Assembly (NCBI RefSeq): GCF_014640075.1
Contig: NZ_BMGG01000015.1
Span: forward strand, 1,060-44,573
Length of the DNA stretch: 43,514 nt
Direction of reading: 5' to 3'
Origin: Chelatococcus reniformis
GTDB taxonomy: Bacteria; Pseudomonadota; Alphaproteobacteria; Rhizobiales; Beijerinckiaceae
A program made the position numbers and the translations under genes. Below, one piece after another: positions 1 to 43,514 of the stretch. Positions within the stretch are counted from its first letter, which is position 1. Each line of letters opens with the position of its first letter. Under the pieces are notes generated by a model that was given only the letters and a program-made list of their open reading frames with translations, searched no databases and was not told where the DNA came from.

Positions 1-2
1 CA

Positions 3-242
3 GCGGACGACGAGATCATCAAAAACTCTCTCGCGAACTTTGCCTTTGAGAACTACGAAGTTGCCAGCTACCGGAGCCTGTTGACCGTAGCGGAAGCGGG
101 AGCGTTCGCGTTCGCGACCCCGTTGCTTACTCAGTCTCTCAACGAGGAGCAAGCGATGGCCGACTGGATTGGCAGCAACCTTCCCGCGCTGACGACGAAG
201 TATTTGTCATTGCGTTCGCATGGCATGCAAGCTGACCGATGA
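3..242 (+). CDS. DUF892 (YciE/YciF-like) ferritin-like protein, C-terminal part
   Basis: The reading frame is open from the left edge and ends in TGA, giving the last 79 residues of a protein. The stretch NYEVASYRSLLTVAEAG followed by a helix with LNEEQAMADWI is the typical last part of DUF892 four-helix, ferritin-like proteins, in which Glu and Tyr residues line a di-metal-type site. Members are cytoplasmic and induced by general stress; no reaction is firmly assigned. A complete relative lies at 7026-7514 on the other strand, with the similar stretch HYEITRYGTLLAWA. The start lies outside the window. The stop overlaps an ATG at 239 that opens a small ORF. The family assignment is confident because the motif is distinctive. 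Confidence 0.8.
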   Translation, partial: ADDEIIKNSLANFAFENYEVASYRSLLTVAEAGAFAFATPLLTQSLNEEQAMADWIGSNLPALTTKYLSLRSHGMQADR

Positions 243-448
243 GCGACTCGAACCCCGGCCCGGCCAATTTAGCAGGTTGGACCGTGGCCTACTTCAATTT
301 TGAAACCGCCTACGGCTCAGTCGCTAGTACGGTCATTAGGACCAATGGTTCCGAGTTGCTTTCTGAAATGCAGGCTGTGGACCGTCATGACGAGACGTTC
401 AGAATTTGCGCAGTCCTCGAATTGACCTATGTCAGCTCGTTGACTTAG
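239..448 (+). CDS. small hypothetical ORF overlapping the DUF892 stop
   Basis: A 69-codon ORF starts with ATG overlapping the preceding TGA (ATGA), an arrangement that often means translational coupling. The product has no signal peptide, membrane segment or motif that I recognise. An ORF of similar length runs antisense at 317-682, so coding here is uncertain. The overlap is the only real support, and it may be a chance ORF. Confidence 0.25.
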   Translation: MSDSNPGPANLAGWTVAYFNFETAYGSVASTVIRTNGSELLSEMQAVDRHDETFRICAVLELTYVSSLT

Positions 449-551
449 CGTCCGCTGATAGTATGCAGCACGACCGCTAATCTCGAGCAAGTAACCGAAC
501 GTCCTTCTCAGGGCAATTTTTATGTCCGACTCCCATGGATTGGAGCATCCC

Positions 552-1064
552 ATGCAAAGACGCGCGCTTATTCTGGCAGCCGCAGGTGTACTGCCGATTG
601 TCTCTGTTGCATATGCAGCGCCGCCTACGGCAAGCCCGATCGGATCAATGGAGGAAAAACATGTCCGCGACACACTCGCCACCGGAAAGCTCGCTCTTGA
701 AACGAGCCGGATTGCGCTTCAGAAGGCCCAGCATGCGTGGGTGAAGAAATTCGCTCAGTTCGAGGTTGCGGAGCAAGAGACGCTGGCCGACGTTCTTCGG
801 GTGGCAAGCCCTGCTGCGACGTCGGCTCCGCCAGCCGGCCAACCTGATGAGGTGGGCGAGCTGGCCAAATACTCCGGAGCCGAGTTCGACGCCGCGTATA
901 TCAGGCTTCAGCTTGACGGGCACAACAACCTACTCGCCATCCAAGAGGAGTACATCAAATCAGGCAAGAACCCGTCACACGCGGGGATTGCCAAGCTGGC
1001 TCGCGGTCAGATCAAGGAGCACATCGAGCTGCTCAACACGATAAGGCAGCAGGGCAAGGGCTGA
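552..1064 (+). CDS. secreted DUF4142 (ferritin-like) protein
   Basis: The product is 170 residues. The ATG at 552 is preferred over the in-frame ATG at 522 because a GGAG lies eight bases upstream and the N-terminus then reads as a signal peptide: MQRR, a hydrophobic core ALILAAAGVLPIV, and an AYA-type cleavage site near residue 22. The mature part is mostly helical and charged and ends in a helix with HAGIAKLARGQIKEHIELL, as in DUF4142 proteins, exported four-helix proteins common in Alphaproteobacteria and often stress-induced. No catalytic role is known. Two other ferritin-like DUF892 genes lie in the same left region. Family assignment is moderately confident. Confidence 0.7.
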   Translation: MQRRALILAAAGVLPIVSVAYAAPPTASPIGSMEEKHVRDTLATGKLALETSRIALQKAQHAWVKKFAQFEVAEQETLADVLRVASPAATSAPPAGQPDEVGELAKYSGAEFDAAYIRLQLDGHNNLLAIQEEYIKSGKNPSHAGIAKLARGQIKEHIELLNTIRQQGKG

Positions 1065-1253
1065 GCGAACCAAACGGTCGCCGCCGTCGAGGGCAACAGC
1101 GCTGAATGAACCCGCTGCTGAACGGCAAAGCCGCGGTCACCTCGCGGTGCGGGGGCCGCCTGATCCGCGACGCCGACTTAGCGGCCGCGGCGCACGACGT
1201 ACTTGCGCCAGGTCGCTCGCCTCCTCGACGGTCGAAACCTGGCACTGCCCGCT

Positions 1254-1480
1254 TCAGCCATCAGGGGCACGCGCTGCTCGGAATGGCGGAGACGCCACTG
1301 GGTGGGTGACATGCCAGGCGCTCGCATCTGCGAGGTTCACGGCGGCACCGATCTCATCTGCGCTCATCGTCGTGCTGCCCAGCAGGTGCGCCGCTGGCTC
1401 AAATCGAACGTCGTCCAGCAGGCGCCCGAAGCTCGTGCCTTCCGCCGCGAAGACTCCAGCCCGAGCGCTTCACGCTGGTA
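1254..1480 (-). pseudogene. remnant of an AraC-family transcriptional regulator (HTH part)
   Basis: On the minus strand the translation carries FAAEGTSFGRLLDDVRFE, then a second helix-turn-helix half, SADEIGAAVNLADASAW. These match the two AraC-type DNA-binding helices (AEGTSF.LLDEVR and IAEIAAALGYADASAF). After DASAW the conserved continuation (about ten residues, FSRAFRRW-like) is missing, and the typical SPTQWRLRHSEQR end appears in another frame. The gene therefore carries a small deletion plus a frameshift. The N-terminal ligand domain is absent; the frame upstream is stopped near 1470. No neighbour indicates its former target. It is non-functional as it stands. Confidence 0.65.
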
Positions 1481-1530
1481 GGCGAGCCCCAACTGTGGGA
1501 ACATAGAACCTTGCGGCGCCATAGCTGCCA

Positions 1531-2058
1531 GTGAACTCCGCTTTCCCCGCCCCGGCCTGGCTGGTCTCGCAAAGAGGCGAACGTGCCAAACAAGAACTAC
1601 TTGCGCGCGTGGATATCGACATCGAGATCGGCGACACCCAGCTTCCGCGGCAACGAGAGCTCATCGCCGACCTTGAAGCGCGCGGCCAGCCATCTGCCTT
1701 CCCGCGGGAGATCCTCAGAGAGCTGGAGCTGATCCAGGAGAGGCACATCGCTCTTCGCGAAAAGCTGCGGGCGGAAGTGACGCGACGCGCCTGGTTGCGC
1801 AGGACGCCGCCGCCGATCGGCGCATCAATGGCTCGATTGCGCCTCGGTCTGCGGGCGGCCGCCCAATCACCTCGGCCGATGGTCAAGGCCCGAGGTAGCT
1901 CTTCCCCCGGAGGCTCTGTTGGATCTCCAGCACCAGCATCGACGGGATGTAGGTCGGGGCGTTCGGGTCCAGACTCTCGATACGTGCCGCGCAGTTGCGG
2001 CCGTACTTCTGCGGCTTTCGGCGCAGATCATAAGGGCTGTTTGGCCAGCGGCGGATGA
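1531..2058 (+). pseudogene. ORF with a decayed small helical protein (residues about 27-81)
   Basis: Only the part from about 1609 to 1775 looks like protein. It includes RQRELIADLEARG and ILRELELIQERHIALREKLRAE, resembling short charged coiled-coil proteins of about 70 residues that are common in Rhizobiales and Sphingomonadales, which carry a similar RQRALIAELxRDG then LxxLExLQxxHxxxRexL pattern. The remaining 90 residues are Arg/Ser/Pro-rich and look like out-of-frame translation. I therefore read this as a fragment of a small hypothetical gene rather than a 175-residue protein. No function can be assigned. It lies beside the broken AraC gene in a 1.4 kb stretch with no intact gene. Confidence 0.4.
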
Positions 2059-2230
2059 ACCGATAGAGCTGTTCCCCCAACGTGGCGTTGGACCCGAATC
2101 GCGCGACGCAGGCCGCGCCTGGAGGCGCCGCCGCGAGGGCAAAGGCGGCAGGCGAACGGGGTCTCGAGGTGCGGGTACGCCGACGTGGTGTCCCAAAGTG
2201 GGCAGCGGGTATAGAACATTTATAGAACAC
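1883..2230 (-). CDS. hypothetical ORF
   Basis: A 115-codon minus-strand ORF. The second half (from about residue 45) has natural amino-acid composition, with stretches such as LGEQLYRFIRRWPNSPYD and IPSMLVLEIQQSLRGKSYLG. The first half is Arg/Ala-rich and less convincing. I do not recognise a family. No ribosome binding site is evident, and the surrounding kilobase contains pseudogenes, so this may be the end of another decayed gene. Nothing ties it to a neighbour. Confidence 0.3.
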   Translation of the reverse strand: MFYKCSIPAAHFGTPRRRTRTSRPRSPAAFALAAAPPGAACVARFGSNATLGEQLYRFIRRWPNSPYDLRRKPQKYGRNCAARIESLDPNAPTYIPSMLVLEIQQSLRGKSYLGP

Positions 2231-2449
2231 ATCGCTGTGCGCCCCACCGATTGCAGGTTTTGCTCACCCCACCGTCGCCAGCGCCAGTAGGCGAAACTGC
2301 TGTTCCAAAGCCAAATCACGGCCTCTCCGGCGGCGCCAGCCTCCCAAATACGCCCATGTATTGCGCATCGTGGCCATCAAAGTGGTGACTACCTGGAACA
2401 AACGCTTCCCGGCCTTCTTACCCTCGCGCCGTAGGTAAGGGATATCGCA

Positions 2450-2767
2450 ATGAAAATGATGATTCTGAGCATCTGCGCCATCGGGTTGGCCAGCAGCGCA
2501 CTCTCACAGACCGCCCCGGCGCAAAATCCCAATGCGCCTTCTAACCCGGCTGTCTCCGCCAAAGAGGGCAACAATCCGGGGGCGCCCGCTCCCGGCGCCA
2601 ACAGCTTCACCGAAGCCCAGGCCAAGAGCAGAATTGAGGCGAAAGGCTACAATGAAGTTATGAGCCTGAAGAAAGGGGATGATGGGATCTGGAGAGGGGC
2701 CGCATCGAAAGATGGAAAAACCCACCAAGTTGCTCTCGACTATCAGGGAAACGTCGTCGCCAAGTAA
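2450..2767 (+). CDS. small secreted PepSY-like protein
   Basis: A 105-residue protein with a clear signal peptide (MKMMILSICAIGLASSALS, cleavage near SQT or AQN), then an Ala/Pro/Asn-rich linker to about residue 50. The C-terminal domain runs FTEAQAKSRIEAKGYNEV, LKKGDDGIWRG, and VALDYQGNVV. That helix-strand-strand pattern (xAxxrIexxGy, WrgxA, vxlDxxGnV) is like periplasmic PepSY-type domains found in many alphaproteobacterial small exported proteins. A short AGG-like stretch (GTAAGG) lies about 17 bases before the ATG, which is distant for a ribosome binding site. It is followed after 27 bases by the YflT-like stress gene and may be co-transcribed. The function is unknown; an envelope stress role is inference from context. 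Confidence 0.7.
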   Translation: MKMMILSICAIGLASSALSQTAPAQNPNAPSNPAVSAKEGNNPGAPAPGANSFTEAQAKSRIEAKGYNEVMSLKKGDDGIWRGAASKDGKTHQVALDYQGNVVAK

Positions 2768-2794
2768 CATTAAACTCAACAGATGGGGATTATC

Positions 2795-3397
2795 ATGAAA
2801 CAAACCATAACCGGTCTCTTTGATTCTTACGATGCGGCTCGCTCTGCGGTAGAACAACTTGAGGCAGAGGGCGTGCCGCACAGTGACATCAGCTTGGTCG
2901 CCAATCACGGCGAGGGAGCCGCTGACGATCGAGTGCGAGAGAGCGATACAGGTGAGGATGCTGCAAAGGGCGCGGGCATCGGTGCTGTAATCGGTGGAGC
3001 GGGAGGCTTGTTGGCGGGCCTCGGCATGCTGGCCATCCCGGGGATTGGTCCAGTCGTCGCCGCAGGCTGGCTCGCGTCGACCGCGGCAGGAGCCCTAACG
3101 GGGGGAGCCGTCGGCGGTGCGGCTGGTGGCCTGATTGGAGCATTGACCGATTCCGGCGTCCCAGAGAACGAAGCCAATGTTTACGCAGAAGGCGTGCGTC
3201 GTGGCGGGACTCTGGTTTCGGCACGCGTAAACGACGAGCAGGCGTCGGCAACCCGAGCAATTCTCCAACGCAATAACGTCGTCGACCCGGTTCAAAGGGG
3301 CGAGACTTACCGAAAGGCAGGGTGGTCCAGGTTCGATCCTGAAGCCTCTCCCTACACACCAGCGGAGATCGAGCGCGAGCGCGCCAGTTACCGTTAA
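2795..3397 (+). CDS. YflT/DUF1269-like general stress protein, glycine-rich membrane-associated
   Basis: The product is 200 residues. The ATG at 2795 is chosen because GGGG lies seven bases upstream and KQTITGLFDSYDAA then sits at the N-terminus; an in-frame ATG at 2783 has no ribosome binding site. Residues about 3-45 form a GLFDSYDAARSAVEQLEAEGV domain, as in heat-induced YflT/GSP17M proteins. Residues about 55-115 are a Gly/Ala-rich segment (GAGIGAVIGGAGGLLAGLG and GGAVGGAAGGLIGAL) that could insert in a membrane. A last domain with VYAEGVRRGGTLVSARV repeats the ferredoxin-like fold. The family is stress-induced with unknown biochemistry. It follows the small secreted protein gene and is followed by a hairpin at 3419. 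Confidence 0.8.
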   Translation: MKQTITGLFDSYDAARSAVEQLEAEGVPHSDISLVANHGEGAADDRVRESDTGEDAAKGAGIGAVIGGAGGLLAGLGMLAIPGIGPVVAAGWLASTAAGALTGGAVGGAAGGLIGALTDSGVPENEANVYAEGVRRGGTLVSARVNDEQASATRAILQRNNVVDPVQRGETYRKAGWSRFDPEASPYTPAEIERERASYR

Positions 3398-3418
3398 GCG
3401 AAGTAGCGTCCGCAGAGA

Positions 3419-3448
3419 GAGATGGCTCAGCTTTGGCCGGGCCATCTC
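3419..3448 (+). terminator. hairpin after the stress gene, candidate terminator
   Basis: GAGATGGC at 3419-3426 pairs perfectly with GCCATCTC at 3441-3448 around a 14-base loop, 22 bases after the stop of the YflT-like gene. Only a short T run (TTT) follows, so it is an imperfect intrinsic terminator. Position favours termination of the 2450-3397 unit. Confidence 0.45.
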
Positions 3449-3681
3449 CGTTTCGCGGTCAAGCTATCGGGCGGGCCACGTCGGATACGTATGGCTCGGC
3501 TAAATGTTCGGGCTCGCGTGGGCCTCGGTAACCGGACGCGACCGCTAGGCCCTCAGCATGAAGGAGCCACCCGCACGCGGCGGGACACAGGCGCTGTGCT
3601 CTCGATCAGGCCACAAAGGCGAGGAACAACATCCCTCGCCGCGCGTATCCAGCGAGGCCGACCATATGCGGTGGAGCAAAA

Positions 3682-4563
3682 TTGCAAGAGAATTTGGCGC
3701 AACGGAGCTACTCCCGCGCATTGCCCGATCGAACTGGGCGTCGCTTCACCACACGACTGGCATACGTGGAAGCTGGTCGCGGCCCGCCGGTCGTGCTGAT
3801 ACACGGCGCGCTTGTTGCGCTGGACGACATGGTCCTGAGTATCATGCCCCTGCTCAGCCGGCAGTTTCGCACGATAGCGTTCGACCGCCCCGGGCACGGC
3901 TTCAGCAGGCGAGCAAGGCTGACGGAAGCGAGCTCGTGGGCTCAGGCGAGAGCTGTTCGGGCGGCGTGCGAGGAACTGGGGATCCTTCGCCCAATAATCG
4001 TTGGACATTCGTTCGGGGGCGCCGTGGCGCTCGCGCATGCCATTCTTTATCCGGCCCATACAACGGGGGTGGTCGCGCTCGCTCCAATCGTCAGCACTGA
4101 GCCACGGCTTGAGCAGCTTCTCTTTGGTCCTCTAGCTCCACCCTTGTGGGGTGACTTCATACAGTCACTCTCGGTGACGCGGGCGTTACAGGATCGACTG
4201 CTCAGGATACTGTGGCGCTCAATGTTCTTGCCCCAACAGGTCCCACCGGGGTTCGCTGCCCTGTTTCCATTCGAGCTCGCAGCACAGGATGGCGCCATGA
4301 TCGCTACCGGCGAGGATGCTGTCGGGGCTATCCCGGCGCAGATGTTCAATGACCTCGCTTATATGACCTCGTCAGTCCCTGTGCGCGTTCTGGCTGGAAC
4401 GCACGATCTGGTTGTGAACAATCATCTACATGGCGCGAAGCTGCCCCACCTGATGCCAGCTGCATCTATTGAGTGGTTGGATGGCCTTGGCCACATGCTG
4501 CACCATTTCGCCCCGGAGGCAGTGGCGTGCGCCGTCGAGGAACTGGCACGGCTTCCCAGCTGA
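3682..4563 (+). CDS. alpha/beta-hydrolase fold protein
   Basis: The product is 293 residues if the TTG at 3682 is the start; the frame is open further upstream and no strong ribosome binding site is visible, so the start is uncertain. Features in order: an oxyanion segment PPVVLIHGALV (about 35-45), strand DRPGHG (about 69-74), nucleophile elbow GHSFGG with the catalytic Ser near 109, acid in GTHDLVV (Asp near 243), and base in GLGHMLHHF (His near 270). This is a complete catalytic triad of the epoxide hydrolase/esterase/C-C hydrolase class. The substrate cannot be inferred. It stands alone between the stress genes and the channel, not in the catabolic units downstream. Confidence 0.8.
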   Translation: MQENLAQRSYSRALPDRTGRRFTTRLAYVEAGRGPPVVLIHGALVALDDMVLSIMPLLSRQFRTIAFDRPGHGFSRRARLTEASSWAQARAVRAACEELGILRPIIVGHSFGGAVALAHAILYPAHTTGVVALAPIVSTEPRLEQLLFGPLAPPLWGDFIQSLSVTRALQDRLLRILWRSMFLPQQVPPGFAALFPFELAAQDGAMIATGEDAVGAIPAQMFNDLAYMTSSVPVRVLAGTHDLVVNNHLHGAKLPHLMPAASIEWLDGLGHMLHHFAPEAVACAVEELARLPS

Positions 4564-5036
4564 TCAATGCCGACGAGCCCTGACCCGGCACTCGATCGTA
4601 CTCGGCCTGGGAAAGCTGCCTGTCACACCCGTAACACCTGTCACACCCGAAAAAATCAGAGAGAGAGGCTGAGGCGACGGCCTTTCCGCGCGGCTCCAGC
4701 CTCGCCGGGCCCGCGATTGTCCGCGAACGGGTCAAGGGTGACGGGATACTGCGGCGGCTCGCATGGCGTCTGAAGGAGGTCGAGGCGGCGCAGTTGGCCT
4801 ACGGGATAGCTGGACGAGTCTACTACGGACGGATGGTGACGACGACCGACCCTCGCCAAGGCGGCGGGATCGACCTATCGTCGTCGCATGGGATGGCGGG
4901 TTGCGCGGAAGTTCGACGACGGCCGGCGGGCGGAGCGCAGGGTCCGACCCTTGCAGGAACGGTTCGCATGGCGCCGGATCGACGGGGTGTCCTCGTCGCC
5001 GCCTTCTAGGTTGCGTATCCGTCGCTGGGGTGAGCG
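4564..5036. other. 473-base stretch without a recognisable gene; short direct repeat
   Basis: It contains two copies of CCTGTCACACCCG (4619-4631 and 4637-4649), spaced 18 bases start to start, followed by a run of A. An open frame from about 4677 to 5009 (ending in TAG) gives RERVKGDGILRRLAWRLKEVE and a low-complexity tail; I recognise no family. It could be the end of a decayed gene. No terminator with a T run was found. Confidence 0.4.
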
Positions 5037-5804
5037 ATGACCAGTCTCGTCGCCAAGCTGAAGGAGCTGTACGACGGCGACAGCAAACAGGCTTACCGGT
5101 TCCGCTACGCGCTCCTCGCCTTTGATCTCGCGACCATCCTCTTCGTGATTGCGTCGTCTTTCTGGCCGTTGACGCCGCTCATCATCGTGCTGGACGTGAT
5201 CATCGGGCTGATCGTCCTGAGCGACTTCCTCGCGAGGCTGTACATCAGCGACAAACGGATCCGCGAGTTCCTCCGGCCTTCGACCTGGGCCGACATTATC
5301 GCCATCGTTGCGTTCCTGGCGCCCGTGCTCGGACACGGGGCGGGGTTCCTCCGCATCCTGCGGACGCTGCGGCTCTTGCGAACCTACAACGTGGTGCAGC
5401 GCCTTCGTGCCGACAGTACGTTCTTCCGGCGCAACGAGGACGTCATTGTCGCGGTAACGAACCTCTCGGTCTTCCTCTTCGTGATGACTGGCATCGTCTA
5501 CGCGACCCAGCATCAGTCGAACCCGGCGATCAGGCATTACGTGGACGCGCTCTACTTCACGGTGACGTCGCTCACGACAACCGGCTACGGCGACATCACG
5601 TTGCCGGGAACCACGGGCAGGGTCATCTCGGTGGTCGTGATGATCTGCGGCGTCACCCTCTTCCTTAGGTTGGCGCAGGTGCTGTTCAGGCCACACAAGG
5701 TTCGCTTCCCCTGCCCGACCTGCGCCCTTCAACGGCACGATCAGGACGCGGTGTGCTGCAAGGCATGCGGGACCGTTCTCAACATTCCCGACGAGGACGA
5801 CTAG
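5037..5804 (+). CDS. voltage-sensor-type potassium channel with C-terminal zinc ribbon
   Basis: The product is 255 residues and would form a tetrameric cation channel in the inner membrane. The pattern is that of six-segment Kv-like channels: hydrophobic helices near 25-45 and 55-75 with an acidic FLARLYISDKRIREF segment, a fourth helix with regularly spaced Arg (FLRILRTLRLLRTYNVVQRL, about 103-122), a helix near 140-160, then pore helix and selectivity filter TTTGYGD (about 179-185) and a last helix near 195-213. TTGYGD is the K+ filter. The C-terminus adds CPTC-x11-CKAC, a CxxC/CxxC zinc-ribbon-like tail after the last helix, which is unusual and may be regulatory. The ATG at 5037 overlaps GAGCG upstream; the ribosome binding site is weak. 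Confidence 0.85.
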   Translation: MTSLVAKLKELYDGDSKQAYRFRYALLAFDLATILFVIASSFWPLTPLIIVLDVIIGLIVLSDFLARLYISDKRIREFLRPSTWADIIAIVAFLAPVLGHGAGFLRILRTLRLLRTYNVVQRLRADSTFFRRNEDVIVAVTNLSVFLFVMTGIVYATQHQSNPAIRHYVDALYFTVTSLTTTGYGDITLPGTTGRVISVVVMICGVTLFLRLAQVLFRPHKVRFPCPTCALQRHDQDAVCCKACGTVLNIPDEDD

Positions 5805-6149
5805 GCTTTGGAATGTCCCAGTCGAGAAGGGGGCTGGGTCGTGGTGGCGGAGACGGGGCAAAAGTGAGGGCGCCCATACTTTTGCGGCAGGTTGCCGAAC
5901 CATGGGCGCCCACGGTTTTCAAAACAGTCGCCGGCGATGGTTTTGCTCAGGCTACCGCCACCCTAGCCGTCCCTCCCCGGGCCCCTAGATAGAACGGTCC
6001 CACGTCAACGCAGGAGCAAGCCATGGCCGATGAAAACCGCGGGCCTACAGGCCCTTGCGAGCGCCATGCTACGGAGTGCCCCAAGGAGGACGTGACAATG
6101 CGAATGGTGATCGAACTACCCGATGCGCCGGGGCGTCTCCGACTTCCTG
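5805..6149. other. gene-poor stretch before the recombinase remnant
   Basis: GGGCGCCCA (about 5869) and its complement TGGGCGCCC (about 5905) form an inverted repeat with a 27-base spacer. An ATG at 6023 with GGAGC before it starts a short frame (MADENRGP...) that runs into the recombinase remnant; it could be its decayed start or an unrelated small gene. Nothing else is recognised. Confidence 0.35.
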
Positions 6150-6693
6150 AGCGGGGGCAGCTGGTCGCTGCTGGCCGAGTTCGTGGAAATCGAGAGCGGC
6201 GAAGGAGCGCGCGGCCGAAGCTCGCCGACGCGATGGCGCTCTGCCGGATCCATGGCGCAACGCTCGTCATCACGTGACGCGCATTTCCTGCTCGGGCTGC
6301 AAAAGGCAGGGGTGAGGTTCGTGGCGTCGGCATGCCCGAGGCGAACGAAATGGCCGTCGGCATCATGGCGGTGGTAGCCCAGGCCGCGAGGAAGATGATT
6401 TCCCGCCCGCACCAAGGCGGCGCTCCCGCTGCAAAGGCGCGGGGCGTCAAGCTTGGCAACTCGGCAAAAACCTGCGGAAGCATGACTAGGGGCGGCGCCT
6501 GGGCCGGGAGACGCAGACGGCTACCGCACGGGCGCGGGCCGGTGATTTGCGCCAGATCATTGCCGACTTGCGCACCAACGGGGCCACGTCGCTGCGGCAT
6601 CTGGCGGACGGCCTCAATCAACGGCAGATCCCCGCGGCCCGCGGTGGCGCCTGGTCGGCTGCTCAGGTCAAGCGCGTGCTGGAGCAAGTCTGA
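6150..6693 (+). pseudogene. serine recombinase (resolvase/invertase family), multiply frameshifted
   Basis: Conserved pieces of a serine recombinase appear in order but in three different frames: SLLAEFVEIESG, then RPKLADAMALCRIHGATLVI, then HFLLGLQKAGVRFVA, then MPEANEMAVGIMAVVAQ and AKARGVKLGN, and finally a DNA-binding end with LRQIIADLRTNGATSLRHLADGLNQ and SAAQVKRVLEQV before TGA at 6691-6693. These match the E-helix and C-terminal HTH of resolvases. The N-terminal catalytic serine region (YxRVSTxxQ) is absent. At least four frame changes are needed, so the gene is dead. It is a scar of an earlier mobile element and fits the decayed state of this left region. Confidence 0.8.
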
Positions 6694-6703
6694 TTGGCAG
6701 GCG

Positions 6704-6728
6704 GGAACAAGGAGCCGTACCGCCGGTT
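6704..6728 (+). promoter_or_regulatory. possible EcfG-type (general stress) promoter
   Basis: GGAAC at 6704-6708 is followed after 16 bases by GGTT at 6725-6728. The alphaproteobacterial EcfG consensus is GGAAC-N16/17-CGTT, so one base differs. It lies about 30 bases before the ATG at 6759. Support is modest and rests on the spacing and on the stress-type genes nearby. Confidence 0.3.
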
Positions 6729-6758
6729 TCGCGGTTCCTTCATCCCACGGAGGCCACG

Positions 6759-6947
6759 ATGACAAACGTACCCGGATCCGCGCCAGCCATATCAATGAAG
6801 GAGTTCAACGACCGCGCCAAGCGCGTCTCTGGAGCTCTCGGCGAGGTTCGTCCCGAAGAGACCGAGGAGGCAGCGCCGGTAAGGCCGGAGGAGACCGTGA
6901 GCTTGGACAAGCTGGCCGAGGGCATCAAACCCCTGGAGGAGCGATAG
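6759..6947 (+). CDS. small acidic hypothetical protein
   Basis: A 62-residue product with a good ribosome binding site (GGAGG seven bases before ATG). It is rich in Glu, Pro and Lys, with two similar halves VRPEETEEA and VRPEETVSLDKL; no membrane segment or signal peptide is seen. It is likely soluble and partly disordered. I recognise no named family. It is convergent with the DUF892 gene that ends at 7026, and a possible EcfG-like promoter lies just upstream, so stress induction is conceivable. Confidence 0.6.
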   Translation: MTNVPGSAPAISMKEFNDRAKRVSGALGEVRPEETEEAAPVRPEETVSLDKLAEGIKPLEER

Positions 6948-7025
6948 CTCTGCCCCCGGCAGCGCCGCCGGCTCGCCGCCCTGATCCTTTGAGGACGGCG
7001 AGCAATTGCAGCGGGCCGCTTCGGT

Positions 7026-7514
7026 TCAGGCTGCCTGTGCGTTGACCATCTCCTCCGCCAATTCCGAGAGGATGCTGTCGGTGTTCTCCTCTTCGATCAA
7101 CGTCTCTTTGAGTGGTCCTTCCGCATCACTCAAGCCAAGCTGCTTTGCCCAAGCCAGGAGCGTGCCGTAGCGGGTGATCTCGTAGTGTTCAACAGCTTGG
7201 GCCGCGGCGATAAGGCCGGCGTCGAGCGCCGGAGACCCCTTGAACTCCTTGATAACTTCCTCACCCTCGGCGAGAATCCCGCTCATAGCTTTGCATTCAA
7301 GGGCTTCGGGCTTCTCGCCGAGCGCTTTGAAAACCTTTTCCAGCCGGGTGACCTGCTCCTTCGTTTCCTCCAGGTGGACCCCGAAGGCCCCCCGAAGCTC
7401 ATCCGACTGCGCTGCCGCCGCCATTTTCGGCAGCGCTTTCACGATGGCTTGCTCGGCGCCATAGGTGTCCTTGAGTTGGTGCAAAAGCAGGTCTTTCAGT
7501 GTCGCGTTTGGCAT
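7026..7514 (-). CDS. DUF892 (YciE/YciF-like) ferritin-like protein
   Basis: A complete 162-residue protein, the usual length of the family. It starts LKDLLLHQLKDTYGAEQAIVKALP, the typical first helix with metal-site Glu; then SDELRGAFGVHLEETKEQVTRLEKVF, EHYEITRYGTLLAWAKQLG, and a last helix with EENTDSILSELAEE. Glu and His positions across the four helices match a di-metal ferritin-like site, although function in the family is unproven (stress and oxidative protection suggested). The ribosome binding site GAGGAGAGG lies just before ATG. A GGAACC is seen upstream on the same strand (near 7565-7570), but without a convincing CGTT partner. It is related to the partial gene at 3-242. Confidence 0.85.
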   Translation of the reverse strand: MPNATLKDLLLHQLKDTYGAEQAIVKALPKMAAAAQSDELRGAFGVHLEETKEQVTRLEKVFKALGEKPEALECKAMSGILAEGEEVIKEFKGSPALDAGLIAAAQAVEHYEITRYGTLLAWAKQLGLSDAEGPLKETLIEEENTDSILSELAEEMVNAQAA

Positions 7515-7814
7515 GTGGCCTCTCCTCAGCAGGGAATCAGGAAAGTGAGGCGCATGCCGTTGGTTCCAGGATGCGACGTCACATGAGACGTCGGTCCTGC
7601 GACCTTGCTTGCTGTCCGATGTAAGCTATCTGTTGACGTATCCCGCGCAGCGTCGTGCGCTGAGCTTCCGCGCCTCCCGCAGAGAATCACCCGCTGAGTT
7701 GCGAACTCCGACGGCGCAACATCATTCGTTGCTCTCTGGAGCAATCGCAGCACCAGGACCTTGGCGGAGTGTAGTCGTCCGCACCGTCGCAGTTCGATAA
7801 GCGAGAGGCGCGAC

Positions 7815-8835
7815 GTGACGCTCGACCTTGACCGCCGTTCGCCATCGCCCAGGGGCTCGATACTCTTGCTGGGTGCGACCGGACTGCTCGGGGCCGCCGT
7901 GTTCGCCCGGCTCCGCGACCAAGGGACGGAGGTGGTTGCTGTTTCACGGTCGCGCGGGTCGGCGCTTCAGCGGCTGAGCGCGGATCGCGTTCTCCAGCTC
8001 GACCTTCGCACCGCCACCAGCGTGGAGCATTGGCTGCCGCACCTCATCGGCATTACGGCCGTCGTCAACTGCGCGGGCGTGCTCCAGGACAGCGCGCGCG
8101 ACTCGACCTTGGCCGTTCATGTCGAAGCCCCGCGCGCCCTTTATGCGGCTGCCGAGCGCGCGGGGGTGCGCCGCATCAGAGGCCGAGCGCCAACTCATGG
8201 CGACTGGCCTCGACTGGGTGATCCTGAGGCCATCGGTCGTGGTGGGGCGCGCGGGCTATGGCGGGAGCGCATTGTTCCGCGGGTTGGCCAGCCTGCCTGT
8301 TCTGCCGCGGATGGATGGCGCAGGTCCGATCTCTGTCGTCCAGCTCGACGACGTCGTAGAGACCGTCATTCGGATGTTGCAGCCCGACGCTCCGACGCGC
8401 TTGGCTCTCGATTTGCCGGGCCCTGAGCCGATGCGGTTCGAGAGCGTGGTCGCCCAGTACCGTGCATGGCTTGGCTGGCGCCCGGCCAGAGTGATCAGCC
8501 TACCTTCACCGATCATGGCGGTCGCCTGGCGGCTTGGCGATTTGGCCGGTTGGCTCGGTTGGCGGGCCCCTATCGGGTCGACTGGCCGCCGCGAAATGGT
8601 CCGCGGCGCCGAGGGCGATCCGGGGAACTGGACGCAAGCGACCGGGATCGTGCCGCGCTCGCTCGGCCTCGCCCTCGCGGTCGAGCCTGCGTCGGTCCAG
8701 GAACGCTGGTTCGCCCGCCTATTCCTTTTGAAGCCGCTCATCTTTGCCGTCTTCGGACTGTTCTGGATCCTCACCGGCATCATCTCCATTGGCCCGGGCT
8801 ATGGGATCGGGGTCGAGCTCATGGAAAAGGGCGGA
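7815..8835 (+). pseudogene. NAD-dependent epimerase/SDR-type protein fused to a DoxX-like domain, broken
   Basis: The first frame (GTG at 7815) gives ILLLGATGLLGAAVFARL, a Rossmann GxxGxxG motif, and continues to AERAGVRRI. There the sequence jumps at about 8177 to another frame starting SEAERQLMATGLDWVILRPSVVVGR, which is the family's substrate-domain start. About 20 residues between are missing, so there is a deletion with a frame change. The second frame continues through DDVVETVIRML to a C-terminal membrane part, FAVFGLFWILTGIISIGPGYG, as in SDR proteins with a DoxX-like tail. That tail ends abruptly at about 8820-8845, where transposase sequence begins on the other strand. Both ends of the damage are visible; the gene is not functional. 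Confidence 0.75.
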
Positions 8836-9391
8836 GCAGATCGACGCCGGCCGTCTTGGCCAGGCGCACCAGCCGCTCGCGGGCTCGGTGCATCAGCAGG
8901 GCGTCGGTCGGGAAGCTGATCGCCTTCTCCTGCACCGTGGTGTCGACGATGACGCGGGTGAAGTCGGTCGGCTTGGCCGCGCGGGTCTTGACCGCGACCG
9001 CCAGGCTCTCCTGGACGAGCGCCGTCAACCGGTCCTCGCCCATACGTTGACGCCAGCGGGTCAGCGAGGAGCGATCGAAGGGCAACTCGTGCTGGAAAAA
9101 CGCCTCGCCGCAGAAGAACTGGAAATAGAGGTTCTCGACCCAGCGCTCGCACAGCGCCTTATCCGACAGGTCGTGCATGTGCTTGAGGATGGCGAGGCCG
9201 GCCATCAACCGGGTGGAGAGCGGCGGCCGGCCCGGGGCGTCGGTATAGGCCGTGCCGAAGCTGCGTTCCAGGAGGCCCCAATCGATCGACCGCGCCAGCC
9301 GCACCCGCGGGTGATCGAGCGCGATGATCTGGTCCAGCCGTGCCCGGAACAGATCGCGTTGACCACCGTCGACTGGCTCTCTTGGCCGCAT
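8819..9391 (-). pseudogene. truncated IS5-family transposase
   Basis: From ATG at 9391 the product begins MRPREPVDGGQRDLFRARLDQII-like sequence and carries the IS5 N-terminal domain (RPPLSTRLMAGLAILKHMHDLSDKALCERW, FFCGEAFFQHELPFDRSSLTRWRQRMG) and the first catalytic Asp region VIVDTTVQ. It stops after RLVRLAKTAGVDL, where the sequence joins the DoxX-like gene. Full-length relatives are more than twice as long, so the part with the other DDE residues is missing. The element therefore cannot move by itself. No terminal inverted repeat was recognised upstream (9392-9540). The junction with the SDR/DoxX gene marks an old insertion followed by a deletion. Confidence 0.8.
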
Positions 9392-9617
9392 CGAAGCCTC
9401 CCCATCCCTGCCTGTGACAGCGATAGAATCACGACCATGCGGCCAGCGCAAATTGCAAGAAAACTGCCGTCCGTCAGGCCAAAATCGGCAAGTCCAAATA
9501 CTTGAGAATGCCAGATCCTTGCGTGATATCAACCGCTTGAGCGTTCTTCACAGACGACTCTTCCGCAGCTGCGAACAGAGCACTGTGCTCGCCGCGAGAA
9601 GCTGCCCCCTCCCCTGA

Positions 9618-10760
9618 CTACCAGGCGCATTCCAGCAGCGCGCCGAGCGTCTGTACATCCGGAATTGGCCTTGGGTTAGCTTGCACCCAAGCGTCGCGCA
9701 AGGCGACCTCAGCGATATGCGGGAGGTTATCCCGCCTAACTCCCGCATCCCTCAATCGCGCTGGCAATCCGAGGACGCTGACCAACTGAGCAACGGCATC
9801 ATCAAGCGCCGCCTCTTTAGAGCCCATCGCCTCCAATAACGCAGATTGCCGATCATTGTTCGCCGACGCGTTGAACCGCAATACATGAGGCAGCATCACG
9901 CATGACGTCTCTCCATGCGGCATGCCTGCCACGCCACCAAGCGCATGTCCAATTCCATGGCTTGCCCCCATGTTGACCCCAGCCGCCATCCCCTGGCTGG
10001 CCAACCATGCCCCTATTTGGCAATCCAAGCGCGACGCCATGTCGTCCGGATCCTTCCTGGAGGCCAGAAGGGCGTTCGGCAGGAGGCTCGCGGCGTGAAG
10101 GGTTGTCGCATCGCTCAACGGCGTAGAGTTTGTCGAGCACCAGGTCTCCACAATATGGTCGATGGAACGCATTCCCGTGCCGTGCCAAAGTCGCGGCGGA
10201 GTGGCGAGGGTCATACGAGCATCCAGAATGACAATGCTTGGAGCGATTTCGGCGTGAAAGTAACCCTGCTTACGGCTCTCAGCTTCATTGGTGAAACCTG
10301 CTATACTTGTATACTCGCCGGCCGAAAGAGTGGTCGGGATCATGATATAGGGCGGACGTGGGTCGGCAGCAGGAAATGGCGGCAACAATCTATCCATTTC
10401 CTGGTGATCCAAAATATTATTTGCCAGGCACAATCTCGCAGCTTTGATTGCGTCGCAGACTGACCCTCCACCGAGACCAACAACACCATCCGCCTCCGTG
10501 TCCCGCAACAACGTCGCTATTCCCGTAACGTTCTCGCGCGGAACATGGGCGCGCACCGCGTCGAACTCGCCCGAGTAAGCCGCCCCGATCGCGGCTCGGA
10601 TACCTTCTATCAGACCGCCTGAGTTCGCCAGGCTGCGATTCGTAACGAGCACAACCCGAGTTAAGCACAGCTGCCGAATCGCATCCGGCACAGCTTGCCT
10701 CGCGGGGACTCCATATGAGATCGACTGTCCAGGTGCGGGTCGATGATAGCCCGATCGCAT
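9618..10760 (-). CDS. iron-containing alcohol dehydrogenase / maleylacetate-reductase-like
   Basis: The product is 380 residues, normal for the family. It has an N-terminal NAD(P) domain with GVVGLGGGSVCDAIKA (GGGS motif, about 92-107) and PTTLSAGEYTSIAGF. The C-terminal metal domain has HGTGMRSIDHIVE (about 193-205, Asp/His ligands) and GASHGIGHALGGVAGMPHGETSCVMLPHV (two His, about 262-290). These His residues bind Fe or Zn. The enzyme oxidises an alcohol or reduces a ketone/enone with NAD(P)H; maleylacetate reductases are the closest subfamily by overall pattern, but the substrate is not fixed. It is last in the minus-strand unit (monooxygenase, esterase, solute-binding protein, then this gene). 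AGGGAG lies ten bases before ATG. Confidence 0.8.
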   Translation of the reverse strand: MRSGYHRPAPGQSISYGVPARQAVPDAIRQLCLTRVVLVTNRSLANSGGLIEGIRAAIGAAYSGEFDAVRAHVPRENVTGIATLLRDTEADGVVGLGGGSVCDAIKAARLCLANNILDHQEMDRLLPPFPAADPRPPYIMIPTTLSAGEYTSIAGFTNEAESRKQGYFHAEIAPSIVILDARMTLATPPRLWHGTGMRSIDHIVETWCSTNSTPLSDATTLHAASLLPNALLASRKDPDDMASRLDCQIGAWLASQGMAAGVNMGASHGIGHALGGVAGMPHGETSCVMLPHVLRFNASANNDRQSALLEAMGSKEAALDDAVAQLVSVLGLPARLRDAGVRRDNLPHIAEVALRDAWVQANPRPIPDVQTLGALLECAW

Positions 10761-10899
10761 GCTTTGCTATCTCCCTTGGATCAACTTAAAGGGTGTCTAG
10801 CGTCGCGGTTCGCGGCTGTCGCCGTCTGCTCCCTCCGCCCAGAGCACAAATGGCAACACCTCTTATTCGACGCCTCGAGACGGACCTGCCTGCCGCGAA

Positions 10900-12105
10900 C
10901 TATTGGCCTGGGGGCTTCTCAACGTGCTGCCAACGTCGGCCATCAAATCGAACCATCGGAAAGTCTTTGAAGGGGCTGCGTTCAGTGGCGGTAACTTTAA
11001 ACCTCAACCCCGGCATAAACAGAGGAGGGGAAATGTCGACATCGGTTGCCATCTTCATGATGTTCTGGCGCGTCAGATCATCGCCAGCTCTTTTCAGTAT
11101 ATCAACTAAGATACTGCTGGTTGCATATGCGTAAATGAAGGTGAAACTCTCAGCATCCTCCTTTGGCAGATAGCTGGCCATGAAAGCTCTATAGGCACGG
11201 ACGTCGCTATCAGCACTCACTTTGGGATCAGTGACGTCTTTGACAGCCGTATGCGTCAGAATTCCCTTGGCATTTTCGAGCCCCGCTGGTGCAAGGACGA
11301 GGGGAATTGAACCCGACGTCCAACTCAAGTATATTTGCGGCTTCCAATCTAGTTCTCCTATTTTTCGAATCGCCTGGGCGGAAGCCTTTGCCAGCGCGCC
11401 CAGAACCACAACGTCAACCCCGGCATTTCGCAGGCTAACGATCTGCGAGTCGACCGTCGGATCGGCGAACTGATAAGGTTGTTCGCTCACTATGAAGCGT
11501 GCGGCGTCAGCTCCGAAGCCGTCCTTTAATCCGCTAATATAATCACGCCCAAAATCGTCAGCTTGATAAAGAATTCCAACCCTAGCATTTTCATTCCTCC
11601 GCTTAATGTCGATCGCAAACAGCTTCGCATCAAGGTAATATGCCGGAACAGCTTTTGTCGTCCAAGGATTCTCGCTCGCTATATCGAATGTGACTGCCCC
11701 GGAATTCGCCAGAATCTGCGGAACTTGTCTTTGCGTCAGATAACGGCGTACAGCAATATTACCCGCCGTTCCTTGCGAATTGTATATGAACAGGACGTTA
11801 TCGGATTCGACCAGCTTACGCGTCTTTTCGATAGCCTTGGGCGGCGACAAGCCGTCGTCCTCGCATAGCAGCGTGAGTTTGCGGCCATTGACCCCGCCAC
11901 GGTCATTCACCATCGAAAAAAAGGCTCGCGTCGCCGCGCACGTCAACCCGTAGGCCGACGCCGGACCGCTCAGCGGCACGGTCATTCCAATCTTGATATC
12001 GGTGTCGCTCGCGCCCGGGTCATACTTTCCTTGAGCGACCGCAGCACCCGCGATCAACATGGCCGAAAGCGGCAACATGCTTGCCACACGCCGCACGGTT
12101 TTCAT
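10900..12105 (-). CDS. ABC-type solute-binding protein, branched-chain amino acid/aromatic type (SBP1)
   Basis: The product is 401 residues from the ATG at 12105, chosen because AGGG precedes it and the signal peptide follows at once (MKTVRRVASMLPLSAMLIAGAAVAQG). The mature protein starts with YDPGASDTDIKIGMTVPLSGPASAYG, the LivJ-type periplasmic binding fold, then VNDRGGVNGRKLTLLCEDDG, RVGILYQADDFGRDYISGLKDG, and a C-terminal LRFKVTATERSPFKDFPMVRFDG. Such proteins bind amino acids or aromatic and other hydrophobic carboxylates in the periplasm and deliver them to LivHMGF permeases. No permease or ATPase gene lies in the window. It is clearly paralogous to the protein at 28991-30223 and sits between the esterase and alcohol dehydrogenase genes. 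Confidence 0.9.
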   Translation of the reverse strand: MKTVRRVASMLPLSAMLIAGAAVAQGKYDPGASDTDIKIGMTVPLSGPASAYGLTCAATRAFFSMVNDRGGVNGRKLTLLCEDDGLSPPKAIEKTRKLVESDNVLFIYNSQGTAGNIAVRRYLTQRQVPQILANSGAVTFDIASENPWTTKAVPAYYLDAKLFAIDIKRRNENARVGILYQADDFGRDYISGLKDGFGADAARFIVSEQPYQFADPTVDSQIVSLRNAGVDVVVLGALAKASAQAIRKIGELDWKPQIYLSWTSGSIPLVLAPAGLENAKGILTHTAVKDVTDPKVSADSDVRAYRAFMASYLPKEDAESFTFIYAYATSSILVDILKRAGDDLTRQNIMKMATDVDISPPLFMPGLRFKVTATERSPFKDFPMVRFDGRRWQHVEKPPGQ

Positions 12106-12234
12106 TTCCCTGGCCCTCCCTTTATCTTTTGAGCCGCCGAACTCGATCATGAGCGAAGCGTGCGTCGCGGCCGCCCCTACAAGGCGGATGCAGCCGTTAA
12201 GCCGGCGCAGCAGGCTACAGAGCCGATGCGACGA

Positions 12235-13194
12235 TCACAGAAGCCTCGCTTTGAGCTGAAGGGCGGCTAGTGCCACCTCACTCTCGGCGACCCCGATGAA
12301 CTTGCCCATCGTGACAAAGCCGTGCAACTGGCCTTCAACGAGCCGATAGGTAACTGGAACGCCTGCTTGCTCGAGCTTGGATGCGTAAGCCCTCCCCTCG
12401 GAGAGGATCGGATCAACCCCAGCTGCCATGACATAAGCAGGCGGCAGCCCAGCATGGGATTCTGCCAGCATCGGAGATGCACGCCAGTCGCTGCGGTCGG
12501 CGACGCCGTTCAGATAATGATCGCGAAAATAGTCGAGCCCGCCCGTGGTCACCGGCACGCCCGTCGTGAGCTCCTTTTCGGGCGCGCCCCCCCATGTAAA
12601 GTCGACGGCCGGATAGATCAACAACTGGAAGCCGAGTTCTGGCCCGCTGCCATCGCGCGCCGCAATCGCGACCGCAGCCGCGAGATTGCCGCCGGCGCTG
12701 TCGCCGCCGACGGCAACACGCGAAGGGTCAACACCCAGCGTTGTTCCGTTCGCCGCAACCCATTTTGTCGCAGCAAAAGCATCCTCGAAAGCGGCTGGAA
12801 ACTTGCAATCCGGGGCCAGCCGGTAGTCGACTGAAACGACTGCACATTCGGCGAAATTCGCTATCCAAGCGCATGGTACCTCATGTGTGTCGAGGTTGCC
12901 GACGACCCATCCGCCCCCGTGGAAGTATACGAGCACCGGAAGCTGATCGCTCGGTCGAGTGCCGCCCCCGCGGAAGAGCCGCATCGCGATCTCTCCGGCT
13001 GGCCCTGGCGCTGCGAGCTCGCGCACCTCGGCGACCGCCGGCATTGAGGGTTGCAGAGCATGGCGCGCGGCAATATAGGTCGCGCGGGCCTGCTCTGGAG
13101 TGAGCGTTTCAAATGGCGGCCGGCCCGAGCGCCTCATAAATTCGAGCACTGCCGCTGAGTCGGGATGGATGTACACGGTGTGTCTCCGCATCAC
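12235..13194 (-). CDS. HSL-family (type IV) alpha/beta-hydrolase, esterase
   Basis: The product is 319 residues. Hallmarks are the HSL oxyanion motif YFHGGGWVVG (about 90-99), the nucleophile GDSAGGN (Ser near 165), the acid in GVDPILSEG (Asp near 260) and the base in QLHGF (His near 290). Family members hydrolyse short- to medium-chain esters and some lactones in the cytoplasm. The first codon is GTG at 13194 or the next ATG at 13191; a weak GGTAGGT lies close by. It is 30 bases after the flavin-dependent monooxygenase and before the solute-binding protein. Beside a monooxygenase, a role in opening the ester or lactone made by it is plausible inference. Confidence 0.85.
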   Translation of the reverse strand: MMRRHTVYIHPDSAAVLEFMRRSGRPPFETLTPEQARATYIAARHALQPSMPAVAEVRELAAPGPAGEIAMRLFRGGGTRPSDQLPVLVYFHGGGWVVGNLDTHEVPCAWIANFAECAVVSVDYRLAPDCKFPAAFEDAFAATKWVAANGTTLGVDPSRVAVGGDSAGGNLAAAVAIAARDGSGPELGFQLLIYPAVDFTWGGAPEKELTTGVPVTTGGLDYFRDHYLNGVADRSDWRASPMLAESHAGLPPAYVMAAGVDPILSEGRAYASKLEQAGVPVTYRLVEGQLHGFVTMGKFIGVAESEVALAALQLKARLL

Positions 13195-13224
13195 CTACCG
13201 AGAGAGGGATACTTGTACTTGCGG

Positions 13225-14322
13225 CTACGTCGGCGCATTCGTCGCTTTCGCGGGGCCCCACGTCTTTAAGACGGGCAACACCTCCTTCGCGAATAGCTTC
13301 AGGCTCTCCTCGGCGAGAGCGTACGGCGTGCCGCCAAAGCGAAAGCCGGCAGCGAAATCAAAGTCGCCGATCACCCGCCGACGCTCTTCAAGCCCACGGA
13401 GGATCTTGTCCGGGGTGCCCCAGCTCGAAGCTCTCATGTAGCCTTCGATTGCTCCGGGCAAGCCGCCGCCCTTGCGCGCAAGTTCCGCTTTTTCTTGATA
13501 GCTGTCGTAGCCCTTCACGGTCTTGAAGTGCTCGCCCAATAGCTCGTACATGTGGAAGTTACTTTCAACGAACTTACCTTGATGTTTCCGCGCTAGCTCC
13601 TCCGTCGCAGCAAGATCCGTTCCGCACACGCAATACTCGGCGATCAGATGCGGAGGCAAAGATTTATTATGCAGCTGCTGATAGAGCTCCCGTCCGCGAT
13701 TGATCGCGGGCGCGCGAAGCTCCCATGGTCGGTCCGCAAACATCATCATGCGTGCTCCCAGCTTTGCCGCGGACGCGATAGAGTCTTCGCTCGAGGCTAC
13801 AGCGTAGATCCGGCCATCGAACGAGTGCTGTGGCTTCGGCCTCAGTTCTACAAGCGGCTGTCTGTAGAATGGCCCGTTACCCTCCATGATACCGGTCTCG
13901 AGCGCCCTCACGATCATGGGAGCAGCTTCGTCAAACCGGGCTCGGGATTCGTCCATGCTTACGCGAAAACCTTCAAATTCGCGGCGCGCCAGGCCACGCC
14001 CCAGGCCAAGTCGAAGACGCCCGCCGGATAGTAGGTCCAGCACAGCGGCATTCTCCGCAACCCGCAGCGGATCATGCCACGGCAAGATCACCGCGGCCGT
14101 CCCCACGTCGACGTTGGGGCAAAGCGCGGCGAGATGCGTCATGAGCTGAATGTTGTCGGGGATCATCGAATAGTTGAAGAAGTGATGTTCAGCCGTCCAG
14201 AGCACGTCGAAGCCGCTGTCGGCGGCAAGCCGCGCAAGCTTGATCTCCTCACTCCAGACCTGATGGTCGCTCATCCCCTCCCAGCCATAGCTGGAGAAAA
14301 TCATTGTGAAGCCGACATCCAT
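13225..14322 (-). CDS. LLM-class flavin-dependent monooxygenase
   Basis: The product is 365 residues. The ATG at 14322 (MDVGFTMIFSSYG) is preferred because GAGGAAAG precedes it; an in-frame codon at 14340 lacks this. The bacterial luciferase-like TIM barrel is seen in LARLAADSGFDVLWTAEHHFF (about 27-47), VDVGTAAVILPWHDPLRVAENAAVLDLLSGGRLRLGLGRG (split over about 70-110) and a C-terminal GTPDKILRGLEE. These proteins use reduced FMN or F420 and O2; some, such as diketocamphane monooxygenases, carry out Baeyer-Villiger reactions. No flavin reductase gene is adjacent. It is first in the minus-strand unit, and two palindromes at 14409-14445 lie 87 bases upstream. Confidence 0.85.
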   Translation of the reverse strand: MDVGFTMIFSSYGWEGMSDHQVWSEEIKLARLAADSGFDVLWTAEHHFFNYSMIPDNIQLMTHLAALCPNVDVGTAAVILPWHDPLRVAENAAVLDLLSGGRLRLGLGRGLARREFEGFRVSMDESRARFDEAAPMIVRALETGIMEGNGPFYRQPLVELRPKPQHSFDGRIYAVASSEDSIASAAKLGARMMMFADRPWELRAPAINRGRELYQQLHNKSLPPHLIAEYCVCGTDLAATEELARKHQGKFVESNFHMYELLGEHFKTVKGYDSYQEKAELARKGGGLPGAIEGYMRASSWGTPDKILRGLEERRRVIGDFDFAAGFRFGGTPYALAEESLKLFAKEVLPVLKTWGPAKATNAPT

Positions 14323-14408
14323 TGCGCTTTCCTCTTCCACACGAGCCGTCGTTGCGGCGCATGCTGCTGAAATAGGTACGCCACCCTATGACCCGAGGCA
14401 AGCGGATT

Positions 14409-14445
14409 CGTTCGCCTTTGGCGAACTTCTCCGCCATTGGCGGAT
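14409..14445. promoter_or_regulatory. tandem palindromic operators upstream of the LLM monooxygenase gene
   Basis: Two perfect 15-base palindromes lie 22 bases apart centre to centre: TTCGCC-TTT-GGCGAA at 14409-14423 and TCCGCC-ATT-GGCGGA at 14431-14445. The second recurs exactly at 17038-17052 beside the IclR-type regulator gene. Position upstream of the monooxygenase start (14322) suggests a regulator binding site. The IclR protein is the natural candidate because it is the only intact local regulator in this region. Confidence 0.6.
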
Positions 14446-14650
14446 TCGAATCGGGCTATCGGCCGGATCATCTGCCAAGCGAACGCATCCCACGGCGCCT
14501 TATTGGACGCGGGCTCTCCAGATCTGCCATTTTTAGTAAGGTTGATGATGACCTCGGCCGCGGATGCGAGCGATGTCCGCGGCCGTCGAACCGCTTGCCG
14601 TGAGCGCGATGGAGCCGATCGAAAGCGGGCGGTTGTTCGAGGTCCCCTAG

Positions 14651-14667
14651 CAGGGTGTTGAAGAAGT
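14651..14667 (+). repeat. left terminal inverted repeat of the IS
   Basis: CAGGGTGTTGAAGAAGT, 16 of 17 bases matching the complement of 16143-16159. Preceded by CTAG. Confidence 0.8.
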
Positions 14668-14727
14668 TCCTCGTCTTCGGGTTTCTGTGATGATTCACTG
14701 GCTGCGTGGGGACAGGAGGAATGTAGC

Positions 14728-15822
14728 GTGCGTGGCAGCGATCACGGGACGGGCGAGCTGTTCAGCTACGTGGATCTGGAGGCGCGGGTTCGGCGGGATC
14801 GTCCGCTACGGGCGATCCGGGAGGTCGTGAACGAGGTGTTGTCGGGGCTGGCGGGTGAGTTCGCAGCGCTGTACTCGCCGCTGGGGCGGCCATCGATCCC
14901 GCCGGAGAAGCTGCTCCGGGCGCTGCTGTTGCAGGCGTTCTACTCGATCCGGTCGGAACGGCTGCTGATGGAGCGGCAGGAGTATGATCTGCTGTTCCGG
15001 TGGTTCGCCGGGATCGGCGTCGACGATCCGGCCTGGGATCATTCGGTGTTCTCAAAGAACCGGGACCGGCTGCTGGCGGGGGATATCGCGGCGAAGTTCC
15101 TGGCCGCCGTTCTGGCCCAACCCCGGGTGAAGCGGCTGCTGTCGAGCGACCATTTCTCGGTCGACGGCACGCTGATCGAGGCCTGGGCCTCGCTGAAGAG
15201 CGTCAAGCCGAAGGATGGATCGGGCGAGCCGCCGGCCGAGGGTGGCGGGCGCAATGTGGAGGTCGACTTCCACGGGCAGAAGCGGAGGAACGAGACCCAT
15301 GCCTCGACCACCGATCCGGAGGCTAGGCTCTACCGCAAGGGGCGAGGCAAGGAGACGAAGCTGTGCTTCATTGGGCACGGGCTGATGGAGAACCGTCACG
15401 GCCTGCTGGTCGACGCCTGCCTGACCTAGGCGGATGGGTATGCCGAGCGGGTGGCGGCCCTGCACATGATCGAGCCGTATGCGGACCGGCCGCGGCCGAT
15501 CACGCTCGGCGCCGACAAGGCCTATGACACGAAGGACTTCGTCACCGATCTGCGCGCGATGAACGTCACGCCCCACGTGGCGCAGAACACCAGTGGGCGC
15601 CGTTCGGCGATCGACGGGCGCACGACCCGGCATGCCGGCTATGGGGTCAGCCAGCGCCTCCGCAAGCGGATCGAGGAAACGTTCGGCTGGATCAAGACGG
15701 TCGCCGGTCAGCGCAAGACCCGGTTCCGCGGCCGCGACCGCGTCGGCTGCGCCTTCACCTTCACGGTCGCAGCCTACAACCTAGTGCGGCTGCCCAAGCT
15801 GCTCGACGCAGCGCCGGCATGA
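14728..15822 (+). pseudogene. IS5/IS1182-type DDE transposase with internal amber codon
   Basis: GTG at 14728 with AGGAGG nine bases upstream starts a 364-codon frame. N-terminal part: RPSIPPEKLLRALLLQAFYSIRSERLLMERQEYDLLFRWF. First catalytic Asp in HFSVDGTLIEAWAS (about 150). The frame meets TAG at 15427-15429 after GLLVDACLT, then continues without shift as ADGYAERVAALHMIE and on to ITLGADKAYDTKDFV (second Asp) and RIEETFGWIKT (catalytic Glu), ending TGA at 15820-15822. A single CAG-to-TAG change explains the interruption. The two DDE halves are therefore separated, and activity needs readthrough or supply in trans. The stop overlaps the passenger gene's ATG. Confidence 0.85.
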
Positions 15823-16163
15823 CGGCCTTCACAGAGCATCCGCTCGTCGGCCAATGGCGGATCGTCGAAGCCGATCTGTGGGATCGCGGATATCTCGACC
15901 TGTGCGGTCCCGCCACGATCACCATCGGCGCCGACAACCACGGTGAAATCACCTTCGGCGCGATGCAGGCCACCCTCGACCTCAGCTATAGCCCTTCCAT
16001 GGTCTTCTTCTCGTGGGCCGGCTTCGACGAAATGGATGAAGTCAACGGTGACGGCTTCCCCAAACAGCTCGACGACGGCTCGATCGAGATCACCTTCGCC
16101 TACCACAATGGCGACGAGGCCATCCTCAAGGCCAAACGCATCACTTCTTCAACAGCCTGCTAG
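15819..16163 (+). CDS. IS passenger gene, small conserved hypothetical protein
   Basis: A 114-residue protein whose ATG overlaps the transposase stop (ATGA), so it is probably translationally coupled. The sequence is acidic and mostly beta: HPLVGQWRIVEADLWDRGYLDL, ATITIGADNHGEITFGAMQATL, FFSWAGFDEMDEVNGDG, GSIEITFAYHNGDEAILKAKR. I know of similar short hypothetical proteins encoded in alphaproteobacterial mobile elements, without assigned function. Its last residues run through the right terminal repeat, and its TAG stop is supplied by the CTAG flank outside the element. No membrane segment or nucleic-acid-binding motif is seen. It is inside the element, so it moves with it. Confidence 0.75.
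   Translation: MTAFTEHPLVGQWRIVEADLWDRGYLDLCGPATITIGADNHGEITFGAMQATLDLSYSPSMVFFSWAGFDEMDEVNGDGFPKQLDDGSIEITFAYHNGDEAILKAKRITSSTAC
16143..16159 (-). repeat. right terminal inverted repeat of the IS
   Basis: On the minus strand it reads CAGGCTGTTGAAGAAGT, differing from the left repeat at one base. Followed by CTAG. It also encodes the last residues of the passenger gene. Confidence 0.8.
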
Positions 16164-16951
16164 AGGGAGTCCTGCTGGGGTGCGGGGCGATAGCCCAGCC
16201 TCTCCGATATTCGCTGCGCACAAGCGATGACCTTGCGCGCCAGATCGCCCTCTGGTTTGGCATCCGAAGCCGCCCCTGGCTTGACAAGCGCTATGGCCAA
16301 CGCAACGGTCCCGTCCTGTTCAAAAGCTGGCGCACCGAGAGCTATTACGCCGGGCGTGGTCGCGCCCACGTTGCTGGCGACTCCAAGCCGCCGAACTTCG
16401 CTGACGTCGCGCTCCAAGGCCGACAGTGACGGAGGATGTTGCTGGCCGCCGAACCGATGGCTCTCAAATTTTAGCGCGGCCCGTACAACTGAACGGGGCA
16501 TATAGGCAGCAAACACGCGCCCGGTCGCGGTTGTCGACAGAGAGAGTACGGTTCCAGGCCTCAGCACAACATGCAGAGGATAGTCAGCCTCTATGACAGA
16601 AACGGCTGCGGGACCTAAATTGCCCCAAACCGAAATGGCGCCGGAATGATCGGCGCCACTGCAAAGCTTCCGGACCTCCTCGTTTGCGATTCGTAACGGA
16701 TCTAACCGCTGAAGCGCTGCTAGTCCAATGTGCAACGCTTGCGGACCTAGATCGTATCTCCCGGAGTCCGGATCTTGTTCGACAATCCGCAACCTGCCGA
16801 AGCTTACCAAGTATGGATGCGCCTTTGCGGGCGTCATCCCTGCCTCACGCGCTAAGTCCTTCAGCGTCATCGCCTTCCGGCTTCTGGCGAGCGCGAGCAA
16901 GAGCTCTCCACCTATCTCGAGTGACTGAATTCTCCGTTGTCCACGTTCCAT
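16160..16951 (-). CDS. IclR-family transcriptional regulator
   Basis: The product is 263 residues from the ATG at 16951 (MERGQRRIQSLEIGGELLLALA), the normal IclR length; the longer open frame upstream includes operator DNA and is unlikely. The N-terminal winged helix-turn-helix is KAMTLKDLAREAGMTPAKAHPYLVSFGRLRIVEQD (about 25-60) followed by YDLGPQALHIGLAAL. The C-terminal effector domain includes SVWGNLGPAAVSVIEADYPLHVVLRPGTVLSLSTTATGRVFAAY and GVIALGAPAFEQDGTVALAIAL. IclR proteins bind palindromes and respond to catabolic intermediates. It is divergent from the reductase gene, with candidate operators between them (16979-16999, 17038-17070). The stop TAG is part of the CTAG at the IS border. 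Confidence 0.88.
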   Translation of the reverse strand: MERGQRRIQSLEIGGELLLALARSRKAMTLKDLAREAGMTPAKAHPYLVSFGRLRIVEQDPDSGRYDLGPQALHIGLAALQRLDPLRIANEEVRKLCSGADHSGAISVWGNLGPAAVSVIEADYPLHVVLRPGTVLSLSTTATGRVFAAYMPRSVVRAALKFESHRFGGQQHPPSLSALERDVSEVRRLGVASNVGATTPGVIALGAPAFEQDGTVALAIALVKPGAASDAKPEGDLARKVIACAQRISERLGYRPAPQQDSL

Positions 16952-16978
16952 CGGTAACCCAAAGCGCGATCGAGGGAG

Positions 16979-16999
16979 GGCGCACTGTATCAGTGCGCC
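16979..16999. promoter_or_regulatory. 21-base perfect palindrome before iclR
   Basis: Arms GGCGCACTG (16979-16987) and CAGTGCGCC (16991-16999) around TAT. It lies 28 to 48 bases upstream of the iclR ATG on the minus strand, a typical position for autoregulation. A 9+3+9 perfect palindrome is very unlikely by chance. It differs from the CCATTGG-type sites, so it may be bound by another protein or by IclR with different affinity. Confidence 0.6.
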
Positions 17000-17037
17000 G
17001 GCGCTGTCGCCAAGCCTCAGCCATCGCTTGACGCATT

Positions 17038-17070
17038 TCCGCCATTGGCGGACGTGTTGTCCATTGACAA
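17038..17070. promoter_or_regulatory. operator pair between iclR and the reductase gene
   Basis: TCCGCC-ATT-GGCGGA at 17038-17052 is identical to the site at 14431-14445. A second, weaker dyad, TTGTC-CATT-GACAA (17057-17070), shares the CCATTG core and lies 19 bases away, repeating the tandem layout seen before the monooxygenase gene. Between divergent genes, it could control iclR and the plus-strand catabolic unit. Confidence 0.55.
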
Positions 17071-17485
17071 ATTTTCTCGCTGCCCGATTATGGGTGGACG
17101 GGACGCGGCTATGTCGGCCAGGGGGTTCTACCCAAGGTCGGCTCAACCGGGTTCTCGCCGTCTGCATTCGAGGGCCGGCTCAGTCCCACGCCCGATCGGC
17201 CGCGATCGAAGAATGTGAACGATAGTTACCTGATGCTCGCGAGACGGGAGCTTTGCTGACAGAATTGTGGTGCCCCAAGGCGGATCAGACTTTGCTTGCC
17301 AGGATGTCGGCATATGAGACGTAGCCACACGGCAAGCGCCGTCGACGAAGGGATGCGGATCCGTGGGCGCGGCGCAATCAGGCGGATGGCGGGATCCAGG
17401 TTGCGCGAGCAGTCGATGATTAGCAAACGCCCCTTGCGTCGACCGAGCGTCCCGTCAGGAGTGCTTAGACCGAACTGAGAATGAT
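17071..17485. other. leader of the plus-strand catabolic unit, no gene recognised
   Basis: About 415 bases between the operators and the reductase start. Short frames here have no family resemblance. No convincing -35/-10 pair or riboswitch fold was recognised. It presumably contains the promoter of the plus-strand unit. Confidence 0.35.
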
Positions 17486-18547
17486 GTGGAATCCAGTTCC
17501 AGCGTTAGAAGGCGCCGCTTATCCGTGACCATCGACACTGACCTAGGGCTCGATCTTACCGCCCTTCCATCAAACAATCAGGGGCTCCATGCCGACCCGG
17601 ACGAGCTCGATTGGATCGACGCAATTGTCAGCCATGTGCGGGACGAGGCCCTGGGCGTCCGGTCGTTTGAGTTCGCTGCGGCGAGCGACATCCCGTTGCC
17701 AGACTGGCCCCCCGGAGCGCACATCGACATTGAGATCGATGGTGGACGGATTACGCGGCAATTTTCGCTCTGCGGAGCGGCAAATAGCGGTACCTGGACT
17801 GTCGCGGTTCTATACGAGTCCGCTGGCCGGGGTGGATCGGTCTGGATGCATCGAAACGCCGTTCCGAAGGCGCGGCTGAAGGTGCGCGGCCCCCGCAACC
17901 ATTTCCCGCTCCGCGAGGGTGCGCATACCAAGCTGGTCGCAGGCGGAATCGGCATCACGCCGATCATTGCCATGGTGCGAGACCTTGAGGCGCACGGCAG
18001 GAGCTGGGAACTGCTGTATGGCGGACGGCGCCGCGAGACGATGGCATTCTTGGACGAGCTGATGCAATTTGGGCCGAAGGTCATGATCTGCCCGGCAGAC
18101 GAACTCGGCCATCTCAACCTCGACGCCTTTCTCGGCCGCCGGGATCCGGATACTAACGTATATTGCTGCGGACCTGAGCAGCTTCTTGACGCGGTGCAGA
18201 TTTTTGCCCGCGAATGGCCCGACGGCGCCCTGCACCTGGAGCGCTTCCGACCTATTCGGGGCCGGACGTTTGAAGATGATCGCCCCTTCGAGCTTGAACT
18301 CTCGCGCTCCGGCGCAACAGTCACCGTTGCAGCAGGCGAGACCATGGTGGAAGCCGCCGCGCGTATAGGCGTCCATATCCCGACGTCTTGCGGCGAAGGC
18401 ATCTGTGGCACCTGTGTTTGCGACGTCATCGACGGCATGCCTGAGCATCGCGATTCCTTCCTCAGCGACCTCGACCGCAATGAGAATAGGCGGGTCGCTC
18501 CATGCTGTTCGCGCGCCCGGACCAGCAAACTGGCGATCGACTACTAG
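17486..18547 (+). CDS. phthalate-dioxygenase-reductase-like (VanB-type) FMN/NADH/[2Fe-2S] reductase
   Basis: The product is 353 residues from GTG at 17486; the first 40 residues have no family counterpart and later starts (such as GTG at 17526) are possible. Residues about 43-140 form the flavin domain (DWIDAIVSHVRDEALGVRSFEF, then RQFSLCG). About 145-230 is the NADH domain (KLVAGGIGITPIIAMVRDLE, YCCGP). The C-terminal ferredoxin carries Cys302-x4-Cys307-x2-Cys310 and Cys340, the plant-type [2Fe-2S] ligands. Such proteins pass electrons from NADH to an oxygenase. No Rieske oxygenase alpha subunit is encoded here, while a P450 is, so it is probably the P450 partner (inference). It is first in the plus-strand unit. 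Confidence 0.85.
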   Translation: MESSSSVRRRRLSVTIDTDLGLDLTALPSNNQGLHADPDELDWIDAIVSHVRDEALGVRSFEFAAASDIPLPDWPPGAHIDIEIDGGRITRQFSLCGAANSGTWTVAVLYESAGRGGSVWMHRNAVPKARLKVRGPRNHFPLREGAHTKLVAGGIGITPIIAMVRDLEAHGRSWELLYGGRRRETMAFLDELMQFGPKVMICPADELGHLNLDAFLGRRDPDTNVYCCGPEQLLDAVQIFAREWPDGALHLERFRPIRGRTFEDDRPFELELSRSGATVTVAAGETMVEAAARIGVHIPTSCGEGICGTCVCDVIDGMPEHRDSFLSDLDRNENRRVAPCCSRARTSKLAIDY

Positions 18548-18608
18548 GACGGAATGCTCAAGCGGCTTCATCGAAGGATTACTGTCCCGCGATCCGATCA
18601 GAAAATGG

Positions 18609-19385
18609 ATGTCTACAGTGAGTGACGCGACCCGAACCTATATCATTACCGGCGCGGCGGGAGCCATAGGCGGCGCTGCCGTCGAGCGTCTGCTGAGCAA
18701 GGGGGCAAACATACTCGCTACGGATATCAGTCAGCGCCGCCTGGACATTCTCACCGAGCGTATGGCGGGGGGCAGCGGCCGGCTGGCAACCTTTCGAGCG
18801 AACCTCAAGGACGAAGGCGAGGTTAACGCCGCCGTCGCCTGCTGTCTCGAAACCTTCTCGTCCCTACACGGCGTTGCGAATGTCGTCGGCGGCATCGTCG
18901 GAATGGACGCCGAATCTGTGGACCGGCCGCTGAACAGGACTGGCCTTGATTATTTCCGACGGACCTTCGAGCTGAACGTCGATACGGTCTTTCTGATGTG
19001 CCGAGCGGTCGAGCCGCATTTCACCGCGCAGTCCTACGGCAAGATCGTTAATGTCGCTTCTCTTGCCGCTTTCGCGAACCGCAACGAGCAGGGCGATTTC
19101 CCCTACAGCGCTGCTAAAGCGGCCGTGATCGCGCTGACGCACCGGCTGAGCCTTCTTCTCGGTCCAGCGGGGATCCGACTGAACTGCGTCGCTCCGGGAT
19201 TGGTTATGAGCGACCTACCCCAGGAGGTGTTCGATGCCGGCTATGTCGAGCGCCACATAGCCGATACCGCGCTCAAGAACCTTGCGACCGCTCACGACCA
19301 GGCGGAAGCGATCGCCTTCTTTCTCGAACCGCAATCCGACGCGATCACCGGCGAGGTTCTCCGGGTCGCGGCCGGAATGCGTTGA
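18609..19385 (+). CDS. short-chain dehydrogenase/reductase (SDR)
   Basis: The product is 258 residues from ATG at 18609 (GTG at 18618 is an alternative). The cofactor motif TGAAGAIGG is near residue 14, the NAD-binding strand ILATDISQRR follows, then ANVVGGIVG in place of NNAG, and the catalytic Ser-Tyr-Lys in VNVASLAAF and YSAAKAAVIAL (Tyr near 163, Lys near 167). The C-terminus GPAGIRLNCVAPGLV is typical of classical SDRs. It oxidises or reduces a hydroxy/keto group with NAD(P). It lies 61 bases after the reductase and 40 before the first CoA ligase, in the same unit. It could oxidise a P450 product or act on a CoA thioester; the substrate is unknown. Confidence 0.88.
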   Translation: MSTVSDATRTYIITGAAGAIGGAAVERLLSKGANILATDISQRRLDILTERMAGGSGRLATFRANLKDEGEVNAAVACCLETFSSLHGVANVVGGIVGMDAESVDRPLNRTGLDYFRRTFELNVDTVFLMCRAVEPHFTAQSYGKIVNVASLAAFANRNEQGDFPYSAAKAAVIALTHRLSLLLGPAGIRLNCVAPGLVMSDLPQEVFDAGYVERHIADTALKNLATAHDQAEAIAFFLEPQSDAITGEVLRVAAGMR

Positions 19386-19425
19386 TCCGGCCAAACTAGT
19401 TGAGAAGACCTTGAGAAGGGCGAAG

Positions 19426-21000
19426 ATGCTGAGATACGAATTTGATTGTCTGAGCAGTGACATCCTCGTCCACAATGCGCGGGCTTATGCCAACTCCGAT
19501 GCAGTGGTCTGTGAGGATCGTCGACTGTCCTGGAAGGACCTCAATGCACGCGTAAACCGGCTCGCGAATCTGCTGACTACGCGCGGGGTGCACAAGGGCG
19601 ATAAAGTCTGCACGCTGATGTCGAATTCGATAGAGGCTTTCGTCGCTTTTTGGGGCACGATCAAAGCAGGCGCAGTGATCGTGCCGCTGAACCCGATGCT
19701 CGATAAGGATGCCTTCGCACGCCTTGCCGACGCATCGGACGCGGTTGCGATGATGTCGGACGGCCTGAACTACGCCTTAGTCGACGCTGCGCGATCCACG
19801 CTGACGAAGGTGCGGCAAGACTTATATCTCGGATTTGGTTTTGCCGCGCGGGGTTGGGAGGATGGCGAAGCGGCGCTCGATGCGCACTCGGATGCCGAGC
19901 CGTGTGTGCGTATCGGGCCGGAGGATACGATGACGATCATCTATTCCTCGGGCACGACGGGCGAGCCAAAGGGGATCGAGCACACTCACGGGGCGCGGCT
20001 CTACTACTTTCTCGCTTTCTCGCTCTCAACCGAGATCAATCGCAATTCGGTCGCGATCTGCTCGACACCGATCTATGCGACCGGAACCTGGATCACGATG
20101 TTCCCCGCTATTCTGCGGGGTGCGAAGATCGTGCTCCTCAAGAAGTTTACGCCGGAGGACATCCTGCGTGCGATCGAGACTGAGGGCGGGACTCACACCT
20201 TTATGGTGCCTGCACAGTACATCGCCATGCTGCAGGCCGATGGCGGCCGCTATAATCTCTCCTCACTTAAAGTCTTCGTTACGGCCGGCCAACCGCTGCC
20301 GGAAGTGGTTCAGGAGCGACTGCTTAAGTCGTACCCGGGTGTCACGATTCGCGAGGTCTATGGAGCGTCGGAGGGTTATGCGACGATCAGGCTTCCGGAC
20401 GATGTCGGCGAACACGCGCGCAAGTCCGTCGGCAAACCGAATCTTCTCGATGAATTCAGAATCATCGGCGAAGCAGGAAACGAACTGCCCGACGGCGAGA
20501 CGGGCGAGATCGTGGCGTATGGGCCCGGTATTATGAAAGGCTACTACAAGCGAGAGGACCTCACGCGAGCCGCGACATGGATTAGCCCAGGCGGAAGAAC
20601 GTTTGTCCGCTCCGGTGACGCCGGATTTATCGATCAGGATGGCCATCTGCACTATGTCGGCAGGATCAAGGACATGATCAAGTCCGGCGGTATCAATATA
20701 TATGCGATCGACATTGAGGACGTCATCATGCGTCATCCGTCGGTGGAGGAGCTGGCGGTGATCGGCGTGCCGCATCCAAAATGGGGCGAGGCGCCGCTAG
20801 CGATCATTGTGCCGAAGGCGGGCGAGGCGACTGATCCCAACGATATTCGCGAGTGGGCTAACAGCCGGGTCGCCAAATATCAGCGCGTTGCAGCAGTGAT
20901 CTTATGCGAAGATCTGCCGCGTGCCACGTACGGAAAGATTCAAAAGCAGGCGCTGCGGCTGCGGTATGCGGACTTCTTCGGGGCGGAAGCGTTGCTGTGA
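19426..21000 (+). CDS. AMP-forming acyl-CoA synthetase (ACS1)
   Basis: The product is 524 residues from ATG at 19426, with AGAAGGG upstream; the longer open frame runs back over the SDR gene and is rejected. ANL superfamily motifs: P-loop YSSGTTGEPKG (about 174-184), A5-type REVYGASEGYATIR, A7/A8 FVRSGDAGFIDQDGHLHYVGRIKDMIKSGGINIYAIDIE, and A10 LPRATYGKIQKQALR with the catalytic Lys. It activates a carboxylic acid with ATP and CoA in the cytoplasm. With ACS2, thiolase-fold proteins and a thioesterase in the same unit, it belongs to a CoA-dependent degradation route. The exact acid (fatty, aromatic, terpenoid or steroid side chain) cannot be read from the sequence. Confidence 0.88.
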   Translation: MLRYEFDCLSSDILVHNARAYANSDAVVCEDRRLSWKDLNARVNRLANLLTTRGVHKGDKVCTLMSNSIEAFVAFWGTIKAGAVIVPLNPMLDKDAFARLADASDAVAMMSDGLNYALVDAARSTLTKVRQDLYLGFGFAARGWEDGEAALDAHSDAEPCVRIGPEDTMTIIYSSGTTGEPKGIEHTHGARLYYFLAFSLSTEINRNSVAICSTPIYATGTWITMFPAILRGAKIVLLKKFTPEDILRAIETEGGTHTFMVPAQYIAMLQADGGRYNLSSLKVFVTAGQPLPEVVQERLLKSYPGVTIREVYGASEGYATIRLPDDVGEHARKSVGKPNLLDEFRIIGEAGNELPDGETGEIVAYGPGIMKGYYKREDLTRAATWISPGGRTFVRSGDAGFIDQDGHLHYVGRIKDMIKSGGINIYAIDIEDVIMRHPSVEELAVIGVPHPKWGEAPLAIIVPKAGEATDPNDIREWANSRVAKYQRVAAVILCEDLPRATYGKIQKQALRLRYADFFGAEALL

Positions 21001-21076
21001 CGCCCACGCCCGCAAAGCATCTACGGCTTCACGACGTGCTTGCGCCCTTCAGCAAATGAACCCGGGAAATATTCCG

Positions 21077-22675
21077 ATGTCCGATATTCGCGCGTTCGAC
21101 TATGCGACGGTCGTCCGCCGTCAAGCTCGGGAGCGCGGCGATCAAGTGTATATGCGCTTCGAGAACATGAGCTACAGTTTCGGCGACGCGCACCGCTTGA
21201 GCAACAAGATTGCGAATGGATTGCTTCGGCTCGGGCTCGGTAAGGGGGCGGGTGTCGCCCTGCTGCTCGACAATTGCCCCGAAATAGCCTGGTACTACTT
21301 TGGCCTGGGCAAGATCGGCGCTGTGGCGGTGCCCCTGAATACGGCGTCGAAAGGCGAGCTCTTGGCCGGCTATATCAGACGCTCCGAAAGTGCTGCTATC
21401 GTGATCGACGCGGCCTATGTGGGCAAACTTGCAGCACTTAGTCCGGTCGGCATTAATGTCCGGACTTGCATCGTCGTCGGCGAGGCAGATGTAAGTCCGC
21501 TGCGGTACGCCGGGCTAACCGTCGTCCCACACGATCGAGTCATGGAAGCGTCCGACGTGGAGCCGGACGTCAAGGTTCGCTTCAACGATATCGCTTATCT
21601 GTCCTTCACGTCCGGCACGAGTGGCCCATCGAAGGCGAACATATCGACCCATTCGCACGCCCTGTCGATGGCGAAGGCTGTCGCCGACGCCTTCGACTAC
21701 GGTCCCGATGAGGTTATGTATTCCTGCCTTCCGTTGTTCCATGGCAACGCCATGAGGTCGCTCTTCATCCCGATGCTCACGGGCTGCAGCGTTGCGGTCG
21801 GTCGCCGCTTCTCGTCCTCCGGCTTCTTCCCGGACGTCAAGCGATATGCCGCGACACAGTTCAATCTGCTCGGGGCAATGGCCAACATCCTGTGGTCGCT
21901 CCCTGAGAGCGAGGAGGATCGAAGCCACGGCGCCACCAAATGCATGATCATACCTGTGCCGGCTTTTTCTGACGCTTTCAGCCGCCGCTTCGGGGTGCAA
22001 CTCCTGTCGGCCTACGCGCTTACGGACTTCGGCTACGTTTCGTTTCTCAATGCGACCCACCATCCTACCAAGCGGGCTTCGGCTGGCAAGGTGCAGCCGG
22101 ATGTCGAGCTCACCATCCTTGACGACGACGATTTCGAGGTCCCGGGGGGCGAGGTGGGTGAAATTTGCCTGCGTCCCCGGCGTCCCTGGACATCGGCCCA
22201 AGGCTACTTCGGGATGCCCGAAGCAACCGTGATGGCATGGCGCAACCTTTGGTTCCACACCGGTGACCGCGGATACCTCGATGAGGATGGCTTTCTTTAC
22301 TTCGTCGACCGGAAGAAGGACGCCATTCGCCGCCGCGGCGAGAACATCTCCTCATTCGAGGTCGAGCAGATTATTCTTGGCCATCCCGCCATTCTCGACG
22401 TCGCGGTCTTTGCCGTCCAGTCGGAGATGAGCGAGGACGAGGTCATGGCCTCCGTCGTGCTGAAAGAAAACAATGCACTTCGAGAGGAGGAGCTGATCAG
22501 GTACTGCGCCCGCGAGATGGCGTATTATATGGTTCCGCGCTATGTACAGTTCGTCGAATCTCTGCCACGCACATCGACGGCCAAGGTAGAGAAATACAAG
22601 CTGCGCGAGGCGGCCGAGCGCGATATCTCACACGTCTGGGATAGAGAGCGAGCTGGACTAAAAATTGCGAGATAG
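21077..22675 (+). CDS. AMP-forming acyl-CoA synthetase (ACS2), CaiC-like
   Basis: The product is 532 residues from ATG at 21077; ATG at 21056 is an alternative, with no strong ribosome binding site at either. P-loop FTSGTSGPSKA (about 177-187), in which the usual closing Gly is Ala. Further motifs are LLSAYALTDFGYVSFLN, FHTGDRGYLDEDGFLYFVDRKKDAIRRRGENISSFEVEQ and the A10 region LPRTSTAKVEKYKLR, where the usual Gly before the catalytic Lys is Ala. These resemble CaiC-like and crotonobetaine-type ligases. It is clearly different from ACS1, suggesting two acids or two stages are activated. It lies 76 bases after ACS1 and 102 before the P450 in the same unit. Confidence 0.87.
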   Translation: MSDIRAFDYATVVRRQARERGDQVYMRFENMSYSFGDAHRLSNKIANGLLRLGLGKGAGVALLLDNCPEIAWYYFGLGKIGAVAVPLNTASKGELLAGYIRRSESAAIVIDAAYVGKLAALSPVGINVRTCIVVGEADVSPLRYAGLTVVPHDRVMEASDVEPDVKVRFNDIAYLSFTSGTSGPSKANISTHSHALSMAKAVADAFDYGPDEVMYSCLPLFHGNAMRSLFIPMLTGCSVAVGRRFSSSGFFPDVKRYAATQFNLLGAMANILWSLPESEEDRSHGATKCMIIPVPAFSDAFSRRFGVQLLSAYALTDFGYVSFLNATHHPTKRASAGKVQPDVELTILDDDDFEVPGGEVGEICLRPRRPWTSAQGYFGMPEATVMAWRNLWFHTGDRGYLDEDGFLYFVDRKKDAIRRRGENISSFEVEQIILGHPAILDVAVFAVQSEMSEDEVMASVVLKENNALREEELIRYCAREMAYYMVPRYVQFVESLPRTSTAKVEKYKLREAAERDISHVWDRERAGLKIAR

Positions 22676-22777
22676 TTTTCAACTCTCGCGCTCAGCGACC
22701 ATTTTCGGTTGCTCCTGGCCGGCAAGTCCACAACGGAGCACGTGTCTGTGCGCTTGAGGAAAAGAAATGAGGCCCCT

Positions 22778-23998
22778 ATGCCCCCCGTTTTCGACCCCGA
22801 CGATATAGGGATCCGCAGGGACCCGCATGCTTTGTTTGCTCGCCTCCGGGCCGAGGAGCCAGTGCACTGGAGCCCGAAGATGAAGAGCTGGATCGTGACC
22901 GACTTCGCGCTGGCGACCAGAGCCCTGACCGAATTCGAGACATTCACCGCCGAGCGAATGCGGGACCTTGAACCTCGAGTCGCCCCGGAGCGGCGCGGTG
23001 ATCTGCAGCAGCTGATGTACTGGCTGAATCACTGGATGCTCTTTCGTGATCCTCCGCAGCATTCCGAGCTTCGACGCCGTCTTTCCGCAATCCTGAATCC
23101 AAAGGTATTCCTCAACCTGTCGGGTCACGTCAGCTCGGTGATCGATCACCAGTTCGCCGCTATCGAGCGGGCCGCCCCAGTTGAATTCGTCTCGAAGTTC
23201 GCTCACCCGATGCCAGGCTACGTCGTCATGGATATTCTCGGCGTGCCTCGCGACCGCCTGCTGGAGACGAAGGGATACTCAAATGATATGATGCTATTCA
23301 TCGGCGGCTCGCGCAACGCTGATGACAAATATCAAAGAGCCCGCGCCGGAGCGGAGGCGATCGCAGACATCTTCCGTGATGCGATCGCGCGACGCAGGCG
23401 CGGCCGGGACGGGAACGACGTCCTTGGGCTACTTATCAACTCTGAAGTTGATGGCCGCAAGATGTCCGAGGACGAGATCGTCGGGACAATGATGATGCTC
23501 TTGAATGGCGCGCACGATACCACCGCAAATGCGATCTCTAATACTGTGATGCTTCTTGCCGCGCATCCTGGGATCGCGCAGCGCTTGAGGCAACATCCGG
23601 CGCAGCAAACCACCGCGATAGAGGAAATGTTGCGCTACGAAGGGCCGATTCTCTCTGTTGGCCGTCTTGCTGGAAAGGACACTGAGCTTGGAGGCAAGAA
23701 GATCGAAGCCGGGAATCGGATCTACGTCATGCTCGTTGCGGCGAACCGAGACCCGAGCATCTTCGAGGCTCCGGATGAACTTCGCATAGACAGGTCGCCC
23801 AACCCTCATATGGCATTCGGCAAAGGGCAGCACTTCTGTCTTGGGGCGCCGCTGGCGAAGCTAGAGGTGCAGCTGACTGTCAAGCACCTGCTTCAGCGCT
23901 TCGAGCGGATCGAGATCAACACGCCTCCTGAGGACATGCAGTGGCACGACTCGCTGGTCGCGCGGGGACCGATGGCGATGTCGATCACGCTTCAATGA
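22778..23998 (+). CDS. cytochrome P450
   Basis: The product is 406 residues, soluble bacterial type without an N-terminal anchor. The ATG at 22778 has GAGG just before it. Signatures: I-helix NGAHDTTAN (243-251), where the second Gly of the (A/G)GxDT motif is Ala; ExxR in EEMLRY (Glu283, Arg286); and the heme loop FGKGQHFCLG with Cys354 as iron ligand. The sequence MPGYVVMDILGVP and LNHWMLFRDPPQHSELRR are typical of bacterial class I P450s acting on terpenoids, fatty acids and steroids. It hydroxylates C-H bonds with O2 and two electrons, here probably from the reductase at 17486. Its TGA overlaps the ATG of the DUF35 gene. Confidence 0.93.
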   Translation: MPPVFDPDDIGIRRDPHALFARLRAEEPVHWSPKMKSWIVTDFALATRALTEFETFTAERMRDLEPRVAPERRGDLQQLMYWLNHWMLFRDPPQHSELRRRLSAILNPKVFLNLSGHVSSVIDHQFAAIERAAPVEFVSKFAHPMPGYVVMDILGVPRDRLLETKGYSNDMMLFIGGSRNADDKYQRARAGAEAIADIFRDAIARRRRGRDGNDVLGLLINSEVDGRKMSEDEIVGTMMMLLNGAHDTTANAISNTVMLLAAHPGIAQRLRQHPAQQTTAIEEMLRYEGPILSVGRLAGKDTELGGKKIEAGNRIYVMLVAANRDPSIFEAPDELRIDRSPNPHMAFGKGQHFCLGAPLAKLEVQLTVKHLLQRFERIEINTPPEDMQWHDSLVARGPMAMSITLQ

Positions 23999-24423
23999 GC
24001 GATGGCCGGAGAGAGCACGACATGGGCGTCGAACCAAATCCGAACTGGGTCACCAAAGCCTTCTGGGAAGCGGCTGGGCAGCGTAGTCTGATTTACCCGT
24101 GCTGCGACCGCTGCGATAACCGCTTCTTCCCGCCGCGCCCGGCCTGTCCGAAGTGCCTCAGCCTGCAGTGGTCCTGGAAGGACAGCGCTGGCAAGGGCAC
24201 GATTTATAGCGCGGTGACGGTGCACAAGGCGCCCATACCGGACATGGCGACGCCCTACGTGCTGGCTATCGTTACATTGGATGAAGGCGTGCACATGCTC
24301 GCCAACATCGTCGGATGCCGGCCCGCGGCAGCGCAGATCGGGCAGCGTGTCGCGGTAAACTGGGACACGTGCGCGCGCGGCTATACGGTTCCCAATTTTG
24401 AACTCTCGGCTGACCTGTCATGA
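23995..24423 (+). CDS. DUF35 OB-fold/zinc-ribbon protein (DUF35-A), thiolase partner
   Basis: The product is 142 residues. ATG at 23995 overlaps the P450 stop (ATGA); ATG at 24022 is also possible. The zinc ribbon is complete: Cys37-x2-Cys40-x10-Cys51-x2-Cys54 in PCCDRCDNRFFPPRPACPKC. It is followed by the OB-fold domain GTIYSAVTVHKAPIP, YVLAIVTLDEGVHMLANIVG, and IGQRVAVNWD. DUF35 proteins (ChsH2 in steroid side-chain degradation, BbsA in benzylsuccinate degradation) form complexes with thiolase-fold proteins and are needed for their C-C cleavage activity. The TGA overlaps the next ATG by four bases with a thiolase-fold gene, so the two are almost certainly a complex. Partner assignment is strong; the substrate is not known. 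Confidence 0.88.
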   Translation: MSDGRREHDMGVEPNPNWVTKAFWEAAGQRSLIYPCCDRCDNRFFPPRPACPKCLSLQWSWKDSAGKGTIYSAVTVHKAPIPDMATPYVLAIVTLDEGVHMLANIVGCRPAAAQIGQRVAVNWDTCARGYTVPNFELSADLS

Positions 24424-25592
24424 GTCATATCGTCAAAAGCCCGCCTCCCCTTGCCGCGGCGGTTGTCGGCATTCACACCACTCAGCAGGGGATGAGCATC
24501 GACCGTCCTGCCGTTCACCTCGTTCTTGATGCCATTGCAGCGGCCCTCGCCGACGCGGGCATCGACAAATCAGAGGTTGACGGCATCAGCGCTCGTTGGC
24601 CTGGCCCGACCGGAACTGTGATGCTTCCGGGCTCTATCGACTGGGGGGCGCAACTCGGCATTCCGTTGCGCTGGGTCGACGACAGCTATCCGGCCGGTGT
24701 CCCAGCCCTGATGGCGGCGGCGGCGGCCATCACATCTGGCCTATGCAATACCGTCGTCGTCGCCGGCGGCCAATCGCGTACGCGGATTCCCGGCGCGGTC
24801 CTGGAATATACCCGGCCGGATAACGAGTTCACCGCCGTGTTTGGCTCCTATACGCCGGCTCAGTTCGCGCTGGTAGCTCAGCGTTACTTTCATGTCTTTG
24901 GCGCCGACCCGGCGAAGATGGCCGGGATCGCGGCAGCAATCCGGAGTATGGGCAGCATTCGCCCGGGTGCCGCGCTGTTCGGGCGGGGACCCTATGCAGC
25001 CGAAGACATCATGGCCTCGCCGATGATCGTCGAACCATTTCATCTCCTGGAGCTCTGCCTTGCCAGCGAGGGCGCGGTCGCCTACGTGGTCACTTCGCTC
25101 GACCGAGCGAAGGATTGCGCTCGTCGACCCGTGCGGGTGCTCGGCGGTGGGATGGAGTACAAGCGACAACAATATGTCGATCCGCCGCTGTACGATGAGG
25201 CGAAGAACCTCGGCGCCGACGCCATTGCACGCGCCACCGCCATGGCGGGCGTGTCTATCGGGGATATCGACACCTTCCAGCTTTACGACGCCAATGCCTG
25301 GGAGGTCGCCCGGCAGTTCGAGGCCCTCGGCTACTGCGCCGAAGGAGAGGGACTGGATTTCGTTATGGAGCGAGGCGCTGGGCCGGAGGGCCTGGCGATC
25401 AACACCGATGGCGGACTTCTGTCATTTGGCCATCTTGGCTCAAGCGGGCCGACGCTGAAGATCGTCGAAGCAGTAAGACAGCTTCGCGGCGATGCACCGA
25501 CCTCTCAGCGCGAGGGTGCCGAGCTGGCGTTGGCCACCGGAGCGGGCGGCGGAGCGCTCTACTACAACCTCGCCATTCTCGGACGCGCCTGA
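24420..25592 (+). CDS. thiolase-fold protein, SCP2-thiolase/aldolase type (T1)
   Basis: The product is 390 residues, coupled by ATGA to DUF35-A. The thiolase fold is evident: LAAAVVGIHTTQQG at the start, VHLVLDAIAAALADAGIDKSEVDGI, CNTVVVAGGQSRT, and near the C-terminus NTDGGLLSFGHLGSSGPTLKIVEAV (GH motif present) and ATGAGGGALYYNLAIL. The region where the acyl-binding Cys normally sits reads DDSYPAGVPALMAA, and the C-terminal Cys position lies in GAGGG, so both classical cysteines seem absent. This pattern resembles Ltp2-type retro-aldolases that act with a DUF35 partner. I infer a lyase rather than a thiolase. The assignment of the missing cysteines is by eye and needs an alignment. Confidence 0.82.
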   Translation: MSHIVKSPPPLAAAVVGIHTTQQGMSIDRPAVHLVLDAIAAALADAGIDKSEVDGISARWPGPTGTVMLPGSIDWGAQLGIPLRWVDDSYPAGVPALMAAAAAITSGLCNTVVVAGGQSRTRIPGAVLEYTRPDNEFTAVFGSYTPAQFALVAQRYFHVFGADPAKMAGIAAAIRSMGSIRPGAALFGRGPYAAEDIMASPMIVEPFHLLELCLASEGAVAYVVTSLDRAKDCARRPVRVLGGGMEYKRQQYVDPPLYDEAKNLGADAIARATAMAGVSIGDIDTFQLYDANAWEVARQFEALGYCAEGEGLDFVMERGAGPEGLAINTDGGLLSFGHLGSSGPTLKIVEAVRQLRGDAPTSQREGAELALATGAGGGALYYNLAILGRA

Positions 25593-25701
25593 GTAGCGGA
25601 AATACGGCGCTAGCATCGCCTAGCACCTCCAAGGCGAAAGTCGGACGCTAGCAGTTATACACTAACGTAACAATTCGTTCGGGAAAGGTTTCGTCAACTC
25701 A

Positions 25702-26136
25702 ATGCCGATATCCGCGTGCCCACCGCAGACCCTTCAGCAAACCGAACTTGACGAACTGGCGATTCCCTCGCCGTTCCGTGACATGTTGGGAGTGCATGTC
25801 GCGGAATGGGAGCAGGGCCGCTGCGCCGTCGAGCTTGACGTGAGACCGGACCTTGTCAACTTTTCCGGTGCCATCGCCGGCCCGGTTGTCGCTGCCATGG
25901 TCGATATCGCGGGTGGCCTCGCCGGCTGCTACAGCCCCGACCGCGACAATCGCATCACAGCGGTGACGCTCAGCGTCACGATCGCTTTCATGGGCACCGT
26001 AAAAAGCGGGCGGGTCCGGGCCGTGGCAGTCAAGCAGGGCGGCGGCCGACGCGTCTATACAGCGACTGTACATGTCTATGGTGAGGACGGTCACATGATC
26101 AGCACCGGCCAAGGGACTTACCGGTATGTTTCCTAA
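25702..26136 (+). CDS. PaaI-family hotdog-fold thioesterase
   Basis: The product is 144 residues, the normal length. It has the hotdog pattern: FRDMLGVHVAEWEQGRCAVEL, then LVNFSGAIAGPVVAAMVDIAGGLAG (the hot-dog helix), VTLSVTIAFMGTVKSGRVRAVAVKQGG and VYTATVHVYGEDGHMISTGQGTYR. The usual HGG at the helix start is AGP here, while the acidic residue in MVD is kept, so the active-site geometry may differ. It hydrolyses acyl-CoA thioesters in the cytoplasm, perhaps releasing CoA from dead-end intermediates. It follows a 109-base gap after T1, the largest gap in the unit, and overlaps the next thiolase-fold gene by 11 bases. Confidence 0.85.
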   Translation: MPISACPPQTLQQTELDELAIPSPFRDMLGVHVAEWEQGRCAVELDVRPDLVNFSGAIAGPVVAAMVDIAGGLAGCYSPDRDNRITAVTLSVTIAFMGTVKSGRVRAVAVKQGGGRRVYTATVHVYGEDGHMISTGQGTYRYVS

Positions 26137-27247
26137 CATCGCGTCCGAGAAGATCTACGTCATTGGGCTGGCCATGCACGCGGCCGTCCACGCCGAAAGA
26201 GGCTTGCGCCTGGAGGAGATGGTCTTTGAGGTGTCCCATCGCGCTCTGCGCAACGCCGGGATCAGCCGCAAGCAACTTGACAACGTCGTAATTGCCGCGT
26301 GCGACGAGCTGGACGGGCGCCCGATATCCAGCATGCTGATGGCTGCTCCGGCTGGCGGCTACCTTGTAGACGAAATCAAGGTGACCGAGTCTGGCCTGAA
26401 TGGCCTGGCTGCCAGCGTCGCGCGCCTTCGCTCGGGTGAATTCCAGGCTGGGCTCGTCGTGAGCTGGTGCAAGAGCTCAAAGACGGACATCAGCGCGGTC
26501 ATGCGGCTTCGCAATGATCCGTTCTACTACCGCTCGCTGAATATCGGCGGCCTGGTTTCGGACGGAATGTTAGCCCAAGCCGTTGCGAGCGAGTTCGCGG
26601 TGACCCGCGATGAGATCGCACACCGCGTCAGAGCGGCTTATGCGCGGGGAGCGTCAAACCCCCGCGGCCTTGGCTCGCCCGTCCCAACCGTCGACGTCGT
26701 TGAAAATGGGGCCTTTACGGCGCTGCCAATGCGCGAAACGGACCTCGCACCGCTCAGCGACGGTGCGGTGACGCTCGTCCTCTGCACCGAGAGGTTTCTA
26801 GCTGACAACAGGCAGTGCGTGCCGCTCGCTACCTTGTCCGGTATCGGCTGGGCGTCCGATTCCTACCTGCTGGGGATGCATCGCCTAAGGAGTTTCACAG
26901 CCGCGCGCAACGCTTGGGAGATGGCCCTGGCGCAGTCGGGCCTGTCGGCAGACGAACTCGACTTCGCCGAGCTGGATACGCCGTCCGCTTGGCATGAAGC
27001 GGCCCTGGCACGAATTTTTGGGCTGATTGATGCCCAGATCTCCCCCTCGGGCAGCAACTTCTCCCAGAACCCGTTCTTCTGCATGGGCCTGATCAACGCG
27101 GCCGAGGCCGTTCTAAAACTATCCGGTGCGGGCGGCGAGCCGGCGAACGCGCGCCCCCGGCGCGCCGCGGCACACGGATGCCACGGATTTGCGCAGCAGG
27201 GCCATGTGGTCGCGATATTCGAGGCGATAGGGGGCCAAGTCAATTGA
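26126..27247 (+). CDS. thiolase-fold protein (T2)
   Basis: The product is 373 residues; its ATG lies inside the end of the thioesterase gene. Fold signatures: KIYVIGLAMHAAVHAER, EVSHRALRNAGISRKQLDNVVIAACDE, TESGLNGLAASVARLRSGEFQAGLVV, and a C-terminus AAHGCHGFAQQGHVVAIFE. In the loop where thiolases have the nucleophilic Cys (ACSSGL-like) this protein has TESGLNGL, without Cys. The usual GGxxxxGH stretch is replaced by FSQNPFFCMGLINAAEAVLKL. It is therefore a divergent thiolase-fold subunit. It overlaps T3 by four bases, and T2/T3 may form a heteromer with DUF35-B. Chemistry is not established; retro-aldol or retro-Claisen cleavage of a CoA ester is inferred. Confidence 0.8.
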   Translation: MFPNIASEKIYVIGLAMHAAVHAERGLRLEEMVFEVSHRALRNAGISRKQLDNVVIAACDELDGRPISSMLMAAPAGGYLVDEIKVTESGLNGLAASVARLRSGEFQAGLVVSWCKSSKTDISAVMRLRNDPFYYRSLNIGGLVSDGMLAQAVASEFAVTRDEIAHRVRAAYARGASNPRGLGSPVPTVDVVENGAFTALPMRETDLAPLSDGAVTLVLCTERFLADNRQCVPLATLSGIGWASDSYLLGMHRLRSFTAARNAWEMALAQSGLSADELDFAELDTPSAWHEAALARIFGLIDAQISPSGSNFSQNPFFCMGLINAAEAVLKLSGAGGEPANARPRRAAAHGCHGFAQQGHVVAIFEAIGGQVN

Positions 27248-28440
27248 GCACACAAGACGTCGCCGTTCTCGGCACTTATCAGAGCGATTTCCGCACCCAC
27301 GATATGTCGCAAACCTACGTCGAGCAGGTGCAGAAAGCGGCGATCGGAGCACACCGGGACGCCGGCATGTGTGTTGACGATGTGGACGCTGCGGTGATTT
27401 CGCTGGCGCCCACATTCTTCCTTGGGGTCGCCGATGCGGACCGTTGGGCGATCGACAACATCGTCTGCGCGGGCAAGCCAGTGCTTCGGGTCCATACCGG
27501 CGGTGCGACGGGCGGGTCGGCTGTCCACATAGCCTATTCGCTCATTCAATCCCGCATGGCGCGGTCGGTCCTGATCGTCGGCGCCGAACGGATTGCTGAA
27601 ACACCCGATGCACAGAAGGTGTTGAACCTGATTTTCGACGCCTTCTATGAGCGGGACATGCCGCTTTCGACCAACACCCTCGTGGCTTTGCGGGCGTGCG
27701 CGTACCTTCATCGCCACGGCTTCACGCAGGAAGATCTCGCGCGCGTCGTCGTGCGGGCCCGGCGCAATGCGATGAAGAATCCGCACGCTCATCTCAAGGG
27801 TGATATCACCGTTGACGACGTGATGGCGTCGAAGATGATCGCCTACCCGCTCAAGCTGTTCGACATCTGTCCAAGATCGTCTGGCTGCGCGGCCATGATC
27901 CTGGGTAACATGGATATGGCCAAGCGTTACCGGACTAATCCGGCCTTTGTGAACGGAATTGGCTCGCTGAGTGACACCTATTGGATGGGCGACCGCACGG
28001 GTCCGACGGCCGATACCGATCTGGTTGAATACGATCTGATCCGGATGGCCGCGACGACCGCCTATAGGCGCGCGGGTGTAACCGATCCATTGAAGCAAAT
28101 CCAGGTAGCCGAGTTTTACGATCCCTACAGCGTCAATACACCGATTTCCTTGGAGCAGGCGGGCTTCTGTAGCCGCGGCACTGCGCTGAGGCTCGAAAAG
28201 GACGGCTACTGGGATCGCGATACAGGCGCCGTAGCCGTCAATCCGTCCGGCGGCACGCTTTGCACGAACCCTATTGCGATCACGGGTCTGGTCAGGTGCA
28301 TCGATGCCGCCACTCAAGTCATGGGGACGGCTGGCGATATGCAGGTCAGGAACGTGCGGCGCGCGCTCGCGACAGCCAGCGGTGGCACGGCACAGTTCTA
28401 CAACTGTACAGTCTTTGGAGCGGAGCCAACTCATGGATAA
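27244..28440 (+). CDS. thiolase-fold protein (T3)
   Basis: The product is 398 residues from TTG at 27244, overlapping the T2 stop (TTGA); the longer frame from 27178 would run deep into T2 and is rejected. Signatures: VAVLGTYQSDFRTHDMSQTYVEQVQKAAIGAHRDAG-type start, VHTGGATGGSAVHIAYSLIQSRMARSVLIVGAE in the first nucleophile region, where the Cys is replaced by a Gly/Ala/Thr-rich loop, and NPSGGTLCTNPIAITGLVR near the C-terminus, where GH is replaced by NP. ASGGTAQFYNCTVFG ends the fold. It resembles thiolase-family subunits in BbsAB-like systems. It overlaps the DUF35-B gene by eight bases, which supports a T2/T3/DUF35-B complex. Confidence 0.8.
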   Translation: MSTQDVAVLGTYQSDFRTHDMSQTYVEQVQKAAIGAHRDAGMCVDDVDAAVISLAPTFFLGVADADRWAIDNIVCAGKPVLRVHTGGATGGSAVHIAYSLIQSRMARSVLIVGAERIAETPDAQKVLNLIFDAFYERDMPLSTNTLVALRACAYLHRHGFTQEDLARVVVRARRNAMKNPHAHLKGDITVDDVMASKMIAYPLKLFDICPRSSGCAAMILGNMDMAKRYRTNPAFVNGIGSLSDTYWMGDRTGPTADTDLVEYDLIRMAATTAYRRAGVTDPLKQIQVAEFYDPYSVNTPISLEQAGFCSRGTALRLEKDGYWDRDTGAVAVNPSGGTLCTNPIAITGLVRCIDAATQVMGTAGDMQVRNVRRALATASGGTAQFYNCTVFGAEPTHG

Positions 28441-28903
28441 CGGGCTTGCGGAAGCCGGACACGACGTGATGTCCGACGAGATCACGCTGCGCTATGACTA
28501 CGCTCTGGGCAAGGTCGCCGGGCGCTTCATGCGCGGGCTGAAGGAAGGCAAGATCCTTGCCACGAGGTGTTCCAAGTCCGGGCTCACCTATCTCCCGCCC
28601 CGCGCCTACTGCGAGCGCAGCTTCGAGCCGTGTGACGAATGGGTCGAGGCGGGTTCGCAGGGCGTTGTCGAGGCCTCGACCATTGTCGTGCGCGGCTACG
28701 AAGGTAAGCGAAAAGCGCCCGTCGCGATTGCGCTTGTGCGGCTTGATGGCGTGGATTCGGCGATCGCGAACTATGTCGACGGCCTCGATCTGTCCGATCC
28801 TGCGTCGGCGATGACGCGTATCGCGCCCGGAACACGATTGAGGGTGACATTCGCTGCCGAGCGCGAGGGCCGGATCACCGACTTTTCGTTTCTGCCGCTC
28901 TAG
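28433..28903 (+). CDS. DUF35 OB-fold protein with degenerate zinc ribbon (DUF35-B)
   Basis: The product is 156 residues; ATG at 28433 overlaps the T3 stop. The layout FMRGLKEGKILATRCSKSG...PPRAYCERSF matches the zinc-ribbon spacing of DUF35-A. Only the first Cys of each CxxC pair is kept (Cys46 and Cys60); the second positions are Ser49 and Ser63. Another Cys (67) follows. Zinc binding is thus doubtful. The OB-fold part is recognisable (GVVEASTIVVRGYEGKRKAPVAIALVRLDGVDSAIANYV, GTRLRVTFAAEREGRITDFSF; given here in pieces of the same domain). Partner of T2/T3 by context. It is the last enzyme gene of the unit, followed by the solute-binding protein after 87 bases. Confidence 0.82.
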   Translation: MDNGLAEAGHDVMSDEITLRYDYALGKVAGRFMRGLKEGKILATRCSKSGLTYLPPRAYCERSFEPCDEWVEAGSQGVVEASTIVVRGYEGKRKAPVAIALVRLDGVDSAIANYVDGLDLSDPASAMTRIAPGTRLRVTFAAEREGRITDFSFLPL

Positions 28904-28990
28904 ACCGACGGCGAGGGCATACGTGCAAAACAATAAAGAATATCGGCTCTCCGGCACATGTACGACCAGCCTTTAAGGAGGGGATGAGTT

Positions 28991-30223
28991 ATGCGCAATA
29001 TCGAACTTTCTCGCCTCGCGACTTTTGCGGGTTGCCTAGCATTCGCGGTTTCGTTCAACGGACTCGCGCATGCTCAGAAAAAATACGATCCGGGAGCGAA
29101 CGATACAGAGATAAAGATTGGAAACATTTGCGCCTACAGTGGTCCGGCTTCGGCCTACGCGACTGTTTGCAGGATCGAGGCGGCCTACTTCAGGAAAATC
29201 AACGACGAGGGGGGCATCAACGGCCGCAAGATCAACTTCATCTCCTACGACGATGCCTATAGCCCGCCCAAAGCTGTTGAGCAGGCTAGGAAGCTCGTCG
29301 AAGGCGACGAGGTGCTGCTTATTTTCAACCCCGTGGGTACCGCGTCCAACGCGGCAATTCAGAAGTACATGAACGCCAAGAAGGTGCCGCAACTTTTTCC
29401 TGCGTCGGGCGCGACCAAGTGGGGAAATCCGAAGGCGTATCCCTGGACGATGGGTTGGCAGCCAACCTTCCGGAACGAAGGAATCATCTACGCTAAGATG
29501 ATACTGCGCGACCAGCCCAACGCGAAGGTCGGCATTCTCTACCAGAACGACGACTTGGGAAAAGACTACCTGGCCGGCGTCAAAGACGGCTTGGGCGATA
29601 AAGCCAAGGCGATGATTGTGGCCGAGGCGTCCTACGAGCTAGCTGATGCAACGATCGACTCGCCTTTGCTCAGAATCAAGGCGGCTGGCGCTGATGTGCT
29701 GCTCAACTTCACGACTTCGAAGTTCGCGGTTCAGGCGATACGCAAGGTCGCCGAGATGACCTGGAAGCCAGTGCATTACCTCGCGAGCGTGTCACAGTCG
29801 GTCGGAGGCGTGATGAAACCGGCGGGACTGGAGAGCGGAAAGGGCATTATAAGTAGCTATTACCTAAAGGATCCAACAGACCCCGCCTGGAATCGTAATG
29901 ACGCCATGATAAAATGGAGCACATTTCTAGATAAGTACTTCCCAGAAGCCGACCGCTCCAATGTATTGAATGTGTATGGTTATGCGGTCGCGCAGACCTT
30001 AGTCTATGTGCTCAGACAATCTGGTGACGATCTCACACGCGAGAATATCATGAAGCAGGCGGCCAATATCAAGGACCTCCGTCTGCAGACGCTCCTGCCC
30101 GGCATTATCATCGGCACGAGTCCGACCGACTATTATCCAATCAAGGCGCTACAGCCGCTGCGCTTCGACGGCGAAAAGTGGGTGCCGTTTGGATCAGTTC
30201 TCGTCGGGGCAACCGAGAAGTAG
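28991..30223 (+). CDS. ABC-type solute-binding protein, LivJ type (SBP2)
   Basis: The product is 410 residues with a very good ribosome binding site (AAGGAGGGG about nine bases before ATG). Signal peptide: MRNIELSRLATFAGCLAFAV then AHAQ. Mature start KYDPGANDTEIKIGNICAYSGPASAYA, closely parallel to SBP1 (KYDPGASDTDIKIG...). Further shared segments: INDEGGINGRKINFISYDDAYSPPKAVEQARKLVE, KVGILYQNDDLGKDYLAGVKDG, and TRENIMKQAANIKDL. It is periplasmic and delivers a carboxylate or related compound to a Liv-type permease, whose genes are absent here. A strong separate ribosome binding site suggests high expression. The two SBPs flank the catabolic region and may bind the substrate and a metabolite. 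Confidence 0.92.
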   Translation: MRNIELSRLATFAGCLAFAVSFNGLAHAQKKYDPGANDTEIKIGNICAYSGPASAYATVCRIEAAYFRKINDEGGINGRKINFISYDDAYSPPKAVEQARKLVEGDEVLLIFNPVGTASNAAIQKYMNAKKVPQLFPASGATKWGNPKAYPWTMGWQPTFRNEGIIYAKMILRDQPNAKVGILYQNDDLGKDYLAGVKDGLGDKAKAMIVAEASYELADATIDSPLLRIKAAGADVLLNFTTSKFAVQAIRKVAEMTWKPVHYLASVSQSVGGVMKPAGLESGKGIISSYYLKDPTDPAWNRNDAMIKWSTFLDKYFPEADRSNVLNVYGYAVAQTLVYVLRQSGDDLTRENIMKQAANIKDLRLQTLLPGIIIGTSPTDYYPIKALQPLRFDGEKWVPFGSVLVGATEK

Positions 30224-30394
30224 CCAGCCTTCTGCGACGCGCGTGACTTGCTGGCCGCCCCATCGCGTGCGAGCCACGGCGTTTGGTTCAAGCAGCCGCC
30301 CTTGAGCGGTCAGCGACGTTCGTTGCAAGACTGCGATACTAGGCGTTGATCGCGTAGGGGATTCCGGCGTCTGGCGAATTTGATTCAGGGGCAG

Positions 30395-30414
30395 AGCTAA
30401 GCGGAGGCTTAGCT
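30395..30414. repeat. 8-bp perfect hairpin, possible terminator after SBP2
   Basis: AGCTAAGC-GGAG-GCTTAGCT, a tight tetraloop hairpin 170 bases after the SBP2 stop. No T run follows (TGGTGG), so intrinsic termination is doubtful. Confidence 0.35.
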
Positions 30415-30757
30415 TGGTGGGTTCGGCCCTACAGGCTGGATCTTCGAGACCACGCGCTGGCGCGGGGACAGCGGAGGCGAGAGCCGACGTTGACGTCGCG
30501 GCAGCGAAGTCTCGCCGCGCCGGACGGACCCCGCGCCGCCGAAGGGTGCCGTGCGTAACGTCAGAAGATGCGGCTCTGGGGAGACCGCATGGCCGAAGCG
30601 CGGGCGGCAAGGCGACCACTGGCCCCAGTGGCACCGATGGCTGCTCAGCGGCGGGTGCGGCTTGAGCCTCGCGACCAGGCGCACGGCACAGGGCGCAGGT
30701 CACCATACGCAAATGTGCAAAGGCACCTGCCACACAGATTGCAGCGTGTGCGCTTAG

Positions 30758-30782
30758 CTCCGGCCAACGCTCATGGCCGGAG
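30758..30782. repeat. 8-bp perfect hairpin upstream of luxR
   Basis: CTCCGGCC-N9-GGCCGGAG, very GC-rich, ending 65 bases before the luxR start. It could be a leader structure or a protein site; it has no T run. Confidence 0.35.
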
Positions 30783-30847
30783 GACAACAGCAGCTGTGCC
30801 GAATGATCTGCGCGAGTGCAGACCAATAGCTCGGCCGCGGAGCTTGG

Positions 30848-31573
30848 ATGGAGTATCTCGAAACGGCGCTCAGCGAGCTATTGGACTCACTTGAGGCGGC
30901 CAATAGCGAGAGCGAATTTTATGCGGCTGCGGAGCGATTAGCCCGACGATCGGGCTTTCGCTGGTTTGCGTACTTTGCCAACGCCGGGGCGAACCGAAAG
31001 GCGTTGTCTTCATACCCCCGCTCTTGGGTTAGACGTTACCTCGACAAGAGTTATGAGCACCTGGATCCCGTCATCGCGAAAGCGCAGTCGACCCACAAGT
31101 ATTTTCTATGGGATAGTCGCGCGACAAGCGTGAACGCAAAAGCGCAGCGCCGCTTTTTCGATGAAGCCGCCGAGTTCGGTATACGATGGGGCATCACACT
31201 GCCAATTCGCAGCGGACAGGGTCGCTTCGCTGCCCTCACGCTCGCAGCCGAAAGTGCTGACGCATTTTCGGCTCTATCCGAGATCGGTTCTATTGAGCTG
31301 CTGCAGATTGCGGCTCTATATTATCACGCACACGCTCACGCCAAACTTCAGTTCGGTCGGGTGCGTACCGTGGACAAGCTTCTGACAGAAAGAGAAGGAC
31401 AGTGCCTGTGGTGGTCGGCTCAGGGCAAGACCACGTACGAGATTGCGACAATTCTCGGCATCAGCAAGCGCACGGTCGTGTTCCACCTTGAAAACGCGCG
31501 AAGCAAATTGCAGGTCTCGAACATTACCCAGGCGGTGGCCCAGGCTTTGCTGCGGCGCCTTATCGGGCCGTAG
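30848..31573 (+). CDS. LuxR-family quorum-sensing regulator
   Basis: The product is 241 residues. The N-terminal autoinducer-binding domain keeps all six residues usually needed for acyl-homoserine lactone: Trp and Tyr in SWVRRYLDKSYEHLDPV, the Asp-Pro in the same stretch, Trp in FLWDS, and Gly in IRWGITLPI. The C-terminal LuxR-type helix-turn-helix is LTEREGQCLWWSAQGKTTYEIATILGISKRTVVFHLENARSKLQV (split over about 180-225). It binds AHL and then dyad lux boxes. The luxI gene follows after 259 bases with a lux box in between, so this is a matched pair, not a solo. Next to a Trb operon it resembles TraR control of conjugation. The ribosome binding site is weak (GGA near ATG). Confidence 0.93.
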   Translation: MEYLETALSELLDSLEAANSESEFYAAAERLARRSGFRWFAYFANAGANRKALSSYPRSWVRRYLDKSYEHLDPVIAKAQSTHKYFLWDSRATSVNAKAQRRFFDEAAEFGIRWGITLPIRSGQGRFAALTLAAESADAFSALSEIGSIELLQIAALYYHAHAHAKLQFGRVRTVDKLLTEREGQCLWWSAQGKTTYEIATILGISKRTVVFHLENARSKLQVSNITQAVAQALLRRLIGP

Positions 31574-31758
31574 ATCGCCGCCCTGCGGCCTCCGTTCGTA
31601 GCTGCCGTAGCCCGCGGCGACCAAGGAGGCCTAGGCTTGGATCGCCTACGGATCGGCGGGCAATCTCGCTGTCCTTCACACACGTAGGTCGAAATCCGAC
31701 TGGGATGCTGGCTCGACGCTGAGATGCATCGAGCCTTGGTTTCGACAATTTACCATAT

Positions 31759-31778
31759 ACCTGGAAAATTCTACAGCT
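31759..31778 (+). promoter_or_regulatory. lux box upstream of luxI
   Basis: ACCTGGAAAA-TTCTACAGCT, a 20-base dyad with 14 of 20 positions symmetric and the typical ACCTG...ACAG(C/G)T ends of LuxR-type sites. It is centred about 64 bases before the luxI ATG, where a box overlapping -35 would stand. A possible -10 (TAGATG or GCTATT) lies near 31793-31804. It suggests positive feedback by the adjacent LuxR. Confidence 0.7.
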
Positions 31779-31832
31779 AAATCAAAAGCGCATAGATGGC
31801 TATTTTCGCGCATCGGTAGCACGGAGGACCCG

Positions 31833-32471
31833 ATGCGCGTGCTTGCTCTTTGTACTTCCGAGGTCAGCCGCCACGCTCAATTGATCGCCGATATGCATGC
31901 GCTGCGTCAACGGATTTTCCGAGGTCGGCTCAAATGGGACATTTCAAGCTCAGGAATCGTTGAGGTCGATAGCTACGATGCTCTTGGCCCGACCTACCTG
32001 ATCGGTCTCTCGGACGCCGATGAAGTCGTGGGTTGCGCACGGTTGCTGCCAACCACTGGCCCGACGATGCTGGCCAACACGTTTCCTGCTCTGCTTGGCG
32101 GTCATCCGGCTCCGTGCAGCCCAACGGTCTTTGAGAGTTCGCGCTTCTGCGTCGACACCGCGCATTTTGATGATGTCGGAGCGAAAGGCCTGCGCGAGAT
32201 GACGTTTGTCATGCTTGCGGCCGTTCTAGAGTGGGGGCTTTACGGTAAACTGGACGCGGTTGTCACGGTGACCGATACGCGGTTCGAACGCATCCTGAAA
32301 CGTGCGAGTTGGCCTTTGGAGCGTTTCGCGCCGCCGCAGCAGATCGGCAACACTCAGGCCGTTGCCGGCCGTCTTCCCATTGCGCAGAGCGCGCTAAGCG
32401 CAGTGCGGCAGGCGGGAGACCTCGCCGCTCCTGTGCTTGTTCTGCCTCGGGGCGACTGCGTCGCGGCCTGA
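31833..32471 (+). CDS. acyl-homoserine-lactone synthase (LuxI family)
   Basis: The product is 212 residues, normal for LuxI. It makes AHL from S-adenosylmethionine and an acyl donor. Conserved residues: Arg and Phe in LRQRIFRGRLKWD (about 24-36), the acidic motif VEVDSYDALGPTYLI (about 44-58), VVGCARLLPTTGPTMLANTFPALL, and ESSRFCV with the catalytic Glu/Arg. The C-terminal half includes GLREMTFVMLAAVLEWGL and VTVTDTRFERILKRASWPLERF. Ribosome binding site GGAGG before ATG. A lux box lies upstream. The stop overlaps the Shine-Dalgarno of the following LysR gene, so these are likely one transcript. The acyl chain cannot be read from sequence. Confidence 0.95.
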   Translation: MRVLALCTSEVSRHAQLIADMHALRQRIFRGRLKWDISSSGIVEVDSYDALGPTYLIGLSDADEVVGCARLLPTTGPTMLANTFPALLGGHPAPCSPTVFESSRFCVDTAHFDDVGAKGLREMTFVMLAAVLEWGLYGKLDAVVTVTDTRFERILKRASWPLERFAPPQQIGNTQAVAGRLPIAQSALSAVRQAGDLAAPVLVLPRGDCVAA

Positions 32472-32479
32472 GGGCCGGC

Positions 32480-33412
32480 TTGAACACATTCATGATGAAC
32501 TTCGTTTCGATCAAGCACGCGTTGGCGGTCGCCGACCACCATAGCTTCCGCCGCGCCGCCAATGCGCTAGGCGTGAGGCAATCGGTCGTAAGCCGACGTG
32601 TGCTTGCCCTGGAGGACGTTCTCGGCGTCTCGCTGTTTGAGCGGCATCATCGCGGCGTCGTCCTCACGCGGGCGGGCGCGGAGTTCCTGGCAGCGATGCG
32701 TCGCGTCTTCGGTGATTTGGAGAGCGCGGCCCTCACGGCTCGAGCCGCCGGTCGCGGCGAGCTCGGCCGCTTGTCGCTTGGGCTCAGGACATCGCTTGCT
32801 GGCGGCCGCCTCAGGGATTCGCTGATCGTGTTCCTCGATCGCTTTCCCGATGTGGAGGTTAAGGTCATTGAACGCTCGCGAGAGGAGCTGATCGAGGGCT
32901 TGCAAGCGGAAACGATCGATATCGCCGTTGTCGGCCAGCTGATTGATCAGCTGCTCGCTGACAATGCGATGCCACTTTGGGACGAGCGGATCATGGTCGC
33001 CCTTCCGGAAGCGCATGCGTTGGCGACGCGGCCGTGGATTGCGTGGTCAGGCCTGAGGGGATGTCGCATGCTTGTGCAGCGCCGCGACGCTGGCATTCAG
33101 CTGCATGAATACCTCATCAGGGCGATCGAGGCGCCCGATGCTCGGCCCTTGATCGTCGAGCAGGATGTACCGCGGGACAACATCCTCGCCCTTGTGAGCG
33201 CCGGCCTTGGCGTGAGCCTCGTTGGCGAGGCCGTGACCACCGTGGTGTACCCTGGCGTGGTCTTTCGCGAGCTGCGTGAGCACGGCTTGAGCAGCACCAT
33301 CCCGTACTTCGCCTATTGGAATGATAGGAGCGACAACCCGGCACTGCGCCGCTTTCTCAGCCTGTTGAGGGAGCGCTACCCGGTTCGCCGGTCCGATCCA
33401 ACGAATGGCTGA
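32480..33412 (+). CDS. LysR-family transcriptional regulator
   Basis: The product is 310 residues from TTG at 32480, preferred because GAGGG lies five bases upstream; ATG at 32492 and 32495 are alternatives but have no site. The N-terminal HTH is FVSIKHALAVADHHSFRRAANALGVRQSVVSRRVLALEDVLGVSLFERHHRGV (split over about 7-58). The effector domain has LSLGLRTSLAGGRLRDSLIVFLDRFPDVEVKVIE and LALVSAGLGVSLVGEAV. LysR genes beside luxI and trbI are a recurring layout on alphaproteobacterial conjugative elements, so a role in transfer control is plausible. It runs towards the trb operon, and its 3' end overlaps the DUF2274 gene of that operon by 56 bases. Confidence 0.88.
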   Translation: MNTFMMNFVSIKHALAVADHHSFRRAANALGVRQSVVSRRVLALEDVLGVSLFERHHRGVVLTRAGAEFLAAMRRVFGDLESAALTARAAGRGELGRLSLGLRTSLAGGRLRDSLIVFLDRFPDVEVKVIERSREELIEGLQAETIDIAVVGQLIDQLLADNAMPLWDERIMVALPEAHALATRPWIAWSGLRGCRMLVQRRDAGIQLHEYLIRAIEAPDARPLIVEQDVPRDNILALVSAGLGVSLVGEAVTTVVYPGVVFRELREHGLSSTIPYFAYWNDRSDNPALRRFLSLLRERYPVRRSDPTNG

Positions 33413-33656
33413 GCGCGGCTGCCGCGCGGCCGCGGCCTTCATGCGAACGTCGCGCCTGGGCAAAGCCTCTATCGGTCGCCATGAAGCGCGTGAGCATGGG
33501 CGCGATAAGTTTGGCTGGATCGAGCTTGGCCTGCCTGGTCTCCCGCGCGAGCACTTCGGCATAAGCGACGAGATCGCGATGCACGGTGGCCGGCAACTCA
33601 ACGGTGAGCTTGACCGGCTTGTCGTCGGCGATCGGACCGAGTTTCAACTTGGCCAC
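33357..33656 (-). CDS. DUF2274 protein, last gene of the trb operon
   Basis: The product is 99 residues from GTG at 33656 (KLKLGPIADDKPVKLTVELPATVHRDLVAYAEVLARETRQ, shown as its first half in two parts of the family motif), then DPAKLIAPMLTRFMATDRGF. This matches DUF2274, a small ribbon-helix-helix-like protein regularly encoded after trbI. It may bind DNA as a dimer and control the operon; this is inference from the fold-like pattern. The family core ends near residue 72; the Ser/Arg-rich tail overlaps the convergent LysR gene. It lies 25 bases after trbI. Confidence 0.8.
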   Translation of the reverse strand: MAKLKLGPIADDKPVKLTVELPATVHRDLVAYAEVLARETRQAKLDPAKLIAPMLTRFMATDRGFAQARRSHEGRGRAAAALSHSLDRTGEPGSAPSTG

Positions 33657-33681
33657 GTGAGTCTCCCTGAACAGCGATGTG

Positions 33682-34857
33682 TCAGCCCGGATAAGGCGCG
33701 AGGACGAGGTCGCGCGTGACGATCACCCGAATGACGAATCCTGGCCGAACGGTGAGCGTCGGCGGGACGTTGAGCTGCTTGCGCACGATCTGCTGGCCGG
33801 CGTCGTTGATGGTGTCCTGGCCGCCGTTGCGGATAGCCCGGATCAACCGGTCCTCGTCATCGTTACCCAACTCAGCGCTGACGCTCAGGAGGGTGGAGAG
33901 GCCAGCGGCCTTGGCGAGATCCCCCCAGTGATAGTCGACGCCATCCTCGAGGCCGGCATAGCCCTGGGGGTCGGCGCCCGGCTGACGCTCGAGCACAATG
34001 GAGCGGCCGTCCGGGAATATCAGCCGGTTCCAGACGAGAAGGATGCGGCGCTGGCCGAAGCCGACGTCATTGTCGTACTGGCCGATGAGGCGCGTACCCT
34101 GCGGGATGAGCAGGAAACGGCCAGTCGCGGTGTCGAAGACCGGCTCGGTCACCTGAGCGGTAATCTGGCCAGGCAGGTCGGAGCGAATACCAGTGATAAG
34201 CGCGGCCGGAATGACCGCGCCCGCCTGCAACAGGTAAGGCGACGCCGGCCGGGCGATCCGTTCAGCGCTGACGATGCGCCGGTCGACGGGGCCGTTCAAG
34301 AACGCGGCCTGGCGCTCGGCCGACGTTCCGGACAGCCCACCAGCGCCAGTCGATGCTGCAGCGTTCGAAGCCGGAGCAGCTGCACGTGCCTCGAGGCTGG
34401 CGAACAGGCGGCTGACGCGCGCCGCCTCGGTCTCCTGAAGCCTGCGCTGCTCGGCCGGATCGACGGTCGGCGATGGAAGCGGCCCGGGCACCGGCACCGG
34501 CTGTCCCTGCTCCTGGGCGCGCAGGATCGGCCGCCCGAGGTCGCCCGGCAGTGGCGGTCCGAGCTTCGGAATGCCGGTGTAGTCACGCGGCAGGCCTTGC
34601 AGGCCGTCCGCCGGCGGACGGTTCTCCGTGCTGTAGAGCTCGGCGGGCAGCCCAGAACCCTTGCGGCCTTGCAGGGCATAGATGAGCGCCCCGCCAAGCC
34701 CGATGCAGACGATGGCGCCGAGCCCAGCCAGGACTTTTCGCGAGAGCCTAGTCACAGGGGGGCGTTCGGCCCGCAGACGCAACGCCCGCGCAATGTCCTT
34801 GGGCCGCGGCGCATCGCGCGGCGCAGCGTCAAGATCGACCTCTGACTCCTCGCTCAT
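33682..34857 (-). CDS. trbI: TrbI, type IV secretion core complex (VirB10 family)
   Basis: The product is 391 residues. It has a cytoplasmic N-terminus, one membrane helix (LAGLGAIVCIGLGGALIYAL, about 43-62), a Pro-rich periplasmic linker, and the conserved TrbI/VirB10 C-terminal domain: LQAGAVIPAALITGIRSDLPGQITAQVTEPVFD, IPQGTRLIGQYDN, FPDGRSIVLER, and the end VRPGFVIRVIVTRDLVL. It spans both membranes and forms the outer core with TrbG and TrbH-like partners. ATG overlaps the trbG stop (ATGA). All residues of the domain pattern seem present. Confidence 0.95.
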   Translation of the reverse strand: MSEESEVDLDAAPRDAPRPKDIARALRLRAERPPVTRLSRKVLAGLGAIVCIGLGGALIYALQGRKGSGLPAELYSTENRPPADGLQGLPRDYTGIPKLGPPLPGDLGRPILRAQEQGQPVPVPGPLPSPTVDPAEQRRLQETEAARVSRLFASLEARAAAPASNAAASTGAGGLSGTSAERQAAFLNGPVDRRIVSAERIARPASPYLLQAGAVIPAALITGIRSDLPGQITAQVTEPVFDTATGRFLLIPQGTRLIGQYDNDVGFGQRRILLVWNRLIFPDGRSIVLERQPGADPQGYAGLEDGVDYHWGDLAKAAGLSTLLSVSAELGNDDEDRLIRAIRNGGQDTINDAGQQIVRKQLNVPPTLTVRPGFVIRVIVTRDLVLAPYPG

Positions 34858-35960
34858 GACCGGCTCCCGTCGCTACGGACGATCCTGACCTTTTGCTGAT
34901 GCTCGCCGCCCAGACGGAGCTCGGCTGCGGCGAACAGCCGGTCGACAATCAGCAGGTTGGCATGGGCCCGGTAGTTGACGATTTCCGGTTTGCCATCCGG
35001 ACCGATAACGAACAGCGGCGGCAGCTCGCCCTGCACGATCCCCCGTGGGAATTCGATGTAGACCTTGCGGCCATCGTCATAGGCTGCGAGCGGCCGCCAC
35101 GGCGGCGCGTCGCCCTCGATGGCGTAGCGGTAGCGCCGATCGGCGAACGATGGCAGCACCGGTGTTGCCGGCGCTGCCGCGCGAGCCCGGGCGGTACGGT
35201 CCTCCGGATAGGCCCAGGCGACGGCCGGCATGTAGGGCTTTTCGCGCGAGCGCAGCTCGATGAGATAGGTGCGGCGATCCGTGTTGATCACCAGGTTGCT
35301 CTGAAGGTCCGGTCGCGTCGGCTTCACCAGGATGTGGACGCGCTTGTCGTCGCCGCTGCCGCTTTCGGTGTCGCCGATGATCCACCGCGCGGTGTCGCCG
35401 GCGGCAACCGGGCCCGAGCCCGTGAGCTGCTCGCCCGGCTCGAGCGCCACGTCGGTGATCTGCCCGGGCGCGGCATACACCTGATAGAGCGCGCCAGGAC
35501 TGTAGGCGTAGATCTGTACGGCATTGAAGTAGCCGCCACGCCGCGGCTCGACACGCGCCGCGGCGTTGGCCGTCTCCACCCGGCTGATCGGCTCCTTCGG
35601 CTCCGCGGCACCGGGCTTGCCCCCACGCGCCGGCGTCCAGGCTGGCGGCGCGAGCTGCGGTTTTGGGCGCGGATCGGCCGGCGCGGGATCTGCCGGGAGC
35701 GACGGCACGTCGGTGTCGTAGCTGATCCGCGGCGGCTTGTAGGCGCAGCCGGCGAGCGCCGAAGCGCAGAGCAGCAGAAGCGGCCATGCGGATTTGCGCA
35801 AAGCCGCCGATCCGGAGCTACGGATCCGCGCACATGCGGACGACCGCAAAGCCGGATCTCCGCCGCTACGCGGACCCGACAATGCGGCAACACGCATCCA
35901 CGGGACTGCGGATCTCAGGGAAGCCGCGCTTCCGGCTTTACGGAAAGACGGCGTCATCAT
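34854..35960 (-). CDS. trbG: TrbG, type IV secretion core protein (VirB9 family)
   Basis: The product is 368 residues from ATG at 35960, which overlaps the trbF stop. The first 60 residues are unusual, with repeated motifs (AASLRSAVP, PALRSSACA, AALRKSAWP). A lipoprotein-like signal follows: WPLLLLCASALAGC with Cys in an LAGC lipobox. The VirB9 domain follows with VQIYAYSPGALYQVYAAPGQITDVALEPGEQL, VHILVKPTRPDLQSNLVINTDRRTYLIELRS and FVIGPDGKPEIVNYRAHANLLIVDRLFAAAELRLG. The true start may be a later codon close to the lipobox, with the repetitive part untranslated or extra. It forms the outer-membrane core with TrbI. Confidence 0.92.
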   Translation of the reverse strand: MMTPSFRKAGSAASLRSAVPWMRVAALSGPRSGGDPALRSSACARIRSSGSAALRKSAWPLLLLCASALAGCAYKPPRISYDTDVPSLPADPAPADPRPKPQLAPPAWTPARGGKPGAAEPKEPISRVETANAAARVEPRRGGYFNAVQIYAYSPGALYQVYAAPGQITDVALEPGEQLTGSGPVAAGDTARWIIGDTESGSGDDKRVHILVKPTRPDLQSNLVINTDRRTYLIELRSREKPYMPAVAWAYPEDRTARARAAAPATPVLPSFADRRYRYAIEGDAPPWRPLAAYDDGRKVYIEFPRGIVQGELPPLFVIGPDGKPEIVNYRAHANLLIVDRLFAAAELRLGGEHQQKVRIVRSDGSRS

Positions 35961-36640
35961 CCGAGCTCCCGGGACCAGCTGATGGCGTTGACGTAGATGC
36001 CCAGCGGATTTTTCCGGAGCCGCTCGGCATCCCGCGGCGGCTGCACGACGATGGTCAGGATGGCGGTCCACCGAGAGGTTTCGGCGAGCGAGCCGTCCTG
36101 GTAGCGGCGCTCGCTCCATGCCACCCGAAAGCTGTCGGGCGAGGCACGGATGACGCTAGAAACGTCGACGGCGACCTGCTGTCTGCCGACCTTGGCGAAG
36201 GGATCGTCGCCCTGAGCATAGTCGTTGAGGGCGAGCGCACCGCGGTCGGTGACGACGTCGTAGGCGCGCAGCCAGTTCTGACGGACGATGATCGGATCGG
36301 CCGAGACGGACCGGACCCCTTCGATGAACCGGGCAAGGTGCCAGGCGATCTGCGGATCGCTCGGCTGATAGTCGGCTTGCGCAGCCGCCACGGTCTGCGC
36401 CTGACCCAGCTTGTCGACCTCGACGACCCAGGGCACGACCGTGCCCCGGAGCGATTGCCAGATCAGAGCCCCAGCGAAGCCAGCCGAGAGCGCGAGCGAG
36501 CCGAAGGCCGTCAGCCGCCAGTTCTTCGCCTGCACACGAGCGGAGCCGATACGGTCATCCCAGGCCTGCGCGGCCCGTTGGTAGGGTGTGACGGGTTCCG
36601 GCGTCTTGCCGTAGTGGGTCGATGATCTGCGGAACATCAT
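35957..36640 (-). CDS. trbF: TrbF, inner-membrane mating-pair protein (VirB8 family)
   Basis: The product is 227 residues: a short cytoplasmic start (TPYQRAAQAWDDRIGSARVQAKNWRL), one membrane helix (FGSLALSAGFAGALIWQSL, about 47-65), then the VirB8-like periplasmic domain (VPWVVEVDKLGQAQTV, IAWHLARFIEGVRSVSADPIIVRQNWLRAYD, WTAILTIVVQPPRDAERLRKNPLGIYVNAISWSREL). It contacts the core and other inner-membrane parts. ATG overlaps the trbL stop and the stop overlaps the trbG start, so translation is coupled throughout. Length is normal. Confidence 0.94.
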   Translation of the reverse strand: MMFRRSSTHYGKTPEPVTPYQRAAQAWDDRIGSARVQAKNWRLTAFGSLALSAGFAGALIWQSLRGTVVPWVVEVDKLGQAQTVAAAQADYQPSDPQIAWHLARFIEGVRSVSADPIIVRQNWLRAYDVVTDRGALALNDYAQGDDPFAKVGRQQVAVDVSSVIRASPDSFRVAWSERRYQDGSLAETSRWTAILTIVVQPPRDAERLRKNPLGIYVNAISWSRELG

Positions 36641-37998
36641 TGGCTCTTATCGGCGAGGTCGATGGAGGCGCCGCTGCCGTGGCTGTCACCGGCACGGACG
36701 GCTTGAGCGGCCGCAGAGACACCATGGCTGAACTGCTGCGAGCGCTTCATGCGCCGGGCCCAGGCGGGCGGGCCGTCGGCTGAGGGCGATGTGGATGCAG
36801 CCGTCGCGCCGGCATCGCTCGATGCGGCAGGCATGCCCCCGGCCGATGAGCCGAGCGCTTCGGCGCCAGCCTTGCCGCCATTTGCAAAGCTCGACTGCAG
36901 GCTCTCGGTGGCGCGCGTCGCCGCACGGCGCAGCGGCGAGATCGCTGCGCCTCCCGCGGCGCGTGCTACGCCGCCGAGACCGGCAGCGACACCGGCAGCG
37001 CCGGACTGATCGGCGGCACCAGCGCTGTAAGCGGCCGATGCGCCGCCGGCGAGCACTGCACTGCCACGTGCTGCCGAGGCGGCACCGCCGGCGAGTGCGC
37101 TGACACCGGAACCGGCGGCCCCCACCGCTGCGCCAGCTGCTACCACTGTGCCGCCGGCGGCGAGGCCGGTGCCGACCGCAGCCCCCGCCCCGAGCTGCGG
37201 GCCGCCGGAGACGAGCCCGTTGGCGATGCCGGGCCCAAATATGCCGAGGCCGAGCAGCGACAGCGCGGCGAGCACGATCGCCATGGCTTGGTCGATGGTC
37301 GGCATGTCGCCGCCGAAGCCGGCGGTGAACTCGTTGAACAGGGTCGAGCCGATGCCGATGATGACGGCGAGCACCAGCACCTTGATGCCGGAGGAGATGA
37401 CGTTCCCCAGCACCCGCTCGGCCATGAATGCCGATTTGCCAAAGAGGCCGAAGGGGATCAGCACGAACCCGGCAAGCGTGGTCAGCTTGAACTCGATGAG
37501 CGTGACGAACAGCTGGATCGCCAGGATGAAGAAGGCGAGCAGCACCAGCGCCCAGGCCAGAAACATGCAGGCGATCTGGATAAAATTCTCAAAAAACGAC
37601 CAGTAGCCCATCAGGCCCGAGATCGATTCGAGCAGGGGCCGGCCGGCGTCGAGCCCGGTTTGCGCCACCTTGCCGGGATGCAGCAGATCGGTGGTTGAGA
37701 AACCGGTGCCGGAGGCCTTGAGGCCGAGGCCGGCGAATGACTCGAAGACGATGCGGGCGAGGTTGTTCCAGCTCGAGATCAGATACGCGAACACGCCCAC
37801 GAACAGCGTCTTCTTCACCAGCCGGCCGACGATGTCGTCATCGGCGCCCCAGCTCCAGAACAGGGCCGCCAGCGTCACGTCGATGACGATCAAGGTTTTG
37901 GCGATGAAGGCCACCTCGCCGCCGAGCAGCCCGAAGCCACTGTCGATGTAGCGGGTAAAAACCTCTAGGAAATGATCGATGACGCCTGTCCCGCCCAT
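36637..37998 (-). CDS. trbL: TrbL, inner-membrane channel component (VirB6 family)
   Basis: The product is 453 residues. Five or more membrane helices lie between about 20 and 255 (for example TLIVIDVTLAALFWSW, FLAWALVLLAFFILAIQLFVTL, LVLAVIIGIGSTLFNEF, AIVLAALSLLGLGIFGPGIANG). The C-terminal 180 residues are Ala/Gly/Ser-rich and probably disordered, as in other TrbL proteins. The sequence YIDSGFGLLGGEVAFIAKTLIVIDV near the start is characteristic. It forms part of the inner-membrane pore. It lies four bases from trbK upstream and overlaps trbF downstream. Confidence 0.94.
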   Translation of the reverse strand: MGGTGVIDHFLEVFTRYIDSGFGLLGGEVAFIAKTLIVIDVTLAALFWSWGADDDIVGRLVKKTLFVGVFAYLISSWNNLARIVFESFAGLGLKASGTGFSTTDLLHPGKVAQTGLDAGRPLLESISGLMGYWSFFENFIQIACMFLAWALVLLAFFILAIQLFVTLIEFKLTTLAGFVLIPFGLFGKSAFMAERVLGNVISSGIKVLVLAVIIGIGSTLFNEFTAGFGGDMPTIDQAMAIVLAALSLLGLGIFGPGIANGLVSGGPQLGAGAAVGTGLAAGGTVVAAGAAVGAAGSGVSALAGGAASAARGSAVLAGGASAAYSAGAADQSGAAGVAAGLGGVARAAGGAAISPLRRAATRATESLQSSFANGGKAGAEALGSSAGGMPAASSDAGATAASTSPSADGPPAWARRMKRSQQFSHGVSAAAQAVRAGDSHGSGASIDLADKSQ

Positions 37999-38002
37999 GG
38001 CG

Positions 38003-38380
38003 TCAGCGGGGCTCTAGCGATGGGGGGAGAGGCGTCAGCGAGGTGGCAGAGTCTGGCGGAGCGGCCCTTCTGCACGTCGGGCCATCCGCTGCGGCACTGG
38101 CACGATCCGGCAGCGGACACGACGCTGTGCGGGAGCCGCCGAGAAAGCGCTTGCGGTTGTCTGCCCAGGCTCTGAGGCACGCGGCATCCCGTGTCGCCGC
38201 CTCGCCCAGAAGCTGACAACGCTCCAGCTCGCCCCGCCGCGCATCGCGCGTCATTTTGCTCCCATCCGCAGATCGCCCCGGCGGCACATCCGTGCGCTCT
38301 CCGAACTCGAGCGCCGTCGCAGCCATCGCGATCACGACGAAAACCGCGGCGCCGAGACGGGCGAACATCGTCGAGTCCAT
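38003..38380 (-). CDS. TrbK-like small membrane/periplasmic protein (entry exclusion type)
   Basis: The product is 125 residues with an N-terminal hydrophobic segment (ARLGAAVFVVIAMAATALEF, about 7-26) that could be a signal or anchor, then a charged region with RRGELERCQLLGEAATRDAACLRAWADNRKRFLGG. That ELERCQxLG...DxxCxxAWAxNRxRFxG pattern is typical of the alternative TrbK found between trbJ and trbL in alphaproteobacterial elements. Such proteins are thought to limit entry of the same element. AGGAGG lies just before ATG. The last 35 residues are Pro/Ala-rich and less conserved. I leave the symbol open because the RP4 TrbK is only distantly similar. Confidence 0.8.
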   Translation of the reverse strand: MDSTMFARLGAAVFVVIAMAATALEFGERTDVPPGRSADGSKMTRDARRGELERCQLLGEAATRDAACLRAWADNRKRFLGGSRTASCPLPDRASAAADGPTCRRAAPPDSATSLTPLPPSLEPR

Positions 38381-38391
38381 GCCTCCTGCCC

Positions 38392-39153
38392 TCAGTTGCC
38401 GCCGTAGAACATCTTGGCGCTGCCGGCCTGATAGCCCGCGCCGGGCGCCAGAAAGCGCCGGCGCTGCTCACGACCCTGATCAGCGGCCGCAGCCTGCTCA
38501 GCCGATTGCAGCGCCTGAGCGCGCCCGTTGGCGGCCAACACCGCCGTCAAGTCGCCGAGCTGCTGCGCCTGGAGCGCCAGCAGCTGATTGCCGGCCTGGG
38601 CTGCCTGGAGCGCACCGCTGGCGCCCTGGCTCTGGCCGACCAGCGCCGACAGCTGCGTGCGGTTGGTATCGAGGTTGCCGACGATGCCCGCTTGCACCCG
38701 CATGGCATCCTGGAGCCCGCGCACCGTGTTCTGCCAGCGGCTCTTGGCATCGGTGATGAGCTGCTGGACCGACGATAAGGGATTGGCGGCGCCGTAGGTG
38801 GTCTGGAAGGCGCGGTCGACCTGGTCGACGTTGAACGCGATGCTCTGGGCTTGGCTCAGCAGCTGCTGCGTGCGCTGGATCGACTGCTGGAGCTGCTGGA
38901 GGGACGAGTACGGCAGGCTCGCCAGGTTCTTGGCCTGGTTGATCAGCATCTGCGCTTCGTTCTGAAGCGAGGTGATCTGGTTGGTCACCTGCTGCAGGGA
39001 CCGAGCCGCCTGGAGCAGGTTCTGGCCATAGTTGGTCGGGTCGTAGACCAGCATCTGCGCCGCCGCGGGGCGGACGGTGAGAGCAGGCACAGCGAGCACA
39101 ACGGCAAGAGCCGACGCGGCCCGAAGCACAGCGCCAGAGCGATGGTGAGTCAT
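38392..39153 (-). CDS. trbJ: TrbJ, periplasmic pilus-biogenesis protein (VirB5 family)
   Basis: The product is 253 residues from ATG at 39153, which overlaps the trbE stop (ATGA); the longer open frame runs into trbE and is rejected. Signal peptide: VLRAASALAVVLAVPALTVRPAAAQ. The mature part starts MLVYDPTNYGQNLLQAARSLQQVTNQITSLQNEAQMLINQAKNLASLP and is a long Gln-rich coiled coil (about 40-230), ending RRFLAPGAGYQAGSAKMFYGGN. This is the standard TrbJ pattern. It is located in the periplasm and probably at the pilus tip. It lies 11 bases before trbK. Confidence 0.94.
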   Translation of the reverse strand: MTHHRSGAVLRAASALAVVLAVPALTVRPAAAQMLVYDPTNYGQNLLQAARSLQQVTNQITSLQNEAQMLINQAKNLASLPYSSLQQLQQSIQRTQQLLSQAQSIAFNVDQVDRAFQTTYGAANPLSSVQQLITDAKSRWQNTVRGLQDAMRVQAGIVGNLDTNRTQLSALVGQSQGASGALQAAQAGNQLLALQAQQLGDLTAVLAANGRAQALQSAEQAAAADQGREQRRRFLAPGAGYQAGSAKMFYGGN

Positions 39154-41585
39154 CCGAAAATCTCCAGATTGGTGAGGTCGGGGATCAGGTCGGCGGCCCA
39201 GCTCGCATCGCGGTGGCGCAGCCACATCTCGAGGAACTTGTCCCGGCCATGCTCGCTCAGAATGCCGGAGATGGCGGCCTGGTCGGTCTTGGAGGAAGCG
39301 GCGCAGAGTGCCAACGCCACCTCGCTCAAGCCCAGCTCGAACAGCCGGTTGCCGCGGCGCGACTGGCAGTAGTAGTCGCGCTTCGGCGTGGCGTGGGCCA
39401 GGATCTCGATCTGCCGGTCGTTCAGGCCAAAGCGCCGGTAGATGGCCGTGATCTGCGGCTCGATCGCCCGCTCGTTCGGCAACAGAATGCGCGTGGGGCA
39501 GCTCTCGATAATCGCCGACGCGATGGCCGAGCCGTCGATGTCGGAGAGCGACTGCGTGGCGAAGACCACGGACGCATTCTTCTTGCGTAGCGTCTTCAGC
39601 CACTCCCGAAGCTGGGCGGCAAAGCCCTCATCGTCCAGGGCGAGCCAACCCTCATCGACGATCAACAGGGTCGGGCGCCCATCGAGACGGCCTTCAATGC
39701 GGTGAAACAAGTAGGAGAGGACAGCAGGTGCCGCACCCGTGCCGATGAGGCCTTCGGTCTCGAAGGCCTGGACCGAGGCCGACCCGAGCTGCTCGCTCTC
39801 GGCATCGAGCAGCCGGCCATGCGGGCCACCGACGCAGTAAGGCCGTAGCGCCTGCTTGAGGTCGTTGGATTGGAGTAGGACGGCCAGGCCGGTGATGGTG
39901 CGCTCGCTCAACGGCGCACTGGCAAGCGAGGTCAGCGCCGTCCAGACATGCTCCTTGGCCCCGGGCGTGATGGTGACGCCTTCGCGCATGAAGATGGCGA
40001 CGATCCAGTCGGCGGCCCAGGCCCGCTCCGGCACCTCATGGATGCCGGCGAGCGGCTGAAGCAGGACGCTATCGGCCGCATCCTCCGTCAGGCCACCGCC
40101 GAGATCGTGCCAGTCGCCGCCCATGGCGAGCGCGGCGGCGCGGATCGAGCCGCCAAAATCGCAGGCGAAGACCTGCGTCTCCGGGTACCGGCGGAACTGG
40201 AACGCCATCAGCGCCAGCAGCACCGACTTGCCGGCGCCGGTCGGGCCGACCACCAGGGTGTGACCGACGTCACCGACGTGAAGGGATAACCGGAACGGGG
40301 TCGAGCCGGTCTTGCCGAAGAGCAAGGGGGGCGCACCGAAGTGCTCGTCCCGTTCCGGCCCCGCCCACACCGCCGAGAGCGGGATCATGTGGGCGAGATT
40401 GCTTGTCGAGATCGGCGGCTGCCGCACGTTGGCGTAGACGTGGCCGGGCAATGAGCCGAGCCAGGCATCGACCGCATTGATGGTCTCCGCCATGGCGGTG
40501 AAATCGCGGCCCTGGATGACCTTCTCGACCAGCCGCAGCTTCTCGGCCGCAAGCCGCGGTTCATCGTCCCAGACGGTCACTGTCGCGGTCACGTAGGCTT
40601 GGCCCGCGACGTCGGCGCCGAGTTCTTGTAGCGCCAGGTCGGCATCGGCTGCCTTGTTGGCCGCATCGCTGTCGACCAGCACCGAGGCTTCGTTGGTCAT
40701 CACCTCCTTGAGGATGGCGGCGATCGACTTGCGCTTGGCAAACCACTGCCTGCGAATCTTGGTTGTCAGCCGAACCGCATCGGTCTTGTCGAGCAGGATC
40801 GCTCGCGTGCTCCACCTGTAGGGAAAAGCGAGCCGGTTCAGCTCATCAAGCAGCCCCGGCGTCCTCGCGGTCGGAAAGCCGACGATAGTCAGTGTGCGGA
40901 GATACGTATCGCCGAGGCGCGGCTCTAGGCCCCCGATCAGCGGCTGATCGGCCAGGAGCGCATCGAGATAGATCGGCGTCTCCGGGACGCGCACACGGTG
41001 GCGCTTGGTCGAGACGGTCGAATGCAAGTAGGTCAGGGTCTCGCCGTCGTCGAGCCAGCGACACTCCGGCATGAAGCCGTCGATGAGCAGAAGCACGCGG
41101 GCCGTGCGGTCGACGAAGCCACGCAAGAGCTCCTGGGCGTCACCCCCCTGCCCCGCCTTGCCCTCCTAGAGCCAGCGCTCGGTGCGGGCGAGATCTTCGG
41201 GCGGAGACAAGTAGGTGAAGGTCAAAAAATAGCTCGACTCGAAGTGAGCCGCGTCCTCCTCGAAGTCGGCCTTGCGCTCGGCGTCGACGAGGGCCGAGGC
41301 GGCATCCGGGAAGCGGCTCGCTGGATAGGCCCCGACCGGATGTCGCTGCGCCTCGACGAAAATGGCCCAGCCGGAGCCCAACCTGCGAAAGGCGTTGTTG
41401 AGCCGGCCGGCGACGGCGACCAACTCGGCGGAGACAGCTGAATCCAAGTCGGGGCCGCGAAAGCGGGCGGTGCGCTGGAACGAGCCATCCTTGTTCAGCA
41501 CGACGCCTTCGCTGACCAGGGCGGCCCAAGGCAGGAAGTCGGCGAGGCGCGCCGCGGTCTGGCGGTATTCGGCGAGGTTCATCAT
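39150..41585 (-). pseudogene. trbE: TrbE, conjugation ATPase (VirB4 family), interrupted by an in-frame amber codon
   Basis: Read through, this is an 811-residue TrbE of normal length. Codon 140 is TAG (41166-41168), with no frame change: ...DLARTERWL-stop-EGKAGQGGDAQELLRGFV... The N-terminal part starts MMNLAEYRQTAARLADFLPWA, and the rest has the Walker A motif GPTGAGKS (about 447-454), a Walker B-like LLIVDEGWLALDD and the FATQSLSDI stretch. A Tyr or similar codon probably became TAG. Normal termination would leave a 139-residue fragment; a start at an internal Met or Leu could make a C-terminal piece with the ATPase domain. TrbE is essential for pilus assembly in known systems, so transfer may be blocked unless amber is suppressed. 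An error in the sequence is possible. Confidence 0.9.
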
Positions 41586-41588
41586 GGC

Positions 41589-41870
41589 TCACACGCCCAG
41601 GAAACCGGGGATGCGCAGATGCCGTCGCGCCACATCGACGAACTGCGGATCCCGCCGCGCGGCCCAGACCGCGGCGAAGTGCCCGACGGCCCAGAGGCCA
41701 AGGCCGACCAGCCACAGGCGCAGGCCGAGGCCAAGCGCTGCGGCCAGCGTGCCGTTGAGGATGGCGATGGAGCGCGGGGCGCCGCCGAGCAGGATCGGCT
41801 CGGTCAACGCTCGATGGACGGGAGCGGCGAAGCCTGGCACCTCGGCGGCGTGATCGATGAGGCCCGTCAT
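41589..41870 (-). CDS. trbD: TrbD, inner-membrane protein (VirB3 family)
   Basis: The product is 93 residues: PGFAAPVHRALTEPILLGGAPRSIAILNGTLAAALGLGLRLWLVG (in pieces of about 12-56) with two adjacent membrane helices, then RRDPQFVDVARRHLRIPGFLGV. VHRALTEPILLGGAPR and DPQFxDVxRRHLR are hallmarks of TrbD/VirB3. It anchors TrbE in the inner membrane. Its ATG follows the trbC stop directly (TAGATG), and it ends three bases before the trbE start. Length is normal. Confidence 0.95.
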   Translation of the reverse strand: MTGLIDHAAEVPGFAAPVHRALTEPILLGGAPRSIAILNGTLAAALGLGLRLWLVGLGLWAVGHFAAVWAARRDPQFVDVARRHLRIPGFLGV

Positions 41871-42203
41871 CTAGATCAATGCCCCGCCGCCGAAGCTGAA
41901 GAACGACAGGAAGAAGCTGGACGCGGCAAACGCGATCGACAGGCCGAAGACGATCTGGATCAACCGGCGAAAGCCGCCCGAGGTGTCGCCGAAGGCGAGC
42001 GTCAGTCCGGTCACCACGATGATGATCACCGCGATGATCTTGGCTACGGGCCCCTCGACTGATTGCAGGATCTGCTGCAACGGCTGCTCCCAGGGCATGG
42101 ACGAGCCGGACGCCAACGCAGCCGGAGCGAGCATCGGGCTCGCAAAAGCAGCAGCAGCCACCGCCGTCAGATGGTGGCGGACACGACACAGGGATCGGAT
42201 CAT
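41871..42203 (-). CDS. trbC: TrbC, conjugative pilin (VirB2 family)
   Basis: The product is 110 residues. A long signal-like segment (AVAAAAFASPMLAPAALASG) is followed by the mature pilin: MPWEQPLQQILQSVEGPVAKIIAVIIIVVTGLTLAFGDTSGG and a second helix FRRLIQIVFGLSIAFAASSFFLSFFSFGGG. GPVAK...LAFGDTSGGFRRL is typical of TrbC. It is inserted in the inner membrane and polymerised to the pilus, in known relatives after cyclisation. ATG overlaps the trbB stop (ATGA). Confidence 0.95.
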   Translation of the reverse strand: MIRSLCRVRHHLTAVAAAAFASPMLAPAALASGSSMPWEQPLQQILQSVEGPVAKIIAVIIIVVTGLTLAFGDTSGGFRRLIQIVFGLSIAFAASSFFLSFFSFGGGALI

Positions 42204-43228
42204 GAGGCATCTCCGGAAGGAACAAGGGTGAGGATCGGCGCGGTCTCGGCCTGCGTGACGCAGTAGTCGCCGTCTGTGGCGAGCCCCTCGACGGAAGCGA
42301 GCTCGATCAAGCGGCGAGCCGAGCCACGGCCGGCCAGCACCGCAATGACGTCAATGGTCTCGCCGATGAGCGCCCGCGGCACGGTGACGACAGCTTCCTG
42401 GATGAGCTGCTCCAGGCGCCTCAGCGCCCCCACCGCGCTGCCGGCGTGGATGGTGCCGATGCCGCCGGGATGGCCCGTGGACCAGGCTTTGAGTAGATCA
42501 AGTGCTTCAGCGCCGCGGACCTCGCCGATGGGGATGCGATCGGGCCGCAGGCGCAGCGACGAGCGCACCAGGTCGGAGAGCGAAGCGACGCCGTCCTTGG
42601 TGCGCATGGCCACCAGGTTGGCGGACCGGCACTGCAGCTCGCGGGTATCCTCGATCAGCACCACGCGGTCGGAGGTCTTAGCAACCTCTGCTAGCAAGGC
42701 GTTGGTCAGCGTCGTCTTGCCGGTCGACGTGCCGCCAGCGACCAGGATGTTCTGTCGCTCGGCAACGGCAGCCTGGAGCGCCTCCGCCTGGGCCGCGGAC
42801 ATGATCCCCGCCACCACGTAGTCCTCAAGCGTGTAGACGCTGAGAGCCGGCTTCCGGATAGCGAAGGCGGGAGCAGCCACGATCGGCGGCAGCAGCCCTT
42901 CGAACCGCTCGCCCGTTCCGGGCAACTCGGCCGAAATTCGCGGGCTCCCGGTATGGACCTCGGCGCCAACGTGGTGGGCGACCAGGCGGATGATGCGCTC
43001 GCCGTCGGCCGGCGGGAGCCACTCGCCCGTATCAGCCAGGCCTTCCGATAACCGGTCGACCCAGAGCCTTCCGTCGGGGTTGAGCATCACCTCGACGACC
43101 TGCGGGTCCTCCAGGAAGTCCGCGATGGCAGGCCCGAGCGCCGTGCGCAGCATACGCGCGCTGCGGAGCAGCGACTCGGATTGCTGATAGGAAGCTGCCA
43201 CTTTGTCCCCGTCCACCTGCGGGCGCAC
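42200..43228 (-). CDS. trbB: TrbB, type IV secretion ATPase (VirB11 family)
   Basis: The product is 342 residues from GTG at 43228; a later start at [10 protein letters not shown] (about residue 26) is possible. Walker [10 protein letters not shown] (165-173). Asp box: [12 protein letters not shown]. Walker B-like: [36 protein letters not shown], with the conserved GEVRG and the [10 protein letters not shown] His box. N-terminal domain: [22 protein letters not shown]. It forms a hexamer on the cytoplasmic face and powers pilus assembly with TrbE. It is first in the trb operon in this window. 110 bases upstream is a palindrome, and about 180 bases upstream an IS begins. Confidence 0.95.
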
Positions 43229-43338
43229 ACGACGGCGGCCCTGGATCGGGGATGATTAGAGAAGGCAGGAATGATGACGCCGCAACAAGGTCAAGGGAGT
43301 AGTAGTAGCCTGGCGGGCAAAGACAGGAGGACGGCGGA

Positions 43339-43363
43339 CCTCTCTGCGTTGCAACGAGAGAGG
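43339..43363. promoter_or_regulatory. near-perfect palindrome upstream of trbB
   Basis: CCTCTCT (43339-43345) and AGAGAGG (43357-43363) flank the ten-base palindrome CGTTGCAACG, with one extra G. Twelve base pairs per arm with almost no loop. It lies 111 bases before the trbB GTG. It could be an operator or a transfer-related site; its binding protein is unknown. Confidence 0.5.
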
Positions 43364-43411
43364 ATTCATCCCCCTCTGATGTCCGCATCGCGCAGTGGCC
43401 GCAATGCGCCG

Positions 43412-43514
43412 ATACCGTTGAAAAAGTCGGCATTGCTGAGTTGGTGAAGTCCTGATTCAGTCGTCTTGGCGGAGGGCGGCGCGATGATGGGCGAGCGGCA
43501 GGTGGCGCAGGAGG
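43412..43514 (+). mobile_element. left end of an IS1182-type insertion sequence
   Basis: The stretch GTTGAAAAAGTCGGC near 43419-43433 resembles a terminal repeat of IS1182-type elements, and a matching transposase start follows at 43484. The element runs off the window. The exact boundary is not defined; 43412 is approximate. Confidence 0.45.
43484..43514 (+). CDS. IS1182-family transposase, N-terminal fragment
   Basis: ATG at 43484, with GGAGGG eight bases upstream, starts MMGERQVAQE and reaches the window edge. MMGERxVxQEALFYEF is the common N-terminus of IS1182-family transposases in Sphingomonadales and Rhizobiales, so the short match is specific in context, but only ten residues are seen. 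The gene is divergent from trbB. Confidence 0.55.
   Translation, partial: MMGERQVAQE

Follow-up and report, generated by a model that had tools for sequence, protein, structure and literature searches.

A P450-linked gene unit of Chelatococcus reniformis carrying two DUF35/thiolase-fold modules with aldolase-like active sites

An eleven-gene run in Chelatococcus reniformis probably serves the breakdown of a branched or ring-containing acid, and the active sites of its DUF35-associated thiolase-fold proteins look more like those of aldolases than those of thiolases. The reading that we favor, with slightly better than even confidence, is that of a horizontally acquired catabolic operon, in which P450 oxidation and CoA activation are followed by retro-aldol C-C cleavage by DUF35-bound enzymes. 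The run occupies positions 17486-28903 of the plus strand of the window, that is, of the whole 43.5 kb stretch of DNA that was analyzed. Pfam and NCBIfam searches recovered every gene class, in the order that a previous sequence-only reading had described. The run and its surroundings comprise the following features:

8819-9532 and 14728-16163, transposase genes
9618-14340, minus strand, divergent run of Fe-ADH, LivK-type binding protein, HSL esterase and luciferase-like monooxygenase (Pfam, NCBIfam)
16160-17167, minus strand, divergent IclR-type regulator (Pfam IclR_C 60 bits, HTH_IclR 43 bits)
17486-18547, plus strand, PDR-type reductase with NAD-binding domain and C-terminal 2Fe-2S (Pfam)
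18609-19385, plus strand, SDR oxidoreductase (Pfam)
19426-21000, plus strand, acyl-CoA ligase 1, ACS1 (Pfam AMP-binding 266 bits; start with ribosome site)
20966-22675, plus strand, acyl-CoA ligase 2, ACS2, PRK06155-like (NCBIfam PRK06155 514 bits, cut-off 722; start approximate)
22778-23998, plus strand, cytochrome P450 (Pfam p450 and motifs)
24022-24423, plus strand, DUF35a, zinc ribbon and OB fold (Pfam OB_ChsH2_C, zf-ChsH2)
24420-25592, plus strand, THLa, thiolase-fold, aldolase-like (Pfam Thiolase_C_1; alignments to Ltp2 6ok1, Sal 9myr, BbsB 7pxp and 7yvy)
25702-26136, plus strand, hotdog-fold thioesterase (TIGR00369 51.3 bits, cut-off 36.6)
26126-27247, plus strand, THLx, degenerate thiolase-fold subunit (alignment, AlphaFold model)
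27244-28440, plus strand, THLb, thiolase-fold, aldolase-like (alignments, AlphaFold model; TTG start by homology)
28433-28903, plus strand, DUF35b (Pfam OB_ChsH2_C 29.8 bits, cut-off 27.1)
28991-30223, plus strand, LivK-type ABC substrate-binding protein (Pfam Peripla_BP_6)
30848-32471, LuxR/LuxI (Pfam)

The overlaps of 4 to 11 bases that had been reported between genes are real when likely starts are used (DUF35a/THLa 4 bases, hotdog/THLx 11, THLx/THLb 4, THLb/DUF35b 8), the longer overlaps in the ORF table stemming from upstream alternative starts. The SDR reading frame opens at 18405, with 18609 or 18618 as likelier starts, and the hotdog protein falls just below the Pfam 4HBT cut-off (20.2 vs 20.6 bits). 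The LivK-type gene at 28991 probably closes the unit and the IclR-type protein is its probable local regulator; a tie to the divergent run at 9618-14340 is only suggestive. The window makes up nearly the whole of its 44,573-base contig.

None of the three thiolase-fold proteins shows the nucleophilic cysteine of thiolases, THLx being judged by eye only. HMMER alignment places Y90 of THLa and G109 of THLb at that position, the glycine recurring in 16 of 16 aligned THLb sequences, and comparison by eye against the motif places T87 of THLx there. Y289-D290 of THLa aligns with the YD of both Ltp2 (6ok1) and Sal (9myr), and Y314-D315 of THLb with that of Sal, where BbsB (7pxp), 7yvy and 6esq have HD. 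The tyrosine of this YDxx motif, which acts as catalytic base in both Ltp2 and Sal according to the available text of PMC12329534, is present in 14 of the 16 aligned THLb sequences and the aspartate in 12, the exceptions being two Syntrophaceae sequences (YA) and two Rhodococcus relatives (FN); THLx lacks the Tyr-Asp motif. The second acid residue (Tyr344 of Ltp2, Cys304 of Sal) is not conserved, THLa having H338 and A291 and THLb having P316 at the Cys304 position. The GHP-loop histidine is kept in THLa as H338; in THLb, N364 (invariant, 16/16) stands opposite the catalytic histidine when 6esq is the reference, whereas alignment to Sal does not place it there, and N315 of THLx, invariant in 15 of 15 sequences, would by eye be the equivalent of that histidine. 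All thiolase-fold proteins score below the curated NCBIfam cut-offs. A DUF35 partner gene adjoins both the THLa and the THLb sets (Pfam), and both DUF35 proteins are of the zinc-ribbon/OB ChsH2 type, with cysteines at all four aligned ribbon positions in DUF35a, the probable partner of THLa, and at two of four in the degenerate ribbon of DUF35b. Both modules are predicted to be retro-aldolases for hindered beta-hydroxyacyl-CoAs. The original proposal that the unit works on CoA esters and includes C-C lyases of the DUF35/thiolase-fold kind is supported.

The second of these modules is fixed and strongly conserved: the gene order THLx-THLb-DUF35b is kept in all 16 loci that hold the region. THLx stays under the Pfam gathering cut-offs (25.4 of 28 and 23.1 of 26.4 bits), has a thiolase fold in its AlphaFold model (pLDDT 81) and carries a CDExDGR motif (alignment of 15; two further members), and C362 is invariant in THLb along with N364. 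Enoyl-CoA hydratase (ECH) and/or acyl-CoA dehydrogenase (ACAD) genes lie near the module in 10 of the 16 loci, biotin carboxylase in three (L023, L030, L031) and ABC uptake genes in L017, L022 and L033. The other six show no ECH/ACAD match in the available DNA (only 5.7 kb in one, L024), nor any P450 match. In S. tagetis (L021) P450 and ECH occur together near the module, and on Rhodococcus plasmids a remote version is accompanied by MaoC, a ligase, an LLM oxidoreductase and another DUF35/thiolase pair. The whole eleven-gene block turned up nowhere else in the searches performed, so the cooperation of its modules rests on one locus. Since conservation was found for sub-modules only, the full block falls short of the synteny check that the earlier reading had proposed. 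Within the searches made, the label "undescribed" stands insofar as the block was not found elsewhere and no paper on the set, nor a biochemical description of the THLx-THLb-DUF35b module, appeared among the literature matches listed (titles and abstract starts).

The upstream half of the unit has relatives of its own. The P450 shows a heme loop with its cysteine (FGKGQHFCLG, residue 370), an I-helix threonine (GAHDTT, 267) and an ExxR motif (305). The reductase combines Fer2 and NAD-binding domains, with no flavin-domain family at 1e-3 in Pfam, and the two are predicted partners, the reductase being the probable electron donor. P450 clusters on Rhodococcus plasmids (pROB02, pDK3 and the PSBB011 plasmid; L018-L020) share the PDR/VanB gene (44-47% identity), SDR (53%), ligase (48-49% to ACS1) and P450 (44%). 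Unlike the unit, these clusters also contain ECH together with genes of the Rv3169 family and of phosphotransferase-like type, and annotation puts an ordinary thiolase and an ACAD in their vicinity. No match to THLx, THLb, THLa or DUF35 better than E 0.2 was found in 25 kb of their sequence, and titles and abstract starts in the literature search gave no function for them. The plasmid pROB02 is named in PMC4988695. The THLx module has ACS2 relatives (35-51%) in its neighborhood in L017, L023, L026 and L033. Overall, the unit is a mosaic.

Some of these parts resemble known steroid-degrading machinery. The side-chain aldolases Ltp2-ChsH2(DUF35) and Sal-Shy(DUF35) share with the unit the thiolase fold, the DUF35 partner, the replacement of His-Asp by Tyr-Asp and the missing nucleophilic cysteine. 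THLb is 23-27% identical to Ltp2 and Sal in structural matches; unlike these systems, the unit is without the second acid residue and without a fused or adjacent MaoC hydratase. The NCBIfam 'lipid-transfer protein' models PRK07937 and PRK08313, which presumably cover Ltp4 and Ltp3, reach 111 of 419 bits with THLx and 300 of 514 bits with THLb, both below cut-off, and the gene next to Ltp3/Ltp4, Rv3521, we take to encode a DUF35 protein. Judged by the gene lists in the available part of PMC6429209, the Ltp3/Ltp4 region for C24-branched sterol side chains resembles the unit in having two adjacent thiolase-fold genes beside a conserved hypothetical (Rv3521), with genes for a P450, a ligase and an F420 oxidoreductase carrying nearby numbers. 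Ltp3/Ltp4 are aldol-lyases reported, in the accessible text of PMC6273163 and PMC6593523, as essential for branched sterol side chains, a context not shown for the unit. In Atf1-ChsH4 of Mycolicibacterium neoaurum, as described in the text available from PMC10398937, a separate DUF35 protein is likewise encoded with the aldolase in a single operon, but this system has a known steroid substrate and a single thiolase-fold protein.

As we infer the reaction, the sequence of its steps, the formation of complexes, the roles of the subunits and the class of substrate, the P450, fed by the PDR-type reductase, would hydroxylate a branched or alicyclic substrate, which the SDR and other dehydrogenases would carry towards an acid. 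ACS1 and ACS2 would make the CoA thioesters, and chromosomal ACAD and ECH would supply dehydrogenation and hydration. The resulting hindered beta-hydroxyacyl-CoAs would be cut by a two-subunit enzyme (THLa/DUF35a) and a three-subunit enzyme (THLx/THLb/DUF35b), in which THLb is likely catalytic and THLx may be structural or substrate-shaping; acetyl- or propionyl-CoA would be released along with a ketone or an aldehyde. The alicyclic, terpenoid or steroid-like acid proposed earlier is a possible substrate. A tblastn search of the window with 12 queries of the ACAD, ECH and MaoC kinds (1e-10) brought up no relative. The earlier argument that the absence of such genes excludes a beta-oxidation-like route is weak, because the host genome holds 66 ECH and 77 ACAD matches outside the window and because 10 of the 16 module relatives have such genes nearby.

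The same absence could be taken to mean that direct hydroxylation by the P450 takes place at the tertiary beta carbon of the acid or its CoA ester, P450 and reductase replacing ACAD and hydratase, with ACS and then the aldolase following. The contrast with the 10 relatives, and with the ECH-bearing Rhodococcus cluster, speaks for this shortcut, which we nonetheless consider unlikely given the abundance of ECH and ACAD matches elsewhere in the genome, the joint presence of P450 and ECH in S. tagetis, and the six loci lacking ECH/ACAD and P450 matches alike; moreover, sequence does not reveal P450 regiochemistry. In its detailed form, similarly unlikely, the P450 and its own reductase would place a tertiary beta-hydroxyl on a branched acid, and a three-subunit aldolase, whose pseudo-thiolase THLx bears the CDExDGR motif, would then cleave the product, by-passing acyl-CoA dehydrogenase and hydratase. 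A true thiolase module acting on a 3-ketoacyl-CoA made by the SDR appears rather improbable. BbsAB (7pxp), the benzoylsuccinyl-CoA thiolase, also pairs DUF35 with a thiolase fold and works on a CoA ester. The NCBIfam matches include BbsA and BbsB, the fold matches include 7pxp and 7pyt, and THLa keeps the GH-loop histidine. The missing cysteine and replaced His-Asp stand against a true thiolase, as do scores far below the equivalog cut-offs (DUF35a 31 vs 250; THLa 83 and THLb 121 vs 750).

The mosaic ancestry, the transposase genes and a G+C of 0.55-0.64 over 10-30 kb vs 0.67-0.69 from 34 kb onward would also fit an ad hoc neighborhood on a mobile element, whose sub-modules arrived separately and form no single pathway. 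This is distinctly improbable in view of genes all on one strand with short overlaps and no insertion seen inside the unit, of a plausible redox pair, and of aldolase genes placed directly after those for ligase and P450. Very improbable, finally, is a biosynthetic acyltransferase or condensing complex that makes a secondary metabolite and is perhaps controlled by the nearby LuxR/LuxI. The PhlABC acyltransferase (architecture as given in the available text of PMC6392133) and the archaeal thiolase/HMGCS/DUF35 complex (5m3k, 6et9) do combine two thiolase-fold subunits with DUF35, and in the fold comparison of the THLb model (pLDDT 77) 6et9 ranks first and 5m3k 42nd. These systems, however, form C-C bonds. 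PhlC very likely acts via Cys88 (PMC6392133, same text), and no cysteine occupies the thiolase nucleophile position of THLa or THLb in alignments to thiolase-fold structures other than PhlC. Several relatives carry ECH, ACAD, CoA transferase or uptake genes, and a Pfam scan of 36 proteins from the window found no PKS or NRPS.

The THLx-THLb-DUF35b module is rare yet conserved, from Syntrophaceae to aerobic proteobacteria. If it is a retro-aldolase for tertiary beta-hydroxyacyl-CoAs, it would represent a general bacterial way past the block that quaternary and tertiary carbons pose in branched and cyclic molecules, and could be used both to flag such pathways and as a biocatalyst acting on C-C bonds. 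The form linked to a P450 would amount to a cassette both compact and transferable.

The sequence-only reading had assigned a class to each gene of this unit and proposed overlaps of 4 to 11 bases between several of them. Gene-by-gene comparison with Pfam and NCBIfam bore out all of these classes, and with the likely starts DUF35a/THLa and THLx/THLb overlap by 4 bases, THLb/DUF35b by 8 and hotdog/THLx by 11. The unit lies among the following features.

Features of the window
2783-7514, to the left of the catabolic region: genes for a YflT-type stress protein, an alpha/beta hydrolase and a DUF892 protein
8819-9532 and 14728-16163: IS5-type transposase genes or remnants
9618-14340, minus strand: Fe-ADH, binding protein, HSL-type esterase and luciferase-like (LLM) monooxygenase, beyond the IclR gene
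Upstream of the unit, divergent: IclR regulator
17486-28903, plus strand: PDR-type reductase (PDR), SDR, acyl-CoA ligases ACS1 and ACS2, P450, DUF35a, thiolase-fold protein THLa, hotdog thioesterase, thiolase-fold proteins THLx and THLb, DUF35b, in this order
From 28991, after DUF35b: LivK-type binding protein
30848-32471: LuxR/LuxI
34854-43228, minus strand: P-type conjugation genes (TrbG/CagX, TrbL, TrbE-like and more)

A role of the hotdog protein as hydratase was dropped because it passes the TIGR00369 thioesterase cut-off, as was the prediction of a substrate from P450 likeness, since the nearest PDB sequences are diverse and headed by a reconstructed CYP125 ancestor.

THLx, THLb and DUF35b constitute a fixed module. 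A pattern built from a two-sequence THLx alignment was used to scan 84,980 species, represented by one genome each, and returned 16 loci (L021-L036). Gene order was compared in 16 loci containing the whole region, namely 13 scan loci, a Simplicispira plasmid (L017) and two class genomes (L084, L085); L029, L032 and L036, whose contigs stop inside the module, were left out. The three genes are adjacent and in the same order in 16/16 loci, three of which (L022, L024, L025) are closely related and hence non-independent; the hosts are alpha- and betaproteobacteria, Acidobacteria and Syntrophaceae. Across the 12 loci aligned, THLx is 36-55% identical to its counterpart in the window, THLb 43-74% and DUF35b 41-77%, with L084 and L085 kept out of all alignments, L027 out of that of DUF35b, and L028 out of those of THLb and DUF35b because its THLb lies in two reading frames. 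This split, at 11087-12167 of an Acidobacteria MAG, may reflect either sequencing error or decay. Distance correlations among the three proteins of 0.93-0.98 (13 loci) were set aside as support, since shared ancestry alone can yield such values.

At E<=1e-80, 2 of the 384 other class genomes contained a THLx relative, and none of the 397 other genomes of the phylum sample did; at E<=1e-20, the family sample yielded remote matches (25-33% identity) in 6 of 297 other genomes, and in its own genome THLx was the sole match among the 6 of 27 candidates scored. THLa relatives (E<=1e-40) are present in 7 of the 13 genomes that bear the module, at sites away from it. L017 is the only one of the 16 loci in which a second DUF35/thiolase pair was seen near the module. 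Two Rhodococcus operons (L058, L059) with remote homologues (module identities 29-42%) have such a pair as well and also encode MaoC, a ligase and an F420-type LLM oxidoreductase; conservation of the two-module arrangement was therefore discarded as a claim.

Residue positions in THLa and THLb were assigned via HMMER alignments to solved structures. Both proteins present a Tyr-Asp pair (THLa Y289, THLb Y314) at the thiolase His-Asp site, and the site of the nucleophilic Cys is occupied by Tyr in THLa and Gly in THLb. The same Tyr is found in the DUF35-bound steroid aldolases Ltp2 (6ok1) and Sal (9myr), where it is described as serving as base (PMC12329534). The second acid of these aldolases, however, has no conserved counterpart in THLa or THLb, which are thus not simply Ltp2 or Sal. 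In THLb, C362 and N364 are invariant (16/16). THLx lacks the Tyr-Asp pair and presents C59-D60-E61-x-D63-G64-R65, H290 and N315 in 15/15 sequences, an invariance that for CDExDGR is partly built in across L021-L036, because the motif formed part of the scan pattern. The motif also occurs outside the pattern scan, in L017 (whole-protein search) and L084/L085 (profile search), and the remoter relatives L010, L013 and L015 retain just a DGRS part. Structure comparison of the AlphaFold models of THLb (pLDDT 77) and THLx (pLDDT 81) returned thiolase folds: the THLb ranking places an archaeal thiolase/HMGCS complex 1st, a Pyrococcus thiolase 2nd, Ltp2 9th and Sal 13th, and for THLx the Pyrococcus thiolase and the archaeal complex head the list together with other thiolases. 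Since the PhlABC and HMGCS complexes are described as two thiolase-fold proteins plus DUF35 (PMC6392133), a three-subunit THLx/THLb/DUF35b complex is plausible by analogy, and we infer that THLb would be its catalytic subunit. DUF35b keeps 2/4 zinc cysteines, and two Syntrophaceae relatives keep 4/4.

The block as a whole is a mosaic. Rhodococcus plasmid clusters (L018-L020) resemble its redox half (P450 44%, SDR 53%, ACS1 48-49%, PDR 44-47% identity), but in the order P450, Rv3169-family gene, ligase, ECH, SDR, phosphotransferase-like gene, hypothetical and PDR, with an ordinary thiolase and an ACAD annotated close by. The 25-kb plasmid stretches gave no match better than E 0.2 for THLx, THLb, THLa, DUF35a or DUF35b, and a plasmid megablast with 16100-31600 gave none. 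P450 relatives (E<=1e-75, identity at most 41%) occur in 24 of 384 other class genomes; in the 15 contexts examined of these 24, no PDR relative was found near the P450, and SDR/ACS1 matches were generic (25-28%). P450 and thiolase-fold genes do meet elsewhere, since in 6/15 contexts (L061, L062, L063, L064, L067, L068) the neighbourhood of the P450 includes a match to THLa or THLb, distant at 27-29%. Within plasmids and the host-class sample, only Rhodococcus plasmids have this redox half in common with the window. Literature searches on these plasmids and on the ibuprofen ipf system contributed nothing to the reading.

The window spans nearly the entire 44.6-kb contig, and its transposase, LuxR/LuxI and trb genes make a mobile element or plasmid fragment the probable location of the unit. 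The plasmid records best covering the conjugation region are from Indioceanicola, Sphingobium and Niveispirillum (78-79% identity), and those best matching the transposase stretches from Bosea, Mesorhizobium and Microvirga. G+C is 0.55-0.64 at 10-30 kb, similar in the first 8 kb (0.61-0.64) and higher in the trb region (0.67-0.69).

Module neighbourhoods vary. ECH and/or ACAD genes lie near it in 10/16 loci (L021, L023, L026, L028, L030, L031, L033, L034, L084, L085), with no match near the module in the other six (L017, L022, L024, L025, L027, L035); biotin carboxylase is nearby in 3/16 and an ACS2-like ligase (at least 34%) in 4/16. Sphingomonas tagetis (L021), closest to the window for THLb (74%) and DUF35b (77%), also carries a P450 (26%), IclR, ECH, CoA-transferase and a gene resembling ferredoxin reductases. 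Genes for 2-oxoacid dehydrogenase lie upstream in L022, and L025 contains an E1 alpha gene with 97% likeness to the L022 one. In Roseovarius amoyensis (L030) and a Rhodobacteraceae MAG (L031), the module has genes of acyl-CoA carboxylase and ACAD next to it and looks like a replacement for an HMG-CoA-lyase-type step. Among Syntrophaceae MAGs, it occurs with ECH, ACAD and CoA transferase (L034) and with a methylmalonyl-CoA-type mutase (L035).

The unit indeed lacks ACAD and ECH, and none of the matches in the host genome (77 ACAD; 66 ECH, 65 above cut-off, a few being two pieces of one frame) lies on this contig. With so many elsewhere in the genome, however, this absence says little, and the proposed exclusion of beta-oxidation does not follow. 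A shortcut in which the P450 itself makes the tertiary beta-alcohol would fit a replacement of ECH/ACAD by P450/PDR, and we consider it improbable. DUF35/thiolase-fold enzymes are also common in this host, with 10 DUF35 and 14 THLb-profile matches including those of the unit. Branched sterol side chains are reported substrates of the aldol-lyases Ltp3/Ltp4 (PMC6273163, PMC6593523), and the tables of PMC6429209 give fadD19, echA19, cyp142, an F420 oxidoreductase, Rv3521, ltp4 and ltp3 near-consecutive numbers, a gene set resembling that around the module. Equating THLx/THLb outright with Ltp4/Ltp3 was dropped, the likeness being one of gene sets. Given this resemblance and the Ltp3/Ltp4 substrates, the best reading, which we favour by a little, is catabolism of a side chain or ring fragment in which a branched or alicyclic acid undergoes retro-aldol steps. 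At 9618-14340, the LLM monooxygenase, the Fe-ADH and the HSL esterase, which scores 342 of 350 bits with the LipP1 model, resemble a ketone-ester-alcohol set that might process a ketone released by retro-aldol cleavage.
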